Source of the DNA: an uncultured Pseudomonadota bacterium
GTDB lineage: Bacteria > Pseudomonadota > Gammaproteobacteria > Burkholderiales > SG8-39
NCBI GenBank assembly: GCA_903909415.1
Contig: CAIVVS010000307.1
Location: 10,282 to 74,281, forward strand
DNA: 64,000 bases
Direction of reading: 5' to 3'
Shown: in pieces, positions 1 through 64,000 of the stretch
How positions within the stretch are numbered: position 1 is the first letter of the stretch
Layout: each line of letters begins with the position of its first letter
Made by a program: the position numbers and the translations under genes
The notes under the pieces: generated by a model
The model's input: the letters and a program-made list of their open reading frames with translations, nothing else
Databases searched by the model: none
What the model was told of the DNA's origin: nothing

Positions 1-206
1 ATGCCGTGCTCGGCCAGGGTCACCATCAGCGCGTTGAACAGCACCGACTGCTGCGGCGTGGGCAGCTCGCCGGTGATCTCCAGCCAGCCCATGTCGCCCA
101 GCGATACCTTGCCGATGATGTCGTTCACCAGGTCGCGGCCCTTGACCACGATGCGGTCGGGCGTGCTCCAGCCCATGTCGGAGCGGATCGGCTTGTTCTG
201 TCTCAT
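1..206 (-). CDS. Citryl-CoA lyase / citrate synthase-like protein (5' part only)
   Basis: Only the first 68 codons are inside the window; the gene continues past the left edge. The start ATG is at 204-206 and the protein begins MRQNKPIRSDMGWSTPDRI. It continues with a GRDL segment and a region reading LGDMGWLEITGELPTP, which resembles the N-terminus of stand-alone citryl-CoA lyases and short citrate synthases. That family cleaves or forms citryl-type CoA thioesters in the cytoplasm. No good Shine-Dalgarno sequence is visible ahead of the ATG. The gene diverges from the crotonase operon, with the inverted repeat at 314-329 between them. The active-site histidines lie outside the window, so the family call is from the N-terminus only. 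Confidence 0.6.
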   Translation of the reverse strand, partial: MRQNKPIRSDMGWSTPDRIVVKGRDLVNDIIGKVSLGDMGWLEITGELPTPQQSVLFNALMVTLAEHG

Positions 207-313
207 GTTGCGGCGCACCTATAGAGGAGGAGGGTTTGCACTCGCACCGGCACCGCCGGCGCGCGGAAAGGCGCGCAGTGTTGCATCGCGCCGGGCGACT
301 TGTCGAGTGTGCA

Positions 314-329
314 TTGATTCGGCAATCAA
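314..329. promoter_or_regulatory. Inverted repeat TTGAT-N6-ATCAA in a divergent promoter region
   Basis: TTGATT-CGGC-AATCAA is a perfect 16-base palindrome between the divergent citryl-CoA lyase (starts 206) and crotonase (starts 398) genes. A possible -10 (TAGAAT, 359-364) for the rightward operon has no good -35, so the palindrome would sit at an activator position. The same half-sites recur at 4536, 5993 and 29180. Confidence 0.5.
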
Positions 330-397
330 CACAGACGCTTTCGCGCCGGACCCGCGCCTAGAATCATCCGCTTTCGAACCCGGTGCAGGAGAACGAC

Positions 398-1237
398 ATG
401 GCGGCAGGCAACGAGATCGTGCGCGACACGGTGCGCGTGGACTTCAAGGACGGCGTGGCGACGGTGCTGCTCAACCGCCCCGACAAGAAGAACGCGATGA
501 GCCCGCAGCTGCACAAGGACATCACCGAGGTGCTGGAGCTGCTGCGCTACGACGACCGCGCGCGCGTGCTGGTGATCACCGGCGCGGGCAACTCCTTCTG
601 CGCCGGCATGGACCTGAAGGAGTTCTTCCACCAGCTCAAGACCAAGGACCCGGCCGAGTACGACCGCGTCTACCGCATGGCCACCGACTGGCGCGGGCGC
701 ACGCTGCGCTACTACCCCAAGCCCACCATCGCGATGGTCAACGGCTTCTGCTTCGGCGGCGCGTTCTCCATCGTCGAGGGCTGCGACCTGGCGGTGGCGG
801 CCGATGACGCGACCTTCGGCCTGTCGGAGATCAACTTCCGCATGTTCCCCGGCGGCGTGGTGTCCAAGTCGCTGGCCAACATGGTGCATTCGCGCGATGC
901 GCTGCTGTACGCGATGTCGGGCCGTACCTTCGACGGGAAGAAGGCGGCCGAGATGAAGTTCGTGAACTTCTCCGTGCCCAGGGCGTCGCTGGAGGCCGAG
1001 ACCATGAAGCTCGCGCACGAGATCGCCGGCAAGGACCCGGCGGCGCTGCGTGCCTGCAAGGACGGCTACCGCTTCTCGCTGGAGATGAGCTGGGAGGCCT
1101 CGGTGAACTACACGATGGCCAAGGAGAACGAGGTGCTGCTGGCGCAGAAGGGCGGCTGGATCGAGCACGGCATCGGCGACTTCGTCGACGGCAAGTACAA
1201 GCCCGGCCTGCAGGGCAACGAGTCGGTGAAGAAGTAA
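398..1237 (+). CDS. Enoyl-CoA hydratase/isomerase family protein, hydroxycinnamoyl-CoA hydratase-lyase-like
   Basis: A 279-residue crotonase-fold protein. The ATG at 398 is preferred over an in-frame GTG at 383 because AGGAGA (387-392) precedes it. The best match I can recall is p-hydroxycinnamoyl-CoA hydratase-lyase, which hydrates and cleaves feruloyl/coumaroyl-CoA. The oxyanion-hole segment AGMD (69-72) and GG (120-121) are present. Ser124 and Glu144 (in GLSEIN) align with that enzyme's catalytic Ser123 and Glu143. The two tyrosines that hold the 4-hydroxyl group (Tyr75, Tyr239) align with Phe76 and Met240, so the substrate is probably another acyl-CoA. It is the first gene of an operon with an acyl-CoA dehydrogenase, a Bug protein and a hydrolase. 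Confidence 0.8.
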   Translation: MAAGNEIVRDTVRVDFKDGVATVLLNRPDKKNAMSPQLHKDITEVLELLRYDDRARVLVITGAGNSFCAGMDLKEFFHQLKTKDPAEYDRVYRMATDWRGRTLRYYPKPTIAMVNGFCFGGAFSIVEGCDLAVAADDATFGLSEINFRMFPGGVVSKSLANMVHSRDALLYAMSGRTFDGKKAAEMKFVNFSVPRASLEAETMKLAHEIAGKDPAALRACKDGYRFSLEMSWEASVNYTMAKENEVLLAQKGGWIEHGIGDFVDGKYKPGLQGNESVKK

Positions 1238-1258
1238 GCGCAGGACCACGGGCAAGCC

Positions 1259-2410
1259 ATGGACTTCCGCTTCACCGAGGAACAGGACATGCTGCGCGAG
1301 TCGGTGCGCCGCATGATGGACAAGCTCGCCACGCCGGAGCTGATCCGGCGGCTGGACCGCGAGCAGGCCTATCCCTACGAGCTGTACGACGCCTGGGCGG
1401 AGATGGGCCTGTTCCGCATGCCCTTCCCCGAGGCCTACGGCGGCCTGGACGGCAACGTGACCGACCTGGTGATCATCGCCGAGGAGCTGTCGAGGAAGAG
1501 CTTCGACTTCTTCACCGCCTACGGCGGCAGCGTGTTCTGCGCGCTGAACATCCTCAGGAAGGGCAGCGAGGAGCAGAAGAAGGAATGGCTGCCGCGGCTG
1601 CTGTCGGGCGAGATCAAGATGTCGATCTCCATGTCCGAGCCGGACGCCGGATCCGACATCGGCTCGATGCGCACCAGCGCGCGGCGCGACGGCGACGACT
1701 GGATTATCAGCGGCCAGAAGGTCTGGGCCACCGGCGCCGGCGCCAAGGGCAACGTAATCAACGTCTACGTCAAGACCGACCCCAAGGCGCACTACCGCCA
1801 GGGCATGTCGCTGTTCCTGGTGGACAACGACGCGCCGGGGCTGGAGCTGCGCAAGCTGGACATGCTGGGCCGGCGCTGCGTGGGTACCTACGAGCTGTTC
1901 TTCAACGAGGTGCGCGTGCCGGCCTCGCGCCTGGTCGGTGGCGAGAACCGCGGCTGGGACTGCGTGATGTCCGGCCTGCAGGCCGAGCGCGTCACCTCCA
2001 GCGCCGGCTACGTCGGCGGCATGCAGGCGGTGTTCGACCTGGCGCGCAGCTACGCCACCGAGCGCAAGCAGTTCGGCCGCCCCATCGGCAGCTTCCAGGC
2101 GATCGGCCACATGCTGGCGGACATGCAGACCGACCTGGAGGCGGCGCGCCTGCTGGTGTACCGCGCGGCGTGGATGCTGTCCGAAGGCAAGGACGCGCTG
2201 CGCGAGATCTCCATGGCCAAGCTGTTCGGCTCGGAGGCCTATGCGCGCATGGCCAACAACGGCATGCAGGTGATGGGCGCCTACGGCTACAACATGGAAT
2301 TCGACATGCAGCGGCATTTCCGCGACGCGCGCAGCGCCACCATCGGCGCCGGCACCTCGCAGATGCAGCGCAACCTGATCGCCGGCCTGATGGGACTGAA
2401 GGTACAGTGA
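1259..2410 (+). CDS. Acyl-CoA dehydrogenase
   Basis: A 383-residue flavoprotein of normal family length. The ATG lies 21 bases after the upstream stop. The FAD/substrate segment MSISMSEPDAGSDIG (121-135) and the C-terminal helical domain with AYGYNMEF (341-348) are clear. The usual catalytic glutamate in the C-terminal YEGT-type motif is absent; here the segment is IGAGTSQ with Ala364. A glutamate at 243 (LQAERV) sits where isovaleryl-CoA and long-chain dehydrogenases keep their base, so activity is probably retained. It likely introduces a 2,3 double bond for the hydratase encoded just upstream. The substrate is unknown. Confidence 0.88.
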   Translation: MDFRFTEEQDMLRESVRRMMDKLATPELIRRLDREQAYPYELYDAWAEMGLFRMPFPEAYGGLDGNVTDLVIIAEELSRKSFDFFTAYGGSVFCALNILRKGSEEQKKEWLPRLLSGEIKMSISMSEPDAGSDIGSMRTSARRDGDDWIISGQKVWATGAGAKGNVINVYVKTDPKAHYRQGMSLFLVDNDAPGLELRKLDMLGRRCVGTYELFFNEVRVPASRLVGGENRGWDCVMSGLQAERVTSSAGYVGGMQAVFDLARSYATERKQFGRPIGSFQAIGHMLADMQTDLEAARLLVYRAAWMLSEGKDALREISMAKLFGSEAYARMANNGMQVMGAYGYNMEFDMQRHFRDARSATIGAGTSQMQRNLIAGLMGLKVQ

Positions 2411-2495
2411 GGTCAAGGCAGGCAAAGCTTGCATGGAGGCGGCGGGACGCGTCTGGAGGGACGCCCGCCGCGCCGAACCACGAGGAGGAGGAGCA

Positions 2496-3470
2496 ATGAA
2501 GAACGGCATCGCGGCCCTGGCCGCAGGCATCGCATCACTCGCGCTGTGCGCGGGCCACGTATCCGCCCAGGCATTCCCCAACAAGCCGGTCAGGCTGGTC
2601 GTGCCCTATGGCGCGGGCGGGGCGCCGGACGTGTCCTCCCGGATGATCGGGCAGAAGATGTCCGAGACGCTGGGGCAGCAGGTGGTGATCGACAACAAGC
2701 CCGGCGCCGGCGGCATCATCGCGGCCGAACTGGTGGCCAAGTCGCCCGCCGACGGCTACGCGCTGTTCGTGGCCGACACCGGCCACTTCGCGATCAACCC
2801 GGCCCTCTATCCCAAGCTGCCCTACGACCCGCTGCGCGACTTCACGCCGGTGGCGACCGCGGTGTCCACGCCGCTGATCCTGGTGGCCAACCCGACCACC
2901 CTGCCGGTAAACAACGTCGCGGAGATGATCGCCGCCGCCAGGGCCAAGCCCGGCATCCCGTTCGGTTCCTCGGGCAACGGCAGCCCGCACCAGCTGTTCA
3001 TGGAGATGCTCAAACAGGCTGCCGGCGTGCAGCTGACCCATGTGCCCTACAAGGGCGTGGCGCAGTCGGTGCCCGGCATCCTGTCGGGCGATGTGGCCAT
3101 GCTGTTCGTCGGTATCACCTCGGTCAAGGCGCACGTCACCTCGGGCAAGCTGCGCGTGCTGGCGGTGAGCACCGGCAAGCGGTCATCCCTCATGCCGGAG
3201 GCGCCGACCGTGGCCGAGGCGGGTGGCCCTGCGCTGGACCTCGCCGTGTCCATCACCTGGCTCGCGCCCACCGGCACGCCGCGCGACGCGATCGCCCGCC
3301 TGCACCAGGAACTGGCTCGCACGCTGCAGAACCAGGACCTCGCGCAGAAGCTCAACGCCGCCGGCATCGAGGTGGTGGCCGCGGGCCCCGAGCAGACCAC
3401 CGAACTGATCCGCACCGACATGGCCAAGTACGGCAAGCTGGTGCGCGAGGCGAATGTGAAGGTTGACTGA
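2496..3470 (+). CDS. Bug/TctC-family periplasmic substrate-binding protein (1 of 6)
   Basis: A 324-residue protein. A strong purine-rich ribosome binding site (2484-2493) sets the ATG at 2496. Residues 1-26 form a signal peptide ending near VSAQA. Family hallmarks follow: FPNKPVRLVVPYGAGGAPD, then DNKPGAGGIIAAELVAKSP and a late PTVAEAG. Bug proteins bind carboxylates or amides in the periplasm. Some feed tripartite tricarboxylate transporters, but no TctA or TctB membrane protein is nearby. It lies in the crotonase operon and probably presents that pathway's substrate. The last codons and stop are partly duplicated 16 bases downstream (3459-3486). Confidence 0.9.
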   Translation: MKNGIAALAAGIASLALCAGHVSAQAFPNKPVRLVVPYGAGGAPDVSSRMIGQKMSETLGQQVVIDNKPGAGGIIAAELVAKSPADGYALFVADTGHFAINPALYPKLPYDPLRDFTPVATAVSTPLILVANPTTLPVNNVAEMIAAARAKPGIPFGSSGNGSPHQLFMEMLKQAAGVQLTHVPYKGVAQSVPGILSGDVAMLFVGITSVKAHVTSGKLRVLAVSTGKRSSLMPEAPTVAEAGGPALDLAVSITWLAPTGTPRDAIARLHQELARTLQNQDLAQKLNAAGIEVVAAGPEQTTELIRTDMAKYGKLVREANVKVD

Positions 3471-3486
3471 GGTCAAGGTGGACTGA
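3459..3486 (+). repeat. Short direct duplication around a stop codon
   Basis: AAGGTTGACTGA (3459-3470) is repeated as AAGGTGGACTGA (3475-3486), a 16-base period with one mismatch. It spans the stop codon of the Bug gene. Similar duplications occur at several other gene ends in the window. Confidence 0.6.
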
Positions 3487-3490
3487 TTCC

Positions 3491-4522
3491 ATGGGCGAAT
3501 CCCTCGACCCCGCGACGCCGACTGCCGAGCGCTGCGTCACGTCCTACCCGGCGCGGCGCGCGTTCCGGCCGGGCGTGGTGCATCCGCCGCAGGCGCCGGG
3601 CGTGCAGGGCATGGTGGACATCCATTGCCACGCGCACGAGGGCCAGCAGGACGCGCTGTCGCTGGCCAAGTTCGCCTCGGAAGCGGGCATGCGCGCCATC
3701 CTCTACAAGACCATAGGCGCGATCAGCGGCGAGTACCGGCCAGCGCGCGACGTGGCCGCGGTGCGGCAGGAACTCGCGCGCTGGAGCGACCAGACCGGCA
3801 TCGCGCCGATAGATTGCCTGGCCGGTTACGGCGTGACCATGGACAACCGGCCGCCCACGCTGCCGCGCCTGCGCCAGGCGCTGGACGACGGCGTGGCCGG
3901 CGTCTGGCTGCATGTGTTCAACCACGCGCTCACGCTGCACAAGGTGGGCGGCAAGTTCATCTGGTGGGACAAGGACGCCGATCCCGCCGCGCATTCCGCG
4001 CCGCTGCCCTGGGACGAGGCGCTGCGCCACGGTTACTACCTGCTGGACGAGCGCGGCCGCCTCAAGCCCCTGGTGCAGGACATGCTGCGCATGGTGTTCG
4101 ACGCCGACGTCGCGCTGTTCTACGGCCACGGCACCCATCCCGAGTTCGAGGCCCTGACCGAGTTCGTCGACAAGGCGGGCTTCAGGCGCGCGGTGATCGA
4201 CCATCCGTTCAGCCCCTTCATCGACCTGTCGATCGCCCAGATGAAGCAGCACGCCGCCGCCGGCGTGACCCTGAACTTCACCTTCGACGAGCTGTCGCCG
4301 CTGCTGGGCGTGGACCCGGCGCGCATGGCCGAGGCGGTACGGGCCGTCGGCGTGGAGCACGTGACCCTGTCCTCGGACGCCGGCGAGCCGCTGTTCCCGA
4401 ACACGGTGGAATGCATGCGCCTGGTCAGCGGCTACATGGCGGCCTTCGGGCTAGACGCCGCAGCCATCGACCGAACCTGCCGCATCAACCCGGCGCGCAT
4501 CGCCGGCTTGCCCGTGTCCTGA
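3491..4522 (+). CDS. Metal-dependent hydrolase-like protein (amidohydrolase fold, DUF6282-like)
   Basis: A 343-residue cytoplasmic protein starting at ATG 3491, 20 bases after the Bug gene. MVDIHCHAHEG (about 41-51) is a metal-binding His-x-His motif of the amidohydrolase type. Further candidate ligands are in FYGHGTH, in VIDHPFSPF and in LSSDAGEP near the C-terminus. No signal peptide is seen. The overall order resembles the DUF6282 group of TIM-barrel hydrolases, whose substrates I do not know. Operon context suggests it hydrolyses an intermediate or the imported compound of the crotonase/dehydrogenase pathway. Confidence 0.65.
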   Translation: MGESLDPATPTAERCVTSYPARRAFRPGVVHPPQAPGVQGMVDIHCHAHEGQQDALSLAKFASEAGMRAILYKTIGAISGEYRPARDVAAVRQELARWSDQTGIAPIDCLAGYGVTMDNRPPTLPRLRQALDDGVAGVWLHVFNHALTLHKVGGKFIWWDKDADPAAHSAPLPWDEALRHGYYLLDERGRLKPLVQDMLRMVFDADVALFYGHGTHPEFEALTEFVDKAGFRRAVIDHPFSPFIDLSIAQMKQHAAAGVTLNFTFDELSPLLGVDPARMAEAVRAVGVEHVTLSSDAGEPLFPNTVECMRLVSGYMAAFGLDAAAIDRTCRINPARIAGLPVS

Positions 4523-4535
4523 TCACCCCGGCCCG

Positions 4536-4571
4536 ATCAACGTTGATGCAACATGGATTTCGGCATACATT
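4536..4571 (+). promoter_or_regulatory. Promoter with palindromic operator upstream of the citrate synthase fusion
   Basis: ATCAACGTTGAT (4536-4547) is a perfect 12-base palindrome. It overlaps a -35 box TTGATG (4543-4548), which stands 17 bases from TACATT (4566-4571). The start codon is at 4643. Promoter and palindrome have the same layout as at 5993-6028. Confidence 0.5.
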
Positions 4572-4642
4572 GACGGCCCTGCCAGCGCGTTAGCGGCGCC
4601 TTCCTTGCGCTGCGTCCCGCTCCGAGGTTCCCGAGTACCCCC

Positions 4643-5989
4643 ATGCCCCGCGCGCGTCCCCGCTCCATCCCCGGCCTGCCCGACGAAGTCGTGCGCCGCG
4701 GCGATTACCTGACGCGCGACCAGGCGCTGGAGGTGCTCGGCATCAAGCCGCAGACCCTGTACTGCTACGTCAGCCGCGGCTACATCCGCAGCGTGCCCCA
4801 GCCCGACGGGCGCTCCAGTTACTACCGGCGCGAGGACGTGGAGCGGGTCAGGACGCGCAGCGTGGCGCGCTCCGGCCACGGCCCGGCCGCCGCCGCAGCG
4901 ATGCGCTGGGGCGAGCCGGTGGTCGGCACCAGCATCACCGAGATCACGCCCGAGGGCCCGCGCTACCGCCACCGGGGCGTGGTGGAACTGGCCCAGTCGC
5001 GCCACGGCTTCGAGACGGTGGCCGAGTTCCTGTGGGGCGGCGTGCTGGCCGAAGACCCGGTCGAATGGCGCCGATCGGTGCCGCCGGCGGCGCTGGCGCG
5101 CACGCTGAACGCCAGCCTCGCGCTGCATCCCAAGCCGCATTTGCTGCAGCTGCTGACGCTCGCGACCACGTCGCTGGGCGTGGCCGAAGGCAGCCGGCGC
5201 GAGCGCATCCAGTCCGGCGCCACGCCGGTGATGGCGGCGCGCCGCCTGATCCGCACGCTGGCCGGGAGCTTCGGTTTCCTCGGCCCGGAGCGCGCCTTCG
5301 TCGACCTGCGCGACCGCGAGCCGGTGGCGCGCGGCCTGTTGCGCGCGCTCGGCCTGCCGGCGGGCCGCGACCAGGTCGCGCTGCTGGACGCCGCCCTGGT
5401 CATGGTGGCCGACCATGAGCTCAATCCCGCGACCTTTTCGGCGCGCATCGCGGCCTCCGGCAGCGCCGACCTGCATTGCTGCATCGGCGCCGCGCTCAAC
5501 ACCCACCAGGGCACGCTGATCGGGCGCGCCTGCGACCGGCTGGAGCAGGTGTTCGCGCTGCCCTCGCGTCCCTCGGACATGGTGCAGCGCGCGCGCGAGG
5601 CGCTGGACACCGCGCGCAGCGTGCCGGGCTTCAACCACCACCTCTACCCGCAGGGCGACCCGCGCGCGCGCGCGCTGATCGAGCTGGCGCGGCGCGAGGG
5701 CGGCGCCAACATCGGCGTGCGCCACATGCTGGAGGCGCTGGAACTGATCGAACAGGAACTCGGCCTGCATCCCAGCGTGGAGTGCTCGCTGGTGTTCGTG
5801 TCGCGCGCGCTGGGGATGCCGGACCAGTGCGCCGGCGGCCTGTTCGCGCTGGGCCGCAGCGCCGGCTGGGTGGCGCATGTCATGGAGCAGCGGCTGGCCG
5901 GATTCATGATCCGGCCGCGCGCGCGCTTCACCGGCGCCGCCGCCGGCATGGGGCCGGGCAGCGCGCTTGCTGCAGCGCGGGTAGATTGA
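4643..5989 (+). CDS. Citrate synthase-family protein with N-terminal DNA-binding domain
   Basis: A 448-residue protein. Residues about 15-70 form a MerR/excisionase-like helix-turn-helix (YLTRDQALEVLGI, then a tyrosine-rich wing). The rest is a citrate synthase fold. His288 (NTHQG) and His332 (FNHHLY, aligned with GFGH) correspond to the catalytic histidines. The catalytic Asp of the usual NVDFY-like motif is Glu380 (SVECSL). The family condenses acetyl-CoA with a 2-oxoacid. The fused HTH suggests a metabolite-sensing regulator or a regulated enzyme. It has its own promoter with a palindrome at 4536. A citryl-CoA lyase-like gene lies at the left edge of the same island. DNA binding by this protein is inferred. 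Confidence 0.82.
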   Translation: MPRARPRSIPGLPDEVVRRGDYLTRDQALEVLGIKPQTLYCYVSRGYIRSVPQPDGRSSYYRREDVERVRTRSVARSGHGPAAAAAMRWGEPVVGTSITEITPEGPRYRHRGVVELAQSRHGFETVAEFLWGGVLAEDPVEWRRSVPPAALARTLNASLALHPKPHLLQLLTLATTSLGVAEGSRRERIQSGATPVMAARRLIRTLAGSFGFLGPERAFVDLRDREPVARGLLRALGLPAGRDQVALLDAALVMVADHELNPATFSARIAASGSADLHCCIGAALNTHQGTLIGRACDRLEQVFALPSRPSDMVQRAREALDTARSVPGFNHHLYPQGDPRARALIELARREGGANIGVRHMLEALELIEQELGLHPSVECSLVFVSRALGMPDQCAGGLFALGRSAGWVAHVMEQRLAGFMIRPRARFTGAAAGMGPGSALAAARVD

Positions 5990-5992
5990 CCA

Positions 5993-6028
5993 ATCAAGAT
6001 TGATGCGGGACGGGCGCCTTCCTACACT
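5993..6028 (+). promoter_or_regulatory. Promoter with palindromic operator ahead of the aldolase-dioxygenase operon
   Basis: ATCAAGATTGAT (5993-6004; half-sites ATCAA and TTGAT) overlaps a -35 TTGATG (6000-6005). It is followed after 17 bases by TACACT (6023-6028). The layout copies the promoter at 4536-4571. The target start codon is 6072. Confidence 0.5.
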
Positions 6029-6071
6029 GGGCGACCGCAGCAGGGCGACAAACAGGGATGGAGGAGCAAAC

Positions 6072-6896
6072 ATGGGCAAGATGGAACCGCAAGCGGCCGC
6101 AGGGACACCCGGACTGATGCTCACGGTGCAGGCCGACGGCCTCAAGTGGCCGGAGATGCCGGTGTTCGCGAGCAAGGAAGAGGAGCGCACCCACCGCAAG
6201 CAGCGGCTGGCGGCATCCTTCCGCATCTTCGCCATGCATGGCTTCGATTCCGGCATCGGCGGACACATCACGGTGCGCGACCCCATCCTCACCGACCACT
6301 TCTGGGTCAACCCGCTGGGCGTGCACTTCAGCCGCATCAAGGCGAGCGACCTGGTGCTGGTGGACCACGCGGGCAACGTGAAGCAGGGCCGCCATGCGAT
6401 CAACGCGGCGGCCTACGCCATCCACTCCAGCATCCACCGCGCGCGTCCCGACGTGGTCGGCGCGGCGCACTCGCACGCCAAGTTCGGCTCGACTTGGTCG
6501 TCGTTCGCGAAGCTGATCCCGCCGCTCACGCAGGAAGCCACCTCGTTCTACAAGGACCACGGCCTGTATGACGGCTACGGCGGCGTCGCGGGCGAGGTGT
6601 CCGAGGGCGAGATGATCGGCCGCGCCCTGGGCGACAAGAAGGCGGTGATCTGCCGCAACCACGGCCTGTTCACCGTCGGCCACTCGGTCGAGGAGGCGGT
6701 GTTCTGGTTCATCCGCATGGAACGCGCCTGCGAGCAGGCGCTGATGGCCTATTCCACCGGCCTGCGTCCGGTGGAGATCGACGACGCCACCGCGACCCTG
6801 GCCTCGCGCCAGGTCGGCGCGCACCGCTCCGGCTGGTACAGCCTGCAGCCGCTGATGGACAAGGTGCTGGCCGAGCAACCCGACATCGTCGGCTGA
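6072..6896 (+). CDS. Class II aldolase/adducin-family protein (1 of 3)
   Basis: A 274-residue cytoplasmic protein. The start at ATG 6072 is supported by GGAGGAG (6060-6066) and is 72 bases inside the longest frame. Zinc ligands expected of the family are visible as His133 and His135 (AAHSHAK) and His197 (RNHGLF). The glutamate that acts as base in fuculose-phosphate aldolase is replaced: the segment reads NAAAYAIH with Ala114. A non-aldol role such as decarboxylation or dehydration is therefore likely. It lies 11 bases upstream of a Rieske dioxygenase and probably works in the same aromatic pathway. Confidence 0.8.
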   Translation: MGKMEPQAAAGTPGLMLTVQADGLKWPEMPVFASKEEERTHRKQRLAASFRIFAMHGFDSGIGGHITVRDPILTDHFWVNPLGVHFSRIKASDLVLVDHAGNVKQGRHAINAAAYAIHSSIHRARPDVVGAAHSHAKFGSTWSSFAKLIPPLTQEATSFYKDHGLYDGYGGVAGEVSEGEMIGRALGDKKAVICRNHGLFTVGHSVEEAVFWFIRMERACEQALMAYSTGLRPVEIDDATATLASRQVGAHRSGWYSLQPLMDKVLAEQPDIVG

Positions 6897-6907
6897 GGGA
6901 GCGCGCC

Positions 6908-8251
6908 ATGGACATGAAGGACATCCACCGCTACATCGACGACCGCCCCGCCGAGGGCGTGTTCCGCGTGCACCGCGACGTGTACTCGGACCCCGAGCTG
7001 TTCGAGATGGAGATGAAGTACATCTTCGAGCGCACCTGGTCCTTCCTGCTGCACGAGTCGCTGATCCCCAGGCCGAACGACTACTTCGCCACGCACATCG
7101 GCCGCGTGCCGGTGCTGGTGACGCGCGACGCCAAGGGCGCGGTGCGCGCCTTCCTCAACGCCTGCCGCCACAAGGGCGCCAAGCTCACCCGCACCGAGTC
7201 GGGCAACCGCAAGTACCACGTGTGCAGCTACCACGGCTGGGCTTACGGCGCCGACGGGCGCAGCGTGGACGTGAAGGACAGCAAGGCCGGCGGCTACAGC
7301 GATGCATTCAACGCCGATGACCATGGCCTGATCCCATTGGGCCGGCTGGACAGCTACAAGGGCCTGGTGTTCGGCAGCCTGTCGCCGGACGTGCCGGAAC
7401 TGGCGGAGTTCCTGGGCGAGATCCGCCAGGTCATCGACCTGGCGATGGACCAGGGCCAGGACGGCATGGAGTTCATCCCGGGGCGCATCGCCTATGCCTA
7501 CGACGCCAACTGGAAGCTGCAGCTGGACAACGGCACCGACCCCTACCACCTGACCTCCACCCACACCAGCTTCCTGGACATCATGTCCAAGCGCCGCTCG
7601 GGCGAGGGCAACCAGCAGGCGCGCCAGTTCGACTGGCAAAAGCGTTTTTCGCAGGAAGGCGGCGACTTCCACTTCAAAAACGGCCACACCGCGATCTGGC
7701 TCAACCAGCCCGAGGTCACCAAGCGGCCGATCTACCCTGCGATGGAATCGATCCGCGCGCGCGTGGGCGAGAAGCGCGCCGAATGGATGCTGAAGCTGCG
7801 CAACATGTCGGTATTCCCGAACATGCAGATCGCGGACTCCACCTCGCTGCTGGTGCGCACCTTCCGGCCGCTGTCGGTCGGGCGCACCGAGATGCGCTAC
7901 TGGTGCATGGGTCCCAAGGGCGAGGGCGCGCCCGAGCGCGCCTGGCGGCTGCGCCAGTTCGAGGACTTCTTCAACGTCAGCGGCATGGCCACGCCCGACG
8001 ACACCATCACGTATGAGAGCTGCCAGTCGGGCTTCGCCGCGCGCGAGCTGGGCTGGCTGCAGGGCTACGGGCGCGGCATCCAGGCGGTGCGCCCCGGGGC
8101 CAACGCCGAGGCGAGGGAGCTGGGCATGGAGCCCCTGGCCACGGTGAAAGGCGGTTTCGATCTGCAGTCGGAGGCGGTGTTCCACCCGGTTTACCGCGAA
8201 TGGGCCCGGATGATAGAGGCCGGCATGTCTGGAAAAAAGGCTTATGAGTAA
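6908..8251 (+). CDS. Rieske aromatic-ring-hydroxylating dioxygenase, large (alpha) subunit
   Basis: A 447-residue protein. The N-terminal Rieske domain binds a [2Fe-2S] cluster through Cys86-x-His88 (CRH) and Cys106-x2-His109 (CSYH). The catalytic domain has the mononuclear iron site in DNGTDPYHLTSTH, with His214, His219 and the bridging Asp211. Such enzymes add O2 to an aromatic ring using electrons from a reductase, which is not in the window. Overall form recalls benzoate/anthranilate-type alpha subunits, but the substrate cannot be told. The stop overlaps the start of the beta subunit by 8 bases. Confidence 0.92.
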   Translation: MDMKDIHRYIDDRPAEGVFRVHRDVYSDPELFEMEMKYIFERTWSFLLHESLIPRPNDYFATHIGRVPVLVTRDAKGAVRAFLNACRHKGAKLTRTESGNRKYHVCSYHGWAYGADGRSVDVKDSKAGGYSDAFNADDHGLIPLGRLDSYKGLVFGSLSPDVPELAEFLGEIRQVIDLAMDQGQDGMEFIPGRIAYAYDANWKLQLDNGTDPYHLTSTHTSFLDIMSKRRSGEGNQQARQFDWQKRFSQEGGDFHFKNGHTAIWLNQPEVTKRPIYPAMESIRARVGEKRAEWMLKLRNMSVFPNMQIADSTSLLVRTFRPLSVGRTEMRYWCMGPKGEGAPERAWRLRQFEDFFNVSGMATPDDTITYESCQSGFAARELGWLQGYGRGIQAVRPGANAEARELGMEPLATVKGGFDLQSEAVFHPVYREWARMIEAGMSGKKAYE

Positions 8252-8756
8252 CCTGATCAACCCCAAGGCGCTGACCGAAACCGCGCGCGACGTCCTGTTG
8301 CGCGAGGCGGTGATGCTGGACGAACGCCGGTGGGACGAGTGGCTGGCGATGTGGACCGAGGACTGCGAGTTCTGGGTCCCCACCTGGAAGTCCGAGGACG
8401 AGCTCGCGTCCGACCCGGAGAAGGAGCTGTCGCACATCTACTACGCCAGCCGCGCGGGGCTGGAGGACCGCATCGCGCGCATCCGCACCGGCAAGTCACC
8501 GGCGTCCACGCCGCTGCGCCGGACGACGCACCAGGTCGGCAACGTGATGGTGACGGCGACGGGCATGGAGAACTTCTCCGCGCGCTCCAGCTGGACCTGC
8601 CACGTGTTCGACCCGCACGACGGCAAGTCCCATGTGCTGTTCGGCCGGGCCGAGTACCTGTTCGTGCTCAAGCCCTCGGGCTGGCTGATCGCGCGCAAGA
8701 AGACCGTCATCAACAACGACTACCTGCCGTCGATGCTCGACGTGTACTGCATCTAG
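8244..8756 (+). CDS. Aromatic-ring-hydroxylating dioxygenase, small (beta) subunit
   Basis: A 170-residue protein of the SnoaL-like cone fold used by dioxygenase beta subunits. LREAVMLDERRWDEWLAMW near residues 15-33 and a C-terminal YLPSMLDVY are typical. It carries no cofactor and is structural in the hexameric oxygenase. The ATG at 8244 lies inside the last codons of the alpha gene, which implies translational coupling. Confidence 0.9.
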   Translation: MSNLINPKALTETARDVLLREAVMLDERRWDEWLAMWTEDCEFWVPTWKSEDELASDPEKELSHIYYASRAGLEDRIARIRTGKSPASTPLRRTTHQVGNVMVTATGMENFSARSSWTCHVFDPHDGKSHVLFGRAEYLFVLKPSGWLIARKKTVINNDYLPSMLDVYCI

Positions 8757-8889
8757 CGGCGTCGGGTCGGGCAAGGAAGCTTTTCGGAAGCAGTCAGGGC
8801 GGCAAACCAAGTCTCAACATGCATTCAGGCGCAGACCGAACCGGCGGCAATGACCGCAGGCGTGCGTTCCACTCCCGGAGGAGGTTTCG

Positions 8890-9876
8890 ATGAAGATCCA
8901 CGTGCTGGCCGCGCTCGCGGCCGTTACCGGCCTGTCGGCCGGACTTGTCCATGCCCAGTCGCAGCCGGCCCCATCCGCCGGCGGGGCCTTTCCCAACCGC
9001 CCGATGCGCATCGTCGTGCCGTTCACGCCCGGCGGCGGCAATGATGTTTTCGGCCGCGCCATCGCGCAGAAGATGCAGGAGCGCCTCGGCCAGCCTGTCG
9101 TCGTGGAGAACAAGCCCGGCGCGGGCGGCAACATCGGCGCCGAGTTCGTCGCCAAGAGCGCGGGCGACGGTTACACCATGCTGGTGGCGCAGAACGGCCT
9201 GACCATGGTGCCCTGGCTGTCCAAGTCGCTGCCCTTCGACGTGAACAAGGACCTGGCGCCCATCGGCATAGGCGTCTCGCTGCCCATGGTGGCGGTGGTC
9301 GCCAACTCCATGCCGATCAACAGCATCCCCGAGCTGGTGGCGTATGCCAGGGCAAACCCGGGCAAGCTGTCCTATGCCACCCCGGGCGTGGGCACGCCGC
9401 ACCACCTGTCGATGGAATGGTTCATGGACCTGACCGGGACGAAGATGGTCCAGGTGCCGTACAAGGGCGCGGCCGGCATGCTCACCGACCTGATCGCGGG
9501 GCAGGTGCACGTGATGTTCGGCGCGCTGAACTCGGCCATGGCGCACATCCAGGCCGGCAAGATCCGCGCGCTGGCGCTGGCCGAGGCCAAGCGCAACCCC
9601 ATCCTCAACGTGCCCACCGTCAACGAGACCATCCCGGGCTACGAGGTGACCTTCTGGTTCGGCCTGTCCGCGCCCGGCACCACGCCCGAGGCGCTGCTGA
9701 ACAGGCTGTCGGACGAGCAGCGCGCCATCGTCAATTCGCCCGACGTGCGCGAGCGCCTGGCCGGCGTGGGCTTCGTGCCTACGCCCACGACCTCGGCGGA
9801 GATGCGCAAGCTCATGCAGGTCGAGTACGAGCGCTGGGGCAAGGTGGTCAAGTCAGCGGGGATCAAGCCGGAATGA
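8890..9876 (+). CDS. Bug/TctC-family periplasmic substrate-binding protein (2 of 6)
   Basis: A 328-residue secreted protein. GGAGGAGG (8877-8884) precedes the ATG. The signal peptide ends around LVHAQS (about residue 22). The conserved VPFTPGGGNDVFGRA and VENKPGAGGNIGAEFVAKS segments are present. It is 133 bases after the dioxygenase beta subunit and overlaps the following dehydrogenase by ATGA, so it is probably co-transcribed. It is likely the periplasmic binder for the aromatic or acid substrate of this operon. Confidence 0.9.
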   Translation: MKIHVLAALAAVTGLSAGLVHAQSQPAPSAGGAFPNRPMRIVVPFTPGGGNDVFGRAIAQKMQERLGQPVVVENKPGAGGNIGAEFVAKSAGDGYTMLVAQNGLTMVPWLSKSLPFDVNKDLAPIGIGVSLPMVAVVANSMPINSIPELVAYARANPGKLSYATPGVGTPHHLSMEWFMDLTGTKMVQVPYKGAAGMLTDLIAGQVHVMFGALNSAMAHIQAGKIRALALAEAKRNPILNVPTVNETIPGYEVTFWFGLSAPGTTPEALLNRLSDEQRAIVNSPDVRERLAGVGFVPTPTTSAEMRKLMQVEYERWGKVVKSAGIKPE

Positions 9877-10973
9877 ACGATGTGAAGGACCTCGCAACTG
9901 ACCTGCGCGGACGGACGGTATTCATCTGCCGCGATTTCATGCTCACCGAAGTGCTGGATGACGTCGCGGCGCGCCTTGAACGGCGCGGTGCGACCGTGCT
10001 GCGCGGGCCGGAGTCGCTCCCGGGCAAGAAGGTCGAGTACCCGCGCGAGCGCTGGGCCGAATGGTTCGGGCAGGCGGAAGTGGCGATGTTCTCCAGCCGC
10101 AACCTCGGCACGCGCGAGGTGATGCAGGCCGCGCCGCGGCTGCGCGGCATCGTCAACCCGACCATCGGCCTGGAGACGGTGGACCTCGCCGCCGCCGGCG
10201 AGCTGGGCCTGGCGGTCGGCCACGGCGCGGTGCCGGAGAACTTCCTCGCGATGGCCGAGGCCACCGTGATGCTGATCCTGATGCAGATGTACAACCCGGT
10301 GGCCACCAGCGAGGTGGCGCACGGCCGGCGCGAGCGCCCGCGCCCCACGGTGGCAGACATGTGGGCGCGCATGGTGAGGCACCGCACCATCGGCCTGGTC
10401 GGCTTCGGGCGCATCGGCCGTGGCGTGGCCGAGCGGCTGCAGGGCTGGCAGGCGCGCATCCTGGCGCACGATCCCTACGTCAGCCCGGCGAGCGTGCCCG
10501 AGGGCGTGAGCCTCGCTTCGCTGGACAAGCTGCTGCGCGAGTCCGACGTGGTGGTGGTGCTGGTGGCGGTGACGCCGGACAACGTCGGCATGATCGGCGA
10601 GCGCGAGCTCGGCCTGATGAAGCGCGAGGCCTTCCTCGTCAACACCGGCCGCGGCCAGGCGATCAACGAGGCGGCGCTGACCCGGGCGCTGGCCGAGCGG
10701 CGCATCGCCGGCGCGGCGCTGGACACCTTCGAGGTCGAGCCGCTGCCGGCCGACAGCCCGCTGCGAAAAATGGACAACGTGTTCCTCACCCCGCACATGG
10801 TGGGCCACACCAAGGACGTGTTCGCCGCCTTCGGCCCCGCCGCGGAGGAGAACATTTCGCGCATACTCGGCGGCCAGTTGCCGCAGTACTGCAAGAACCC
10901 GGAAGTGCAGGCGCACTTCGCGGCCCGCTGTGCCAGGCTAGATGCGGCCCGGCTAGACGCGGCACGGAAATAG
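9873..10973 (+). CDS. D-isomer-specific 2-hydroxyacid dehydrogenase
   Basis: A 366-residue NAD(P)-dependent dehydrogenase. ATG 9873 overlaps the Bug stop (ATGA). The nucleotide-binding GFGRIGRG motif is in the middle. The family's catalytic Arg (NTGRGQ), Glu (FEVEPL) and His (TPHMVGHT) are all visible. It should interconvert a 2-hydroxy acid and a 2-oxo acid. Next to a LeuC/LeuD pair it could handle a malate- or isopropylmalate-like intermediate, which is inference. The C-terminus contains a 15-base tandem duplication coding for RLDAA twice. Confidence 0.88.
   Translation: MNDVKDLATDLRGRTVFICRDFMLTEVLDDVAARLERRGATVLRGPESLPGKKVEYPRERWAEWFGQAEVAMFSSRNLGTREVMQAAPRLRGIVNPTIGLETVDLAAAGELGLAVGHGAVPENFLAMAEATVMLILMQMYNPVATSEVAHGRRERPRPTVADMWARMVRHRTIGLVGFGRIGRGVAERLQGWQARILAHDPYVSPASVPEGVSLASLDKLLRESDVVVVLVAVTPDNVGMIGERELGLMKREAFLVNTGRGQAINEAALTRALAERRIAGAALDTFEVEPLPADSPLRKMDNVFLTPHMVGHTKDVFAAFGPAAEENISRILGGQLPQYCKNPEVQAHFAARCARLDAARLDAARK
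10935..10964 (+). repeat. 15-base tandem duplication in the 3' end of the dehydrogenase gene
   Basis: AGGCTAGATGCGGCC (10935-10949) is followed by CGGCTAGACGCGGCA (10950-10964), 12 of 15 bases identical. It encodes RLDAA-RLDAA just before the stop codon and looks like a recent slippage product. Confidence 0.6.
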
Positions 10974-11033
10974 GCCGCAGTGTTGCCCCAGGGGCGGGCG
11001 CGGCCCGGCACGATCCACCAACCGGAATCCCGC

Positions 11034-12452
11034 ATGGCCGCACGCACGCTGTTCGACAAGCTCTGGGACGCGCATGTCATCGACACCCTCGGTGACGGCG
11101 CCGCGCTCCTGCACGTGGACCGCCACATCTTCATCGACCTGCACAGCCACGGCATGGTGCGCATGGCCGACCGCGGGCTCACGGTGCGCAACCCGGAACT
11201 CACCACCGCGGTCGCCGACCACGTGGTGTCCAGCGAGCCGGGACGCACCGGCGGCAAGGCCGAGTGGAGCGAGGGCCACCTGACGCGGCTGCGCGAGGGC
11301 GCCAAGCGCTTCCACATCCAGCTGCACGACGTGAACGACCCGGGCCAGGGCATCGCGCACGTGGTGGGCCCGGAGCTCGGCCTCACCCAGCCCGGCGTGC
11401 TGCTGCTCTGCGGCGACAGCCACACCAGCACCCATGGCGCGCTGGGGGCGCTCAGCTGGGGCATAGGCGCATCCGAAGTGATGCACGTGCTGGCGACGCA
11501 GACCATCGTGCAGCGCAAGCCGAAACGCATGCGCCTGACCTTCAAGGGCAAGGCGGCCCCGGGCGTGGAAGCCAAGGACCTGATCCTCGCGGCCATCGGC
11601 CAGCTCGGCACCGCGGGCGGCACGGGCTACGCCGTGGAGTACACCGGCGAGGCGATCACCGACCTCGACATCGAAGGCCGCATGACGCTGTGCAACCTGT
11701 CGATCGAAATGGGCGCCAAGACCGGCATGGTCGCGCCGGACGAGAAGACCATCGCATGGCTGCGAGGCCGGCCGCATGCGCCCACCGAGGCGCACTGGGA
11801 GCAGGCCAGTGCGTACTGGCGCACGCTCAAGACCGACGCGGACGCGGTGTTCGACCGTGAAGAGACCATAGACGTTGCGCGCATCGTGCCGCAGATCACC
11901 TGGGGTACCAGCCCGATGGACGTGGTCGGCGTGGACGGCGTGGTGCCCGACCCGGCCTCCGCACCGGACGCGGACCGGCGCGCGGCGATGCAGGCGGCGC
12001 TGGACTACACCGGCCTGGTGGCCGGGCAGAAGATCGCCGGCACGCGCATCGACCGAGTGTTCATCGGCTCCTGCACCAACAGCCGGCTCACCGACCTGCG
12101 CCGCGCCGCCGACGTGGTGCGCGCCAGCGGCGGGCGCGTGGCCGCGCACGTGCAGGCCTGGGTGGTGCCGGGATCGAAGACCGTGAAGCGCGCGGCCGAG
12201 GCCGAAGGACTGGACAAGGTGTTCCTTGCCGCAGGTTTCGAATGGCGCGAGCCGGGCTGCTCCATGTGCGTGGGTGCGAACGGCGAGTTCGCCGGACCGA
12301 AGGAGCGGGTGGTGTCCACCTCCAACCGCAACTTCCCCGGCCGCCAGGGTCCGCAGGCCCGTACCCACCTCGCCAGCCCATCGATGGCCGCCGCCTCGGC
12401 GCTCGCGGGCGTGGTCACCGATCCCAGGCAATTCTTGCCTAAAACAGCATAA
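11034..12452 (+). CDS. leuC: Aconitase-family dehydratase, large subunit (LeuC-like)
   Basis: A 472-residue protein matching 3-isopropylmalate dehydratase large subunits. The [4Fe-4S] ligands are visible as Cys347 (GSCTNSR), Cys409 and Cys412 (GCSMCVG). CGDSHTSTHGA is the other diagnostic motif. ATG 11034 gives the usual TLFDKLWDAH start. The enzyme isomerises a 2-hydroxy dicarboxylate through a dehydrated intermediate in the cytoplasm. Placement in a catabolic operon, without leuA or leuB in view, leaves open a related role such as citramalate, dimethylmalate or homoaconitate dehydration. The symbol describes the family, not a proven function. Confidence 0.85.
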   Translation: MAARTLFDKLWDAHVIDTLGDGAALLHVDRHIFIDLHSHGMVRMADRGLTVRNPELTTAVADHVVSSEPGRTGGKAEWSEGHLTRLREGAKRFHIQLHDVNDPGQGIAHVVGPELGLTQPGVLLLCGDSHTSTHGALGALSWGIGASEVMHVLATQTIVQRKPKRMRLTFKGKAAPGVEAKDLILAAIGQLGTAGGTGYAVEYTGEAITDLDIEGRMTLCNLSIEMGAKTGMVAPDEKTIAWLRGRPHAPTEAHWEQASAYWRTLKTDADAVFDREETIDVARIVPQITWGTSPMDVVGVDGVVPDPASAPDADRRAAMQAALDYTGLVAGQKIAGTRIDRVFIGSCTNSRLTDLRRAADVVRASGGRVAAHVQAWVVPGSKTVKRAAEAEGLDKVFLAAGFEWREPGCSMCVGANGEFAGPKERVVSTSNRNFPGRQGPQARTHLASPSMAAASALAGVVTDPRQFLPKTA

Positions 12453-12475
12453 GTGCCTGATTAAATTAAATAAAT
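12449..12475. repeat. AT-rich dispersed element, copy A
   Basis: A 27-base AT-rich stretch beginning ATAAGTGCCTGATTAAATTA spans the large-subunit stop codon and the whole 21-base gap before the small subunit. It matches the copy at 52806 at 24 of 27 positions and shares its 5' part with the copy at 26215. Such a sequence is striking in a genome this rich in G and C. Confidence 0.6.
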
Positions 12476-13088
12476 GGAACCCCTGAGCATAGTTCGCGCG
12501 GTCGCTGCGCCCTTGATGCAGCCGAACATCGACACCGACCGCATCATCCGCATCGAGCGCGTGGCGGGCGTCGCGCGCGACAAGCTCGGCCCCTACATGC
12601 TGGAGCAGATGCGCTTTCGCGCCGACGGCAGCGAGAACCCGGATTGCATCCTCAACCGCGATCCGTGGCGCGGCGCGAAGATCCTGGTCGCGGGCCAGAA
12701 CTTCGGCTGCGGCTCCTCGCGCGAGGACGCGGTCTGGGCCATCGCCGGCTACGGCGTGCGGGTGGTGATCGCGCCGTCCTTCGGCGACATCTTCTTCTCG
12801 AACTGCTTCCAGAACGGCGTGCTGCCCATCCGCTTGGGCGAATCCATCGTCGAGGACATCGCGGCGGAAGTCGCCAGCGCCGGCTCGGCCGAGCTCACGG
12901 TGGACCTGCCGGCGCAGGTGGTGAACACGGCCGGCGGCGGGTCCTACGCCTTCGACATCGAGCCGCGCCGCAAGCAGATGCTGATCGAAGGCGCCGACGA
13001 GATCGGCATGACCCTCAAGCTGGACGCGAAGATCGCCGCGTTCCAGCGCGCCGACCGGCAGCAGCGGCCCTGGCTGTATCCGACCTGA
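12474..13088 (+). CDS. leuD: Aconitase-family dehydratase, small subunit (LeuD-like)
   Basis: A 204-residue swivelling domain that pairs with the preceding large subunit. NIDTDRIIRIE (18-28) and GQNFGCGSSREDAVWAI (about 73-89) are the signature motifs, and FSNCFQNGVLPI follows. Length is normal. The start ATG is formed at the end of the AT-rich element, and no clear Shine-Dalgarno sequence is seen, so translation may depend on coupling to the large subunit. The stop codon lies in the first unit of an 11-base tandem repeat. Confidence 0.88.
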   Translation: MEPLSIVRAVAAPLMQPNIDTDRIIRIERVAGVARDKLGPYMLEQMRFRADGSENPDCILNRDPWRGAKILVAGQNFGCGSSREDAVWAIAGYGVRVVIAPSFGDIFFSNCFQNGVLPIRLGESIVEDIAAEVASAGSAELTVDLPAQVVNTAGGGSYAFDIEPRRKQMLIEGADEIGMTLKLDAKIAAFQRADRQQRPWLYPT

Positions 13089-13123
13089 GTCCGACCTGAG
13101 TCCGACCTGAGTCCGACCTCGGT
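13080..13123 (+). repeat. 11-base tandem repeat, four units, over the leuD-like stop codon
   Basis: CCGACCTGAGT occurs three times exactly (13080-13112), followed by a fourth unit with two changes (13113-13123). The stop TGA of the small-subunit gene is in unit 1. Confidence 0.75.
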
Positions 13124-13133
13124 CCAACCGAGG
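13117..13133. terminator. Small hairpin between convergent genes
   Basis: CCTCGG (13117-13122) pairs with CCGAGG (13128-13133) around a 5-base loop. It lies between the leuD-like gene and the oppositely oriented Bug gene ending at 13159. No T-tract follows on either strand, so the terminator call is weak. Confidence 0.3.
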
Positions 13134-13158
13134 GCCGGACGCCAGTACCGCAAGGACC

Positions 13159-14157
13159 TCACTCGAACTTGATGTCCTTGGCCGCGACCAGCTTGCGCCA
13201 CTTCGCGACTTCGGCCGCGACCGTCTCGCCCAGTTCCTCGGGCGAGCTGCCGACCACCTCGTTGCCCAGGCCGACCAGCTTGTCCTTCACTTCGGGCACG
13301 GCGAGCGCGGCGCGCACCTCGCGGTTCAGCCGGTCGATGATGGGACGCGGCGTGCCGGCGGGCGCGAAGAAGCCGAAGAACACGCTCGCCTCGAAGCCGT
13401 TCACGCCGGCCTCGGCCAGCGTGGGCGTGTCGGGCAGCAGGGGGGTGCGCTTGGCGCTGCCCACGCCCAGCACGCGCATGCGGCCGGCCTTGATGTGGCC
13501 ACCCGAGGTGCCGATCACGTCGAACAGCACCTGCGCCTCGCCCGCTACCGTGCCCGCGACCGCCGTCGCCGAGCCCTTGTAGGGGATGTGCACCAGGTCC
13601 GCGCTGGTGAGCGCCTTGAACAGCTCCATCGCCAGGTGCGCCGAGCTGCCGGTACCGAAGGACGCGTAGTTCAGCTTGCCGGGGTTCGCCTTGGCGAAGG
13701 CCACCAGTTCCGCCACCGACTTCGCCTGCACCGAGGGATGCACCACCAGGATGAAGGGCGAGCGTACCGACATGGAGATGGGTGCGAAATCCTTGATCGG
13801 GTCGTAGGACAGTTTCTTGTAGACGATGGAGTTGGCGCCGTGCGTGCTGCCCGTTCCCTGCAGCAGGGTGTAGCCGTCGGGCGGGGACTTGGCGACCGCC
13901 TCGGTGCCGATCACGCCGCCGGCGCCGAGGCGGTTGTCGATCACCACCGTCTGGCCCAGCGCCGGCCCCAGGCGCTCGGCCACCACGCGCGCCACCAGGT
14001 CCACCGACCCGCCCGGGGAGAAGGGCACGATCATGCGCAGCGGCTTGTCCGGCCAGGTCTGCGCGATCGCCGCGCAGGGCATGGCGATGGCAATCACGGC
14101 CATGAGGCTGAGGGGCTTCTTCAGCGCTGGCAGTACGTTTCCGAACAGCATGGTCAT
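13159..14157 (-). CDS. Bug/TctC-family periplasmic substrate-binding protein (3 of 6)
   Basis: A 332-residue secreted protein. The N-terminal region to about residue 33 (ending AAIAQT) is a signal peptide, somewhat long. PDKPLRMIVPFSPGGSVD and DNRLGAGGVIGTEAVAKSP are the family segments. It is convergent with the leuD-like gene and divergent from the second dioxygenase, suggesting that it binds the substrate of that oxygenase. No transporter membrane subunits are adjacent. Confidence 0.9.
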   Translation of the reverse strand: MTMLFGNVLPALKKPLSLMAVIAIAMPCAAIAQTWPDKPLRMIVPFSPGGSVDLVARVVAERLGPALGQTVVIDNRLGAGGVIGTEAVAKSPPDGYTLLQGTGSTHGANSIVYKKLSYDPIKDFAPISMSVRSPFILVVHPSVQAKSVAELVAFAKANPGKLNYASFGTGSSAHLAMELFKALTSADLVHIPYKGSATAVAGTVAGEAQVLFDVIGTSGGHIKAGRMRVLGVGSAKRTPLLPDTPTLAEAGVNGFEASVFFGFFAPAGTPRPIIDRLNREVRAALAVPEVKDKLVGLGNEVVGSSPEELGETVAAEVAKWRKLVAAKDIKFE

Positions 14158-14308
14158 CTCCCGAAAAGGTGCGGTGGTGCACTTGGTTGAGGCGTCCTGC
14201 CGGTCCGGCGGGACGTTGCCTGCGACTTCCCAGACCGTGGCGTTGCAAACAGCAAGTCCTGTACCATGGAAATTTCAGGCAAACAACCATTGGCTCAGGA
14301 GGGTGTTG

Positions 14309-15565
14309 GTGGACGCAACCGCAACATGGCCCCGAAGCGATTACTCGCGCGTGCCCTTCGCGCTGTACCACGATGCCGAGCTCTACCTGCGCGAGCAGGC
14401 GAGCGTGTTCCGCGGCAGGTGCTGGAACCTGCTCGGCCTGGCCGCCGAGGTGCCCAAGCCGGGTGACTTCCGCGTGGTCTACGTCGGCGACACGCCGGTG
14501 ATCATGAGCCGCGACGCCGAGGGCCGGGTCAATGCCATGGTCAACCGCTGCGCGCACCGCGGCGCGGAGATCGTGCGCGAGCCTTACGGCAACGTGGCCG
14601 ACTTCACCTGCATCTACCACTCTTGGAGCTACAGCCTGCAGGGCAAGCTGATGGGCGTGCCCTTCATCAAGGGCGTCAAGGGCGTGGGTGGCATGCCGCC
14701 GGAGTTCGATACGGCCGAGCACGGGCTGGAAGTGCTGCGCGTCGAGGTCTGGAAGGGCCTGGTGTTCGGCACGTTCCACGCGGACACCGAGCCGCTGGAG
14801 GACTACCTCGGCGAGCTGATGGTGGAGAACGTCGGCGAGATCTTCTCGCGTCCGGTGAAGGTGCTGGGCTACCAGCGCCAGCGCATCTACGCCAACTGGA
14901 AGATGTACCTGGAGAACGTGCGCGACGCCTACCACGCCAGCCTGCTGCACGAATTCAACCGCACCTTCGGCCTGAGCCGGCTCACCCAGACCTCGGGCGG
15001 CTACATGGATGCGCGCCACCGCCACGGCATGCTGTTCCAGTTCAAGGGATCGGATTCCGACAACGAGGCGCGCAAGGCCTACAGCGACGACCGCGTGCAG
15101 CGCACCGAGTACATGACCCTGCACGACGGTTCGCTGGTGGAGAACATCCCCGAGAACAAGACCGGCGTCAGCACCCGCATCATTTCGCTGTTCCCCAACG
15201 GCGTGGTGCACCAGATCGCCAACTGCCTGGGCATACGCCGGGTGCGCACCCGCGGCGTGGGCGAGCTGGAGATCGAATTCATCCAGTTCGGCTACGAGGA
15301 CGATGACGAGGCGATGACGCACCACCGCATCAACCAGAGCAACATGGTCGGCCCGGCCGGGCTGATCTCCATGGAGGACGGCGAGGCGCTTGAACTCGTG
15401 CAGCGCGCCACCCTGCCCAGCCCGGGACGCAGCGGCGTGGTGGAGATGGGCGGCACCGGGCCGATCCGCAACCTCGACTCCCGCGTCAACGAAATGCCGG
15501 TGCGCGGCTTCTGGGCCTATTACGCGCAGCTGATGGACATCGAGCCTGCGGGAGCCGAGCGATGA
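14309..15565 (+). CDS. Rieske aromatic-ring-hydroxylating dioxygenase, large (alpha) subunit (second system)
   Basis: A 418-residue protein. The GTG at 14309 is chosen because AGGAGG (14297-14302) lies 6 bases ahead; the open frame extends much further upstream without family similarity. Rieske ligands are Cys81-x-His83 (CAH) and Cys101-x2-His104 (CIYH). The mononuclear iron site is in NVRDAYHASLLH, with His209, His214 and Asp206. It is distinct in sequence from the alpha subunit at 6908, so the two oxygenases probably act on different rings or steps. It overlaps its beta subunit by ATGA. Confidence 0.92.
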   Translation: MDATATWPRSDYSRVPFALYHDAELYLREQASVFRGRCWNLLGLAAEVPKPGDFRVVYVGDTPVIMSRDAEGRVNAMVNRCAHRGAEIVREPYGNVADFTCIYHSWSYSLQGKLMGVPFIKGVKGVGGMPPEFDTAEHGLEVLRVEVWKGLVFGTFHADTEPLEDYLGELMVENVGEIFSRPVKVLGYQRQRIYANWKMYLENVRDAYHASLLHEFNRTFGLSRLTQTSGGYMDARHRHGMLFQFKGSDSDNEARKAYSDDRVQRTEYMTLHDGSLVENIPENKTGVSTRIISLFPNGVVHQIANCLGIRRVRTRGVGELEIEFIQFGYEDDDEAMTHHRINQSNMVGPAGLISMEDGEALELVQRATLPSPGRSGVVEMGGTGPIRNLDSRVNEMPVRGFWAYYAQLMDIEPAGAER

Positions 15566-16038
15566 TCGCCCGTCCTGAAGTCAAGGCGCTGGTCGATGCG
15601 CTGGTGCTGGACAGCGCGATGGCGATCGACCGCGACGAGCTGGACGCCTGGATGGACTGCTTCGAGGAAGCGGCGACCTACGTGGTCATGCCGCGCGAGA
15701 ACCGCGCGCTCGGCCTGCCAGTGGGCATCATCCACTGCGCGAGCAAGGACCAGATCCGCGACCGCGTGGTCTGCCTGCGCCATGCCAACAAGTTCAACCC
15801 GCACTACGACCGCCACATCCTGGGTGGCACGCGCATCGTCTCGGTCGAGGACGACACGGTGGAGGCCGAGACCAACTTCATGGTGGTGCAGACCACCAAG
15901 ACCGGCGAGTCGCGCCTGTTCTGCGCCGGCTGCTACGAGGACCGGATCGTGTTCGTGGACGGGCGTGCCCGCCTGGCGGCGCGGGTGGTGCTGGTGGACA
16001 CGTTCTCGGTGCCGACGCTGCTGGCGACGCCGCTCTGA
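15562..16038 (+). CDS. Aromatic-ring-hydroxylating dioxygenase, small (beta) subunit (second system)
   Basis: A 158-residue SnoaL-like beta subunit. The family helix reads DRDELDAWMDCFEEAATY near residues 23-40 and RHILGGTRIV is central. Its ATG overlaps the alpha stop codon (ATGA). It should form the structural half of an alpha-beta oxygenase. Reductase and ferredoxin partners are not encoded nearby. Confidence 0.88.
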   Translation: MIARPEVKALVDALVLDSAMAIDRDELDAWMDCFEEAATYVVMPRENRALGLPVGIIHCASKDQIRDRVVCLRHANKFNPHYDRHILGGTRIVSVEDDTVEAETNFMVVQTTKTGESRLFCAGCYEDRIVFVDGRARLAARVVLVDTFSVPTLLATPL

Positions 16039-16113
16039 GCGCTACATCCTCGCGCCGAAGCTGAAGCGGGCGCCAGGCCGGGCCGGCCCGAGGCCCGCAC
16101 CTCGGTACCTGCC

Positions 16114-17103
16114 TCAGTCCGCGGTGACCGCCAGGCGCTTGATCAGCTGCGAGAAGCGCTCGGTCTCGCGCCGGATCTGCGCCGCGAACGGCTCGGGCCC
16201 CTGCGCCCAGGCCTCGATGCCCTGTTGTGCGAGCTTCTGGTCGCGGATCTCGGGCAGGTTGACTGCCCACTGCGCATCGGCGCTGATCTTGTCCACCACC
16301 GCCTTGGGCGTCGCGGCCGGCGCCACCAGCCCGAACCAGAACAGCGACTCGAAGCCCTTGTAGCCCGCCTCCGCCACCGTCGGCATCTGCGGCATGACCG
16401 GCGAGCGCGTCTCGCTGGCCACCGCGAGGATGTTGAGCTTGCCGCCGGCATGGTGGGGCATGGCCAGTGCCAGGTTGATGAGGATGGCCTGGATGCGCCC
16501 GCCCAGCAGGTCGGTCATCGCCGGCGCCGCGCCCTTGTACGGGACGTGCTGCATGTCCACCCCGGCCATGGACTTGAAGGCTTCCATGTTCAGGTGCGAG
16601 GTCGAGCCGTTGCCGGGCGAGCCGTAGGACAGGCGCCCCGGGTTGGCCTTGAGGTGCGCCACCAGCTCGGCCACGTTCTTCGCCGGCACCGACGGGTGCA
16701 CCAGCAGCACGTGGCGGCCCGCGACCAGGCCGCTGACCGGCGTGAAGTCCCGCGCCGGGTCGTAGGCCAGCTTGCGGAACAGGCTGGGGTTGATCGCCAT
16801 GGTCTCGTTGGCCGCCATCAGCAGCGTGTGGCCATCCGGCGCCGACTTGGCGACGAACTCAGCCGCGATGCCGGTGGCGCCGCCCGGCCGGTTCTCGACC
16901 ACCACCGGCTGGCCCCAGCGCTCGGCGAGCTTCTGCGACACCATGCGCCCGACCGCGTCGGCGCCGCCGCCCGGTGCGAACGGCACCACGAAGCGCACGG
17001 TGGTCGCCGGGAAGGCCTGTGCCGCCGCAAGCGGTGCCGCGCAGGCCAGCACCGCGGTGAGTGCTGCTGTAGCCAAACGCGCTGTTGCCAAACGTATTGC
17101 CAT
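16114..17103 (-). CDS. Bug/TctC-family periplasmic substrate-binding protein (4 of 6)
   Basis: A 329-residue protein from the ATG at 17101-17103; an upstream in-frame GTG (17133) has no ribosome site. The signal peptide ends near LAAAQA (about residue 30). VPFAPGGGADAVGRM and VENRPGGATGIAAEFVAKS are the family segments. It is the last gene of a long minus-strand series with a dienelactone-hydrolase-like gene 78 bases upstream. A perfect 8-base-arm hairpin (17123-17141) lies in the gap. Confidence 0.88.
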   Translation of the reverse strand: MAIRLATARLATAALTAVLACAAPLAAAQAFPATTVRFVVPFAPGGGADAVGRMVSQKLAERWGQPVVVENRPGGATGIAAEFVAKSAPDGHTLLMAANETMAINPSLFRKLAYDPARDFTPVSGLVAGRHVLLVHPSVPAKNVAELVAHLKANPGRLSYGSPGNGSTSHLNMEAFKSMAGVDMQHVPYKGAAPAMTDLLGGRIQAILINLALAMPHHAGGKLNILAVASETRSPVMPQMPTVAEAGYKGFESLFWFGLVAPAATPKAVVDKISADAQWAVNLPEIRDQKLAQQGIEAWAQGPEPFAAQIRRETERFSQLIKRLAVTAD

Positions 17104-17122
17104 TGCGCCCGTCCTATTGTGG

Positions 17123-17141
17123 GGACCGCGCACCGCGGTCC
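17123..17141. other. Perfect inverted repeat in the leader of a Bug gene
   Basis: GGACCGCG (17123-17130) and CGCGGTCC (17134-17141) pair around CAC. It lies between the hydrolase stop (17182) and the Bug start (17103). No T-tract is present. It may be an operator, an RNA-processing site or a weak attenuator. Confidence 0.4.
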
Positions 17142-17181
17142 ATTGGAAAACTGTCGTGCCTTCGCCGGCGCGGCCCCGCGC

Positions 17182-17865
17182 TCAGGCGCCGAGCCGCCGG
17201 TCCAGGAAGGCGATGGTCCGCTCCATGGCGAGGGCCGCATGGCCCGCGTCATGGGAGGCCTGCTGCGGATTGAAAAAGGCATGCTGCCCGCCGGGATACA
17301 CATGCAGCTCGGCATCGGGCACCGCCGCGCGGATGCGCCCGACACGCTCGACGGGCACCACATGGTCCGAGTCGCCATAGTGCATGAGCGTCGGGCATCG
17401 CGGCAACCGGTCCAGGTGCGCGGGCACCTGGCTGCCGTAGAAATTCACCTGCGCATCGAACGGCAGTTCGGCTGCGGCGATCCACGCCCAGGTTCCGCCG
17501 GTGCAGAAACCGGAGATCGCGACCTTGCGCGGCGCAGCGCCCGGGCCGCGCAGCGCATTGGCGCAGGCGGCCACGTCGGCGAGGATCTGTTCCCGGGTCA
17601 GCGCGGCGTAGGCGGCGCTGCCGGCCGTGACGCCGGCGGCGGTGTAGGCGTGCACCATGTCGGGCTGCAGCCGGTCGTACAGCGCCGGCGCGATGGCGGC
17701 ATAGCCGCGCGCCGCATAGCCGTCGCAGACCTCGCCCATGTGGTCGGTCAGCCCGTACACCGCGTGCAGGATGACGATGCCGCCGCGCGCCGTGCCGGCC
17801 GGGTCGGCGCGCCAGGCGCTGAAGCGGTGGCCGTCGGTGGACGTGATGTCGATGCGCTTGGCCAT
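17182..17865 (-). CDS. Dienelactone hydrolase-family protein (1 of 2)
   Basis: A 227-residue alpha/beta hydrolase. The ATG at 17865 is chosen; a GTG three codons earlier (17874) touches the upstream stop. The nucleophile is Cys121 (SGFCTGG), with Asp167 (GDSDHVV) and His195 (GGQHAFF), the Cys-Asp-His triad of dienelactone hydrolases. The family's Glu36 equivalent, in QEIFG, is missing here (HAVYG), so substrate or activation mode may differ. It follows a class II aldolase-like gene by 9 bases and is probably translationally linked to it. Confidence 0.85.
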   Translation of the reverse strand: MAKRIDITSTDGHRFSAWRADPAGTARGGIVILHAVYGLTDHMGEVCDGYAARGYAAIAPALYDRLQPDMVHAYTAAGVTAGSAAYAALTREQILADVAACANALRGPGAAPRKVAISGFCTGGTWAWIAAAELPFDAQVNFYGSQVPAHLDRLPRCPTLMHYGDSDHVVPVERVGRIRAAVPDAELHVYPGGQHAFFNPQQASHDAGHAALAMERTIAFLDRRLGA

Positions 17866-17874
17866 GTCCTGCAC

Positions 17875-18639
17875 CTACTCCGCGTAGGACGGATCCAGCC
17901 GGTTGGCCAGGCGGAGGCAGGCCGGCCAGTCCTTGTCGCCGGACTTGGACGGGTCGTACTGCTTCACCGCGATCTCGCACACCGCGTCCGGGATCAGCGT
18001 GACTTCCACGCCGCCGGCCAGCGCCGCGACCTGCCCGCGGCAGGCGGTCTCGAGGTAGTGGTGCTCGATGAAGGCGGCCTGCAGCGTGCCGGCGCACACC
18101 AGCGAGCCGTGGTTGCGCAGCAAGGCCACGGTGCCGCTGCCCAGGCTGCGCAGCAGCGGCGCGCGCTGCTCGAGGTTGAACTCGAAGCCGCCGAAGTCGT
18201 GGTAGGCCATGCGCTTGTAGAACACCACCGCGTGCTGGTTGATCATCAGCAGACCGTGCTTCTGCGAGGACACGCCCATGTTGGCGGCGGTGTGGGTGTG
18301 GAACACCACGTTCAGGTCGGGCCGCGCTTCGAGGATGCCGGCATGGATTACCAGCCCGCCGCCGAAGTTGCGCGGGCCGTCCTGGCAGGGCGTGCCGTCG
18401 AACTCGAACTTCTCCAGGCTGGAGGCGGTGACCTCGTCGAACATCTCGGTGCGCGGCTTGAGCAGCAGCCGGCCGGGCTCGCCCGGCACGCGCACCGACA
18501 GGTGGTTGTAGGTCAGGTCGTTGACGCCGAAGTGCGACATCAGCCGGTAGCAGGCGGCGAGTTCCACCCGCGCTTTCCATTCCTCGGGCGAGACGGAATT
18601 CCTGACCGATCCGGACTTCTTGATGCTGTGCACAGACAT
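17875..18639 (-). CDS. Class II aldolase/adducin-family protein (2 of 3)
   Basis: A 254-residue protein. The ATG at 18639 is preceded by CAGGAG at good spacing; the frame is open 13 codons further up. His114 and His116 (VFHTHT) and the histidine of LLRNHGSLV match the family's metal ligands. The catalytic Glu of sugar-phosphate aldolases is replaced by glycine (GGGLVIH). Like the copy at 6072 it is therefore probably not a classical aldolase. It forms a tight pair with the hydrolase downstream. Confidence 0.82.
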   Translation of the reverse strand: MSVHSIKKSGSVRNSVSPEEWKARVELAACYRLMSHFGVNDLTYNHLSVRVPGEPGRLLLKPRTEMFDEVTASSLEKFEFDGTPCQDGPRNFGGGLVIHAGILEARPDLNVVFHTHTAANMGVSSQKHGLLMINQHAVVFYKRMAYHDFGGFEFNLEQRAPLLRSLGSGTVALLRNHGSLVCAGTLQAAFIEHHYLETACRGQVAALAGGVEVTLIPDAVCEIAVKQYDPSKSGDKDWPACLRLANRLDPSYAE

Positions 18640-18718
18640 GGCGGCTCCTGACGCGGGGTTAGGCCGATTCTCCGTCATTCCGGCGCTGGCAGGAACGGGT
18701 CAGGCTGGTGGGCCGTGC

Positions 18719-19915
18719 TCAGAGCGCGCGGCGAAGCCGCTTCACGCCCTCGGTCAGGCGTTCGGTCGAGCCGGCGTAGCACCAGCGGATGAAGCCCTCG
18801 CCTTCGGGGCCGAAGGCGATGCCGGGCGCGAGGCCCAGCTTGTGGTCGGCGACCAGGCGCTTGCAGAAGGCCAGCGAGTCCTTCATGCCCTCGACGCGGA
18901 AGAACAGGTACATCGCCCCCGGCGCCGGGATGGCGGTCACGCCCGGCAGGGCATTCAGCTCGCCGGCGAGGAAATCGCGCGCGGCTCGAAAGCGCGTGCG
19001 CGTCGCCGCCACCACCGCTTCGCCCTGCGTGACCGCTGCCACGCCGGCGCGCTGCACGAACTTGGGCGCGCACGAGGTGTTGTATTCCAGCAGCTTGCCG
19101 AAGTCCGCTTCCATGCCGGGCGGGGCGCTGATCCAGCCCAGGCGCCAGCCGGTCATCAGCCAGGACTTGGAGAAGGTGTTCACCGCCAGCAGCCGGTCGC
19201 GCTCGTCGGCGATGTCGAGGAAGCCGGGCGATGCCGGGTGGCCATCGACGTAGTACAGCCGCTCGTAGGCGTCGTCGGACACGATCCAGATGCCGTGCTT
19301 GCGGCAGTGCGCGAAGATGGCGTCGCGTTCTGCCGCGCTCATCGCCCAGCCGGTCGGGTTGTTCGGCGAGTTGACCAGCAGCACGCGCGTATCGGGCGTG
19401 AGGTCGGCGATCAGCGCGTCCAGGTCCAGGCGCCAGCCCGCCTCCGAAAAGCGCAGCGCATGGGTATGCACCCGCGCCGACAGGATCTTGGGGATCTCGA
19501 CCAGGTTGGGCCACAGCGGCGTCACCACCACCGCGCGGTCGCCCGGATCGAGCAGGGCCTGCACCGCGACCATCAGCGCCGACATGCCGGAATTGGTGAC
19601 GGCGATGCGCGACGGATCGAGCGGCCCTTGCCGGTGCAACCGCGACTGGTAGGCCGCGATCGCCTCGCGCAACTCGGGGATGCCGAGGTTCTGCGTGTAG
19701 AAGGTCTCGCCTGCGTTCAGCGAGGCGATGCCCGCGTCGCGGATGAAGGCCGGCGTGACCTCGTCGGGCTCGCCGAACCAGAACGCCAGCACCTCGGGGT
19801 CGCCCATGCCCGCATTGGCGACCTCGCGGATCGGCGAGGCGCGCAGGGCCTGGACGGCCGCGCGCGCCCCGGGCAATGCCCGGCTCAGAGGACTTCCCGC
19901 TTCCAGTGTTCCCAC
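18719..19915 (-). CDS. Pyridoxal-phosphate aminotransferase, class I/II
   Basis: A 398-residue fold-type I enzyme. NSPNNPTGW, SDDAYERLYY and NTFSKSWLMTGWRLGW (with the Schiff-base lysine) are clear. The conserved N-terminal SPIREVANAGM begins well before the first ATG, so the start must lie upstream. GTG 19915, which overlaps the preceding gene by 31 bases, is my choice but is uncertain. It probably transfers an amino group between a 2-oxo acid and an amino acid; substrate unknown. Confidence 0.85.
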   Translation of the reverse strand: MGTLEAGSPLSRALPGARAAVQALRASPIREVANAGMGDPEVLAFWFGEPDEVTPAFIRDAGIASLNAGETFYTQNLGIPELREAIAAYQSRLHRQGPLDPSRIAVTNSGMSALMVAVQALLDPGDRAVVVTPLWPNLVEIPKILSARVHTHALRFSEAGWRLDLDALIADLTPDTRVLLVNSPNNPTGWAMSAAERDAIFAHCRKHGIWIVSDDAYERLYYVDGHPASPGFLDIADERDRLLAVNTFSKSWLMTGWRLGWISAPPGMEADFGKLLEYNTSCAPKFVQRAGVAAVTQGEAVVAATRTRFRAARDFLAGELNALPGVTAIPAPGAMYLFFRVEGMKDSLAFCKRLVADHKLGLAPGIAFGPEGEGFIRWCYAGSTERLTEGVKRLRRAL

Positions 19916-20664
19916 GGACGGCCGATGGCCGCGACGTTGGCTTCCATCGCCAGCTGGGCCTCGCCGGGGGTGAGGTAGGTCACCTTGCCGCCCATGGCCA
20001 TGGCCTGCGTCTGGATCGCGGCGTTGTTGGCCGCGTAGATCGCGCGGTAGACCGCCTCGGCGATGGTGCCGCCCACGGTGCACATGCCGTGGCCGCGCAT
20101 CAGCACGCAGCCGCACTTCTTGCCCAGGGTCCTGGCCAGCGCCTTGCCGAGGTAGTTGTCCTTCACCAGCAGGTTGGTGTCGCCGGCGTGCTTGCGGATC
20201 TCGAAGTTCGCCACGCCCAGGCCGAGGAAACCGCCCATGTGGTACACCGGCCGCAGCTGCTTGCCGGTCAGGCCGAAGGGAATCACCGAGGCCGCGTGGC
20301 TGTGCACCACCGCCACCACGTCCGGCCGCGCGCGGTAGATCTCGCCGTGGATGTAGCGCTCGACGAAGGGCTTGCGCGTGTCGCCGGGCAGCTGCTCGGA
20401 GTCCGCGTCCAGCTCCATCAGGTCGGCTGCGGTCACCAGCGCGGGCGCCAGCGACCGGGAGATGATGAAGTGGTCGGGCCGCTGGTCGCAGCGCGCGCTC
20501 ACGTGGCCGAAGGAATCGAGCACGCCGTAGCGCGCGAGGATGCGTGATCCCGCGACCAGGTCCTCGATCTGCGCCGCGCTGGCGTTCAGTTTCTGCTTGG
20601 CGCCGGGCCTGGTGGCGGACTTCGCCGCCGGCTTGGCGGCAGGTTTTGCTTTGCGGGTAGCCAT
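19885..20664 (-). CDS. Class II aldolase/adducin-family protein (3 of 3)
   Basis: A 259-residue protein. The first 26 residues are an alanine/lysine-rich extension of low complexity. Unlike its two relatives here it keeps the catalytic glutamate (Glu102 in KPFVERYIH) and His121/His123 (VVHSHA), with a later GHGM histidine. True aldol or retro-aldol chemistry on a hydroxy-oxo acid is therefore plausible. It lies 13 bases after the second dienelactone-hydrolase-like gene and overlaps the aminotransferase. Confidence 0.83.
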   Translation of the reverse strand: MATRKAKPAAKPAAKSATRPGAKQKLNASAAQIEDLVAGSRILARYGVLDSFGHVSARCDQRPDHFIISRSLAPALVTAADLMELDADSEQLPGDTRKPFVERYIHGEIYRARPDVVAVVHSHAASVIPFGLTGKQLRPVYHMGGFLGLGVANFEIRKHAGDTNLLVKDNYLGKALARTLGKKCGCVLMRGHGMCTVGGTIAEAVYRAIYAANNAAIQTQAMAMGGKVTYLTPGEAQLAMEANVAAIGRPWEHWKREVL

Positions 20665-20677
20665 GTCTGTGGCCCGC

Positions 20678-21346
20678 TCAGCCGACGTGCTTCTTCAGGA
20701 ACTCGATGGTGCGCTCGCGTGCCAGCTTGGCGCTCGCAGCATCGTAGGAGCCGCGCTGGTCGCAGTTGAAGCCGTGGCCGGCCGCGTAGACGAAGGACTG
20801 CACGCCGGGATGCGCCGCCTCGAACTTGCGCACGCCTTCCATCGGGATCGCGTGGTCGGTCTCGCCCCAGTGGCACATCACCGGCACCTTCGGTTGGAGC
20901 GCCATCATGCCGACGATGCCGCCGCCGTAGTGCGGCGCGGCGCAGGCCACGTCAGCGTTCTCGCACGCGGCCTTCCAGGCCACCGTGCCGCCCCAGCAGT
21001 AACCCACCACGCCGACCTTGCCGGCGGACTTCACCGCGGCAATGCCGGCGGCCAGGTCGGCCATGGTCCAGTCCCAGTTCACCTTGCCCATCAGGCCGCG
21101 CGCGGTCTCGATCTCGGCGGGCGTGTAGCCCACGTCGAAGCCGGGCTGGTAGCGGTCGAAGAAGGCCGGGGCGATCGCCAGGTAGCCATCGGCCGCGTAG
21201 CCGTCGGCGACCTGCTTGATGTGGCTGTTCACGCCGAAGATCTCCTGCACCACCACCACGGCGCCGCGCGGCTTGCCGGCGGGCTCGGATTTCCATGCGC
21301 TGAACTTGAAGCCGTCCTTCGATACGAGTTCGATCATGCTGCCCAT
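20678..21346 (-). CDS. Dienelactone hydrolase-family protein (2 of 2)
   Basis: A 222-residue cytoplasmic hydrolase. ATG 21346 is preceded by GGGAGA; the open frame runs a further 49 codons upstream without similarity. It has the complete set Glu35 (QEIFGVN), Cys117 (GYCWGG), Asp164 (ETDHAIP) and His191 (AAGHGFN). It should open a lactone such as 4-carboxymethylenebutenolide from ring cleavage. Together with the aldolase-like and transaminase genes it suggests a lower aromatic pathway. Confidence 0.88.
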   Translation of the reverse strand: MGSMIELVSKDGFKFSAWKSEPAGKPRGAVVVVQEIFGVNSHIKQVADGYAADGYLAIAPAFFDRYQPGFDVGYTPAEIETARGLMGKVNWDWTMADLAAGIAAVKSAGKVGVVGYCWGGTVAWKAACENADVACAAPHYGGGIVGMMALQPKVPVMCHWGETDHAIPMEGVRKFEAAHPGVQSFVYAAGHGFNCDQRGSYDAASAKLARERTIEFLKKHVG

Positions 21347-21428
21347 GTCTGTCTCCCGGTGCTGTGTTGGATTTGGTTTGGAAATTTTAACCTGCTGCGC
21401 TGGTACTGAGTCGCAGCGTTCGCCCGCT

Positions 21429-22409
21429 TCATTCAGCAGTGATGCCGGCCTGCGTGACTTGGGCCTTCCAACGCTCGGCCTCGGCGCGAACAAAGGCGTC
21501 GGTCTCCGGGCCGGTCAGCCGCCAGACGCGCCCGCCATCCCGTTCCATGCGTGCGACGTACTCGGGAGTGGTGATCACTGCCGTGATTTCCCTGCGCAAG
21601 CGCTCCACGATTGGCTGCGGCGTGCGGATGCCGGCAAAGAAGCCAACCCAGCTGTCGAATTCGAAGCGGGCGACACCCGATTCGATGATCGTGGGCAGCG
21701 CGGTGAGGCCGGGGGTTCGCTCGCGGCCGGATGTCGCCAGGCCTTTTACCTGGCCGGCATCGATGGCCGGCTTCAGTGCGCTGCAGGTGTTCCAGAGCAT
21801 GTCGAGGCGGCCGCCCAACAACTCCTGCTGGGCCGGTCCCGCACCCTTGAACGGGATGTGAACGAGCGTGGCTCCGGCGGCGCGCGCGAGCAGGGCGCCG
21901 ACCAGATGCTGTGCCGTGCCCACCCCCGCCGACCCGTAGTTCACCTTGTCCGGGTTGGCCCGGGCGAAGTCCATCAATTCCTTGAACGTGGACTGCGGCA
22001 GGTCCTTGCGTGCGGCGAGACAAAGCGAATTGCTGATCGAAACGGACAATGCCCGGAAGTCGGCGACCGGATCGTAAGGAAGGGACTTGTAGAGGCCAGC
22101 GTTGATGGCGAGATTGCTGACGCCGCCGACCAGCAGGGTGTAACCATCGTGGGGCGCCTTGGCAACCGCCTCGGTGCCGACCAGCGAACCGGCGCCGGGC
22201 CGATTCTCCACGACCACCGGCTGGCCAAGCCGCTCCGCCAGGCCGGGGGCCACAGTGCGCCCGAGCATGTCGAATCCGCCGCCCGGGCCAACGGGGACGA
22301 TCACCCTTATGGGCCGCTCAGGGTAGCCCTGGGCGATTGCAGGGGCCGTCATCAGACCCGACAACCCGGCGAGGGTGAAGACGGCAATGCGTGTCAATCG
22401 GTAAGGCAT
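21429..22409 (-). CDS. Bug/TctC-family periplasmic substrate-binding protein (5 of 6)
   Basis: A 326-residue protein from the ATG at 22407-22409. The signal peptide ends near APAIAQG. VPVGPGGGFDMLGRT and VENRPGAGSLVGTEAVAKAP are the family motifs. It lies 10 bases after an alpha/beta hydrolase gene and is probably in one transcript with it. Third-position GC of this pair looks lower than that of its neighbours by eye, which may mean later acquisition. Confidence 0.88.
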   Translation of the reverse strand: MPYRLTRIAVFTLAGLSGLMTAPAIAQGYPERPIRVIVPVGPGGGFDMLGRTVAPGLAERLGQPVVVENRPGAGSLVGTEAVAKAPHDGYTLLVGGVSNLAINAGLYKSLPYDPVADFRALSVSISNSLCLAARKDLPQSTFKELMDFARANPDKVNYGSAGVGTAQHLVGALLARAAGATLVHIPFKGAGPAQQELLGGRLDMLWNTCSALKPAIDAGQVKGLATSGRERTPGLTALPTIIESGVARFEFDSWVGFFAGIRTPQPIVERLRREITAVITTPEYVARMERDGGRVWRLTGPETDAFVRAEAERWKAQVTQAGITAE

Positions 22410-22419
22410 GGCGGAACCC

Positions 22420-23637
22420 TCACGGAAATGGGCGGTCCTCAGTATGCCCCGAGGACTTGACGAAGGTGAACCGTGGTCCCTCCGAAGGCCGGCGGTCCCG
22501 CACCCGCGCGGCGAGCCAGTCAGCCATGAGCGCGTACCAGTGCGGCCCGAATTGTGCGGAGGGCGCCCGGCCCGGCGCATGGCGTTCATTCTCGTAGGCG
22601 ACCAGTTCCACCGGGCCGGGGATGCGCCGTACCAGATCGTAGGTATGGCGAATCGGCGACAGTTCGTCGAGTTCACCCGCCACAACGAGGTAGGGGCAGT
22701 CGAGCGCGGACACCTTGGCGCGCAGGTCGAATCCCGGCACAAACCCGTCAAACAACGCCTCATCGGTGTACCCGGTAAGGAACATGAAACGATTCTTGAA
22801 CGTTGGGGATGCCTCCTCGAGCAGGGTTCGCAATCCCGGCTCGTGGCAGGGAAAGCCGACCGCCGCGCCACGCAGGCGTCCGGCGATGGCGTTCGCCATC
22901 ACCGTTCCCGCGTAGGAGCCGAAGCTGCGGCCGAACAGCCCGATTCGGTCATGGTCGAGATCGCCCCGCGTGTCGATCCACTCGATGCATGCGCGGCCCG
23001 CATCGGCGAAGTTGTCGGGGGTAAGGACGATGCCGCGCAGTCTCGCCTCATACTGCCCAGGACCGTCAATGGCGAGCGCGGCCAGTCCGCGTTCGAGGAT
23101 CTTGTCGCCGTAGGCCCAGACCAGCTTTTCCTTGAACGTGTCCATCCCCGGAAGCATGATCACGACCGGATGCGGACCCGGTCCCGGTGGCAGATGCAGC
23201 CAGCCGGGTATCCGATGGGTGCCCATCGGTATCTCGACACGTTCGATTCTGTGGGAAGCACGCTTGGCGAATTCCCCATAGCACTCCACCTTTTTTGCAT
23301 CCAGGGCGAGGTTGCGCTCCGACACCTCGTCAAGCGGCCACTGGGCATTGCCGTAGTAGATCGAGGCGATCAGGAACGACTCACGTGCGGTGATGTCGTC
23401 GCCAGCCTGCACCGCGGCGCGGGCCCGAACCTCCCTTCGCTCGGCGCCAGCTTTGAAGGCCGGGCTGATCTCGTCGAACCGGTGCGCCGACTTGGCGATG
23501 ACCGCCCAGTCGCCGGCCCCTTCCATGCCCGACGGGGCGATCGTCACTGCGGAGCGCAGTTGGTCCCAGTCCAGGCCGACGGTGGAGATGACCGTGTCCA
23601 ACAACCATTTCTGTTCGCGAAACCTTCGTGCACCCAT
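22420..23637 (-). CDS. Alpha/beta hydrolase (FrsA/dihydroxypseudooxynicotine hydrolase-like)
   Basis: A 405-residue protein from the ATG at 23637, with GGAGGA upstream. An N-terminal helical region (to about 130) precedes the hydrolase core. The nucleophile Ser238 (FGRSFG), acid Asp324 (GELDELSP) and His353 (ENERHAPG) form the triad. The arrangement resembles esterases and C-C bond hydrolases of the 2,6-dihydroxypseudooxynicotine hydrolase type. It is co-transcribed with a Bug gene, so its substrate may be what that protein captures. The reaction is not certain. Confidence 0.78.
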   Translation of the reverse strand: MGARRFREQKWLLDTVISTVGLDWDQLRSAVTIAPSGMEGAGDWAVIAKSAHRFDEISPAFKAGAERREVRARAAVQAGDDITARESFLIASIYYGNAQWPLDEVSERNLALDAKKVECYGEFAKRASHRIERVEIPMGTHRIPGWLHLPPGPGPHPVVIMLPGMDTFKEKLVWAYGDKILERGLAALAIDGPGQYEARLRGIVLTPDNFADAGRACIEWIDTRGDLDHDRIGLFGRSFGSYAGTVMANAIAGRLRGAAVGFPCHEPGLRTLLEEASPTFKNRFMFLTGYTDEALFDGFVPGFDLRAKVSALDCPYLVVAGELDELSPIRHTYDLVRRIPGPVELVAYENERHAPGRAPSAQFGPHWYALMADWLAARVRDRRPSEGPRFTFVKSSGHTEDRPFP

Positions 23638-23722
23638 TTGAATACATCCTCCGCTTTGTGGCGTGGCTGGCGGCAAGCAGGCGCGCGCCGGCCACGATGG
23701 ATCATGCCCGGCGACCGCTCTG

Positions 23723-24946
23723 CTAGCGCTCGTTCCTGAACTGCGACAGCCGAAGCCGGCGCAGGCGCGGCGAGGCGTAGAGCATCGCCAGGCCCACGAT
23801 GGTGGCGGTGACGGCCAGCGTGCCGAGCGCCCAGCGCACGCCGAGGAACTCGGCCAGCACGCCCGCCATCAGGGTGCCGAGCGAGATGAAGGTGGGGTAG
23901 AGCTGGATCATGCTCGACACCCGGCCGCGCAGGTGCTCGGGCGCGGACATCTGCAGCATGCTCATGTTGCTGGTGGTGTGCACCATCTCCGCGCCGCCGC
24001 CGATCGCGGCGAACACCACCGCCATGGTGAAGTTGGGCGCGAGCGCCAGGCCGGCGATGGCGGCGCACAGCGTGAACGCGGCGATGAACTGCACCCGGCC
24101 CTGGTGCTCGTAGCGGCCCAGGCGGTGCGAGATCAGTCCGCCCACGGTGCCGCCCAGGCCCACGCCGGTGAGCATGATGCCCAGGCCCTGCGGGCCGGCG
24201 TCGTACACGTCCTTGGCCATGATGGGCAGCATGGTGCCCCACACCGGCACCAGCATGAAGAACGGGAACACGCCCATCACGACGATCGCCCGGGTGGTGC
24301 GGTCGGTGGTGATGTAGCGCAGGCCCTCGCGCAGGTCCTGCCAGGCCGAGACATCGGGCTTGGGTGCCTTGCGCGGCGGGAACACCACCATGGCCGCCAG
24401 TCCGACCGCGATCAGGTAGAGCGTGCCTTGCACGAAGAAGGTGCCGGCCGCGCCGAACCAGGCGATCAGGTAGCCGGCGCAGGCCGGGCCCAGGATGCGG
24501 GTCATGGAAAAGCCCATGCTGTTCAGCGCCACGGCGCGCATCGCGAGGTCGCGCGGCACCAGCTCGAAGATGGTCGTCAGCCGGGCCGGCCGGTCGAACA
24601 CGTTGGACACGCCCATCAGCAGCGTGAACGCGAACAGCATCCAGGTGGAGGTGAGTTTCAGCGCCAGCGCCGCGCCGAAGGCCAACGCCGCGAGCATCGC
24701 CAGGCCCTGGCTGAACATCAGCAGCTTCTTCCTGTCCATGCGGTCGGCCATCACGCCCGAGATCGGCACGAACATCAGCATCGGGATGGCGCGCACGCCC
24801 AGGATCAGCCCGAGCAGCGCGCCGGAGCCGGTGATCTCGTACACCACCCAGCCCAGGGCCGCCTGCTGCACCCACTGGCTGGAGTACGAGAACAGCGAGC
24901 CGGCCAGCAGCAGCCGGTAGTCGCGGAAAGCGAGTACGGAGGCCAT
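23723..24946 (-). CDS. Major facilitator superfamily transporter (EntS/MFS_3-like)
   Basis: A 407-residue inner-membrane protein with about 12 hydrophobic segments. The loop GVMADRMDRKK (about 63-73) is the MFS signature between helices 2 and 3. The general form is that of the MFS_3 exporters, such as siderophore exporter EntS. ATG 24946 lies 2 bases after the upstream nucleotidyltransferase stop (24949), with AAGGAAA ahead of it. Substrate and direction of transport are unknown. Confidence 0.85.
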   Translation of the reverse strand: MASVLAFRDYRLLLAGSLFSYSSQWVQQAALGWVVYEITGSGALLGLILGVRAIPMLMFVPISGVMADRMDRKKLLMFSQGLAMLAALAFGAALALKLTSTWMLFAFTLLMGVSNVFDRPARLTTIFELVPRDLAMRAVALNSMGFSMTRILGPACAGYLIAWFGAAGTFFVQGTLYLIAVGLAAMVVFPPRKAPKPDVSAWQDLREGLRYITTDRTTRAIVVMGVFPFFMLVPVWGTMLPIMAKDVYDAGPQGLGIMLTGVGLGGTVGGLISHRLGRYEHQGRVQFIAAFTLCAAIAGLALAPNFTMAVVFAAIGGGAEMVHTTSNMSMLQMSAPEHLRGRVSSMIQLYPTFISLGTLMAGVLAEFLGVRWALGTLAVTATIVGLAMLYASPRLRRLRLSQFRNER

Positions 24947-24948
24947 TC

Positions 24949-25527
24949 CTATTTCCTTGCCCGGGTTTTGCCAGCCCGTGCGGTCTGGTCCAAGCCGAGT
25001 TTGGCCGCTTCGTGGTCGATGGCTGCGCGGACGCGCTCTGCTTCCGCCGCGCTGTCGAACACGGTTTCCCGGCAGCGGTATTCCAGCGTAGGGACCGAAA
25101 GGATGCCGGCGTCTATGCCCGCGCGTATCCACTGCAGGTCCTTGGCTTCGCCACGCGAGTACTTGGATATCGCCGCATCGTGTGGCTCGATGAAGCGTAG
25201 CAGCGTGCCCGAGGGCAGCGCGTGGTCGATCAGCCGTTGCTGCCAGCCGCGCGGCAGGGTTGGCAGGCTGGGCGACACCGCGTCGTAGTAGTAGCCGTGC
25301 TCCTGCTCGAACTCGCTGCCCAGGCCGAAGTCATCTGCGATTTCGAAAGCGCGGTCAGGGTCGGATTCGGGGTAGGCGTCCACTTCCACCGAGACGGTCA
25401 TCGCATCCGGAATGGGACGCTTGCCGATCAGCGCCAGCACCGAGAGGCTGCCGATGACGACGAAGGCGCGCACTGGGTGCTTGCTCGCGACCTGGGCGAA
25501 CAGGGTGTCGAGTTGTTGCAGGTTCAT
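24949..25527 (-). CDS. Minimal nucleotidyltransferase-like protein (DUF6036-like)
   Basis: A 192-residue protein. The N-terminal part reads VIGSLSVLAL, then after a short linker VSVEVDAYPE. This fits the GS...(D/E)x(D/E) pattern of minimal nucleotidyltransferases. The rest is helical with a basic C-terminus (AGKTRARK). The start overlaps the stop of the XRE-type regulator by ATGA. A regulator coupled to a nucleotidyltransferase recalls AbiE- and MNT-type toxin-antitoxin pairs, so it may be a toxin or antitoxin enzyme. This role is inferred from layout only. Confidence 0.6.
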   Translation of the reverse strand: MNLQQLDTLFAQVASKHPVRAFVVIGSLSVLALIGKRPIPDAMTVSVEVDAYPESDPDRAFEIADDFGLGSEFEQEHGYYYDAVSPSLPTLPRGWQQRLIDHALPSGTLLRFIEPHDAAISKYSRGEAKDLQWIRAGIDAGILSVPTLEYRCRETVFDSAAEAERVRAAIDHEAAKLGLDQTARAGKTRARK

Positions 25528-26132
25528 GCCGTGGCCTTGCCGTCGCCGGCCCGCTCGGCGGCGTGCATCAGGTTCCGGACCAGGAAGCCGAACGGCGTGT
25601 TCTGGAACAGCGCCTTCGCATCGCCCGGAGCCAGCCGTATCAGGCGCGCGGCCACGTCGCGCGGCGCGCCGTCGAGGATCCCGGTCCACTGTGCGACGTA
25701 CCACTGGCTGCACAACTGGTGCTCGGACCATTTAGCCACTTGTGCGCGAGCGCGATCAAGGTCTTGCTCGCCGAGTTCGTCCAGCGCCAGCATCGCGGCG
25801 ATCCGCTCGTGTGCACGCGCCAGCTTCTGTTCGCGAATTGCTTGCTGCGCGCGCGCGCTGGCGCGCTCCAGCAATTCGGGTGTGGTACTGCCGCCCGGCG
25901 CCCGCACCGAGAACTCCAGTCCCAGACCGGCGATGGCATGCAGTACCTTGTCCAGGCGCGCGGTCGGCTTGCCGTGCTCGAATTCATGCACGAAGCGTGG
26001 CGAGCAGCGCAATTGCTGGGCTGCGGCGCGGATGGACAGGCCTTGGCGCTCGCGTGCCTCACGCACTTGTCGGCCGATGGCTTCGGACAGGCGCTGGCCG
26101 TCATCAATGGGCGGGGAAGCGGGGGTGTCCAT
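25524..26132 (-). CDS. XRE-family helix-turn-helix regulator with helical C-terminal domain
   Basis: A 202-residue protein. Residues about 14-70 form an XRE/Cro HTH (VREARERQGLSIRAAAQ, then SPRFVHEFEHGKPTARLDKV), similar to HipB-type antitoxins. A helical domain of unknown function follows. The ATG at 26132 has no Shine-Dalgarno; a GTG two codons earlier (26138) is the alternative. A plausible promoter would start transcription almost at the ATG, so the mRNA may be leaderless. The gene is coupled to the downstream nucleotidyltransferase and has a perfect palindrome just upstream, suggesting autorepression. Confidence 0.75.
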   Translation of the reverse strand: MDTPASPPIDDGQRLSEAIGRQVREARERQGLSIRAAAQQLRCSPRFVHEFEHGKPTARLDKVLHAIAGLGLEFSVRAPGGSTTPELLERASARAQQAIREQKLARAHERIAAMLALDELGEQDLDRARAQVAKWSEHQLCSQWYVAQWTGILDGAPRDVAARLIRLAPGDAKALFQNTPFGFLVRNLMHAAERAGDGKATA

Positions 26133-26139
26133 AGGCACG

Positions 26140-26170
26140 GATCGTACTACGATCAGGGTACGGACGGCAA
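26140..26170 (-). promoter_or_regulatory. Promoter and perfect palindromic operator of the XRE/nucleotidyltransferase pair
   Basis: GATCGTACTACGATC (26140-26154) is a perfect 7-1-7 palindrome next to the start codon. On the minus strand -35 TTGCCG (26170-26165) and -10 TACGAT (26146-26141) are 18 bases apart, so the palindrome covers the -10. Transcription would begin near 26134. Confidence 0.5.
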
Positions 26171-26194
26171 CTCGATTCCCGATCAGGATACGAA
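26151..26194. repeat. Direct repeat pair upstream of the XRE gene
   Basis: GATCAGGGTACGGA (26151-26164) recurs 30 bases away as GATCAGGATACGAA (26181-26194), 12 of 14 identical. The first copy overlaps the palindrome. The 30-base spacing, about three helical turns, suits cooperative binding of a regulator on one face of the DNA. Confidence 0.45.
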
Positions 26195-26214
26195 GGAAAT
26201 CGTCCGAAAACAGG

Positions 26215-26241
26215 TTAAGTGACTGTTTTCATTGATAATTA
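26215..26241. repeat. AT-rich dispersed element, copy B
   Basis: This stretch starts TTAAGTGACTGTTTTCATTG. It shares TAAGTGACTGTTTT exactly with the copy at 52806 and is less similar after that. It sits between the XRE gene promoter and the terminator of the ThDP enzyme gene. Confidence 0.55.
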
Positions 26242-26254
26242 GAACGGTTCAGTC

Positions 26255-26295
26255 AAAAAGCAACGGCCCGGACACCCTGTCGGGCGTCCGGGCCG
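26255..26295 (-). terminator. Rho-independent terminator of the ThDP enzyme gene
   Basis: A 10-base perfect GC stem (26264-26273 with 26286-26295) around a 12-base loop is followed on the minus strand by TTGCTTTTT. It lies 37 bases past the stop codon of the gene ending at 26332. Confidence 0.85.
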
Positions 26296-26331
26296 CGGGA
26301 CTGCCGCTGCGGCTTGTTCAGCGCCGCACGT

Positions 26332-28122
26332 TCAGCGCTTGTGCGCCGCCGCGGGTGCGCCGCTCATGTTGGAGTCGTAGCCCGGCTTCACGCGCATGTC
26401 GATCACGCAGATGCCGCCGGCCTTGACGATGTCCAGGCCCTTCTTGATGGATTCCTTGATCTTCGCCGGATCGGTGACCGGGCCGATGCCTTCCACGCCC
26501 TGGGCGCGCGCCATGGCCGCCAGGTCGATGTCCGGATCGTCGATGCGCTGGCCGATCCAGCGGTTCTCGGTAGGGCGGCCGCGCTCGATGGCGACGCGCT
26601 CCTGGTGCAACTCGTCGTTGAAGAAGGAGCGGTTGTTGCCGACGATCACCAGCATCGGGATCTTGTAGTGCGCCGCGGTCCAGATGGCGGTGTTGCCCAT
26701 CAGGAAGTCGCCGTCGCCGATGAAGGCGATCGGCAGGCGGCCGCTGTCCTTGAGCGCCAGCGCGGAACCGACCGCATTGCCCAGGCCCGAGCCCACGCCG
26801 CCGCCGCCGTCGGTGCCGACGTAATCCAGCGGATGGCGGAAGTGGCCGTAGGCGCCGTTCCAGCCCAGCGGGAAGCGGGTGTAGCAGACCTCGATGTCCT
26901 TGGTCAGTTCCTGCAGCGCATGCGCCACGCCGAGGATGGACACCACGTCGGTGGGCGCGGGCGGCAGCGCCTGCATCGGGTTGAGCGTGGCCTTGCCGGG
27001 ACGCGCGGTGCAGGCGGCCAGCAGGTCGGGCACGGCGGCGTCGGGCTCGCACATCAGGTACAGGTCCATCGCCGGCAGGCCCTGGTAGTCGGCGCTCCAG
27101 CCGCGGTGGTTGTGCTGGTCCAGCGACACCTGGATGATCTTGGCGCTGGGCGCCTTGCCGCTGAAAGCCTGCTTGAGCGTGCCGCCCAGGTCCAGCCAGT
27201 CGAGCGACAGGATCACGTCGGCCTCTGCCAGCAGCTTGAGCGAATCCGGGCCGAGGAACATGGCCGGCGGCGCGGCGTGCAGGCGGTGGTCGGTCGGGAA
27301 GGCAGCGGCGGACTTGAAGTTGGTGAACACCGCGCAGTTGAGCTTCTCGGCCAGCTCGACGCGCGCTTTCCAGGCGGCGACGCTGCGGCCGACGCGGCCG
27401 GCGAGGATCACCGGGTTCTTGGCGCCGGACAGCAGCTTGGCGGCTTCCTTGATGAGCTCGGCCGAGGCGTGCACCGGGGCCGGCGCGCGGTAGCGCGCGG
27501 CATCGGGCAGGGCGGGCATGGGGCCGACCTTGGCTTCCTGGATGCCGGCGTCCAGCGCGATGTAGACCGGGCCGCGCGGCGCGGTCTCGGCGATCTGCGC
27601 GCCGCGCAGCACCGCCTCGATCGCCGCCTTGGGCGAGCCGGGCTGGTTGTCCCACTTGGTGTAGTCGCGGATGATCGCGCCCATGTCCGAAGTGGTGTGG
27701 ATCCAGTCGATCCACGGACGGCGCTTGTCGGCGTCCCAGGGGCCGGTGGCGCCGAAGATCAGCACCGGCGCGCGGTCGCACCAGGCGTTGAATATCGCCA
27801 TGGTGGCGTGCATCAGCCCGACGTTGGAGTGCAGCGCCGCGGCCATCATCTTCTCGCTCACCTTGTAGTAGCCGTGCGCGATGGCGACCGCCGTCTCGTC
27901 ATGCACCGTCAGCATCATCTGCGGCGTGGTGTTGCCCAGGTAGTTCACGATGCTGTCGTGGAAGCCCCGGTAGCTCGCGCCCGGGTTCAGCGCGATGTAG
28001 GGGATGTCCAGCGAGCGCAGCGTCGCGGCCATCACGTCCGAGCCCCAGACCTCGGTCTGTTGCGGCGAGGGCGTGGGCGTGTCGTGCACGATCCCGGTCA
28101 GGGGCTTGTCCTTGGCATTCAT
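26332..28122 (-). CDS. Thiamine diphosphate-dependent enzyme (acetolactate synthase/benzoylformate decarboxylase family)
   Basis: A 596-residue three-domain enzyme. Glu76 (VHDETAVA) aligns with the cofactor-activating glutamate of the N-terminal domain. The C-terminal ThDP/Mg motif is GDGDFLMGN and ends in VGNN. The family decarboxylates 2-oxo acids or joins two carbonyl compounds in the cytoplasm. I could not assign a subfamily. An intact terminator follows, and a substrate-binding protein gene lies 77 bases upstream. A 2-oxo acid from ring cleavage is a reasonable substrate. Confidence 0.85.
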   Translation of the reverse strand: MNAKDKPLTGIVHDTPTPSPQQTEVWGSDVMAATLRSLDIPYIALNPGASYRGFHDSIVNYLGNTTPQMMLTVHDETAVAIAHGYYKVSEKMMAAALHSNVGLMHATMAIFNAWCDRAPVLIFGATGPWDADKRRPWIDWIHTTSDMGAIIRDYTKWDNQPGSPKAAIEAVLRGAQIAETAPRGPVYIALDAGIQEAKVGPMPALPDAARYRAPAPVHASAELIKEAAKLLSGAKNPVILAGRVGRSVAAWKARVELAEKLNCAVFTNFKSAAAFPTDHRLHAAPPAMFLGPDSLKLLAEADVILSLDWLDLGGTLKQAFSGKAPSAKIIQVSLDQHNHRGWSADYQGLPAMDLYLMCEPDAAVPDLLAACTARPGKATLNPMQALPPAPTDVVSILGVAHALQELTKDIEVCYTRFPLGWNGAYGHFRHPLDYVGTDGGGGVGSGLGNAVGSALALKDSGRLPIAFIGDGDFLMGNTAIWTAAHYKIPMLVIVGNNRSFFNDELHQERVAIERGRPTENRWIGQRIDDPDIDLAAMARAQGVEGIGPVTDPAKIKESIKKGLDIVKAGGICVIDMRVKPGYDSNMSGAPAAAHKR

Positions 28123-28199
28123 GGCGGATTCCTTTGGAGCGTGGAAATGTTCAGTGGGAAAACGGGAGTTTATGTCATGCGGCCGGGCCGGCGCATCGA

Positions 28200-29090
28200 T
28201 CAGGACGTGGCGCGGTCCAGCCAGCGGTAGTCGATGAACGGCGCCGGGTCGGTGTCCATGCCTGCGGGCAGCAGCCCCGCCGCCGACAGCGTGGCGATCA
28301 TGTTGGACAGCGCGGTGTGGTTCAGCCGCAGGTCGCGAGCGATCAGGCCGCTGCCGGTGAGGTAGGCCCAGCCGCGCGCCGCGTAGTCGCGCGAGATCTG
28401 CATCTCGCGTTCGGCCACGGTGATCGCGCCGTCGCGGTTCTCGTACATCCAGCGCGTGCCGGCCAGCAGGGCCCGCAGGAAGCGCACCATCATGTCCTCG
28501 TGGGCCAGCGCCCAGTCGCGGTTCACGTTCACCGAGGTGAACTGCCAGTCCGGCACGGTGTCGTTGATGTCACCCAGATTGTTGTAGCCCAGTTCCTCGG
28601 CGGCGAAGTTCAGCGGGATGGACTGCAGGCCGGCGTCGATCTCGCGCGCCTGCAGCGCCTTGTGCCGCGCCGGTACGCCGCCGGTCTCGCGCACCTGGTA
28701 GTCGCCGGGAAACTGCAGGCCGTGCTTCGCCATCAATTGCTTGAGCACGTGGAAGGTGCCCTCGCCCTGGTTCAGGATGCCGATGGTCTTGCCGCGCAGT
28801 GACGCGAAGGTCTTGAGTTCGGGCTGCGTGATCATGAAATGGATCAGCCCGCAGTTGCCGCCCGCCATGCGCAGCGGCCCGCCGCTCGCGGCGTTGTGCA
28901 GCACGCTCTCCGGGTTGCAGATCGACACGTGGTAGCGCCCGTCCAGCAGCGGCTCGGCCTGGGGCGCGTTGCCGAACAGGTCGATCGCCACGTCCAGGCC
29001 CTCGCGCACGAACAGGCCCTGCTCGACGGCGCACCACACCGGCACGAAGAAGAAGGTGCGCGAGACGATGCCTAGAGACAGTTTGTCCAT
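28200..29090 (-). CDS. NMT1/THI5-like substrate-binding protein without signal peptide
   Basis: A 296-residue protein with the two-lobed fold of ABC-type binding proteins (NMT1/SsuA-like). ICNPESVLHNAASGGPLR and LRGKTIGILNQGEGTFHVLK are recognisable. The N-terminus MDKLSLGIVSRTFFF starts directly in the domain with no signal peptide, so it is probably cytoplasmic. It may be a ligand-binding or enzymatic relative, as with some phthalate-pathway decarboxylases. The promoter at 29149-29198 controls it, possibly with the ThDP enzyme gene. Confidence 0.7.
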   Translation of the reverse strand: MDKLSLGIVSRTFFFVPVWCAVEQGLFVREGLDVAIDLFGNAPQAEPLLDGRYHVSICNPESVLHNAASGGPLRMAGGNCGLIHFMITQPELKTFASLRGKTIGILNQGEGTFHVLKQLMAKHGLQFPGDYQVRETGGVPARHKALQAREIDAGLQSIPLNFAAEELGYNNLGDINDTVPDWQFTSVNVNRDWALAHEDMMVRFLRALLAGTRWMYENRDGAITVAEREMQISRDYAARGWAYLTGSGLIARDLRLNHTALSNMIATLSAAGLLPAGMDTDPAPFIDYRWLDRATS

Positions 29091-29148
29091 GGGTCCGGTG
29101 GGTGGGTCGGTGCTGATTCAGCGGCCGCGCGGGTCGCGGGAGTCCGGC

Positions 29149-29198
29149 AGTGTAGGCACGCCGGCGCGGGGCTTCAAGCTTGATCGCCCAATCAAGCT
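29149..29198 (-). promoter_or_regulatory. Promoter with upstream inverted repeat for the binding-protein gene
   Basis: On the minus strand -35 TTGAAG (29177-29172) and -10 TACACT (29154-29149) are exactly 17 bases apart. Immediately upstream is AGCTTGAT-N6-ATCAAGCT (29177-29198), with perfect 8-base arms. Its core TTGAT-N6-ATCAA equals the site at 314-329. Confidence 0.6.
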
Positions 29199-29214
29199 GG
29201 GCAGCCGGGCGGCA

Positions 29215-30138
29215 TCAAACCGGCCGGGTGCCCGTCAGCTTGCAGTCGATCACCGCATCGCGCAGCAGGTCGATCGCCGGCGTTCGGGTGAAGGAGCGGC
29301 GCCAGACCAGGGCCACGCGCCGTGTCGGCTGCGGCTTCTCGAAGGGCCGGTAGGCGAGCAGGGACTTCCTGTTCACTTCCTTCGGCACGGAGCTGGCCGG
29401 CATCACCGTCAGGCCCAGGCCCGAGGCCACCATCTGGCGGATGGTCTCCAGCGAGCTGCCCTCGAAGGTGCGCTGGATGCCCTCGGACCCCGAGCCGAAG
29501 CGCGACAGGTCCGGGCAGAACTGCAGCACCTGGTCGCGGAAGCAATGGCCCGCGCCCAGCAGCAGCATCTGCTCCTTCTGCAGGTCGTCCACCGGGATGC
29601 TGCGGCGCTTCTCCCAGGCGTGGCCGGCGGGCAGCGCGACCACGAAGCCCTCGTCGTACAGCGGGGCCACCTCGACCGCCTGCGCCTCGAAGGGCAGGGC
29701 CAGGATGGCGCAGTCGATGTCGCCCTGGCGCAGCATCTCGGCCAGGCGCACGGTGTAGTTCTCCTCGATCACCAGCGGCATGCGCGGCGCGCGCTTGTGG
29801 AGGATGGGAACGAGTGTGGGCAGCAGGTAGGGCCCGATGGTGTAGATCACGCCCACGCGCAGCGGGCCGGCCAGTGGGTCCTTGCCTTGGCGCGCCAGGT
29901 CGCGCACCAGGTCGGCCTGTTCGAGCACGCGTTGCGCCTGCGCGACGATGCGCTCGCCTATGGGTGTGAGGCTGATCTCGCTGCCGCCGCGCTCGAAGAT
30001 CAGCAGGCCGAGTTCTTCTTCCAGCTTTTTCACGCCCACCGACAGCGTCGGCTGGGACACGAAGCAGGCGGCCGCGGCGCGCGCGAAATGCCGCTCGCGG
30101 GCGACGGCGACGATGTACTTGAGTTCGGTCAGGGTCAT
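29215..30138 (-). CDS. oxyR: Hydrogen-peroxide-sensing LysR-type regulator OxyR
   Basis: A 307-residue LysR-family protein. An N-terminal winged HTH (1-62) is followed by a periplasmic-binding-like sensor domain. GAGHCFRDQVLQFCP places Cys199 and Cys208 at the same positions as the redox pair of E. coli OxyR, which forms a disulfide with peroxide. GSSLETIRQMVASGLG is also typical. It activates catalase and peroxidase genes, none of which is adjacent. A link to oxygenase by-products is plausible but not shown. Confidence 0.92.
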   Translation of the reverse strand: MTLTELKYIVAVARERHFARAAAACFVSQPTLSVGVKKLEEELGLLIFERGGSEISLTPIGERIVAQAQRVLEQADLVRDLARQGKDPLAGPLRVGVIYTIGPYLLPTLVPILHKRAPRMPLVIEENYTVRLAEMLRQGDIDCAILALPFEAQAVEVAPLYDEGFVVALPAGHAWEKRRSIPVDDLQKEQMLLLGAGHCFRDQVLQFCPDLSRFGSGSEGIQRTFEGSSLETIRQMVASGLGLTVMPASSVPKEVNRKSLLAYRPFEKPQPTRRVALVWRRSFTRTPAIDLLRDAVIDCKLTGTRPV

Positions 30139-30237
30139 GGCGGCGGGTCGATGAGGCTAGGGTGAGTTGATCGAACCTTAGCATCGCTGCCCGGCGGCCG
30201 ATAGGCAATCTCTCTCGGGCGCCCGGCCTCTCCCGGC

Positions 30238-31905
30238 TCAGGGGAAACCCAGCACCCGGTCCACCAATCCGGCGGCGTCCACCGGCAGCGCATCGCCACG
30301 CCACGCGATGTGGTGGTCCGGCCGCACCAGCACCAGGTCGCGGCCATAGAGTTCGCGCGGCTCCGCGCCCGGCAGGTCCAGCACGGCGAGCGGCATGCCG
30401 CGCGCGGTCGCCGCGGCTTCCAGCGCGGCCGTCGGGGCGCTGCTGCCGCCCAGGCGCAGCAGCGTGAAGTCGCGTCCGAAGCGGTCGTGGATGGAGACGT
30501 CGTCGCCCACCCAGCAATGCGGCGCGCGCGAGCCCGGCACGCCGTTGGGCACGTAGCGGCTCCATTCGTCCGGCGGCGGCGGCGTGCCGTCGCCCATCAC
30601 CACCGGTGATCCGGCATAGCTCACGCCCAGGTGGATGCCGGGGATGTCGAACTCGGTGTGGCAGTGGGCGCGCAGCTTCTCGCCCAGTTGCGCGCGTGCG
30701 GCCGCGCCCGAGGGCGTGTCGGCTTCCAGGTCCTCGGTCACCGGCATCAGGCCGATCGAGTCCGCCATGGCGCGCGCGAACGCGGTGTTGCGGTGGCCGA
30801 TGGGCTTCCTCTCGGCCTCGAAGCTGGCGAGCAGGGTCCGCCCGCCCCAGCCCTGGCAGGCTGCGGCGAGCTTCCAGCCGAGGTTGGCCGCGTCATCCAC
30901 CGCGGTGTTGTAGCCCTGGCCGCCGGTGGGCGTGAACAGGTGGGCCGCGTCGCCGAGGATGAACACGCGCTGCGCGTCGTCCCCATAGCGCTCCGCCACC
31001 AGCGCGAAGCCGGCGGTCCATTCGGCGGTGCCGAACAGCTCGATGCCGAACTCCCGGCCGGTGGCGCGCATCAGCGCCTCGCGCCCGATGCGGTCGGCCT
31101 CGGCCGTGCCGCCGGTCTGGCCGTGCGGCAGCTGGGTATGGAACACGAACAGGCCTTCTCCGTCGATGGAGCAGATCAGGCCGCGGTCGCTGCGGTTCAC
31201 CGCCCAGTACTGCCAGGCGCGCGGCGCGGGGCAGGCCTGCGCCCACTCTTTCGAGCGGTAATACACCGCGAGCATCTTGCCGCCCATGAACTCGCGCTGC
31301 GCGCCGGACTCGCCGCCGTAGCGGATGCCCAGCTGCGTCCTCACCAGCGAGCGCGGCCCGTCGGCGCCGACCAGGTAGGACGCCTCCAGCGTCTCGCGCC
31401 GGCCGCTGGCCACATGCTCGGCCTCGGCGGTGACGCCGCTCGCATGCACCGTGTAGGACAGCAGCTTCCAGCCGAAGCGCGAATCCACCGAGGGCCACTT
31501 TTCCGCATGGCGGCGCAGCACGCCCTCGATGTACATCTGCTGGGTACGGTGCAGCGGCTCGGGCGTGGGCCAGCGCGCGTTCGGCTGCTGGCGGGTGCGC
31601 TCGACCTCGCGCCGCGACGGCCAGGCCACGCGCGCCATCTCGTGCGCGCCGTAGCGGGTGAAGTAGGCGATGTCCTGCGGGTGGTCCTCGGTCATGCCCA
31701 GCGCGCGGACCTCCGGCGCGAACCCGAGGCGCCGGTAGTGCTCCATGGTGCGCGAGGTGGTGGCGTTGGCCTTGGGGAAGTCGGGCGAGTCCGGATCGTC
31801 CTCCAGCAGGATGCAGGGCACGCCGCGCCGTCCGAGTTCCATCGCCACGATCAGGCCGGCGACGCCGCCGCCCGCGATCAACACGCCAGTCCTGTTGCCG
31901 TCCAT
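30238..31905 (-). CDS. FAD-dependent aromatic monooxygenase (PheA/TfdB family)
   Basis: A 555-residue flavoprotein hydroxylase. The dinucleotide-binding GGGVAGL is at 12-18. The second FAD segment GDAAHLFTPTGGQGYN is in the middle. A C-terminal thioredoxin-like domain is consistent with the length. This family hydroxylates phenolic rings using NAD(P)H and O2. It is divergent from the PqqU-like receptor, with only 57 bases between the two starts. The exact substrate is not deducible. Confidence 0.87.
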   Translation of the reverse strand: MDGNRTGVLIAGGGVAGLIVAMELGRRGVPCILLEDDPDSPDFPKANATTSRTMEHYRRLGFAPEVRALGMTEDHPQDIAYFTRYGAHEMARVAWPSRREVERTRQQPNARWPTPEPLHRTQQMYIEGVLRRHAEKWPSVDSRFGWKLLSYTVHASGVTAEAEHVASGRRETLEASYLVGADGPRSLVRTQLGIRYGGESGAQREFMGGKMLAVYYRSKEWAQACPAPRAWQYWAVNRSDRGLICSIDGEGLFVFHTQLPHGQTGGTAEADRIGREALMRATGREFGIELFGTAEWTAGFALVAERYGDDAQRVFILGDAAHLFTPTGGQGYNTAVDDAANLGWKLAAACQGWGGRTLLASFEAERKPIGHRNTAFARAMADSIGLMPVTEDLEADTPSGAAARAQLGEKLRAHCHTEFDIPGIHLGVSYAGSPVVMGDGTPPPPDEWSRYVPNGVPGSRAPHCWVGDDVSIHDRFGRDFTLLRLGGSSAPTAALEAAATARGMPLAVLDLPGAEPRELYGRDLVLVRPDHHIAWRGDALPVDAAGLVDRVLGFP

Positions 31906-31962
31906 GTTGCAATGACCATGTGATGCGAAGGGAAGGTAATTGTAGGCGGGTGCGCCAGTAGA

Positions 31963-34152
31963 ATGCGTGCCGGGAGGAGTTCATCGGTGTCACGTCGCAC
32001 GCATGCATCTGCAGTACCCCTGTCGCTCGCGCTGGTCGCGGGCCTGGCCGCGGGGGTGGGCGACGCCCGCGCGCAGACAGCGTCGCCACCGGCAGCGCAA
32101 CCCGCGCCCCAGGCCGCCGCGCCCAAACCCGGCGACGACACCGTGGTGGTGACCGCGACGCGGCGGGACCAGCCCAGCCTGCTGCTGCCCGCCGGGGTGG
32201 ACCGGCTGTTCGGCGAGGAGATCCGCTTCGGCCGCCCGCAGGTGAACCTGTCGGAGTCCATCGGCCGCGTGCCCGGCATCGTGGTGCAGAACCGCCAGAA
32301 CTACGCGCAGGACCTGCAGGTGCATTCGCGCGGCTTCGGTTCGCGCTCGACCTTCGGCATACGCGGCCTGCGCCTGTACCAGGACGGCATCCCGGCCAGC
32401 ATGCCGGACGGCCAGGGCCAGGCCTCCAGCTTCGACCTGGGTTCGGCGCAGCGCATCGAGGTGCTGCGCGGCGCGCCCGCGGCGCTTTACGGCAACAGCG
32501 CCGGCGGCGTGATCAACGTGATCACGGAGGACGGCGCGGCCGTGCCCGAGGCGCGCGCGGACTTCTGGGCCGGCAGCTTCGGCACGCGCCGCACGCTGCT
32601 GAAGGTGGGCGGCGAGTCCGGCCCGCTTAACGTCACCGCCAGCGGTGGGGACTTCATCACCAAGGGCTGGCGCGAGCACAGCTCGGCGCGGCGCCAGCAG
32701 TTCAACGCGAAGCTGCGCTACGCGCTCGCCGAGGGCACCTCGGCGACGCTGCTGCTGAATTCGGTGAACCAGCCCGAGACCCAGGACGCGCTCGGCCTGT
32801 CGCGGGCCCAGCTGGACGCCAACCCGCGCGGCGTGGACCCGAGCGCCAATACCTTCAACACCCGCAAGAGCCTGGGCCAGGACCAGGCCGGCCTGTCGCT
32901 CACCCATGCCCTGTCCGGCGGCGGCACCGTGGTGGCCTCGGCCCATGGCGGGGTGCGCAACGTGCGCCAGTACCTCGGCATCCCGGTGGCCACGCAGCTC
33001 GGCGCCACGCATTCCGGCGGCGTGGTGGACCTGGGCCGCGAATTCGGCGGCGCGGGCCTGCGCCTGTCGCAGCCGATGTCCGTGTTCGGCAGGGACTCCA
33101 CGCTCACCGCGGGCCTGGAGTACGAGACGCAGAAGGAACGCCGCACCGGCTATGTCAACAACAACGGCGTGCAGGGCGCGTTGAAGCGCAACGAGGACGA
33201 CGCGGTCGGATCGCTCGGCGGCTACGGGCAGGTGGAAGTGCAGCTCGCGCCGAAGTGGATCGCCACCGCCGGCGGGCGCATGAGCCGGGTGCAGTTCAAG
33301 TCCAGCGACTACTACGTGGCCGCGGGCAATGGCGACGACAGCGGCCGGCGCGTGTTCTCCGCGTTCACGCCCACCGCCGGCCTGCTGTACCGAGCCACGC
33401 CGGACGTGAGCGTGTACGCGAACACCGGGCGCTCGTTCGAGACCCCGACCTTCACCGAACTCGCCTACCGGCTGGGCGGCACCGGCCTGAACTTCGCGCT
33501 CATGCCGGCGCGCAGCAACCAGACCGAGGCCGGCGTGAAGGCGCGCCTTGCCGAGGGCGTGCGGGTGAACGCGGCGCTGTTCGACATCGCCAGCCGCGAC
33601 GAGATCGTCACCGAGAGCAGCGCAGGCGGGCGCGCCACCTTCAAGAACGCGGGACGCACCTCGCGGCGTGGCGCGGAGTTCTCGCTGAACGCCGCGCTGG
33701 CGAAGGACCTGGACGCCTACCTCGCCTGGACCTGGGTGGATGCGCGTTTCCGCGAGGCCTTTTCCACGGTGCGCGGCACGCCGGCGGTGCCGGTGACGGT
33801 GGGTGCGGGCAACCGCATCCCGGGCATCGCGCGCGCCAACCTGTATGCCGAGCTGCGCTGGCGGCATGCGCCCAGCGGCTTCTCCGCCACGCTGGAAATG
33901 CAGCGCAAGGAAAAGGTCATGGTCAGCGACGACAACAGTGACTTCGCCGCCGGCTACACCGTGGCCAACCTGAGCCTCGGCCTGACCCAGCGCGGGCGCG
34001 GCTGGAGCGTGAGCGAGTTCCTGCGCGCCGACAACCTCGCCGGCACGCGCTATGTCGGCTCGGTGATCGTCAACGACGCCAACCTGCGTTTCTTCGAGCC
34101 GGCCCCCGGGCGCAGCCTGATGGCGGGCGTGCAGGCGACGCTCAGTTTCTGA
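31963..34152 (+). CDS. pqqU: TonB-dependent outer-membrane receptor, PqqU/YncD-like
   Basis: A 729-residue receptor with a signal peptide (ending near ARAQT), a TonB-box-like TVVVTA near 60, plug and 22-strand barrel. Long stretches match my memory of E. coli YncD, recently shown to import pyrroloquinoline quinone. Examples are NLSESIGRVPGI, VQNRQNYAQDLQ, RGFGSRSTFGIRG, DGIPASMPDGQGQ, RSFETPT and YVGSVIVND near the end. It heads a plus-strand set with cytochrome b561, a YncE-like protein and a PQQ alcohol dehydrogenase, which strengthens the PQQ-uptake call. The symbol is by homology. Confidence 0.85.
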   Translation: MRAGRSSSVSRRTHASAVPLSLALVAGLAAGVGDARAQTASPPAAQPAPQAAAPKPGDDTVVVTATRRDQPSLLLPAGVDRLFGEEIRFGRPQVNLSESIGRVPGIVVQNRQNYAQDLQVHSRGFGSRSTFGIRGLRLYQDGIPASMPDGQGQASSFDLGSAQRIEVLRGAPAALYGNSAGGVINVITEDGAAVPEARADFWAGSFGTRRTLLKVGGESGPLNVTASGGDFITKGWREHSSARRQQFNAKLRYALAEGTSATLLLNSVNQPETQDALGLSRAQLDANPRGVDPSANTFNTRKSLGQDQAGLSLTHALSGGGTVVASAHGGVRNVRQYLGIPVATQLGATHSGGVVDLGREFGGAGLRLSQPMSVFGRDSTLTAGLEYETQKERRTGYVNNNGVQGALKRNEDDAVGSLGGYGQVEVQLAPKWIATAGGRMSRVQFKSSDYYVAAGNGDDSGRRVFSAFTPTAGLLYRATPDVSVYANTGRSFETPTFTELAYRLGGTGLNFALMPARSNQTEAGVKARLAEGVRVNAALFDIASRDEIVTESSAGGRATFKNAGRTSRRGAEFSLNAALAKDLDAYLAWTWVDARFREAFSTVRGTPAVPVTVGAGNRIPGIARANLYAELRWRHAPSGFSATLEMQRKEKVMVSDDNSDFAAGYTVANLSLGLTQRGRGWSVSEFLRADNLAGTRYVGSVIVNDANLRFFEPAPGRSLMAGVQATLSF

Positions 34153-34267
34153 TCGGGCTTCGCGGGCCATGATCCGGCACCCGGACAGGCGGACCGCCTG
34201 ATCTGAGACAATGCGCGCCGCACTGCGCGCCGGACCGGGCGCGACCACGGGGGCAAGGGGAGGCACG

Positions 34268-34843
34268 GTGGGTGAGCAGAATCAATCTGGCGTGGGCCGC
34301 TACGGCGGCGTCGCGGTGGCGCTGCACTGGATCGTCGCGCTGGGCGTGTTCGCGCAGTTCGCGCTCGGCTGGTGGATGATCGGCCTGCCGAACACGCCGC
34401 CGGGCTACCAGGCCTACTGGTACAACGTGCACAAGTCCATCGGCATCACGCTGGGCCTGTTCGTGGTGCTGCGCGTGGCGTGGCGCCTCACCCATCCCGC
34501 GCCCGAGCTGCCCGGCAGCGTGGCCCTGTGGCAGCGGCGCGCGGCGCGCACCAGCCACTTCCTGCTCTATGCCTGCATGCTGGTGATGCCGATATCCGGC
34601 TTCCTCGGTTCGTCCTTCACCAAGTACCCGATCAAGTTCTGGGGCATGACACTGCCGAGGCTGCTCGATCCCTCGCCCGCGCTCAAGGACCTGTGCAGCA
34701 ACGTGCACTACGTGACCGTGTGCCTGTTCATGCTGCTGGTGGCCATCCACATGGCCGCGGCCCTCAAGCACCTGTTCGCGGGCGACGGTGTGTTCCGCCG
34801 CATGCTGCCTGCCCGCGCCGTCCCGGGAGTGGATAAAATATGA
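34268..34843 (+). CDS. Cytochrome b561-family membrane protein
   Basis: A 191-residue protein with four transmembrane helices. His20 (ALHW), His55 (NVHKS), His147 (NVHY) and His161 (AIHM) are placed as ligands for two b haems. The GTG at 34268 follows AGGGGAGG and is preferred to an upstream ATG at 34211. It should pass electrons between quinol and a periplasmic partner. Its stop overlaps the next start (ATGA). Position between the PqqU-like receptor and the propeller gene suggests a part in quinoprotein electron transfer. Confidence 0.85.
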   Translation: MGEQNQSGVGRYGGVAVALHWIVALGVFAQFALGWWMIGLPNTPPGYQAYWYNVHKSIGITLGLFVVLRVAWRLTHPAPELPGSVALWQRRAARTSHFLLYACMLVMPISGFLGSSFTKYPIKFWGMTLPRLLDPSPALKDLCSNVHYVTVCLFMLLVAIHMAAALKHLFAGDGVFRRMLPARAVPGVDKI

Positions 34844-35796
34844 ATATAATCAGTCCGTTATCGTATTTTGCGGCATTTTTCGCCGGCTTTGCCGTCAGTG
34901 CGGTCAGCTTCGCCGGCCCGATCGCCTATGTGCCCAACGAGCATTCCGGCACGCTGTCGCTGATCGACACCGACACCGATGCGGTGGTGGGCGAGATCCG
35001 CACCGGCGGCAAGCCGCGCGGCATCGTGGTCAGCGCCGACGGCAAGCGCCTGTACGTGAGCGACCAGTCCACCAACGCGTTGCTGGTTGTGGACATCGCC
35101 GCACGCGCCGTCAGCAGCCGCGTGGAACTGGGCGAGTCGCCCGAGGGCGTGGGCATCTCGGCCGACGGGCGCTGGGTGGCGGCCGCGAGCGAGGTGTCCA
35201 ACGGCGTGTCCATCATCGATGCCGCGACCAATGCCAAGGTCGCCACCATCAAGACCCGCGGCAAGAACCCGGAGCACGCGGTGTTCAGCCCGGACGGCAA
35301 GTGGCTGTACGTCAGCGCCGAGGACTCGGACACCGTGGACGTGATCGACATGGCAAAACGCGAGCAGGTGGCCGAGGTCAAGGTCGCGCGCCGGCCGCGC
35401 GGCATCGCCTTCAGCCCGGACGGCAAGCGCGCCTGGGTGGCCTGCGAGATGGACAGCATGGTGTTTTCCATCGCCGTGCCCGAGCACCGCGTGGTCGCCT
35501 CGTTCAAGGGCGGCGAGTTCGCCAACGGCGTGGCAATGCGCCCGGACGGCGAGCGCGTATTCGTGTCCAACGGCCGCGCCGCCTCGGTGTCGGTGATCGA
35601 CACCCGCGAGGCGCGCATCATCGACACCATCGCGGTCGGCCAGCGCCCCTGGAACATGGCGCTCACGCCCGATGGGAAGAAGCTCTATGTCGCCAACGGG
35701 CGCTCGGGCACGGTGTCGGTGATCGACGCGCAGGCCAGCCGCAAGCTGCGCGACATCCCGGTCGGCGAGCTGCCCTGGGGCGTGGTGATCCGCTAG
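34840..35796 (+). CDS. YncE-like periplasmic beta-propeller (YVTN repeat) protein
   Basis: A 318-residue secreted protein with a signal peptide to about residue 25 (VSFAG). Seven or so repeats follow, each carrying a SADGKRLYV- or SPDGKWLYV-type strand. The pattern matches the PQQ-catabolism-associated propeller family. In E. coli, yncE neighbours yncD/pqqU, and the same pairing is seen here. It may bind or scaffold a periplasmic partner rather than act as an enzyme. It overlaps the b561 gene by ATGA. Confidence 0.82.
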   Translation: MNIISPLSYFAAFFAGFAVSAVSFAGPIAYVPNEHSGTLSLIDTDTDAVVGEIRTGGKPRGIVVSADGKRLYVSDQSTNALLVVDIAARAVSSRVELGESPEGVGISADGRWVAAASEVSNGVSIIDAATNAKVATIKTRGKNPEHAVFSPDGKWLYVSAEDSDTVDVIDMAKREQVAEVKVARRPRGIAFSPDGKRAWVACEMDSMVFSIAVPEHRVVASFKGGEFANGVAMRPDGERVFVSNGRAASVSVIDTREARIIDTIAVGQRPWNMALTPDGKKLYVANGRSGTVSVIDAQASRKLRDIPVGELPWGVVIR

Positions 35797-35815
35797 CCGC
35801 CGCGCGCGCGACGCC

Positions 35816-36733
35816 ATGCCGTCCAGCCGCGCCGCGCGCCGCGATGCCCTGCTGCTGGCGGTGCTGACGCCAGCCTTCTTCGGGCTGGCGGTCACGCTGG
35901 AACTGTCCGAGGACGTGGCCCGCTTCGCCGGCGGCCACGAGCGCTGGCAGCTGGACGAGCTGCCGCTTACCCTGCTGGTGCTGTCGCTGGGACTGGCCTG
36001 GTTCGGCTGGCGGCGCCTGCGCGAGCTGCGCGTTGCCGAGGCCGCTTCCTCCGAGCTGTCGCGTCGCCTGATCACGCTGCAGGAAGAGGAGCGCCGCGGC
36101 ATCGCGCGCGAACTGCATGACGAGCTCGGCCAGTACTTCAGCGCGATCAAGGTGGATGCGATTTCCATCGGGCGTGCGCTGGGTCCGGCATCGGACGCGG
36201 ATGCGCCGCGCCGCAGCGCGCAGGCCATCGTCAAGGCGGCCGACCACATGCATGCCATCGCGCGCGGCATGCTGCAGCGCCTGCGTCCCGCCGGGCTGGA
36301 TGAGCTCGGCCTGGCGGCCTGCCTGCAGGACCTGGCCGAGACCTGGGAGCAGCGCCACGGCGTGGAGTGCGCCTTCCTGCCGTCGGGCGAACTGGGCGAG
36401 CTGCCGGAGGCGGTTGCCATCACTGCCTACCGCATCGTGCAGGAGTGCCTGAGCAACGTCGCTAGGCACGCCGGAGCGACGCGCGCCACCGTGCGGCTGG
36501 CGCGCGGCGCCGGTGCGCTGGTGCTGTCGGTGGAAGACGACGGCCGCGGCCTGCGCGCCGGTGCGGGGATGGGACTGGGCCTGCCGGGAATGCGCGAGCG
36601 CGCCGCGGCGCTGGGCGGTTCGCTGGTGGTGGATGCCTCGCCCACCGGGGGCGTGCGTGTGGGCGCGTCACTGCCCTTGCTCGGAGCGGCGTCTGCATTG
36701 GCGTCCGGGGCAGCGTCCGGGGCGGCGCCATGA
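35816..36733 (+). CDS. Membrane sensor histidine kinase (NarX/HisKA_3 type)
   Basis: A 305-residue kinase. Two hydrophobic segments (about 12-30 and 50-65) flank a short periplasmic loop of some 20 residues. A helical linker, the phosphorylated His101 (ARELHDELGQ) and an ATPase domain with NVARHA and DDGRGL follow. It should phosphorylate the response regulator whose ATG overlaps its stop. Context suggests control of the quinoprotein genes, comparable to ExaDE-type systems. The last codons carry a 12-base tandem repeat. Confidence 0.87.
   Translation: MPSSRAARRDALLLAVLTPAFFGLAVTLELSEDVARFAGGHERWQLDELPLTLLVLSLGLAWFGWRRLRELRVAEAASSELSRRLITLQEEERRGIARELHDELGQYFSAIKVDAISIGRALGPASDADAPRRSAQAIVKAADHMHAIARGMLQRLRPAGLDELGLAACLQDLAETWEQRHGVECAFLPSGELGELPEAVAITAYRIVQECLSNVARHAGATRATVRLARGAGALVLSVEDDGRGLRAGAGMGLGLPGMRERAAALGGSLVVDASPTGGVRVGASLPLLGAASALASGAASGAAP
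36689..36724 (+). repeat. 12-base tandem repeat at the 3' end of the kinase gene
   Basis: GCGTCCGGGGCA (36701-36712) and GCGTCCGGGGCG (36713-36724) follow a degenerate first unit (36689-36700). They encode an Ala/Ser/Gly tail just before the stop. Confidence 0.6.
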
Positions 36734-37374
36734 TCCGCGTGCTGCTGGTGGACGACCATGCGGTGGTGCGCGCCGGCTACCGCCGCTACCTGGAGCAGGC
36801 CGAGGGCATCAGCGTGCTGGCCGAGGCCTCCAGCGCCGACGAAGGCTATGCGGCCTGGAGCCGCGAAGCGCCCGACGTCGGCGTGGTGGACATCTCCATG
36901 CCTGGCGCGAGCGGCGTGCAGCTGGTCCGGCGCATCGTCGCGCGCGATGCGGGCGCGAGGCTGCTGGCCTTCAGCATGCATGCCGAGGCGCTGTTCGTGT
37001 CGCAGGCCATGGCCGCGGGCGCGAGCGGCTACATCACCAAGAACAGCGCGGGCGAAACCCTGATCGAGGCGGTGCGGCAGGTGCATGCCGGGCGGCGTTT
37101 CTTCAGCCCGGACGTGCAGCCGGTGGCGCTCAGCCACGCCTCGTCCACCGGCTTGCCGGCCGGGCCGGATGCGCTCACGCCCAAGGAGTTCGAGGTGTTC
37201 CGCATGCTGGCGCAGGGCACGACGCTGGCCGAAATTGCCACCGCGCTCAACCTGAGCCAGAAGACCGTGGCCAACTACCAGAGCCTGATCAAGGAAAAGC
37301 TGGGCGTGGCCACCACCGCCGCGCTGATCCACCTCGCGCTGCGCCACGGGGTGATCCGCCAGCCGGGCGGCTGA
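36730..37374 (+). CDS. NarL/FixJ-family response regulator
   Basis: A 214-residue regulator. The receiver domain has Asp8/Asp9, phospho-acceptor Asp54 (VVDISMPG) and Lys104 (ITKNSAG). The C-terminal LuxR-type HTH reads LTPKEFEVFRMLAQGTTLAEI. It overlaps the kinase by ATGA. It likely activates the downstream receptor and alcohol dehydrogenase genes, but no binding site was recognised. Confidence 0.9.
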   Translation: MIRVLLVDDHAVVRAGYRRYLEQAEGISVLAEASSADEGYAAWSREAPDVGVVDISMPGASGVQLVRRIVARDAGARLLAFSMHAEALFVSQAMAAGASGYITKNSAGETLIEAVRQVHAGRRFFSPDVQPVALSHASSTGLPAGPDALTPKEFEVFRMLAQGTTLAEIATALNLSQKTVANYQSLIKEKLGVATTAALIHLALRHGVIRQPGG

Positions 37375-37462
37375 GCCCGGCCTGCCGCGCGGGTCGGGAG
37401 TTTCTCCCGAGGCAGCACGCGAGCCGCTTGCTACAGTCCCCGCCCTTGGAGGGGGGGAGCAG

Positions 37463-40021
37463 GTGCGCAAGGCGGGTTCATCCATGTTCGCGGCACGCGG
37501 CGCTGTGGCGCTCGCGCTGCTGGCGGCTTGTCCCGTCCCTGCGCAAACGGCCGGGCAAGCCCCGGCGCGTTCGGCCGAGGACGAGAGCCGGCTGTTCACC
37601 GACCACCTGCCCGCGGTGCAGGTGATAGGCGTCACGCCGCTGCCCGGCCTCGCCGTGCCGCGCTCGCAGGTGCCGGCGGCGGTGCAATCGGGCACGGCCG
37701 AGGACATCGAGCGCAGCGGCGCGCGCGGCATCGCCGACTACCTGCAGCGCGGCTTCAACGGCGTGTTCGTGAACGAGCTGCAGGGCAACCCTTTCCAGCC
37801 GGACGTCAATTACCGCGGCTACACCGCCTCGCCGCTGCTGGGCACGCCGCAGGGCCTGTCACTCTACATGGACGGCGTGCGCCTGAACCAGCCGTTTGGG
37901 GACGTGGTCAGCTGGGACCTGATCCCGCGCGCGGCGATCGCCACGGTGTCGCTGCTGCCCGGGTCCAACCCGATGTACGGGCTGAACACGCTGGGCGGCG
38001 CGATCGCGATGCAGACCAAGGACGGGCTGCGCCATCCCGGCAGCTCGGCGCAGGCGAAGCTCGGTTCCTTCGGCCGGCGCAGCGCCGAGTTCGAGCATGG
38101 CGGCGCCAACGCGGCGGGCCTGGACTGGTACGTCACCGGTTCTGCCTTCGGCGAGGATGGCTGGCGCACCGCGTCCTCGAGCAAGCTGTCGCAGTGGTTC
38201 GGCAAGCTCGGCTGGAGCGGCGGCCCGACCCGGGCCTGGATGAGCTTTGCCTACGCCGACAGCCGGCTGAACGGAAACGGCCTGCAGGAGCAGCGCATGC
38301 TGGCGCTGGACCGCGCCAGCGTCTACACGCAGCCCGACACCACCGAGAACCGCTCCGGCTTCCTGACGCTCTCCCTGACCCATTCGCTCGACGAGGACAC
38401 GCGCCTGTCGGGCAATGCCTGGTACCGGCGCATCGACACGCGCACGTTCAACGCCGACATCAACGAGGGCGCGCTGGACCAGTCGGTGTACCAGCCGAAC
38501 GCGGCCGAGCGCGCCGCGCTCACCGCCGCGGGCTACACCGGCTTCCCGGCGGCGGGCGAGAGCGCCGCCAACACGCCGTTCCCGTTCTGGCGCTGCATCG
38601 CGAACGTGCTGCGCCGTGACGAGCCGGCAGAAAAGTGCAGCGGCCTGATCAACCGCACGCGCAGCAGCCAGTCGCAGTACGGCGCCTCGGGCCAAGTCGC
38701 GCACGCGGGACGGATCGCGGGCCTGCGCCACCAGCTGACCGCGGGCGCGGCGCTGGACCTGGCGCGCACCCGTTTCACGCAGGGCACGCAACTCGGCTAC
38801 CTCAACCCGGACCGCACCGTGACCCCGGTGAATGCCTTCGGCGACGGCGTCAACGGCGGCAACGTGGACGGCGCGCCCTACGACACGCGCGTGGACCTGG
38901 ACGCCGCCTCGCGCACCTGGAGCGTGTTCGCCACCGACACCATGGCGCTGTCCGAAGCCTGGCACCTGACCGCCTCCGGGCGCTACAACCACACCAGCGT
39001 GCGCAACCGCGACGGCATCAACCCCGGCGGCGGGGCGCGCTCGCTGGACGGCGACCACCGCTTCATGCGCTTCAATCCGGCGATCGGACTGAACTTCAGT
39101 CCCGACCTCGCCACCAGCATCTGGGCCGGCTGGAACCAGGGCAGCCGCGCGCCGACCGCGATCGAGCTCGGCTGCGCCAATCCGGCCCAGCCCTGCCGCC
39201 TGCCCAACTCCATGGCCGGCGACCCGCCGCTCAAGCAGGTGATCGCGCGCACCCTGGAGGTTGGCGCGCGCGGTGGTGCCAGCGGCGGGCTGCAGTGGAA
39301 TGCCAGCGCCTTCCGCGCCGAGAACCATGACGACATCCTGTTCGTCGCCTCGCCCAACAACGCCCAGTTCGGCTATTTCCGCAACGTCGGCATGACGCGG
39401 CGCGAGGGACTGGAACTCGGCCTGCGCGCCGCGGCGCGCGCGCTCAGCGGCGGCGTGCAGTACAGCCTGGTCCACGCCACCTACCAGACCGAGGAGCTGG
39501 TCAACGGCAATGGCAACAGCACCAACGCCTCCGGCCGCGGCCTGGAGGGCAACATCCGCATCCGCCCGGGCGACCGCATCCCGCTGGTGCCGCTGCAACA
39601 GCTCAAGCTGCACGCTGACTGGCAGGCGGCGCCGGGTGTGTCGCTGGGCGCGAATGTCGTGGCGGTGGGCAGTTCCTACGCGCGCGGCAACGAGAACAAC
39701 CTGCACAGCCCCGACGGCAGCAGGTACCTCGGGCCGGGCAAGTCGCCGGGCTACGCGGTGCTCAACCTGTCGGCGCAGTTCCGGGTCGAACCGGCGCTGC
39801 GCATCACGCTGCAGGTGGACAACCTGTTCGACCGGCGCTACGGCACTGCAGCACAGCTTGGGCCGACCGGCTTCGACGCGAGCGGCAACTTCACCGCCCG
39901 GCCGTTTCCTGCCATCGGCACGGCCTTTCCGGTGCAGCAGGCGACGTTCTTCGCGCCGGGCGCGCCGCGCGCCTTGTGGGTCGGGTTGCGCTACAGCTTC
40001 GACGCACCCCGCGGCGGTTGA
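37463..40021 (+). CDS. TonB-dependent outer-membrane receptor (second in the quinoprotein locus)
   Basis: An 852-residue receptor starting with GTG at 37463 after a G-rich ribosome site. The signal peptide ends near PVPAQT, followed by a TonB-box-like AVQVIG and plug motifs such as YRGYTASPLLGTPQGL and GGAIAMQTK. The barrel ends in FDAPRGG, without a typical terminal aromatic. It is quite unlike the PqqU-type receptor upstream. Its place just before a probable lanthanide enzyme gene raises the possibility of a metal-chelate substrate, which the sequence does not prove. Confidence 0.85.
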   Translation: MRKAGSSMFAARGAVALALLAACPVPAQTAGQAPARSAEDESRLFTDHLPAVQVIGVTPLPGLAVPRSQVPAAVQSGTAEDIERSGARGIADYLQRGFNGVFVNELQGNPFQPDVNYRGYTASPLLGTPQGLSLYMDGVRLNQPFGDVVSWDLIPRAAIATVSLLPGSNPMYGLNTLGGAIAMQTKDGLRHPGSSAQAKLGSFGRRSAEFEHGGANAAGLDWYVTGSAFGEDGWRTASSSKLSQWFGKLGWSGGPTRAWMSFAYADSRLNGNGLQEQRMLALDRASVYTQPDTTENRSGFLTLSLTHSLDEDTRLSGNAWYRRIDTRTFNADINEGALDQSVYQPNAAERAALTAAGYTGFPAAGESAANTPFPFWRCIANVLRRDEPAEKCSGLINRTRSSQSQYGASGQVAHAGRIAGLRHQLTAGAALDLARTRFTQGTQLGYLNPDRTVTPVNAFGDGVNGGNVDGAPYDTRVDLDAASRTWSVFATDTMALSEAWHLTASGRYNHTSVRNRDGINPGGGARSLDGDHRFMRFNPAIGLNFSPDLATSIWAGWNQGSRAPTAIELGCANPAQPCRLPNSMAGDPPLKQVIARTLEVGARGGASGGLQWNASAFRAENHDDILFVASPNNAQFGYFRNVGMTRREGLELGLRAAARALSGGVQYSLVHATYQTEELVNGNGNSTNASGRGLEGNIRIRPGDRIPLVPLQQLKLHADWQAAPGVSLGANVVAVGSSYARGNENNLHSPDGSRYLGPGKSPGYAVLNLSAQFRVEPALRITLQVDNLFDRRYGTAAQLGPTGFDASGNFTARPFPAIGTAFPVQQATFFAPGAPRALWVGLRYSFDAPRGG

Positions 40022-40180
40022 GCAGGCGCCCACCGGCCGCCGTTGCCGCGCCGGCGCGGTGTTTCCACCCCGGCAGATGGCTCCCGCTGGCGTGGTTTGG
40101 TAGTAGCATCCTCCCCGGGGAACGCTCGTCAGGGCGGCACGCGACCATACAGGCGCGTGGAAAATAACAAGGAGGGGAGC

Positions 40181-41875
40181 ATGAAGAACATCATCATTTC
40201 GGCCGCTGTGGCCGCTGCCGCGGCATTGGTGCCCGCGACACAGGTGCTGGCCCAGTCGGCCCAGGACCTTCAGAACGACCACAAGACCAACGGCGACGTT
40301 CTGGTCTACGGCATGGGCTACGAGGCCCAGCGCTACAGCACGCTGAGCAAGATCAACAAGGCCAACGTCAAGCGCCTGGTGCCCAAGTGGTCGTATTCGA
40401 TCACCGACAACCGGGGCGCCGAGGCCTTCCCGGTCATCAAGGACGGGGTGATCTACACCACCGCGCACAATGCCACCGTGGCCGTGGATGCCATGACCGG
40501 CAAGCAGGTCTGGCGCGTGAACCACGACTACCCGCCGGAGACACTGCGTGCGGTCTGCTGCGGCATCGTCAACCGCGGCGTCGCCATGTACGAAGGCAAG
40601 ATCATCCGCTCGCTGCTGGACAACCAGGTCATCGCGCTCGACGCGAAGACCGGCAAGGAAATCTGGCGGACCGCCTCACCCGCGCCCGCGACGGCCGCCA
40701 ACGGCTACGCCATGACCGGCGCGCCGCTGATCGCCAACGGCACGGTGGTGGTCGGCGTGGCCGGCGCGGAATACGCGCACCGCGGCTTCATCGAGGGCTA
40801 CGACGTCAACACCGGCCGCCACCTCTGGCGCCACTGGAACACCGCCGTGCCCGGCGAGAAGGGCGGCGAAACCTGGCCCGGCGACACCGCCATGGTCGGC
40901 GGCGGCAGCTCCTGGGTGACCGGCGCGTACGACCCGGAACTGGACCTGGTGTACTGGGGCACGGGCAACCCCTCGCCGTGGAACGCGCGCGGCCGCAAGG
41001 GTGACAACCTGTACACCAACTCGATCATCGCGCTGCGTCCCAAGACCGGCGAGCGGGTCTGGTACTACCAGCACACGCCGGGCGACCCGTTCGACTACGA
41101 CGGCGTGGCCCAGCCGGTGCTGGCCACCATCAAGGTGGACGGCAAGCCGCGCAAGGTGCTGATGCAGGCGCCGCGCAACGGCTTCCTGTACGTGCTGGAC
41201 CGGGCCGACGGCAAGGTCCTGGCGGCCAACGCATTCGAGAAGGTGAACTGGGCCGACGGCGTGGACCTGGCCACCGGCCGCCCGAAGGTGAACGCGGTGT
41301 TCCAGGGCGCGCTGGACGGCAAGAAGGTCGAGGTCTGGCCATCGGTCACCGGTGGCACGAACTGGCAGCACATGTCCTTCGACCCCAAGGCCGGCATGGC
41401 GTACATCAACACCATCCACATCGGCATGACCTACGAGGCGCCGGATCCGGAGAACTACAAGCCCGGCCAGCCCTCCGGTCCGGGGTCGGTCAAGCGCACC
41501 ACGGTCACCGACAATCCGAACGTGCGTGGCTTCCTCAAGGCGATCAACCCGATGACCGGCAAGGTCAAGTGGGAAGTGCCCTACAAGAGCCCGAACTTCT
41601 CGTCGACCCTGGTGACCGCCGGCGGCATCGTGTTCACCGGCGTGATGACCGGCGAGTTCGAGGCGCGTGATGCCGCCACTGGCAAGCTGCTGTGGAGCTT
41701 CCAGACCCCGTCGGGCATCCTCGGCCAGCCGGTGACCTGGGAGAAGGACGGCAAGCAGTACGTGACCATCATGAGCGGCATCGGCGGCGTGTACGCGCTG
41801 CGTGCCGGCGACCCGAACCTGGTGAACGTGCCCGCCGGCGCGTCGCTCTGGACCTTCGGGCTGTTCGACAAGTAA
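40181..41875 (+). CDS. PQQ-dependent alcohol dehydrogenase, lanthanide-type signature
   Basis: A 564-residue periplasmic quinoprotein. GGAGGGG (40171-40177) precedes the ATG, and the signal peptide ends at VLAQS. The eight-bladed propeller contains the vicinal Cys126-Cys127 disulfide ring that packs on PQQ. Metal ligands are Glu197 (GAEYAHRG), Asn263 (WGTGNPSPW) and catalytic Asp305. Asp307 follows in FDYDG; this extra aspartate is the mark of lanthanide-dependent XoxF/ExaF/PedH enzymes, where calcium enzymes have Ala or Ser. It oxidises an alcohol or aldehyde and passes electrons to the cytochrome c at 42362. Confidence 0.9.
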   Translation: MKNIIISAAVAAAAALVPATQVLAQSAQDLQNDHKTNGDVLVYGMGYEAQRYSTLSKINKANVKRLVPKWSYSITDNRGAEAFPVIKDGVIYTTAHNATVAVDAMTGKQVWRVNHDYPPETLRAVCCGIVNRGVAMYEGKIIRSLLDNQVIALDAKTGKEIWRTASPAPATAANGYAMTGAPLIANGTVVVGVAGAEYAHRGFIEGYDVNTGRHLWRHWNTAVPGEKGGETWPGDTAMVGGGSSWVTGAYDPELDLVYWGTGNPSPWNARGRKGDNLYTNSIIALRPKTGERVWYYQHTPGDPFDYDGVAQPVLATIKVDGKPRKVLMQAPRNGFLYVLDRADGKVLAANAFEKVNWADGVDLATGRPKVNAVFQGALDGKKVEVWPSVTGGTNWQHMSFDPKAGMAYINTIHIGMTYEAPDPENYKPGQPSGPGSVKRTTVTDNPNVRGFLKAINPMTGKVKWEVPYKSPNFSSTLVTAGGIVFTGVMTGEFEARDAATGKLLWSFQTPSGILGQPVTWEKDGKQYVTIMSGIGGVYALRAGDPNLVNVPAGASLWTFGLFDK

Positions 41876-41897
41876 GCTGCGACTCTGCAAGCGCCCA

Positions 41898-41928
41898 CCG
41901 GGCCCGGCGGTTCCACCGCCGGGCCCGG
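41898..41928. terminator. Strong hairpin after the alcohol dehydrogenase gene
   Basis: A 13-base perfect GC stem (41898-41910 with 41916-41928) encloses TTCCA. It starts 23 bases past the dehydrogenase stop. Only two T residues follow, so it may stabilise the mRNA end or attenuate rather than fully terminate. Confidence 0.55.
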
Positions 41929-41950
41929 TTCGCATCAGGCCAGGAACACC

Positions 41951-42256
41951 ATGCACCTTCCAAAATCCGTTCTTGCCGCGTTGATGGTTGCCGCGACCGT
42001 CGCCGCGGCCGCCCTGCCGTCGGGCCATGCCTCAGCCCAGTCCTGCGACTTCGCGCCGGTGAAGAAGGAGATCGACACCGTCCTCGACCAGGACAAGGAT
42101 CGCGGCGAACGCTTCCGCAAGCGCGTCGCCGATGGCGATGACTCGATGAAGGTGCTGACCCAGCTCGCGCCCGCAGAGCTGCGCGCCATGATCGACAACT
42201 GCCGCTGTTTCGCGGCCGAATACCTCGCCAAGCGCGGCTATCCGCCGGCTCATTGA
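41951..42256 (+). CDS. Small secreted protein of unknown function in the quinoprotein locus
   Basis: A 101-residue protein. The ATG is preceded by CAGGAA. Residues 1-30 form a signal peptide ending SAQ. The mature part is short, charged and helical, with Cys32 and a CRC motif (Cys84, Cys86). I recognise no family. Its position between the dehydrogenase and its cytochrome suggests a periplasmic accessory or small subunit. Disulfide bonding of the cysteines is likely. Confidence 0.7.
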   Translation: MHLPKSVLAALMVAATVAAAALPSGHASAQSCDFAPVKKEIDTVLDQDKDRGERFRKRVADGDDSMKVLTQLAPAELRAMIDNCRCFAAEYLAKRGYPPAH

Positions 42257-42321
42257 ATACGGCCGACTGAGCCCGGCCCGCCGAACCGGTGATCGAACTG
42301 GGACCCGCGCCGGACCGGCCA

Positions 42322-42349
42322 GCCCACGAACCCGCAAACCCACGAACCG
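42322..42349 (+). repeat. Imperfect direct repeat ahead of the cytochrome c gene
   Basis: The decamer CCCACGAACC occurs at 42323-42332 and again at about 42339-42348. It lies in the gap between the small secreted protein and cytochrome c genes. Confidence 0.4.
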
Positions 42350-42361
42350 ACTGGAATCGAC

Positions 42362-42673
42362 GTGCGAGCAACCTTGACTGCAATGCTGCTGGCTGCGGCC
42401 GGATTCGCGTCCCCCGCCGCCGCACAGGACCAGAAGAAAATCGACGCCGGCGAGCGCGTCTACAACAACTACTGCTTCACCTGCCACGGCGAGAACCTGG
42501 TCAATACCGGCCAGACCTTCGACTTGCGCCGGCTGCGCGCGGACGAACGCCAGCGCTTCGACAACTCGGTGCGCAACGGCAAGAACCAGATGCCGCCGTG
42601 GAAGGACGTGCTTTCCGGCGAGCAGATCGATAACCTGTGGAGTTACGTCCGCGCAAACAGCACCGCGAAGTAG
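42362..42673 (+). CDS. Secreted c-type cytochrome, single haem
   Basis: A 103-residue protein from GTG 42362. A signal peptide ends near PAAAQ. The haem motif CFTCH gives Cys38, Cys41 and His42, and Met77 in QMPPW is the likely axial methionine. It is class I, of the kind that accepts electrons from quinoprotein alcohol dehydrogenases. The ribosome site (GGAA) is weak. Confidence 0.88.
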   Translation: MRATLTAMLLAAAGFASPAAAQDQKKIDAGERVYNNYCFTCHGENLVNTGQTFDLRRLRADERQRFDNSVRNGKNQMPPWKDVLSGEQIDNLWSYVRANSTAK

Positions 42674-42757
42674 GCGCAACCCAGAAGCTGCGGCGACGCA
42701 ATCCAGGCGAAGCAAGCCGGGACACCCCTTTCCAACCAGGCATGTGAAGGCGACGCG

Positions 42758-43777
42758 ATGAAAATTGACATCTACAACCATGTGATGCCGGTTCGTTACC
42801 TCGAGATGATGAAGCTGCACTCGAAGGACGCCGGCATCGTGAAGCGCATGTCGTCGCTGCGCATGCTCTGGGACATCGAGGCGCGCGTCGAGATGCTGCG
42901 CAGCAAGTTCCCCGACGTGCGCCAGGTGCTGACCCTGTCCCTGCCCTCCCCCGAGCTGGTCGGCGGTCCCGACCTGTCGCCGGAGCTGGCGCGCATCGCC
43001 AACGACGACATGGCCGCCATGGTCGCGAAGTGGCCCGACGTGTTCCCGGCCTTCATCGCCTCGCTGCCGATGAACAACATCCCGGCGGCGCTGGAGGAGA
43101 TGGACCGCGCCATCGACAAGCTCGGCGCGCGCGGCGTGCAGATCTGCACCAGCGTCAACGGCCGCGCGCTGGACGAGCCCGAGTACTTCCCGGTGTTCGA
43201 GCGCGTCACCAACAAGCACGACCTGCCGATCTTCATGCACCCGGCGCGTCCCGCGACGCGCGCCGACTACGCCAACGAGCCCAAGTCCAAGTACGAGATC
43301 TGGCAGGTGCTGGGCTGGCCGTTCGAGACCAGCGTGGCGATGTCGCGCATGGTGTTCTCCGGCTTCTTCGAGAAGCTGCCGAACATGCGCCTTATCACGC
43401 ACCATTGCGGCGCGATGATCCCGTTCCTGGCCGGCCGCGCCGAGACGCTCTGGGCGCAGCTGGGCGCACGCAGCGCCGACGAGAACTACGACGAGCTGCT
43501 GAAGAACATGAAGAAGGCGCCGATCGAGTACTTCAAGATGTTCTACGCCGACACGGTGCTGGGCGGCTCGTCCTCGGCGCTGCGCTGCGGCCTGGACTTC
43601 TTCGGCGCTGACAAGGTGGTGTTCGCCAGCGACTGCCCGTTCGACCCCGAGGGCGGCCCGATGTTCATCCGCGAGGGCGTGCGCTCGGTCGAGGACCTGA
43701 ACCTGTCCGAGGACGACAAGCGCAAGATCTACTTCGGCAACGCGCTCAAGCTGCTGAAGATGAAGGCGCCGCAGTAG
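42758..43777 (+). CDS. Amidohydrolase-2 (ACMSD-like) family protein
   Basis: A 339-residue TIM-barrel protein of the aminocarboxymuconate-semialdehyde/resorcylate decarboxylase group. It has the later metal or catalytic segments FMHPARP, THHCGAM and ASDCPF. The first motif, normally DxHxH, reads DIYNHVMP, so the first histidine is Tyr. Metal binding may differ from the prototype, or a neighbouring residue may stand in. It heads an operon with a NIPSNAP protein and a secreted esterase. A decarboxylase or hydrolase of an aromatic acid is likely. Confidence 0.8.
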   Translation: MKIDIYNHVMPVRYLEMMKLHSKDAGIVKRMSSLRMLWDIEARVEMLRSKFPDVRQVLTLSLPSPELVGGPDLSPELARIANDDMAAMVAKWPDVFPAFIASLPMNNIPAALEEMDRAIDKLGARGVQICTSVNGRALDEPEYFPVFERVTNKHDLPIFMHPARPATRADYANEPKSKYEIWQVLGWPFETSVAMSRMVFSGFFEKLPNMRLITHHCGAMIPFLAGRAETLWAQLGARSADENYDELLKNMKKAPIEYFKMFYADTVLGGSSSALRCGLDFFGADKVVFASDCPFDPEGGPMFIREGVRSVEDLNLSEDDKRKIYFGNALKLLKMKAPQ

Positions 43778-43806
43778 GCCCGCCACCACGCCAACCGGAG
43801 ATTGCC

Positions 43807-44133
43807 GTGATCTACGAACTGCGCACCTACGCCGCGACCCCGGGTCGCATGCCCGAGCTGCTCAAGCGCTTCGACACCATCACGCTGAAGATCTGGGAGC
43901 GCTTCGGCATCCGCCCGGTGGGCTTCTGGACCACGCTGATCGGCGAGTCCAACCAGACGCTGTACTACCTGCTCGCCTGGGAGAGCCTGGCCGAGCGCGA
44001 GCAGAAGTGGAACGCCTTCGCCGCCGATCCCGAGTGGATCGCCAGGCGCAACGAGACCGAGAAGAACGGGCCGCTGACGCAGTGGCTGAAGAACGAGATC
44101 CTCGCGCCCACCTCGTTCTCGGCGCTGAAATGA
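43807..44133 (+). CDS. NIPSNAP-family protein
   Basis: A 108-residue ferredoxin-like alpha/beta protein starting at GTG 43807. MIYELRTYAATPGRMPELLKRF and a central YYLLAWESLAERE are typical. NIPSNAP proteins often sit in degradation operons; their biochemical role is unclear. It overlaps the next gene by ATGA. Confidence 0.85.
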   Translation: MIYELRTYAATPGRMPELLKRFDTITLKIWERFGIRPVGFWTTLIGESNQTLYYLLAWESLAEREQKWNAFAADPEWIARRNETEKNGPLTQWLKNEILAPTSFSALK

Positions 44134-45098
44134 GGTCCGTTCGCAGCTTCGTCACCACGGCCGCACTGGCGCTCGTCGCCGGCACCGCGGGTGCTCAGGT
44201 CGCCAACCTGCCGGAGAACGTGCAGCAGCGCATGGCCGAGGTCGGCCCGGGCTGGGGTCGCGACATCGGCGGCAACATCCGCAAGATGCTGGAGGTGTAC
44301 ACGCCGCTGCTCGCCGCCGCGCCCAAGGACGGGGTGAACGTCGTTCGCGACGTGGCCTACGGTACTGATGCGCGCCAGCGGCTGGACCTGTTCGTTCCCG
44401 CCGGCAAGACCGGCGTCCCGGTAGTGGTCTTCATCCACGGCGGCGCCTACGTCGCGGGCGAGCGCAACATCAACGCCGAGGTCTACGGCAACGTGCCGTC
44501 CTGGTTCGCGCGCCAGGGCATGCTGGGCGTGAACGCGACCTACCGGCTCGCGCCCGCGGCCACCTGGCCGGCGGCGGCCGAGGACGTGGCCGGCATGGTG
44601 CGCTGGCTGAAGGCCAATGCGGCGGCCCACGGCGGCGACCCGCAGCGCATCTGGCTGATCGGGCATTCGGCGGGGGCGACGCACGTCGCGAGCCACGTGT
44701 TCATGAAGGACCTGCAGCCGGCGCAGGGCCACGGCGTGGCCGGCGTGGTCCTGATGAGCGGGCGCTACCAGTTCAACCCGAGCCCCGACGACCCGAACCT
44801 GAAGAACTTCCAGGCCTACTTCGGCGCCGACAGGGCGCGCTACCCGACGCAGTCGCCGATCAACCACGTGAAGTCCGCGAAGCCCTTGCCGGTGTACATC
44901 GTGGTGTCCGAGTACGACAACCCCGACCTGGACACGCAGGGCGCGCTGCTGCTGGCTGCACTGTGCGAGCGCGAGCGCGCCTGCCCGCGCTTCACCCGCA
45001 TGGAAAGGCACAACCACCTGTCCATGGTGTACCAGTTCAACACCCGCGACGAGGCGCTGGGCCGCGAGGTGCTGGAGTTCATGCGGCGCGGCCGCTGA
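44130..45098 (+). CDS. Secreted alpha/beta hydrolase (hormone-sensitive-lipase-like esterase)
   Basis: A 322-residue protein from ATG 44130, coupled to the NIPSNAP gene by ATGA. The signal peptide ends near GTAGAQ (about 23). HGG (103-105) forms the oxyanion hole and Ser180 (GHSAG) is the nucleophile. A DNPD acid segment and a His in RHNHLS complete the likely triad. It probably hydrolyses an ester or amide in the periplasm before uptake. The adjacent Bug gene runs convergently. Confidence 0.85.
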   Translation: MRSVRSFVTTAALALVAGTAGAQVANLPENVQQRMAEVGPGWGRDIGGNIRKMLEVYTPLLAAAPKDGVNVVRDVAYGTDARQRLDLFVPAGKTGVPVVVFIHGGAYVAGERNINAEVYGNVPSWFARQGMLGVNATYRLAPAATWPAAAEDVAGMVRWLKANAAAHGGDPQRIWLIGHSAGATHVASHVFMKDLQPAQGHGVAGVVLMSGRYQFNPSPDDPNLKNFQAYFGADRARYPTQSPINHVKSAKPLPVYIVVSEYDNPDLDTQGALLLAALCERERACPRFTRMERHNHLSMVYQFNTRDEALGREVLEFMRRGR

Positions 45099-45134
45099 GA
45101 GGCATCGCCCTGCGGCGATGCCTTCCCCGCGAAC

Positions 45135-46115
45135 CTACTCGCCCTTGATGTTCGCCTCGCGCACGACCTTTTCCCACTTCTTCAGGTCGGTCGCGAGCGT
45201 CGCCGCCAGCGGCGCCGGGCCGCTGATCGCCGGCTCGTAGCCCAGCGGCTGCAGCCGCTGCACCACGTCGGGCTGCTGGTAGATGCGCTGCAGCTCGGTG
45301 CTCAGCTGGTTGACCAGCGGCGCGGGCGTCCCGCCCGGCGCGAACACCGCGTACCAGGCGCTCACCTCGTAGCCCGGCAGGGTCTCGGCCACCGTCGGCA
45401 CATCCTTGAGCGAGGCGAGGCGCTTGGGCTCGGCGATCGCCAGCGCACGCAGCTTGCCCGCGGCTACCTGCGGCAGCGCGACGTTGATCGTCGCCCACAT
45501 CACCTGCACCTGGTTGGTCATCAGGTCGGTCATCGCCGGCACTGAGCCGCGGTAGGCGATGTGGACCATGAAGGTGCCGGTGGTGGTCTTGAACAGTTCG
45601 GTGCCCAGGTGGTGCGGCGTGCCGATGCCGGGCGTGGCATAGGACAGCTTGCCCGGGTTGGCCTTGGCGTACGCGACCAGTTCGCGGATGTTCCTCACCG
45701 GCAGCGTGGGGTTCACCAGCACCATGAAGGGCGTGCTGGTGAGCATGGCCACCGGCGCCAGGTCGCGCTGCACGTCGAAGCCCATGTTGCGGCTGATGAA
45801 GGGCGCCATCGCCAGCGTGTTGGTGCCCAGCAGCAGGGTGTAGCCGTCGGGCGCGCTCTTGGCGACGAACTCCGCGCCGATGTTGCCGCCGGCGCCCGGG
45901 CGGTTTTCCACCACCGCCGGCTGGCCCCACTTCTTCTGGAACTCCTGGCTGATGATGCGCGCCAGCAGGTCGTTGCCGCCGCCGGCGGCGAAGGGAACCA
46001 CCAGCCGGATCGGCTTGGACGGGAAGTCCTGCGCGCCCGCCGTCGCGGCGGCCAGCCCCAGCAGCGCCGCGCCCGCGGTAAGCGCGCGGCGAAGGAAGGC
46101 GGGTGCGCGGGTCAA
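45135..46115 (-). CDS. Bug/TctC-family periplasmic substrate-binding protein (6 of 6)
   Basis: A 326-residue protein. The only suitable start is TTG at 46113-46115, which overlaps the RidA stop (TTGA) and gives a good signal peptide ending TAGAQ. VPFAAGGGNDLLARI and VENRPGAGGNIGAEFVAKS are the family hallmarks. Closest of the six, by eye, to the copy at 8890. It is translationally coupled to the RidA-like gene. Confidence 0.87.
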   Translation of the reverse strand: MTRAPAFLRRALTAGAALLGLAAATAGAQDFPSKPIRLVVPFAAGGGNDLLARIISQEFQKKWGQPAVVENRPGAGGNIGAEFVAKSAPDGYTLLLGTNTLAMAPFISRNMGFDVQRDLAPVAMLTSTPFMVLVNPTLPVRNIRELVAYAKANPGKLSYATPGIGTPHHLGTELFKTTTGTFMVHIAYRGSVPAMTDLMTNQVQVMWATINVALPQVAAGKLRALAIAEPKRLASLKDVPTVAETLPGYEVSAWYAVFAPGGTPAPLVNQLSTELQRIYQQPDVVQRLQPLGYEPAISGPAPLAATLATDLKKWEKVVREANIKGE

Positions 46116-46519
46116 AGCGCCGCCACCACCTGCACCTCGACCAGGAACTCCTCCTTCACCAGCCGGTCCACCATCAGCAGCGTGTTGGGCGGATAGTTGG
46201 CATTGCCGAAGAACTTCGGGAATTCGCGCTTGCGGTAGGTCATGAACTTCGGGATGTCCTGCGAGTGCACCAGGTAGGTCGTGAACTGCACGATGTTGCC
46301 CCAGCCCGCGCCCTGCGACTTGAGGGCGGTCTCGATGTTGGAAAACACCTGCACGCACTGCGCGTCGAAGTCGCCGATGCCGACCGAATCCCCCGCCTTG
46401 TTGCAGGACAGCTGGCCGGCGATGAACAGGTACTCCGAGGCCTTGACCCGCGTCAGCTGCGAGTACTGGCCCAGCGGCGTGCCCAGCACGTCGGGATTGA
46501 GGATCTTGATGTCGGCCAT
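46112..46519 (-). CDS. RidA/YjgF-family protein
   Basis: A 135-residue protein from the ATG at 46519 with AGGAG upstream. The family fold and a C-terminal VEVQVVAAL strand are recognised. RidA proteins hydrolyse reactive enamines or imines, and pathway-specific members act as deaminases. The usual C-terminal Arg-containing motif (around IVEIEAIA-R) is not obvious, so it may be a divergent subgroup. It is followed by a Bug gene. Confidence 0.82.
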   Translation of the reverse strand: MADIKILNPDVLGTPLGQYSQLTRVKASEYLFIAGQLSCNKAGDSVGIGDFDAQCVQVFSNIETALKSQGAGWGNIVQFTTYLVHSQDIPKFMTYRKREFPKFFGNANYPPNTLLMVDRLVKEEFLVEVQVVAAL

Positions 46520-46619
46520 GCGGGTGCTCCTGGTGATGGTTTGCGGAATGGGTCGTGCAAGGCAGGGATGGTAGGCGGCGGCGCGGCGCGGTGCAAGCCT
46601 CGCCGCCGGGTTCACGCGC

Positions 46620-47690
46620 TTACTTCGCCGGCACCTTCTTCACCTCCGCGCGCAGTGCTTCCAGCGCGGCGCGTCCGTCCACGCCCTTGGCCGACGCTTC
46701 CTTGATCCACGCGTCAAACACCGGCTGGGTGGCGCGGCGCAGTTCCTCGGTCAGGGCCGGGTTGGCGTTGGTCACCTGCGTGCCGGCCTGCTTGAGCAAC
46801 TCCAGGCCTTTCATGTCCGAGTCCTCGAAGGACAGGCCGGCCAGGCGCGCGAACGCGTCGCCCGAGACCCGCATCACCGCCTGCTGGTCGGCCGGGGAGA
46901 TCTTGGCGAACGCCGCCTCGTTCATGATCAGCGCGAAGCTGGTGTTGTAGACCCCGCCCTGCACGAACAGCGCGTGCTTGACCAGCGGCGCGAGCTTGAA
47001 GGTGAGGATGGACTCGCGCGCGAAGAAGGTGCCGTCGGCCACGCCGGTGGACAGCATCTCGTACACGTCGGACGGCGGCTTCATCAGCCCGGCCACGCCG
47101 AAGGCGTTGCCCAGGTCGTTGACCACGCCTCCGCCCGTGCGCATCTTCATGCCCCGGAGGTCGGCCAGCGTCGCGATCGGGCGCTTGGTGGAGAACAGCG
47201 CGCCCGGGCCGTGGGTGAACACCGACAGCACCTTCACGCCCTTGTGCTCGTCGGCCTTCGCGAGCATCGCGTTGTGGATGCGGTTGTAGGCCACCGAGGT
47301 CTGCACCGCGTTGTCGCCGAAGAAGGGCAGCTCGGCGGCCTTGGTGAGCACGAAGCGCCCGGGCGTGAACCCGTGCACGATGAAGGTCACGTCGGCGAGG
47401 CCGTCCCGCACCGCGTCCAGGTGCCCCGGCGCGCTGGCGACTGCCTTGGGCAGCAGCTTGACCGTGACGCGCTTGCCGGTGGCTTCCTCGACCTGCCTGG
47501 CCCAGCCCAGCATGCCGTTCTGCACGAACGGCGCGTTGGGCGCGATCCAGACCGACATGGACCATTCCGCCGACTGCGCGCGCGCGGCGGGCGCGGCGAG
47601 CAACGATGCCGCAGCCAGCGCGGCGACCAGCATGCTGCGTGCGAACATCCCGTGCTTCTTCCCGTCGTCGTTCTTCCCGTGTGACCTCAT
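46620..47690 (-). CDS. TRAP transporter solute-binding protein (DctP family), stand-alone
   Basis: A 356-residue secreted protein. The start at ATG 47690 follows GAGGGGG; Met15 is the alternative. The signal peptide ends ARAQS. LRGMKMRTGGGVVNDL is the DctP arginine-bearing segment that grips a carboxylate. No DctQ or DctM is adjacent, but a complete TRAP set lies at 56075-58959. It may share that permease or depend on one elsewhere. Confidence 0.86.
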   Translation of the reverse strand: MRSHGKNDDGKKHGMFARSMLVAALAAASLLAAPAARAQSAEWSMSVWIAPNAPFVQNGMLGWARQVEEATGKRVTVKLLPKAVASAPGHLDAVRDGLADVTFIVHGFTPGRFVLTKAAELPFFGDNAVQTSVAYNRIHNAMLAKADEHKGVKVLSVFTHGPGALFSTKRPIATLADLRGMKMRTGGGVVNDLGNAFGVAGLMKPPSDVYEMLSTGVADGTFFARESILTFKLAPLVKHALFVQGGVYNTSFALIMNEAAFAKISPADQQAVMRVSGDAFARLAGLSFEDSDMKGLELLKQAGTQVTNANPALTEELRRATQPVFDAWIKEASAKGVDGRAALEALRAEVKKVPAK

Positions 47691-47756
47691 TCATGCCCCC
47701 TCGAGTGGTGTGCTGCGGGTTGGAGTTGCGTCTTATGGCGCGAACGGTGGAACCAG

Positions 47757-48842
47757 TCAGTCCGGCAGGCGTCGCTCCTGCCACATGCCCAGGCGCTGCT
47801 GCGCGGCGCCGTCGGAAAACGAGAACAGCACGGCGTCACCGCGCGCGCTGTGCCGCTGGGTGATCCAGCCCGGCACCACGAAACAGTCGCCCGGCCCCCA
47901 GTCGAACGCCAGGGGCGCGCCGTCATTGCCCCCGAGCGTGCTGCGCCCGGTGCCTTCGGCCACGCAATAGACGACGGCCTCGGTGCTTTGCCAGGCGCGG
48001 CCCTCGAAGCCGCCGGGCAGCAGCTGCAGGTAGGCGGAGAGGGTCGGCAGCGCGTGGCCGCCGTCCTGCGGGTTGGCGTAGTAGCGCTTGACGCCATGCC
48101 AGGCATCCAGCTTGCCGGCGCGCTGGTCGGCGCGCAGCGCGGCGAGCGACGGCGCGTAGGGATAGCCATGCACCGGCGAGGGCTGGGTCGCACCCATGTG
48201 GCTGACCGGCGCGAGCGCCGCGGCGAGCGTCTGGGCGGTCGACTCGCCCGGCACCGGGGACGGCGGTGGGGAGGGCGGGCGCGCCGGCTTGCCCTCGCGC
48301 GCCGGTTCGAAAAAGGTCGCACCCATGAACCGCGCCAGCGGCACGTCCAGCCCGTCCAGCCAGACCACCGGCTGCGCGCCGTGGTTCTCGTGGGCATGCC
48401 AGCAGTAGGCGGGCGTGAGCACGAAGTCCCCCGGCTGCATCGGGATGGGCCGGTCGTCCACGATGGTGACCGCGCCCTCGCCCTCGATCACGAAGCGCAG
48501 CGCCGTCTGGCTGTGGCGGTGGTCGTGGGCGCGCTCGCCGGGCAGCAGCAGCTGCAGGCCGCAGTTCATGGTGGCGGCGATGCGCGACTCGCCCGCGAGT
48601 CCCGGGTTCTCCAGCAGCAGCACGCGCCGCTCGGCCTGCTCCGCGGAGACGATGGCGGCGGCTTCCTGCATCGCCGGGTGCCATTGCGATCGCGGCCAGT
48701 GGTGGGCGCGGGCGGCCGGCCGTGGCTCCATGGGCAGCATGCCGCGCATCACTTCCCATAGCGGAATCATGTGCGCGTCGCGCACGCGCCCGGGGAACGT
48801 GGCGGCGTCGGGTGCCGGCGTATGTATACTTGGATCGCCCAT
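47757..48842 (-). CDS. Bicupin, gentisate 1,2-dioxygenase-like
   Basis: A 361-residue protein from the ATG at 48842; Met25 (48770) is an alternative. The first cupin has HDHRHSQTALRF with His108 and His110, and His149 in YCWHAHENH, the Fe(II) ligands of gentisate dioxygenase. PLWEVMRGMLP near the N-terminus is also family-like. The enzyme opens gentisate between C1 and C2 to maleylpyruvate. A GntR gene lies just upstream, and a fumarylpyruvate-hydrolase-like gene is at 50946. An operator-like sequence overlaps the first codons, which favours the downstream start. Confidence 0.78.
   Translation of the reverse strand: MGDPSIHTPAPDAATFPGRVRDAHMIPLWEVMRGMLPMEPRPAARAHHWPRSQWHPAMQEAAAIVSAEQAERRVLLLENPGLAGESRIAATMNCGLQLLLPGERAHDHRHSQTALRFVIEGEGAVTIVDDRPIPMQPGDFVLTPAYCWHAHENHGAQPVVWLDGLDVPLARFMGATFFEPAREGKPARPPSPPPSPVPGESTAQTLAAALAPVSHMGATQPSPVHGYPYAPSLAALRADQRAGKLDAWHGVKRYYANPQDGGHALPTLSAYLQLLPGGFEGRAWQSTEAVVYCVAEGTGRSTLGGNDGAPLAFDWGPGDCFVVPGWITQRHSARGDAVLFSFSDGAAQQRLGMWQERRLPD
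48821..48840. promoter_or_regulatory. Second GntR-type operator candidate
   Basis: TATGTATACTTGGATCGCCC resembles the sequence at 49646 (TATGTATACATGATCGCCC) apart from one substitution and one inserted base. It lies over the first codons of the long form of the bicupin gene, about 50 bases ahead of its alternative start. Confidence 0.45.
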
Positions 48843-48907
48843 CGAAACGATTGTGCCCCAAAGCGAGGCGTTGGCGATAGCCCGGTGCGTCGCTCCAGGG
48901 AGGCGCT

Positions 48908-49615
48908 TCAGCCGGACTTGCGGCGCCGGGGCGCGCGACCCTGCGTGGAGCGTTGGTATTCCGCGCGCAGTATCTCCCCCGCCGAGAGCACATGGTCCTC
49001 CATGCGGGCGGCCGCGCGGCTGCCCTGGCGCGCGAGGATCGCGTCGCAGATGGCGCGGTGGTCGAGCTGCGAGCGGCTGAAGTAGTCCGCTGCCCTCGCG
49101 CCGCGCCATTCCGGGAACAGGCGCAGCGATGCTAGCGGCAGCCGCTGCACCCGCACCACGAGCTCGGCCAGCACCGGGTTGCCCGCCGCTTCCAGGATCG
49201 CCAGGTGGAAGCGCTGGTTCATCTCGCGCCAGGCCTGCGCGTCGGGGCGTCCGGCGCGCGCGCGCGCCAGCAGCCGGTCGCCCTCGTCCAGGCAGTCGAG
49301 CAGGCACGCCCGCGCCTGCTCGGTGACGCCGCCCTCGGCGGCGCGCCGCGCGGCCACCGACTCTAGGGCCGCGCGCGCCTCGTAGGAATGCAGCACGCCG
49401 CCCATGTCCACGCCGCGCACCACATAGCCCTTCTTGGCGGTGTAATCCAGCAGGCCCTCGCTGGCCAGCGATGACAGCGCCGCGCGCACCGGCGTGCGCG
49501 ACACGCCGAAGCGCGCCGCGAGCGGGATTTCCTCTAGGTGCAGTCCTGCGGCGAGTTCGCCGTTCAGGATGTCGTCGCGCAGCGCGGCGGCGACGATGTC
49601 CGACTGGGTGCGCAT
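48908..49615 (-). CDS. GntR-family transcriptional regulator (FCD/FadR subfamily)
   Basis: A 235-residue regulator. The N-terminal winged HTH (about 5-72) reads LEEIPLAARFGVSRTPVRAAL. The all-helical FCD domain has RAALESVAARRAAEGG and LDHRAICDAILARQG. The FCD pocket usually binds an organic acid. It is upstream of the bicupin and divergent from the LLM/hydrolase pair. An excellent palindrome sits 31 bases from its start. It probably represses both units until a pathway acid is bound. Confidence 0.9.
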   Translation of the reverse strand: MRTQSDIVAAALRDDILNGELAAGLHLEEIPLAARFGVSRTPVRAALSSLASEGLLDYTAKKGYVVRGVDMGGVLHSYEARAALESVAARRAAEGGVTEQARACLLDCLDEGDRLLARARAGRPDAQAWREMNQRFHLAILEAAGNPVLAELVVRVQRLPLASLRLFPEWRGARAADYFSRSQLDHRAICDAILARQGSRAAARMEDHVLSAGEILRAEYQRSTQGRAPRRRKSG

Positions 49616-49626
49616 GGCGGCTCGCT

Positions 49627-49656
49627 TGACGGGGTGGCGCAGTATATGTATACATG
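49627..49656 (+). promoter_or_regulatory. Promoter overlapped by a GntR operator
   Basis: -35 TTGACG (49627-49632) and -10 TATACA (49650-49655) are 17 bases apart. The perfect palindrome ATGTATACAT (49647-49656) covers the -10 and fits the yGT-N-ACr pattern of FadR-subfamily sites. The transcript would run toward 49874 with a leader of about 210 bases. Confidence 0.65.
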
Positions 49657-49873
49657 ATCGCCCGGAGCAAGCCGGCGCGCCATCCGGGCTGCCGCCGGAT
49701 CCTTACCCACCGCAAACCATTCCGACCCGCCACCGCGCCTTGCCGGATTCCCCCGCCCGCCGGCAGGGCGCACGGCGCCGGGGTCCGCCGGCCCGCTTGG
49801 CCGGATCGCTCCAAGGGCCGCGTGCCGGCGAGGCGCCCGCGACCCGCGCAACGTACACCTACGAGGAGGCAGC

Positions 49874-50929
49874 ATGAAATTCGGCATCAACTTCTTTCCG
49901 TCGTTCCGCCCCGAGGATTCCACCACCGCGGCCTATTACCAGCAGTGCATCAAGCTGGCCGAGCGCGCCGACGAACTGGGCTTTCGCAGCGTCAAGACCG
50001 TGGAGCACTCGTTCTACGACTACGGCGGGCACTCGGTGAACCCGATCGTGTTCCTGTCGGCGATCGCCGCGCGCACCAAGCAGATCCGGCTGATGACCGG
50101 CGCCGTGATCCCGGCCTTCCACCATCCCTGCCACCTCGCCGGCGAGCTGTCCATGCTGGACAACCTGAGCAACGGCCGCCTCGACGCGGGTTTCGGCCGC
50201 GCCTTCCTGCCCAAGGAATTCGAGGTGTACGGCGTGCCCATGTCCGAGAGCCGCCCGCGCTTCGAGGAAGCGGTGGGCGTGATCCGGCGCCTGTGGACCG
50301 AGGACGTGGTGACCCACAAGGGCAAGTACTGGCAGTTCGAGGACGTGCACCTGATGCCGCGCATCGTCCAGAAGCCCGTCCCGCCGATGTGGGTGGCGGC
50401 GATCTCCTCCGAGGAGTCCTTCGCCTTCGCCGCGAAGAACGGCATGCACGTCATGATCGTGCCCTACGCCGGCAAGCCGGGCGCGCTGCAGGAGTACGTG
50501 AAGACCTACCGCAGGATCTGGCGCGAGTCGGGCCACGCGCCCGGCGCCGAACAGGTGCAGGTGTCGATGTTCTGCTGCGTGGACGAGTCGCGCGACAAGG
50601 CGCGCGAAGGCTACGAGCGCATCATGAAGCGCTACCTCGAGACCTTCGCCGACGCGGTGGTGTCCTGGCAGGGCAAGACCTCGGACCAGTACCCGGGATA
50701 CGACAAGATGGTGGCCAGCATCCTCGCGACCACGCCGCAGTCGGTGATCGACAACAACGCCGCCTTCGTCGGCACACCGGCCGACGTGATCGAGCAGGTG
50801 CGCGCCTGCCGCGACGCATTCGGCGAATGCGAGCCCTCGATGCAGATCAACTTCGGCGGCAACACCGACGCGCACGCCCTCAACACCCTCAACCTGTTCG
50901 GCGCGAAGGTCATGCCGCACTTCGCCTGA
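49874..50929 (+). CDS. LLM-class (luciferase-like) flavin-dependent oxidoreductase
   Basis: A 351-residue TIM-barrel protein. GAGGAGG precedes the ATG. KTVEHSFYDYGG, LSNGRLDAGFGRAFLP and WVAAISSEES are typical of bacterial luciferase-like monooxygenases. It uses FMNH2 or F420H2; an F420 operon only 1 kb away makes F420 a possibility. It is co-directional with the FAH-family gene 17 bases downstream and is probably regulated by the GntR protein. Confidence 0.87.
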   Translation: MKFGINFFPSFRPEDSTTAAYYQQCIKLAERADELGFRSVKTVEHSFYDYGGHSVNPIVFLSAIAARTKQIRLMTGAVIPAFHHPCHLAGELSMLDNLSNGRLDAGFGRAFLPKEFEVYGVPMSESRPRFEEAVGVIRRLWTEDVVTHKGKYWQFEDVHLMPRIVQKPVPPMWVAAISSEESFAFAAKNGMHVMIVPYAGKPGALQEYVKTYRRIWRESGHAPGAEQVQVSMFCCVDESRDKAREGYERIMKRYLETFADAVVSWQGKTSDQYPGYDKMVASILATTPQSVIDNNAAFVGTPADVIEQVRACRDAFGECEPSMQINFGGNTDAHALNTLNLFGAKVMPHFA

Positions 50930-50945
50930 GCCGGAAAGGTCAACC

Positions 50946-51818
50946 ATGCGTATCTGCCGTTTCGACGACAACAGGCTGGGCGTGGTGCGCGGCGCCGAGG
51001 TGCTGGACGTCACGCCCGCGCTGAACGAAATCCCGGCGCAGCGCTGGCCGCTGGCGCCCGGCGACCCGCTGGTGGCGAACTGGTCGCGCGTGGCCCCGGC
51101 CATCGCCGCGCTGCTGCCGGTCGCGCCGAAGAAGCCGCTTGCGCAGGTGAAGCTGCTCGCGCCGGTGCCCAACCCGACCAAGATCATCAACGCGCCGATC
51201 AACTACAGCGACCACGTCGAGGAAGCCAAGAAGGACACGCTGATGTCCTCGGGCCGCAGCATCACCCACATCTCGGACTGGGGGCTGTTCCTCAAGGCCA
51301 ACTCCGCGCTGGCGGGTTTCGGCGAGGGCGTGAGCCTGCGCTTTCCCGATGGCCGCAACGACTTCGAGTGCGAGCTCGCGGTGGTGATCGGCCGGACCGC
51401 GACCAGGGTGGCGGCGGCCGATGCGCTGTCCTACGTGTTCGGCTACGCGATCGGGCTGGACATGACCCTGCGCGGCAAGCAGCTGCAGTGCTGGCGCAAG
51501 TCCATCGACACCTACGCGGTGTGCGGTCCCTGGGTGGTGACCGCCGACGAGGTGCCGGACCCGAACGCGCTGGACCTCAAGCTGTTCCAGAACGGCGAGG
51601 TGCGCCAGGACTCGAACACGAAGTACCTGGTCTACAACGTCAACCAGCTGATCGAGTACGCGACCACCATGTACACCCTGCACCCGGGTGACCTGATCTT
51701 CACCGGCACGCCGGCGGGCGTCGGGCCGGTGCAGCCGGGCGACGTGTTGAAGCCCTTCATCCAGCGGGTGTGCGAGGGCGAGGTCGAAGTGCGGATCGCG
51801 CCGGCGTATGTGACCTGA
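50946..51818 (+). CDS. Fumarylacetoacetate hydrolase-family protein
   Basis: A 290-residue enzyme. The metal-binding FECELAVVIG and the C-terminal GDLIFTGTPAGVGPVQPGD are diagnostic. Members hydrolyse C-C bonds in acylpyruvates such as fumarylpyruvate, the product that follows gentisate cleavage and isomerisation. With the bicupin at 47757 it could complete a gentisate-like route; no maleylpyruvate isomerase was seen. Its stop lies in a duplicated GTGACCTGA. Confidence 0.87.
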   Translation: MRICRFDDNRLGVVRGAEVLDVTPALNEIPAQRWPLAPGDPLVANWSRVAPAIAALLPVAPKKPLAQVKLLAPVPNPTKIINAPINYSDHVEEAKKDTLMSSGRSITHISDWGLFLKANSALAGFGEGVSLRFPDGRNDFECELAVVIGRTATRVAAADALSYVFGYAIGLDMTLRGKQLQCWRKSIDTYAVCGPWVVTADEVPDPNALDLKLFQNGEVRQDSNTKYLVYNVNQLIEYATTMYTLHPGDLIFTGTPAGVGPVQPGDVLKPFIQRVCEGEVEVRIAPAYVT

Positions 51819-51832
51819 GGAACGTGACCTGA
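51810..51832 (+). repeat. Direct duplication over the FAH-family stop codon
   Basis: GTGACCTGA occurs at 51810-51818 and again at 51824-51832, a 14-base period. The first copy holds the stop codon. Confidence 0.5.
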
Positions 51833-51856
51833 CGAGCCCGGGCTCGCGGCGCCTCG

Positions 51857-52807
51857 CTAGCGGGCGGTGCGCAGCCCGGTGGCGAAGGCGAGCGTCGTCT
51901 CGGCCAGCTTGCGGCGCACCGCGTCGTCGCGCATCAGGGTGTCGGTGATGCAGGCCGCGATGCCCATGCCCTCCAGTTGCGGCGCCAGCGCCGCGTCCGC
52001 GTGGTCGATCACCAGGCCGTCGATCAGGCCCTCATAGGCGCGCGCCACCGCCATCGGCGAGGGCGACTCGCCGCGCTCGCGCAGGATCTTGGCGAGGGGC
52101 CCCTTCACCGCGTCGCCGCCGATGATGGGCGAGACCGCGACGCAGGGCACGCGCCGCGAGGCGAGCGCGTCGCGCAGGACGGTGATCGCCAGCATGGGCG
52201 CGATCGACAGGAAGGGATTGGACGGGCCGATCACGATGGCCTGCAGCGCCGGGTCGGCCAGCGCTGCGGCGAGAGCGGGGCTGGGTTGCGCAAGCTGCGC
52301 GCCATCGAAGCGCAGCCCGCGCAGCACCGGCTCGCAATGCCGGCGCACGAAGTAGTCCTGGAAAGCGAGTTCGCCTTCGTCAGTGTCCACCAGGGTCGCG
52401 ACGCGGTCGTCGCTCATCGGCAGCACCGCCACGCGCACGCCCAGGCGCGTGCACAGCATCGCCGTGACCTCGGACAGCGTCCGGCCTGCGGCCAGTTCGC
52501 CGGTGCGCAGCACATGGGTAGCGAGGTCGGTGTCGCCGAGGCGGAACCAGGTGTCGCCGCCCAGCCGCTGCATCGCCGCCATGAAGGCCCAGGTCTCGCC
52601 CGCCAGTCCCCAGCCTTGCTGCGGGTCATGCAGCCCGGCCAGGGTGTACATCACCGTGTCGAGGTCGGGGCAGACCTGCAGGCCGAGGTGGATGAAGTCA
52701 TCGCCGGTGTTCACCGCGACGGTCAGGCCGCGATGGTCCAGCGCATCGGCGAGGCCCGCCGCCATGCGCGCCCCGCCGACCCCGCCCGCCAGTGCCAAAA
52801 ATGACAT
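51857..52807 (-). CDS. cofD: 2-phospho-L-lactate transferase (F420 biosynthesis)
   Basis: A 316-residue protein of normal CofD length. The N-terminal LAGGVGGARMAAGL, NTGDDFIHLGLQVCPDLD and IVIGPSNPFLSI are family signatures. CofD joins the phospho-acid part from an activated GDP precursor to the deazaflavin Fo, giving F420-0. It is the last gene of a four-gene minus-strand operon. The start ATG abuts an AT-rich element and has no Shine-Dalgarno, so coupling to cofE is likely. Confidence 0.92.
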   Translation of the reverse strand: MSFLALAGGVGGARMAAGLADALDHRGLTVAVNTGDDFIHLGLQVCPDLDTVMYTLAGLHDPQQGWGLAGETWAFMAAMQRLGGDTWFRLGDTDLATHVLRTGELAAGRTLSEVTAMLCTRLGVRVAVLPMSDDRVATLVDTDEGELAFQDYFVRRHCEPVLRGLRFDGAQLAQPSPALAAALADPALQAIVIGPSNPFLSIAPMLAITVLRDALASRRVPCVAVSPIIGGDAVKGPLAKILRERGESPSPMAVARAYEGLIDGLVIDHADAALAPQLEGMGIAACITDTLMRDDAVRRKLAETTLAFATGLRTAR

Positions 52808-52834
52808 AAGTGACTGTTTTAATTAAATAAATTA
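52806..52834. repeat. AT-rich dispersed element, copy C
   Basis: A 29-base stretch starting ATAAGTGACTGTTTTAATTA fills the gap between cofE and cofD and touches the cofD start codon. It matches copy A (12449) at 24 of 27 positions. Confidence 0.6.
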
Positions 52835-52839
52835 ACGAC

Positions 52840-53655
52840 TTAGCGGAACAGATCCTGGTCCACCGGCCGGACCAGGTCGGCGGCCCGGCCAGCGGGCGCG
52901 TTCGGGCGCCACCCGCGCACCAGCACCGCCGGCAGGCCTTCGTCGGCCTGGCCCATCACCAGCGAGCCGGCGGCGGCTAGTTCATCGGCGGTGCCGACCA
53001 TGGTGATGCGCAGCGTGCGCCCGAAACGGTCATGCCGGCCGCGCAGGTCGGACAGTGCCGGCACGCCTGCCGCGCCGATCGCCACGCCCGAGGTGCCCAG
53101 GCGCCAGGCGCGGCCATGGCTATCGTTGATCACCACGCCGACCGCTGCGCCGGTGAGCGCAAGCAGGTCCGCGCGCAGGCGCGCGCAGGAGGCATCGGGA
53201 TCCTCGGGAAGCAGCAGGGCGAGCCCGTCGGGGGGTGCATCACTGCGGCCGTCGCCCCGGCCATCCACATCGCCGGGCTGGGCGACGTTGGAAAAGTCGA
53301 TGCCGGCATTGGCCATGACGAAGCCGAGCTTGTGCGACACCACCAGCACGTCCTTGCGCGCGCGCAGCACTTCGGTGGACTCGCGCAGCACCAGCTCGAC
53401 CAGGCGCGCGTCCTTGTTCACGATGGCGGCAAGTTCCAGTGCGCGCGGCGAGGGCGTGACCGTGGAGAGGGCGACCAGCCGGCCCTCGGACTTGGAGACG
53501 ATCTTCTGCGCCAGCACCAGCACGTCGCCGTCGGCCAGCGGCATGCCGGCATCGGCGGCGGCCTTGGCGAGCAGCGGCGCGAGCGCATCGCCCGCGCGCA
53601 CCTCGGGCAGGCCGGGCAGCCCGGTCAGGCTGATGCGCGCGGTGGCGGCAGGCAT
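52840..53655 (-). CDS. cofE: Coenzyme F420:L-glutamate ligase
   Basis: A 271-residue single-domain CofE. DVLVLAQKIVSKSEGR, VMANAGIDFSN and VVINDSHGRAWRLGT are the family motifs for metal and nucleotide binding. It adds glutamate residues to F420-0 using GTP. The FMN-binding C-terminal domain found in actinobacterial FbiB is absent. It lies 23 bases after the F420:NADP oxidoreductase gene. Confidence 0.92.
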   Translation of the reverse strand: MPAATARISLTGLPGLPEVRAGDALAPLLAKAAADAGMPLADGDVLVLAQKIVSKSEGRLVALSTVTPSPRALELAAIVNKDARLVELVLRESTEVLRARKDVLVVSHKLGFVMANAGIDFSNVAQPGDVDGRGDGRSDAPPDGLALLLPEDPDASCARLRADLLALTGAAVGVVINDSHGRAWRLGTSGVAIGAAGVPALSDLRGRHDRFGRTLRITMVGTADELAAAGSLVMGQADEGLPAVLVRGWRPNAPAGRAADLVRPVDQDLFR

Positions 53656-53678
53656 CGCGCGGGTCCGGCGCGGTCCTG

Positions 53679-54359
53679 CTATTCGCCGGCCGGCAGGCCA
53701 GTGATCCGGATCCCGGCGCTGGGCACCTTGTAGCGCCGGTTGATCGCGATCAGCACGGAAGTGAGCGCTTCGGTCGCGGCCGAATTGGCGATGGTCCCGG
53801 CGTGGATGCCGCGCAGGCCGAGGTCGGCCACCAGCGCGACCACCGTTTCGCGTGCCGGCACGTCGTTGCCGCAGACCAGCACGTCGCAGTCGATCTCGTG
53901 GTCCAGCTCGCGCAGGTGGTGGGCCGATACGCTCTGGAACGCCGACACCACCTTCACGCCCTCGCCGAGCAGGGCCTGCACCGCGGCCACGGCCGAACCG
54001 CCGGCCGGCAGCTGCACCACGCTGACCTTGGGCGGCACCAGCGGCACGGTCGCGTCCACCAGCACCTTACCGGCGAGCTGGTCCTTCACTTCGGTCACGG
54101 TGGATACCTGCGCGGCCCAGGGCACGGTCAGCACCACGATGTCGGCGGCCGCCGCGGCAGCGGAGTTGGCGTCGCCCTCGATCACAGGGGCGACGTCCCA
54201 CTTGGCCAGCAGCGCATTGAGTTCGGTTGCCGCCGCCTGCGCGCGCTCCTTCGAGCGCGAGCCGATGATGATGCGGTGACCGGCACGCGCCCAGCGCAGC
54301 GCCAAGCCGCCGCCTTCGGCGCCGGTGCCGCCGAGCACGGCGATGGTGTGTTTCTGCAT
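53679..54359 (-). CDS. npdG: F420H2:NADP oxidoreductase
   Basis: A 226-residue protein. VLGGTGAEGGGLALRWARAG is the NADP-binding start, and GSRSKERA supplies the residues for the 2'-phosphate. DATVPLVPP and GLRGIHAGTIANS are typical of Fno/NpdG. It moves hydride between NADPH and F420 and so supplies F420H2 to the LLM enzyme encoded just upstream. This identification supports actual use of F420. Confidence 0.9.
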   Translation of the reverse strand: MQKHTIAVLGGTGAEGGGLALRWARAGHRIIIGSRSKERAQAAATELNALLAKWDVAPVIEGDANSAAAAAADIVVLTVPWAAQVSTVTEVKDQLAGKVLVDATVPLVPPKVSVVQLPAGGSAVAAVQALLGEGVKVVSAFQSVSAHHLRELDHEIDCDVLVCGNDVPARETVVALVADLGLRGIHAGTIANSAATEALTSVLIAINRRYKVPSAGIRITGLPAGE

Positions 54360-54447
54360 GTCGCTGTTCCTGTCGTGTTGCCCGCGGCCCGGATTCCGGC
54401 CGGGACGGGCATTGCCGTTGCAGCGGCCCGGATCCGGGCCGGCTGTC

Positions 54448-55440
54448 TTACTTGAACTCGCGGATCACGTCCAGCGCCGCGCGCTGGCCGGTGGCGTCCC
54501 CCGCCAGCAGCAGCACCACTTCCTGCATGCCGGCCCGCTCGTACTGTTCCAGCCGCTCGCAGCAATGGCGCACCGTGCCGGCCACGGCGAAGGCTTCCAC
54601 CACGTCGTCCGATATCAGCTTGCCCGCGGCTGCGTAGTCGCGCTTGGACATGGCGGCGATGATCGCCTCCTGGTCCAGCGGCAGCCCGGAATGCGCGATG
54701 TTGTCGTCCAGGTTGCGGTTGCGGAACATGAACGCGAGTTTCTCGCGCACCTTGTCGACGGCGGTGCGGCCGTCGGCCGAGGCCATGAAGGAGATGTAGC
54801 CGGCCACGGTGAGCGCGTCGTAGTCGCGCCCGGCCTCGGCGGCGCCCGCGCGGACGGGTTTGAGGGACTCGGTGACGAAGCCCGTGGACAGTCCTGCCGA
54901 CAGCACCACGCCGTCGCCGATCTTGCCCGACAGCGTGAGCATCTGCGGCTTCATCGGGCACAGCAGCACCGGTATGGGCGCCGGCGGCTTGAACATCATG
55001 CGCGCGCCGGCCAGGCGGAAACGCATCGCCTCCATGGTGACCGGCTCGCCCGACCAGAGCGCGCGCAGCGCTTCCACGTACTCGCGGATCACGCGCACCG
55101 GCTTGTCGATCGCCTCGCCGGACTCCGCGAGGAACAGCGGGTTGCCGGTGGCCACCGCGAGCGCCGCGTTGCCGCGCCCGCCGTGGAACGCCGCCTCGGC
55201 CAGCGTGGCCATCTGCATCGCCGTGGGCATGGGATGGCGCAGGTAGGGGCTGACCGCGGTGGGCACGACCTTCACGCCCGGGGCCGCGCCCGCGAAACCG
55301 GTGCAGGACACGATGGCCTCGCGGTAGCCGAGGTGGTCGGCCATCCACAGGCTCTTGGCGCCCGCGCCGACCGCCTCGCGCGCGAAGGACAGCGCCTCGC
55401 CATAGGGGGCGAAGCCGTCGAAACTGATGCCTATGTGCAT
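54448..55440 (-). CDS. LLM-class F420-dependent oxidoreductase
   Basis: A 330-residue TIM-barrel protein from the ATG at 55440; the open frame reaches 55509. MHIGISFDGFAPYGEAL, then FHGGRGNAALAVATGNP and PVLLCPMKPQMLTL resemble Mer/glucose-6-phosphate-dehydrogenase-type F420 enzymes more than FMN monooxygenases. It leads the operon with NpdG, CofE and CofD, so F420 is the natural cofactor. Substrate unknown. Confidence 0.85.
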   Translation of the reverse strand: MHIGISFDGFAPYGEALSFAREAVGAGAKSLWMADHLGYREAIVSCTGFAGAAPGVKVVPTAVSPYLRHPMPTAMQMATLAEAAFHGGRGNAALAVATGNPLFLAESGEAIDKPVRVIREYVEALRALWSGEPVTMEAMRFRLAGARMMFKPPAPIPVLLCPMKPQMLTLSGKIGDGVVLSAGLSTGFVTESLKPVRAGAAEAGRDYDALTVAGYISFMASADGRTAVDKVREKLAFMFRNRNLDDNIAHSGLPLDQEAIIAAMSKRDYAAAGKLISDDVVEAFAVAGTVRHCCERLEQYERAGMQEVVLLLAGDATGQRAALDVIREFK

Positions 55441-55562
55441 GGTGGAAGTGTGATCACAGTGGACGTTGCAAGAGCGGGCGAAGTTAGCACAGCGCGGGGC
55501 CCCGCACAAACCGCGCTATGCTGGCGCCATTGAGCGGGGAACCACCCCGCTGGGGGAGCGCC

Positions 55563-56036
55563 ATGCTGACGCCTGAACTGCGACTGGACATCCAGGAGTT
55601 CTACTTCCGCTACGCGGAATGCCTGGATGGCGGGCGGCTGACGAACTGGCCGTCGTTCTTCACCGAGTCCTGCCAGTACCGCCTGACGACGCGGCGCGGC
55701 ATGCGCGGTGATCCCGAGGACGACCTCATGTACTTCACCACGCGCTCGGCGATGCTGGACCGCATCGTGGCGCTGAGCCAGTCCGAGGACTACGAGCCGC
55801 ACCAGCAGCGCCACTTCATCAGCAATTTCCGCGTCCAGGTCTCCGGCGAGAACGAGCTGCGCGTGAACGCCAATTTCCAGGTGTCGCGCACCTTCCCCGA
55901 GCAGGCCACCGAGGTGTTCCTCTCCGGCTTCTACCAGGACCACGTGGAGATCAACGGGACGCGCCTGGCGTTCCGGGAGAAGCTCTGCATCCTGGATTCC
56001 GAGATGCGCCCGGAGACGCTGGTCTATCCGGTATAG
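55563..56036 (+). CDS. Orphan aromatic-ring-hydroxylating dioxygenase small (beta) subunit-like protein
   Basis: A 157-residue SnoaL-like protein from ATG 55563, with GGGGGAG upstream. DIQEFYFRYAECLDGGRLTNWPSFF near the start and QQRHFISNFRV in the middle match dioxygenase beta subunits. No alpha subunit is adjacent; the alphas at 6908 and 14309 have their own partners. It may pair with an alpha elsewhere or act alone, for example as a SnoaL-like isomerase. It is divergent from the F420 operon with 122 bases between starts. Confidence 0.8.
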   Translation: MLTPELRLDIQEFYFRYAECLDGGRLTNWPSFFTESCQYRLTTRRGMRGDPEDDLMYFTTRSAMLDRIVALSQSEDYEPHQQRHFISNFRVQVSGENELRVNANFQVSRTFPEQATEVFLSGFYQDHVEINGTRLAFREKLCILDSEMRPETLVYPV

Positions 56037-56049
56037 GGACCGGCCGGCC

Positions 56050-56076
56050 GACGCGCCGGCTCGCGGCCCGCGCGTC
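56050..56076. terminator. Hairpin between convergent genes
   Basis: GACGCGC (56050-56056) pairs with GCGCGTC (56070-56076) around a 13-base GC-rich loop. It lies between the orphan beta subunit and the convergent TRAP permease gene and touches the permease stop. No T-tract is seen. Confidence 0.3.
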
Positions 56077-57379
56077 AGAGCCCGAGCAGCCCGGGCAGCC
56101 AGGTGGTGATGCCCGGGGCCGCGATCAGCAGCCCGACCAGCACGAAGTCCGCGGCCAGGAACGGCAGCGCGCCTGCGTAGATGCGCGCGGCCGGGATTTC
56201 CGGGTTCTGCGCCTGGATCACGAACACGGTCATGCCGGTGGGCGGGCTGATCAGGCCGATGGTCGCCATCACCGTGACGAAGATGCCGAACCAGATGCCG
56301 TCGTAGCCCATCGACAGGACCAGCGGCAGCACCACCGGCACGGTGATCAGGATGGTGCTCACTTCCTCGAGGAAGGTGCCGAGCAGGAAGTACAGCAGCA
56401 TCACCGCGAGCATGATCAGCGCCGGCGACAGTCCCATGGACTGCACCCACTTGACCAGGTCGTTGGGCATCTGCGTGAGCACGATGAAGCGCGCGAAGAT
56501 GAACGCGCCGACCACGATGAAGAACAGCATCGCGGTCGAATGGGCGGTTTCGACCAGCGCGTCGACCAGCCCGCGCCAGTCGAGCGTGCGCGTCGCGAAG
56601 CCGATGATGATCGCGGCGAAGGCCGACACCGCCGCGGCCTCGGTGGGCGAGAACCAGCCCAGGTAGATGCCCAGCACCGCCAGCGTGAACAGCAGGCCCA
56701 GCTTCCACATGCCCAGCGCCGCGCGCAGGCGCTCGCGCACCGGCATCGACGGCGCCATCGGCGTGAGCCCGGGACGCACGCGCGAGACGATGAACACGGT
56801 GATGACGTAGAGCGCGGCGAGGATCAGGCCGGGCACCATGGCGGCGGCGAACAGGCGGGGCAGCGACTGCTCCGCGACGATGGAATAGACCGCGAGGATC
56901 ACCGAAGGCGGGATCAGGATGCCCAGCGTTCCCGCGGCGGCCACCGCGCCGGCGGCGAAGCCCGCGTCGTAGCCATGGCGGCGCATCTCGGGGATGGACA
57001 CCTTGGAGAAGGTCGCCGCGGTGGCGATGGACGAGCCGCAGATCGCGCCGAAGGCGGCGCATGCGCCGATGGTGGCGTTGGCGAGCGCGCCGCGCAGGCC
57101 GGAGAACACCGCGTTGGCCGCATCGAACAGCTCGCGCGACATGGTGGCGCGCGAGGCGACCGCGCCCATCAGGATGAACAGCGGCACGACCGACAGCGAA
57201 TAGGCGCTGGCCAGGTCGAAGGGCACCGTGCCGAACATGCGCAGCGCCTTGGGCCAGCCGTCCAGCGCGGCGTAGCCCGCCAGCCCCACGCCGGCCAGGG
57301 CCAGTCCGATGGGCACGCGCGCGATGATCGCCGCGAGCAGCGCCACCACGCCCAGCAGGCCCGCCAGCAGCGAGCTCAC
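56075..57379 (-). CDS. dctM: TRAP transporter large permease (DctM family)
   Basis: A 434-residue inner-membrane protein with about 12 hydrophobic segments. GAICGSSIATAATF and GTLGILIPPSVILAVYS are signatures of the family. It carries the solute through the membrane using a sodium gradient. It is the last gene of a DctP-DctQ-DctM operon. Confidence 0.92.
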   Translation of the reverse strand: MSSLLAGLLGVVALLAAIIARVPIGLALAGVGLAGYAALDGWPKALRMFGTVPFDLASAYSLSVVPLFILMGAVASRATMSRELFDAANAVFSGLRGALANATIGACAAFGAICGSSIATAATFSKVSIPEMRRHGYDAGFAAGAVAAAGTLGILIPPSVILAVYSIVAEQSLPRLFAAAMVPGLILAALYVITVFIVSRVRPGLTPMAPSMPVRERLRAALGMWKLGLLFTLAVLGIYLGWFSPTEAAAVSAFAAIIIGFATRTLDWRGLVDALVETAHSTAMLFFIVVGAFIFARFIVLTQMPNDLVKWVQSMGLSPALIMLAVMLLYFLLGTFLEEVSTILITVPVVLPLVLSMGYDGIWFGIFVTVMATIGLISPPTGMTVFVIQAQNPEIPAARIYAGALPFLAADFVLVGLLIAAPGITTWLPGLLGL

Positions 57380-57407
57380 GACGTGCCCGCCATCGCGCCG
57401 GCGGCCA

Positions 57408-57890
57408 TCAATCCCGGTCCGCGGACCGCACGCGCGCGGCGAACAGCATCGCGAGCGCCGCGAGCGCCGAACCGGCGATGCCGGCGAGCACCGGGATCCA
57501 GTAGAGGATCTTGGGCAGCGACAGGTCCGAGGTGACGTCGCCGAAGGTGAGCATGTCGTTGGCGAGGATGGCGCCCTGCCAGGCCATCACGGACATGATC
57601 ACCACAGCCAGCAAAGCCGAGACGCGCTCCAGCACCGGGACCGCGGCCGGCCAGATGGCATCCACCATGTCCACGACGATGTGCTCGCGGCGCAGGAACG
57701 CGGCGGGCAGCGCGAAAAAGAAGGTGCACGCCAGCAGCAGCTCCACCAGCTCGAAGCTGCCCCGTATCGGATGGTTCGCCACCGCGCGCAGCAGGACGTC
57801 CGAGACGGTCAGCAGCATCATCGCGGCGAGGAACACCGCCGACAGCCAGCCGCAGCCGGTGGCGACGATGTCCCGCGCGCGTTGCATCAT
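57408..57890 (-). CDS. dctQ: TRAP transporter small permease (DctQ family)
   Basis: A 160-residue protein with four membrane helices. VSDVLLRAVANHPIRGSFELVE and REHIVVDMVD are typical. It is the structural partner of the large permease, which starts 28 bases further on, and lies 19 bases after the binding-protein gene. Confidence 0.9.
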   Translation of the reverse strand: MMQRARDIVATGCGWLSAVFLAAMMLLTVSDVLLRAVANHPIRGSFELVELLLACTFFFALPAAFLRREHIVVDMVDAIWPAAVPVLERVSALLAVVIMSVMAWQGAILANDMLTFGDVTSDLSLPKILYWIPVLAGIAGSALAALAMLFAARVRSADRD

Positions 57891-57909
57891 GCCGCCGGCC
57901 CGCGGGCGC

Positions 57910-58959
57910 TCAGTTCAGGAAGTTCCTGGAGGTCTTGGCGTGCTTCTCGGCCAGCGCCTTCATGGTGGTGAACACCTGGCGCGCCGGCAGGCCCTTGGCC
58001 TCGAGCTGCTTCACGTGGGCCTCGGACAGGTCGGCCGCGATCTTGCGGAACTTGGCCATTTCCTCGGGCGCGGGCCTGATCGCCTGGCCGCCGCCGTCGA
58101 GCACGGCCTTCTTGCCCGGCGCGTCCAGGCCGTCCCAGGCCTCGCCGATCTCCTTCTCCTTGCCGGTGGTGGTTTCCATCACCAGGCGCTGGCCTTCCGG
58201 GCCGAGCTTCTTCCAGAAGTCCTCGTTCATCACCAGGCCGAAGCTGGTGACGTAGGAGTACATGTCGGTGGAGTACTTGACGATGCCGCCCAGCTTGAAC
58301 GCGATGCCCACGCCGCCGTAGTCCATGAAGGCGCCGTCCAGCGTTCCCTTCTGCATCTGCTCGGCGATCTCCGTCGGCGACACGCCCACCGGAGTGGCCC
58401 CGAGGGCGGAGATGAACTCGCGCACCGTCGGCGAGGCGAAGCGGATGCGCTGGCCCTTGAAGTCGTCCAGCGTGCGGATCGGCTTCTTGGTCATGTGCGG
58501 GCCGCCGGGCTGGTGGGTGAACAGCATCAGCACCTTGGTGCCCTTGTGCTCGGCGTCCAGCCACTTGGCGCGCAGTTCGGCGTCGTTCAGCACCTTGGCG
58601 CCGATCTCGGCGCTGCCGACCAGGAAGGGCAGGTTGACGATCTCGGTCAGCGGGAAGCGCCCGGGCGTGCCGCCGTGGAGGAACCAGGACACGTCGGCCT
58701 GGCCGGTGCGCGCGAAGTCGTAGTGGCCCGGCGTCGGGCCCATGGTGGCGCCGGGGAAGCGCTTGACGCTGATGCGCCCGGCGCTGCGTTTCTCCAGCGC
58801 CTCGCTCCAGCGCACCAGCCACTGCGACATGGCGTGCTGGTCGCCGACGTAGTAGGCGAGCTTCATCTCGAGCTTGTCCTGCGCGGCGGCCTGCCCGGCT
58901 GCGAGTCCGAGTGCGGCGATGCCGAGCGCGGCGGCGCCGCGCAGCATGTTCATCTTCAT
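57910..58959 (-). CDS. dctP: TRAP transporter solute-binding protein (DctP family)
   Basis: A 349-residue secreted protein from the ATG at 58959, preceded by AAGGAGGGG. The signal peptide ends QAAAQ. FKGQRIRFASPTVREF includes the carboxylate-binding arginine region. It delivers an organic acid to the DctQM pair downstream. It is related to, but clearly different from, the lone DctP at 46620. Confidence 0.9.
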   Translation of the reverse strand: MKMNMLRGAAALGIAALGLAAGQAAAQDKLEMKLAYYVGDQHAMSQWLVRWSEALEKRSAGRISVKRFPGATMGPTPGHYDFARTGQADVSWFLHGGTPGRFPLTEIVNLPFLVGSAEIGAKVLNDAELRAKWLDAEHKGTKVLMLFTHQPGGPHMTKKPIRTLDDFKGQRIRFASPTVREFISALGATPVGVSPTEIAEQMQKGTLDGAFMDYGGVGIAFKLGGIVKYSTDMYSYVTSFGLVMNEDFWKKLGPEGQRLVMETTTGKEKEIGEAWDGLDAPGKKAVLDGGGQAIRPAPEEMAKFRKIAADLSEAHVKQLEAKGLPARQVFTTMKALAEKHAKTSRNFLN

Positions 58960-59125
58960 GGTTCCCCTCCTTGGGTCAGCGTCCTTAGAAACTATCACAG
59001 CCGCGGGCCGCGCTGCGCGCAACCGGCGTGGCAGGGGACGTGATGCATTCTCATTACCGTCGCCGCCGCCGCAACAGCAGCAGCAGGTTCGGCGGCGGTG
59101 CCCCCGGCCCGGACCCGGCCCGGCG

Positions 59126-60430
59126 TCAGCCCAGCAGCCAGGCTGCGGCCAGCACGCCCGCCGCCACCGCAAGCATGGCCGGCAGGCAGGCCGCCAGCAG
59201 GGCGCGACCGGCGACGAAGCCCACCAGCGCGAGCTTGAAGGCGACGTTGGCGCTGACGGCCAGCGCGATGGCGGTGGACACCTGGCCCAGGGTCAGCGAG
59301 CCGGTGTCGAACAGGCGCAGGCTGGACAGGGTGATCGCGTCCACGTCGGTCAGCCCGGAGGCGACCGCGACCGCGTACACGCCCAGCGAGCCGGCAGCGT
59401 CCCCCAGCCAGGCGGAGAGCAGCAGCACCAGCGCGTACAGGCCGGCGAAGCCCAGCGCCGCGCGCAGCTCGGCCGGGTTGTTGACCTGCGGCAGGCCCAG
59501 GGTGCGCTGCGTCCTGCCGCGGCCGCGCAACCCGTCGATGGCGAAAGCAGCCGCGCCGAGCGCGAAGCCGCACCCGAGCACCGGCAGCACGCCGCGCAGC
59601 GCGTCCTGCGCGACCACCGAGGTCAGCACCGCCAGGCGCGCGAGCAGCACCATGTTGGCCATCAGGATCACGCGCGCCGCCAGCGGCAGCATCGCGGCAT
59701 CGTTGTGCGTGTGTCGGGAGTAGGCCAGGGTCGTGGCGGTGGACGAGACCAGGCCGCCGAGCAGGCCCAGCAGCACCGCGCCGTGCGCCTGACCGACCAC
59801 CCGCAGCGCCACGTAGCCCGCGAGCGACACGCCGCTGATGAGCACCACCATCCACCAGATCTGTCGCAGGTTCAAGGCATCGTACGGGCCGAAGTCCGCG
59901 TCCGGGAGCACCGGCAGCACGATGAAGGTGACCACCGCGAACTGCAGCATGGACAGCAGGTCGCGCTGCGTCAGGTGTTGCGCCATGCCGCGCAGCTCGG
60001 CCTTGAAGTACATCAGCGCGGTGGCCACGATGGCCAGCATCACCGCCAGGCGGGTCTGGCCGGAAAGCGCCATGACCGCCAGCACGAAGCAGGCGAGCAC
60101 CGCGACCATGGTGGTGGTGCCCGGGTCGTCGCTGCCCTCGCTGCCGGGCGGCGAAGGCCGCAAGTAGGTGCCCACCATCATGAGTGCCAGCGCGGCCAGG
60201 CCGGTGGCCACCAGCGCAGGGGAACGCAGGCTGTCTGCCAGCACCGCGCAGACCGCGCCGAACAGCGCGACCAGCGCGAAGGTGCGCAGGCCGGCGCGGG
60301 CGCTGGGGTTGCGCTCGCGCTCCAGGCCCATCATCAGGCCGATGGCCAGCGCGGTCATGAATTCCGGCAACCGCCCCAGGCTCTGCCCGTCCAGCCACGA
60401 AAAATCCCACGCCAAGCCTGCGGCATCCAT
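59126..60430 (-). CDS. MgtC/DUF4010-family membrane protein
   Basis: A 434-residue protein with about 12 hydrophobic segments. The N-terminal part (LPEFMTALAIGLMMGLERER) is MgtC/SapB-like. The C-terminal part (GLTDVDAITLSSLRL) is the DUF4010 region. Function is unknown; MgtC relatives affect magnesium adaptation and ATP synthase in some bacteria, and this gene is divergent from the ATP synthase operon. ATG 60430 is chosen; the frame extends far upstream without similarity. Confidence 0.78.
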   Translation of the reverse strand: MDAAGLAWDFSWLDGQSLGRLPEFMTALAIGLMMGLERERNPSARAGLRTFALVALFGAVCAVLADSLRSPALVATGLAALALMMVGTYLRPSPPGSEGSDDPGTTTMVAVLACFVLAVMALSGQTRLAVMLAIVATALMYFKAELRGMAQHLTQRDLLSMLQFAVVTFIVLPVLPDADFGPYDALNLRQIWWMVVLISGVSLAGYVALRVVGQAHGAVLLGLLGGLVSSTATTLAYSRHTHNDAAMLPLAARVILMANMVLLARLAVLTSVVAQDALRGVLPVLGCGFALGAAAFAIDGLRGRGRTQRTLGLPQVNNPAELRAALGFAGLYALVLLLSAWLGDAAGSLGVYAVAVASGLTDVDAITLSSLRLFDTGSLTLGQVSTAIALAVSANVAFKLALVGFVAGRALLAACLPAMLAVAAGVLAAAWLLG

Positions 60431-60504
60431 GGATCGACTGTGGTGCGAAACACGCGCCGGCGCAAGTCCCCGGGCGCATTCCTGACAGCCGCACGCCGCC
60501 AACA

Positions 60505-60534
60505 TTGACGCTAGGGCCGTGATTCGCTTAAAAT
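60505..60534 (+). promoter_or_regulatory. Probable main promoter of the ATP synthase operon
   Basis: TTGACG (60505-60510) and TAAAAT (60529-60534) are 18 bases apart. They are the best sigma-70-like boxes in the 225-base gap upstream of atpI. Confidence 0.65.
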
Positions 60535-60655
60535 CCAAGACTTTGCTTAGTGCGGATGGCGCCGTGGTTTTTGTCAGGTGCCGCACGTGCGGGGCGAATT
60601 CTCCGATGCCTGCAAGTCCGCTGGATCGCACGTTTCCGGGCCGGGAGGGCCGCCG

Positions 60656-61033
60656 TTGAAAGCGGTGGGCCGGCCGATGCGGGTGGTGCTGGCCAGCCAG
60701 CTGGCCGCGACCGTGGTGGTGTCGGCCCTGTCGGGCGCCCTGGCGGGTGTCCACGGGGCGGCTTCCGCAGCGCTCGGAGGGGCAGTCAGCGTCTGCGCGG
60801 GCCTGGTGTTCGCGCTGATCGCCGCAGGAAGCATGGGTTCGGGAAGGGCGCAGAAGACCGCGGAAGAGGTGCTGGTTTCCGCGCTGTCCGCTGAAGCGGC
60901 GAGGATCGCCGTGATGGTCGTCCTCCTCGGGCTGGTGGTGGCGTTCTACGGTGACGTGGTGATGCCGGGCCTGTTCGCGGCGTTCGCCGTGACCGTGCTG
61001 CTGTTCCCGCTGGCCATCATGGTCCGCGAGTAG
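60656..61033 (+). CDS. atpI: ATP synthase subunit I
   Basis: A 125-residue membrane protein with four hydrophobic segments. TTG 60656 is chosen because GGGAGGG (60643-60649) lies 6 bases ahead; GTG 60578 and ATG 60755 are less good. AtpI is a chaperone-like protein that helps assemble the c-ring. It is weakly conserved, and the call rests on position and topology. Confidence 0.75.
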   Translation: MKAVGRPMRVVLASQLAATVVVSALSGALAGVHGAASAALGGAVSVCAGLVFALIAAGSMGSGRAQKTAEEVLVSALSAEAARIAVMVVLLGLVVAFYGDVVMPGLFAAFAVTVLLFPLAIMVRE

Positions 61034-61050
61034 GTCGGAAGTGGCAGGTC

Positions 61051-61071
61051 GCAGTCAAGTGGCAGTCAAGT
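61051..61071 (+). repeat. Tandem decamer between atpI and atpB
   Basis: GCAGTCAAGT occurs at 61051-61060 and 61062-61071, an 11-base period, 18 bases after the atpI stop. Confidence 0.5.
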
Positions 61072-61142
61072 AGCGCCGCTGCAACAGTGCTTGTTTATTG
61101 TCGTGATCGCTGGATACAGAAACAACTGACAGGTTTCCTGGC

Positions 61143-61940
61143 ATGGCTGCCGAAGAACTCACTCCCACCTCGTACATCCAGCACCACCTGACGCACTTCA
61201 TGAAGCCGATCGGCGACGGCGGCTTCTGGACGCTGAACGTCGATTCGCTGGTCGTGGCCGTGCTGCTCGGCCTGGTCGGCATCGGCTTCATCTGGTGGAT
61301 CGCGCGCGGCGCGACCTCGGGCGTGCCCACCAAGCGCCAGGCGCTGGTGGAACTGCTGTTCGAATTCATCGACGAGCAGGCCAAGGGCACCTTCCACGGC
61401 GACCGCCACAAGTTCGTCGCCCCCTGCGCGCTCACGGTGTTCGTCTGGGTGCTGCTGATGAACTCGATGGACTTCCTGCCGGTGGACATCGTCGCGCTGG
61501 GCACCCACTCCATTTCCGAGCACGGCTTTCGCATCGTCCCGACCGCCGACATCAACACCACCTTCGCGCTGGCCCTGACGGTCTGGCTGCTGATGATCTG
61601 GTTCTCGATCGCGGTCAAGGGCTTCGGCGGCTGGATGCACGAGCTGTTCTGCGCCCCGTTCGGCGGTGCCTGGTTCCCGGCGAACCTCGCCTTCAACCTG
61701 GTGGAATACGTGTCCAAGCCGCTGTCGCATTCCCTGCGTCTCTACGGGAACATGTACGCAGGCGAGATCATCTTCCTGCTGCTGTGGATGCTGGCCTCGA
61801 CCAGCCTGCTGGGCGCGGGCGCCGGCGTCGTGCTGGGCCTGGGCTGGGCGATCTTCCACATCCTGATCGTCGCGCTGCAGGCCTACGTGTTCATGATGCT
61901 GACCATCGTGTACCTGTCGATGGCGCACGAGAGCCACTGA
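61143..61940 (+). CDS. atpB: ATP synthase F0 subunit a
   Basis: A 265-residue membrane subunit. Arg199 in [14 protein letters not shown] is the essential proton-channel arginine, and later helices carry the polar residues of the half-channels. It forms the stator side of proton flow against the c-ring. An imperfect 109-base gap precedes it. Confidence 0.97.
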
Positions 61941-61976
61941 TCTCCTCCGCAATTCCGAATCTTCCTACCAACCTGA

Positions 61977-62285
<309 letters not shown>

Positions 62286-62325
62286 GCGCCGGCCCCGCGC
62301 CGCTGCGCCCCGCCGGGGAGCCGAC

Positions 62326-62799
62326 ATGAACATCAACTTCACGCTCATCGCCCAGGCGGTGGCGTTCGCACTCTTCATCTGGTTCACGGTGAAGTTCGTG
62401 TGGCCGCCGCTGCTTGTCGCGATCGAAACCCGCCAGAAGCAGATCGCCGACGGCCTGGCCGCCGCCGAAAAGGGCAAGCAGTCCCTGGAGCTGTCCTCCA
62501 AGCAGGCCGACCAGGAGATCGCAGCGGCGCGCGCGCGCGCCGCCGAGATCCTCGCGCAGGCCGAGAAGCGCGCCGCCCAGCTGGTCGAGGAGGCCAAGAC
62601 GGCCGCCCGCGACGAGGGCGGCCGCGAGAAGGCCGCCGCCCGCGCGGAGATCGACCAGGAAGTGTCGCGTGCCCGCGAGCAGCTCAAGGAGCAGATCGCG
62701 TCGCTGGTCGTGGCCGGCGCCGAGAAGGTGCTGCGCCGGGAGATCAACGCCCAGGCGCACGCGGAACTGCTGTCCCAACTCAAGCAGGACCTGCGCTAG
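62326..62799 (+). CDS. atpF: ATP synthase F0 subunit b
   Basis: A 157-residue peripheral-stalk subunit. One N-terminal membrane helix (about 5-25) is followed by a long alanine/glutamate/lysine-rich coiled coil. It ends four bases before atpH. Confidence 0.96.
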
Positions 62800-62803
62800 C
62801 GCC

Positions 62804-63340
62804 ATGGCCGAAATCGCCACCATCGCCCGTCCCTACGCCGAAGCGGTGTTCGCGCTGGCCGACAAGGCCGGCACGCTTCCCCGCTGGTCCGAGTCGCTCG
62901 CGCGCCTGGCGGCGGTTGCCGCCGACCCGCAGGTGGCCGTGCTGATGGGTGATCCCCGCCTCACGGCCGGCGCGTTCACCGAGCTGCTGCTCGGCACCGC
63001 CGGCGAGACCTCGCCCGAGGCGCGCAACCTGGTCCAGGCCATGGTGGACAACAAGCGCGTCGAGGCGCTGCCGGCGGTCCACGAGCAGTTCGAGCTGCTC
63101 AAGGCCGAGCGCGAGTCCACCGTCGACGCGGTGCTGGAATCGGCGTTCGACCTGGACGCCGCCCAGCAGGCCTCGCTGGTGGCCGACCTCGAGAAGAAGC
63201 TCGGCCGCAAGGTGCGCGCCCGGGTCGTGGTCGACCCGGCCCTGATCGGTGGCGTGCGCGTCACCGCGGGCGACCAGGTGATCGACGGAAGCGTGCGCGG
63301 CAGGCTCGCGTCGCTGGCCGTCGAGCTGGTCAAATCCTGA
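62804..63340 (+). CDS. atpH: ATP synthase F1 subunit delta
   Basis: A 178-residue protein beginning [16 protein letters not shown], the standard delta N-terminus. [20 protein letters not shown] is the conserved C-terminal segment. It links the b stalk to the top of F1. Confidence 0.96.
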
Positions 63341-63401
63341 GGGACCGCGGCCAGGACGCGGCGCGCCCCGAACTGAACTCCACAATCGAATCGGAACCGT
63401 C

Positions 63402-64000
<599 letters not shown>

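Follow-up and report, generated by a model that had tools for sequence, protein, structure and literature searches.

A composite bacterial locus that may scavenge PQQ and a trivalent metal for a lanthanide-type alcohol dehydrogenase

We analysed a 64-kb stretch of DNA (the window, here always the whole stretch) and found a nine-gene locus that looks like modules put together. The reading we favor, with a little less than even confidence, is that this composite locus scavenges PQQ and also a metal, trivalent and probably a lanthanide, for an exported lanthanide-type PQQ alcohol dehydrogenase in a lineage mostly without PQQ synthesis. In this scheme PqqU would carry PQQ across the outer membrane while a second TonB-dependent receptor (TBDR2) would bring in the metal, the likeliest candidate being a lanthanide or its chelate. 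Metal in the periplasm would be read by the acidic loop of a sensor kinase, and the response regulator, together with an inverted repeat at 37396, would set the level of TBDR2. Electrons would pass from the dehydrogenase to cytochrome c, with a possible connection to the quinone pool through cytochrome b561. Uptake of PQQ without its synthesis has been published before and is known to be common, as stated in the accessible part of PMC12124388; the new part is the LutH-like second receptor with its kinase loop and repeat. Receptor, sensor loop and operator are predictions that are each directly testable, and they would tie metal uptake to PQQ scavenging.

The preliminary description had listed nine plus-strand genes at 31963..42673, and we found all nine, of the kinds claimed and in the order claimed:

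31963..34152, plus strand: PqqU-like TonB-dependent receptor, probable PQQ importer (43% identity to E. coli PqqU/YncD; signature residues)
34211..34843, plus strand: cytochrome b561, membrane electron carrier (PF01292, 101.7 bits)
34840..35796, plus strand: YncE/PedA2-like periplasmic beta-propeller (TIGR03866, 225 bits; YncE model, 103 bits)
35816..36733, plus strand: two-helix HisKA_3 sensor kinase with a short acidic periplasmic loop, ELSEDVARFAGGHERWQLDELP (PF07730, PF02518)
36730..37374, plus strand: LuxR/NarL-type response regulator (PF00072, PF00196)
37396..37408, no strand assigned: inverted repeat GGGAGTTTCTCCC, predicted response-regulator operator of the second receptor (comparison across loci)
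37463..40021, plus strand: second TonB-dependent receptor (TBDR2), LutH-like, predicted importer of a lanthanide or other trivalent metal (31% identity to an M. nodulans receptor)
40181..41875, plus strand: PQQ-dependent alcohol dehydrogenase with the lanthanide-type Asp (FDYDG) (TIGR03075, 595 bits)
41951..42256, plus strand: small secreted protein, 101 aa (no Pfam or NCBIfam match)
42362..42673, plus strand: cytochrome c, probable electron acceptor of the dehydrogenase (PF13442, 56.8 bits)

The second receptor more likely starts at ATG 37484, and the dehydrogenase at ATG 40181. A betaproteobacterial MAG from Lake Erken has a contig (L001) with the identical nine-gene order at 40-78% identity, and the flanks there match those of the window, with a monooxygenase before the nine genes and an amidohydrolase after. 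Since genes, order and flanks are all kept, the layout is beyond chance. The earlier term "self-contained" for this system is nevertheless too strong for a locus of such composite appearance. Catabolic genes surround it.

The receptor at 31963 shares 43% identity with E. coli PqqU (YncD) over 655 aligned residues, a full-length homology. It has the published PQQ-binding signature of PqqU (Y, F or W at 99, R304 and R365 in E. coli numbering) as F131 (Y99), R332 (R304) and R394 (R365), and also keeps K302 (K274) and R557 (R536). Compared with the PqqU family (accessible part of PMC12124388), it falls below the NCBIfam equivalog cut-off (NF041535, 632 bits against a curated 1200) and is set beside a dehydrogenase, a second receptor and a kinase pair. 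By its signature residues the 31963 receptor probably imports PQQ. The YncD-YncE pairing that had been likened to E. coli was borne out: in K-12, pqqU (yncD) and yncE are next door to each other as in the window, there as divergent genes. A 988-aa propeller-PqqU fusion (P0039) was not accepted as evidence of physical pairing. It was one among the 120 matches listed and may be two neighboring genes read as one.

The dehydrogenase scores 595 bits against TIGR03075, over the cut-off of 480, which places it in the methanol/ethanol family. Two residues after the catalytic Asp it has a further Asp (FDYDG), as does PedH (6zcv), where 1kv9 and 1yiq have Thr. The rule for this lanthanide-type Asp reportedly goes back to Keltjens 2014, and it is named in general terms in the accessible part of PMC10875860. 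All 32 dehydrogenase rows from TBDR2 loci (the window and 17 genomes, some of them repeated) have the Asp. Enzymes of this group that have no TBDR2 beside them often carry it too (33 D rows). Five enzymes have Ala, Ser or Thr instead, and three of them come from loci of only about 4 kb, too short to show a TBDR2. By its Asp, the enzyme is predicted to be of the lanthanide type.

TBDR2 is a full-length relative of a Methylobacterium (M. nodulans) receptor that lies beside lanmodulin (31% over 807 aa, 327 bits), and the LanM neighbor of that receptor scores 175.5 bits, over the cut-off of 135. The LutH-like label thus refers to the receptor of a lutH-lanM neighborhood and not to authentic LutH. 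Identity to an M. extorquens receptor is likewise 31%, over 853. Against the lut cluster of Methylorubrum extorquens (LutH, LanM; accessible part of PMC7391723), the window differs in this low identity and in having a kinase pair instead; a Pfam scan of 30 window genes found no lanmodulin or lut ABC transporter adjoining TBDR2, and no metal ABC transporter. From its relatives, TBDR2 is predicted to import a trivalent metal, in the first place a lanthanide or its chelate.

Of the 79 genomes with a PqqU locus (80 loci), 31 have a relative of TBDR2, and in at least 17 of the 31 it lies within 15 kb of PqqU; 17 is a minimum, since contigs end and PqqU in the second set was placed only via 10-kb flanks. 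The 31/79 count covers both the 38 genomes chosen partly for neighbors of interest and the remaining 41, which were likewise searched for TBDR2. Among 8 of 30 plasmid records, five TBDR2 neighborhoods (H1, H3, H15, H18, H22) include lanmodulin, a PQQ dehydrogenase or pqq genes, one (H2) has the kinase pair only, and two (H8, H9) have nothing linked to PQQ or metal.

Ahead of the second receptor stands an inverted repeat that is GGGAAAAACTCCC-like. Within the window alone a degenerate form of the repeat is at chance level (4 one-mismatch matches, 4.3 expected), and therefore the case rests on comparison of loci. With at most one mismatch we found 10 matches (9 sites) in 2.35 Mb of loci, all less than 300 bp upstream of TBDR2, three of the genomes not having been used to derive the consensus. 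That consensus came from the window, L001, L134, L139, L140, L142 and L144, the last off by three bases. Allowing two mismatches, 12 of 30 matching rows are upstream of TBDR2. When the window was searched upstream of the PqqU and dehydrogenase genes no copy was found; the 37396 site alone turned up.

The kinase loop is a periplasmic segment of 22 residues with the pattern ExxE..E..QxDELP, in which E, E, E, Q, D, E, L and P are invariant in nine receptor-linked kinases. A loop-model search took 80 of 92 genomes, the 12 dropped having no TBDR2 match, and placed the loop kinase in only 8 of 37 TBDR2-bearing genomes, the same 8 whose sequences built the model. Its two strong new matches (G063, G065) lack a neighboring receptor of the TBDR2 type, and the match in G031 is weak. 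A wider search of 399 genomes gave matches in 46, 4 known and 42 new. We read the best-scoring 26 of the 42, and these loci, picked by the kinase loop alone, have a TBDR2-type receptor in 17 of 26 cases; the repeat, with at most one mismatch, is present in 14 of the 26 and lies between kinase and TBDR2 in 10 of those 14. Wider flanks were examined at 20 of the 26 loci, where the receptor count of 18/20 is biased upward because five of the six omitted loci are without a TBDR2 neighbor, so that 17/26 is the fair count. The same 20 loci contain PqqU in none, a dehydrogenase in one and pqq genes in one; the kinase-receptor module is thus usually apart from PQQ genes. Taken together, receptor (17/26) and repeat (14/26) argue that the kinase pair most likely controls TBDR2 and not PQQ uptake.

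A literature search, largely without subscription papers, returned nothing on PqqU with a LutH-like receptor, nor on this kinase loop. We offer with considerable doubt the possibility that kinase and regulator form an undescribed kind of lanthanide-responsive two-component system, present in many Burkholderiales-type genomes. The loop would bind Ln3+ and act via a GGGAAAAA(C/T)TCCC repeat, the target being either a LutH-like receptor or a propeller of the PedA2-like kind. In the window the system would be joined to PqqU, so that a single locus gathers the Ln-PQQ cofactor in both its halves.

The strongest competitor to lanthanide as the metal is iron. Cytochrome b561 is associated with iron reduction, and b561, propeller, kinase, regulator and TBDR2 could be an uptake module for iron (or another metal) that adjoins the PQQ genes by chance, with b561 as metal reductase. 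Module loci mostly lack PQQ genes, 9 of the 20 wider-flank loci have b561 (a HAD protein is equally frequent, 9/20), and among NCBIfam classes TBDR2 fits siderophore receptors best, though its 135 bits fall short of the cut-off of 223.5. Accessible parts of PMC5231390 and PMC5744191 describe ExxE in the periplasmic sensor segments of the kinases VgrS and PmrB, and PMC5231390 gives it as an Fe3+-binding motif in both. The window kinase shares ExxE; it differs in its HisKA_3 class, 22-residue loop and extra E..QxDELP part. This precedent also counts in favor of the reading in which the loop senses a trivalent metal. We consider the iron module unlikely, since TBDR2 is related to the receptor beside lanmodulin and lies so often close to PqqU. 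The propeller also argues against it. Its family has links with PQQ catabolism, and its member PedA2 is linked with the lanthanide transporter of P. putida (accessible part of PMC12997753). The window propeller scores below cut-off with both models (TIGR03866 (PedA2), 225 bits over 299 residues against 287.3; YncE model NF052280, 103 bits against 400).

The preliminary description instead had all nine genes sensing, importing and using PQQ. Import is backed by the residue signature and use by the TIGR03075 match; that both receptors and the kinase pair serve PQQ was not supported. Such a single PQQ system, in which the kinase would respond to PQQ or to the alcohol and TBDR2 would take up PQQ or a compound akin to it, would fit the shared strand, the order kept in L001, the kinase/regulator pairs that adjoin quinoprotein dehydrogenases in Pseudomonas (PMC12997753, accessible part) and the placement of TBDR2 near pqq genes in three genomes (G013, G017, G024) and three plasmids. 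It is improbable in view of the distance of TBDR2 from PqqU (25%, 70 bits), for which we rejected two PQQ importers, and because the repeat in the window precedes TBDR2 only and kinase-loop loci mostly lack PQQ genes.

Returning to the favored reading of PQQ and metal scavenging, the earlier remark that no pqq synthesis gene is in view agrees with tblastn using Burkholderia queries, which left PqqB, C, D and E absent from the window (best E 0.26); PqqA, with its 24 aa, is too small for its absence to mean anything. The same queries do find B, C, D and E in L227 and C, D and E in L159. In the syntenic relative G001 neither PqqE nor PqqC is over the cut-off, the completeness of that genome being unstated. 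PqqC is over the cut-off in one (G112) of 22 dehydrogenase-bearing family genomes of unstated completeness; these are 22 of 29 dehydrogenase-positive genomes, six with only E above 1e-7 having been left out, and in G028, tested apart from the 22, PqqC is not over the cut-off. PQQ synthesis is therefore probably absent in the lineage, as far as these searches reach, and we infer PQQ auxotrophy of the host. That the host has its own PQQ synthesis genes outside the window and uses PqqU only for recapture is very unlikely given G001 and the 21 family genomes without PqqC over the cut-off, although PqqE is over the cut-off in 10 of the 38 PqqU genomes and G112 belongs to the same family. Genomes of this betaproteobacterial family have many PQQ-dehydrogenase matches each. 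With PqqC in 1 of 22 genomes tested, PQQ would be a shared good in the family.

A role for TBDR2 in taking up the alcohol on which the dehydrogenase acts, with this substrate as the signal of the kinase, has the least chance: catabolic genes lie around the locus and TBDR2 adjoins dehydrogenases in several genomes, but these belong to varied subgroups (31-78% identity), often there is none, and the acidic loop fits a cation better.

The ped cluster of Pseudomonas putida (PedH, PedF, PedA1A2BC, PedS2R2), like outer-membrane lanthanide transport, is treated in the accessible part of PMC12997753. It resembles the window in having a lanthanide-type dehydrogenase, cytochrome c, TIGR03866 propeller and kinase pair, whereas the window has two TonB receptors and a short-loop kinase, with no ABC transporter or pqq operon seen in it. 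A figure legend in PMC10875860 shows XoxF3 clusters of Acidobacteria and Gemmatimonadetes with dehydrogenase, cytochromes, YncE, TonB genes and small hypothetical proteins in one region. Those clusters differ in their oxidase and NRAMP genes and their phyla and, in the accessible part of that source, are not described as PQQ plus metal uptake.

The small secreted protein was considered as a methanol dehydrogenase small subunit and rejected, with no Pfam match at 0.01. It is one of 3 such database proteins, itself included, and its counterparts lie beside the dehydrogenase in L001 and L104.

All nine plus-strand genes that the preliminary description had placed at 31963-42673 are present. L001, a contig from an uncultured Lake Erken betaproteobacterium, is the closest relative that we found, and it carries the nine genes in identical order, with the monooxygenase before them and the amidohydrolase after them also matched. 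Judged on these sequences, the nine-gene order is a conserved arrangement.

Features of the locus in order, with identity to L001 in brackets.
31963-34152, plus strand: first TonB-dependent receptor, PqqU-like (70%)
next, plus strand: cytochrome b561 (71%)
next, plus strand: YncE-like propeller (76%)
next, plus strand: sensor kinase (54%)
next, plus strand: regulator (66%)
37396-37408: inverted repeat
37463-40021, plus strand: second TonB-dependent receptor, TBDR2, LutH-like (40%)
next, plus strand: PQQ dehydrogenase (78%)
41951-42256, plus strand: small secreted protein (55%)
next, plus strand: cytochrome c (63%)
16114-31905 and 42758-52765: catabolic genes on both sides, namely FAD monooxygenase, TPP enzyme, amidohydrolase, luciferase-like, FAH, TctC and DctP binding proteins

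The catabolic genes may hint at the origin of the alcohol. The small secreted protein (101 aa) has only three database relatives, itself included, and adjoins the dehydrogenase in L001 and in a second locus, L104.

Over nearly its whole length the first receptor can be aligned with E. coli PqqU, 284 of 655 aligned residues being identical. The PqqU recognition residues (PMC12124388) are satisfied by F131, R332 and R394, and K274 and R536 of the E. coli protein are also retained. Because K274 is retained, the proposal of metal co-transport via a Glu at position 274 of PqqU (PMC12124388) is inapplicable here. The receptor scores 632 bits, below the NCBIfam PqqU equivalog cut-off of 1200. A YncE-like propeller and a PqqU-like receptor occur within one 988-aa metagenome protein (P0039), which may be a true fusion or a misreading of two genes as one.

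Queries with PqqB, C, D and E gave no credible match in the window (best E 0.26); the same queries do recover their genes in L227, a compared locus. Since pqq synthesis genes occur in just 23% of PqqU genomes (PMC12124388), PQQ import without synthesis is already known. In a set of 38 genomes that have PqqU loci, 10 had PqqE over cut-off and 9 had PqqC. Neither was over cut-off in G001, the genome syntenic with the window, whose one PQQ alcohol dehydrogenase (TIGR03075) is that of this locus. Absence from any single genome is weak evidence because genome completeness is not given. Dehydrogenase matches were found in 29 of 98 genomes of the G001 family, and PqqC was over cut-off in 1 of the 22 of these tested (G112); missing contigs account less readily for such a family-wide lack than for absence in one genome. 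Matching dehydrogenase stretches, some of them pieces of one gene, numbered 17 in G127, 14 in G131, 12 in G128, 11 each in G110 and G129, and 10 in G130. These genomes are 2.2-3.8 Mb and none has PqqC over cut-off; on this evidence they seem to be quinoprotein-rich lineages without PQQ synthesis.

TBDR2 has little in common with PqqU (25%, 70 bits) and only a short weak match to solved structures. Relatives up to E 1e-70 were found in 31 of 79 genomes with a PqqU locus (22/38 in one set and 9/41 in the other), and 17 of these 31 have the relative no more than 15 kb from PqqU. Six of 13 further dehydrogenase-bearing G001-family genomes also have TBDR2, adjoining a dehydrogenase in four, and in G024, G013 and G017 a relative lies within 20 kb of pqqE. 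Relatives occur on 30 plasmid records, of which eight neighbourhoods were examined.

Plasmid neighbourhoods of TBDR2 relatives.
Variovorax boronicumulans (54%): dehydrogenase, propeller, pqqECD
Burkholderia multivorans: dehydrogenase, pqqABCDE
Paraburkholderia largidicola: pqqBCDE, C1-oxidation genes
Sphingobium: dehydrogenase, PedF, propeller
Methylobacterium nodulans (31%): regulator, EF-hand protein
Ideonella: kinase pair only
Methylocalor and Caballeronia: no PQQ- or metal-linked genes and no kinase pair

NCBIfam identifies the M. nodulans EF-hand protein as lanmodulin (175.5 bits, cut-off 135), and the neighbourhood resembles the lutH and lanM surroundings in M. extorquens (PMC7391723). 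Close relatives of the M. nodulans receptor were found across Methylobacterium. An M. extorquens protein matches TBDR2 at 31% over 853 positions (PqqU in this comparison, 63 bits); likeness to LutH is judged through these Methylobacterium receptors.

The repeat GGGAGTTTCTCCC (37396-37408) directly follows the regulator gene and precedes TBDR2, and an identical or similar repeat stands before TBDR2 in L001, L134, L139, L140, L142 and L144. The case for the repeat is comparative, since its degenerate form is at chance level within the window alone. When no more than one mismatch to GGGAAAAACTCCC is allowed, 2.35 Mb of loci yield 10 matches (9 sites), every one of them less than 300 bp upstream of TBDR2; three of the genomes concerned (G016, G143, G147) are outside the derivation set. 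With two mismatches allowed, 12 of 30 matches lie upstream of TBDR2 in this way.

In the kinase beside the repeat, two membrane helices flank a 22-residue loop; nine receptor-linked kinases all share its residues E26, E29, E39, Q42, D44, E45, L46 and P47. Run on 80 genomes, a model of this loop matched the eight genomes it was built from and, besides these, gave two strong new matches (G063 and G065, neither with a TBDR2 neighbour) and a weak one. The loop kinase occurs in only 8 of 37 TBDR2-bearing genomes; across the order the model matched 46 of 399. We read 26 new loci, found by the loop alone, at about 3 kb each. Beside the kinase, 17 loci have a TBDR2-family receptor, four a YncE-like protein (56-64%), three a weak YncE relative (26-28%) and two none of these. 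Fourteen carry the repeat with no more than one mismatch, and 20 with no more than two. Because the loop was the only criterion used to find these loci, the loop, the repeat and the receptor or propeller go together. Wider flanks of 20 of these loci held TBDR2 in 18 (a count biased upward by selection), YncE-like in 11, b561 in 9, a HAD protein in 9, a dehydrogenase in one, pqq genes in one and PqqU in none. In L208-L227 the kinase and regulator recur together with the LutH-like receptor, the YncE-like propeller, b561 and a HAD type II protein, without PQQ genes, possibly as a separate metal-uptake module.

b561, propeller, kinase, regulator and TBDR2 appear to form one module, also met in other genomes of the order, with PqqU placed ahead of it and the dehydrogenase, small protein and cytochrome c after it. 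The LutH-like receptor and the lanthanide-type dehydrogenase favour a lanthanide as the probable metal. The window enzyme has an Asp two residues past the catalytic Asp, like PedH (6zcv), where 1kv9 and 1yiq have Thr. This Asp is present in 32 of 32 dehydrogenase rows from TBDR2 loci (the window and 17 genomes, with repeats), and the enzymes with Ala, Ser or Thr in its place, five in all, come from loci without visible TBDR2, three of these loci being short. Since the Asp prevails in dehydrogenases without TBDR2 as well, it is consistent with a lanthanide link but no proof. PedA2 of the lanthanide transporter in P. putida is a member of the propeller family (PMC12997753). In the sensor kinases VgrS and PmrB, Fe3+ is bound by ExxE (PMC5231390), and PmrB has been redirected to lanthanides (PMC5744191). 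That loop kinase modules lie mostly apart from PQQ genes is the weak point of the lanthanide reading, and makes iron or another metal a possible alternative.

Our literature searches brought up no description of PqqU paired with a LutH-like receptor, or of the loop kinase with its repeat; a figure legend of PMC10875860 shows YncE and TonB genes near XoxF3. Six genomes (L119, L121, L122, L124, L132, L142) have, near TBDR2, a protein roughly 690-750 aa long; it is a sigma-54 activator in both tested (L122, L142), and perhaps another mode of regulating such loci.
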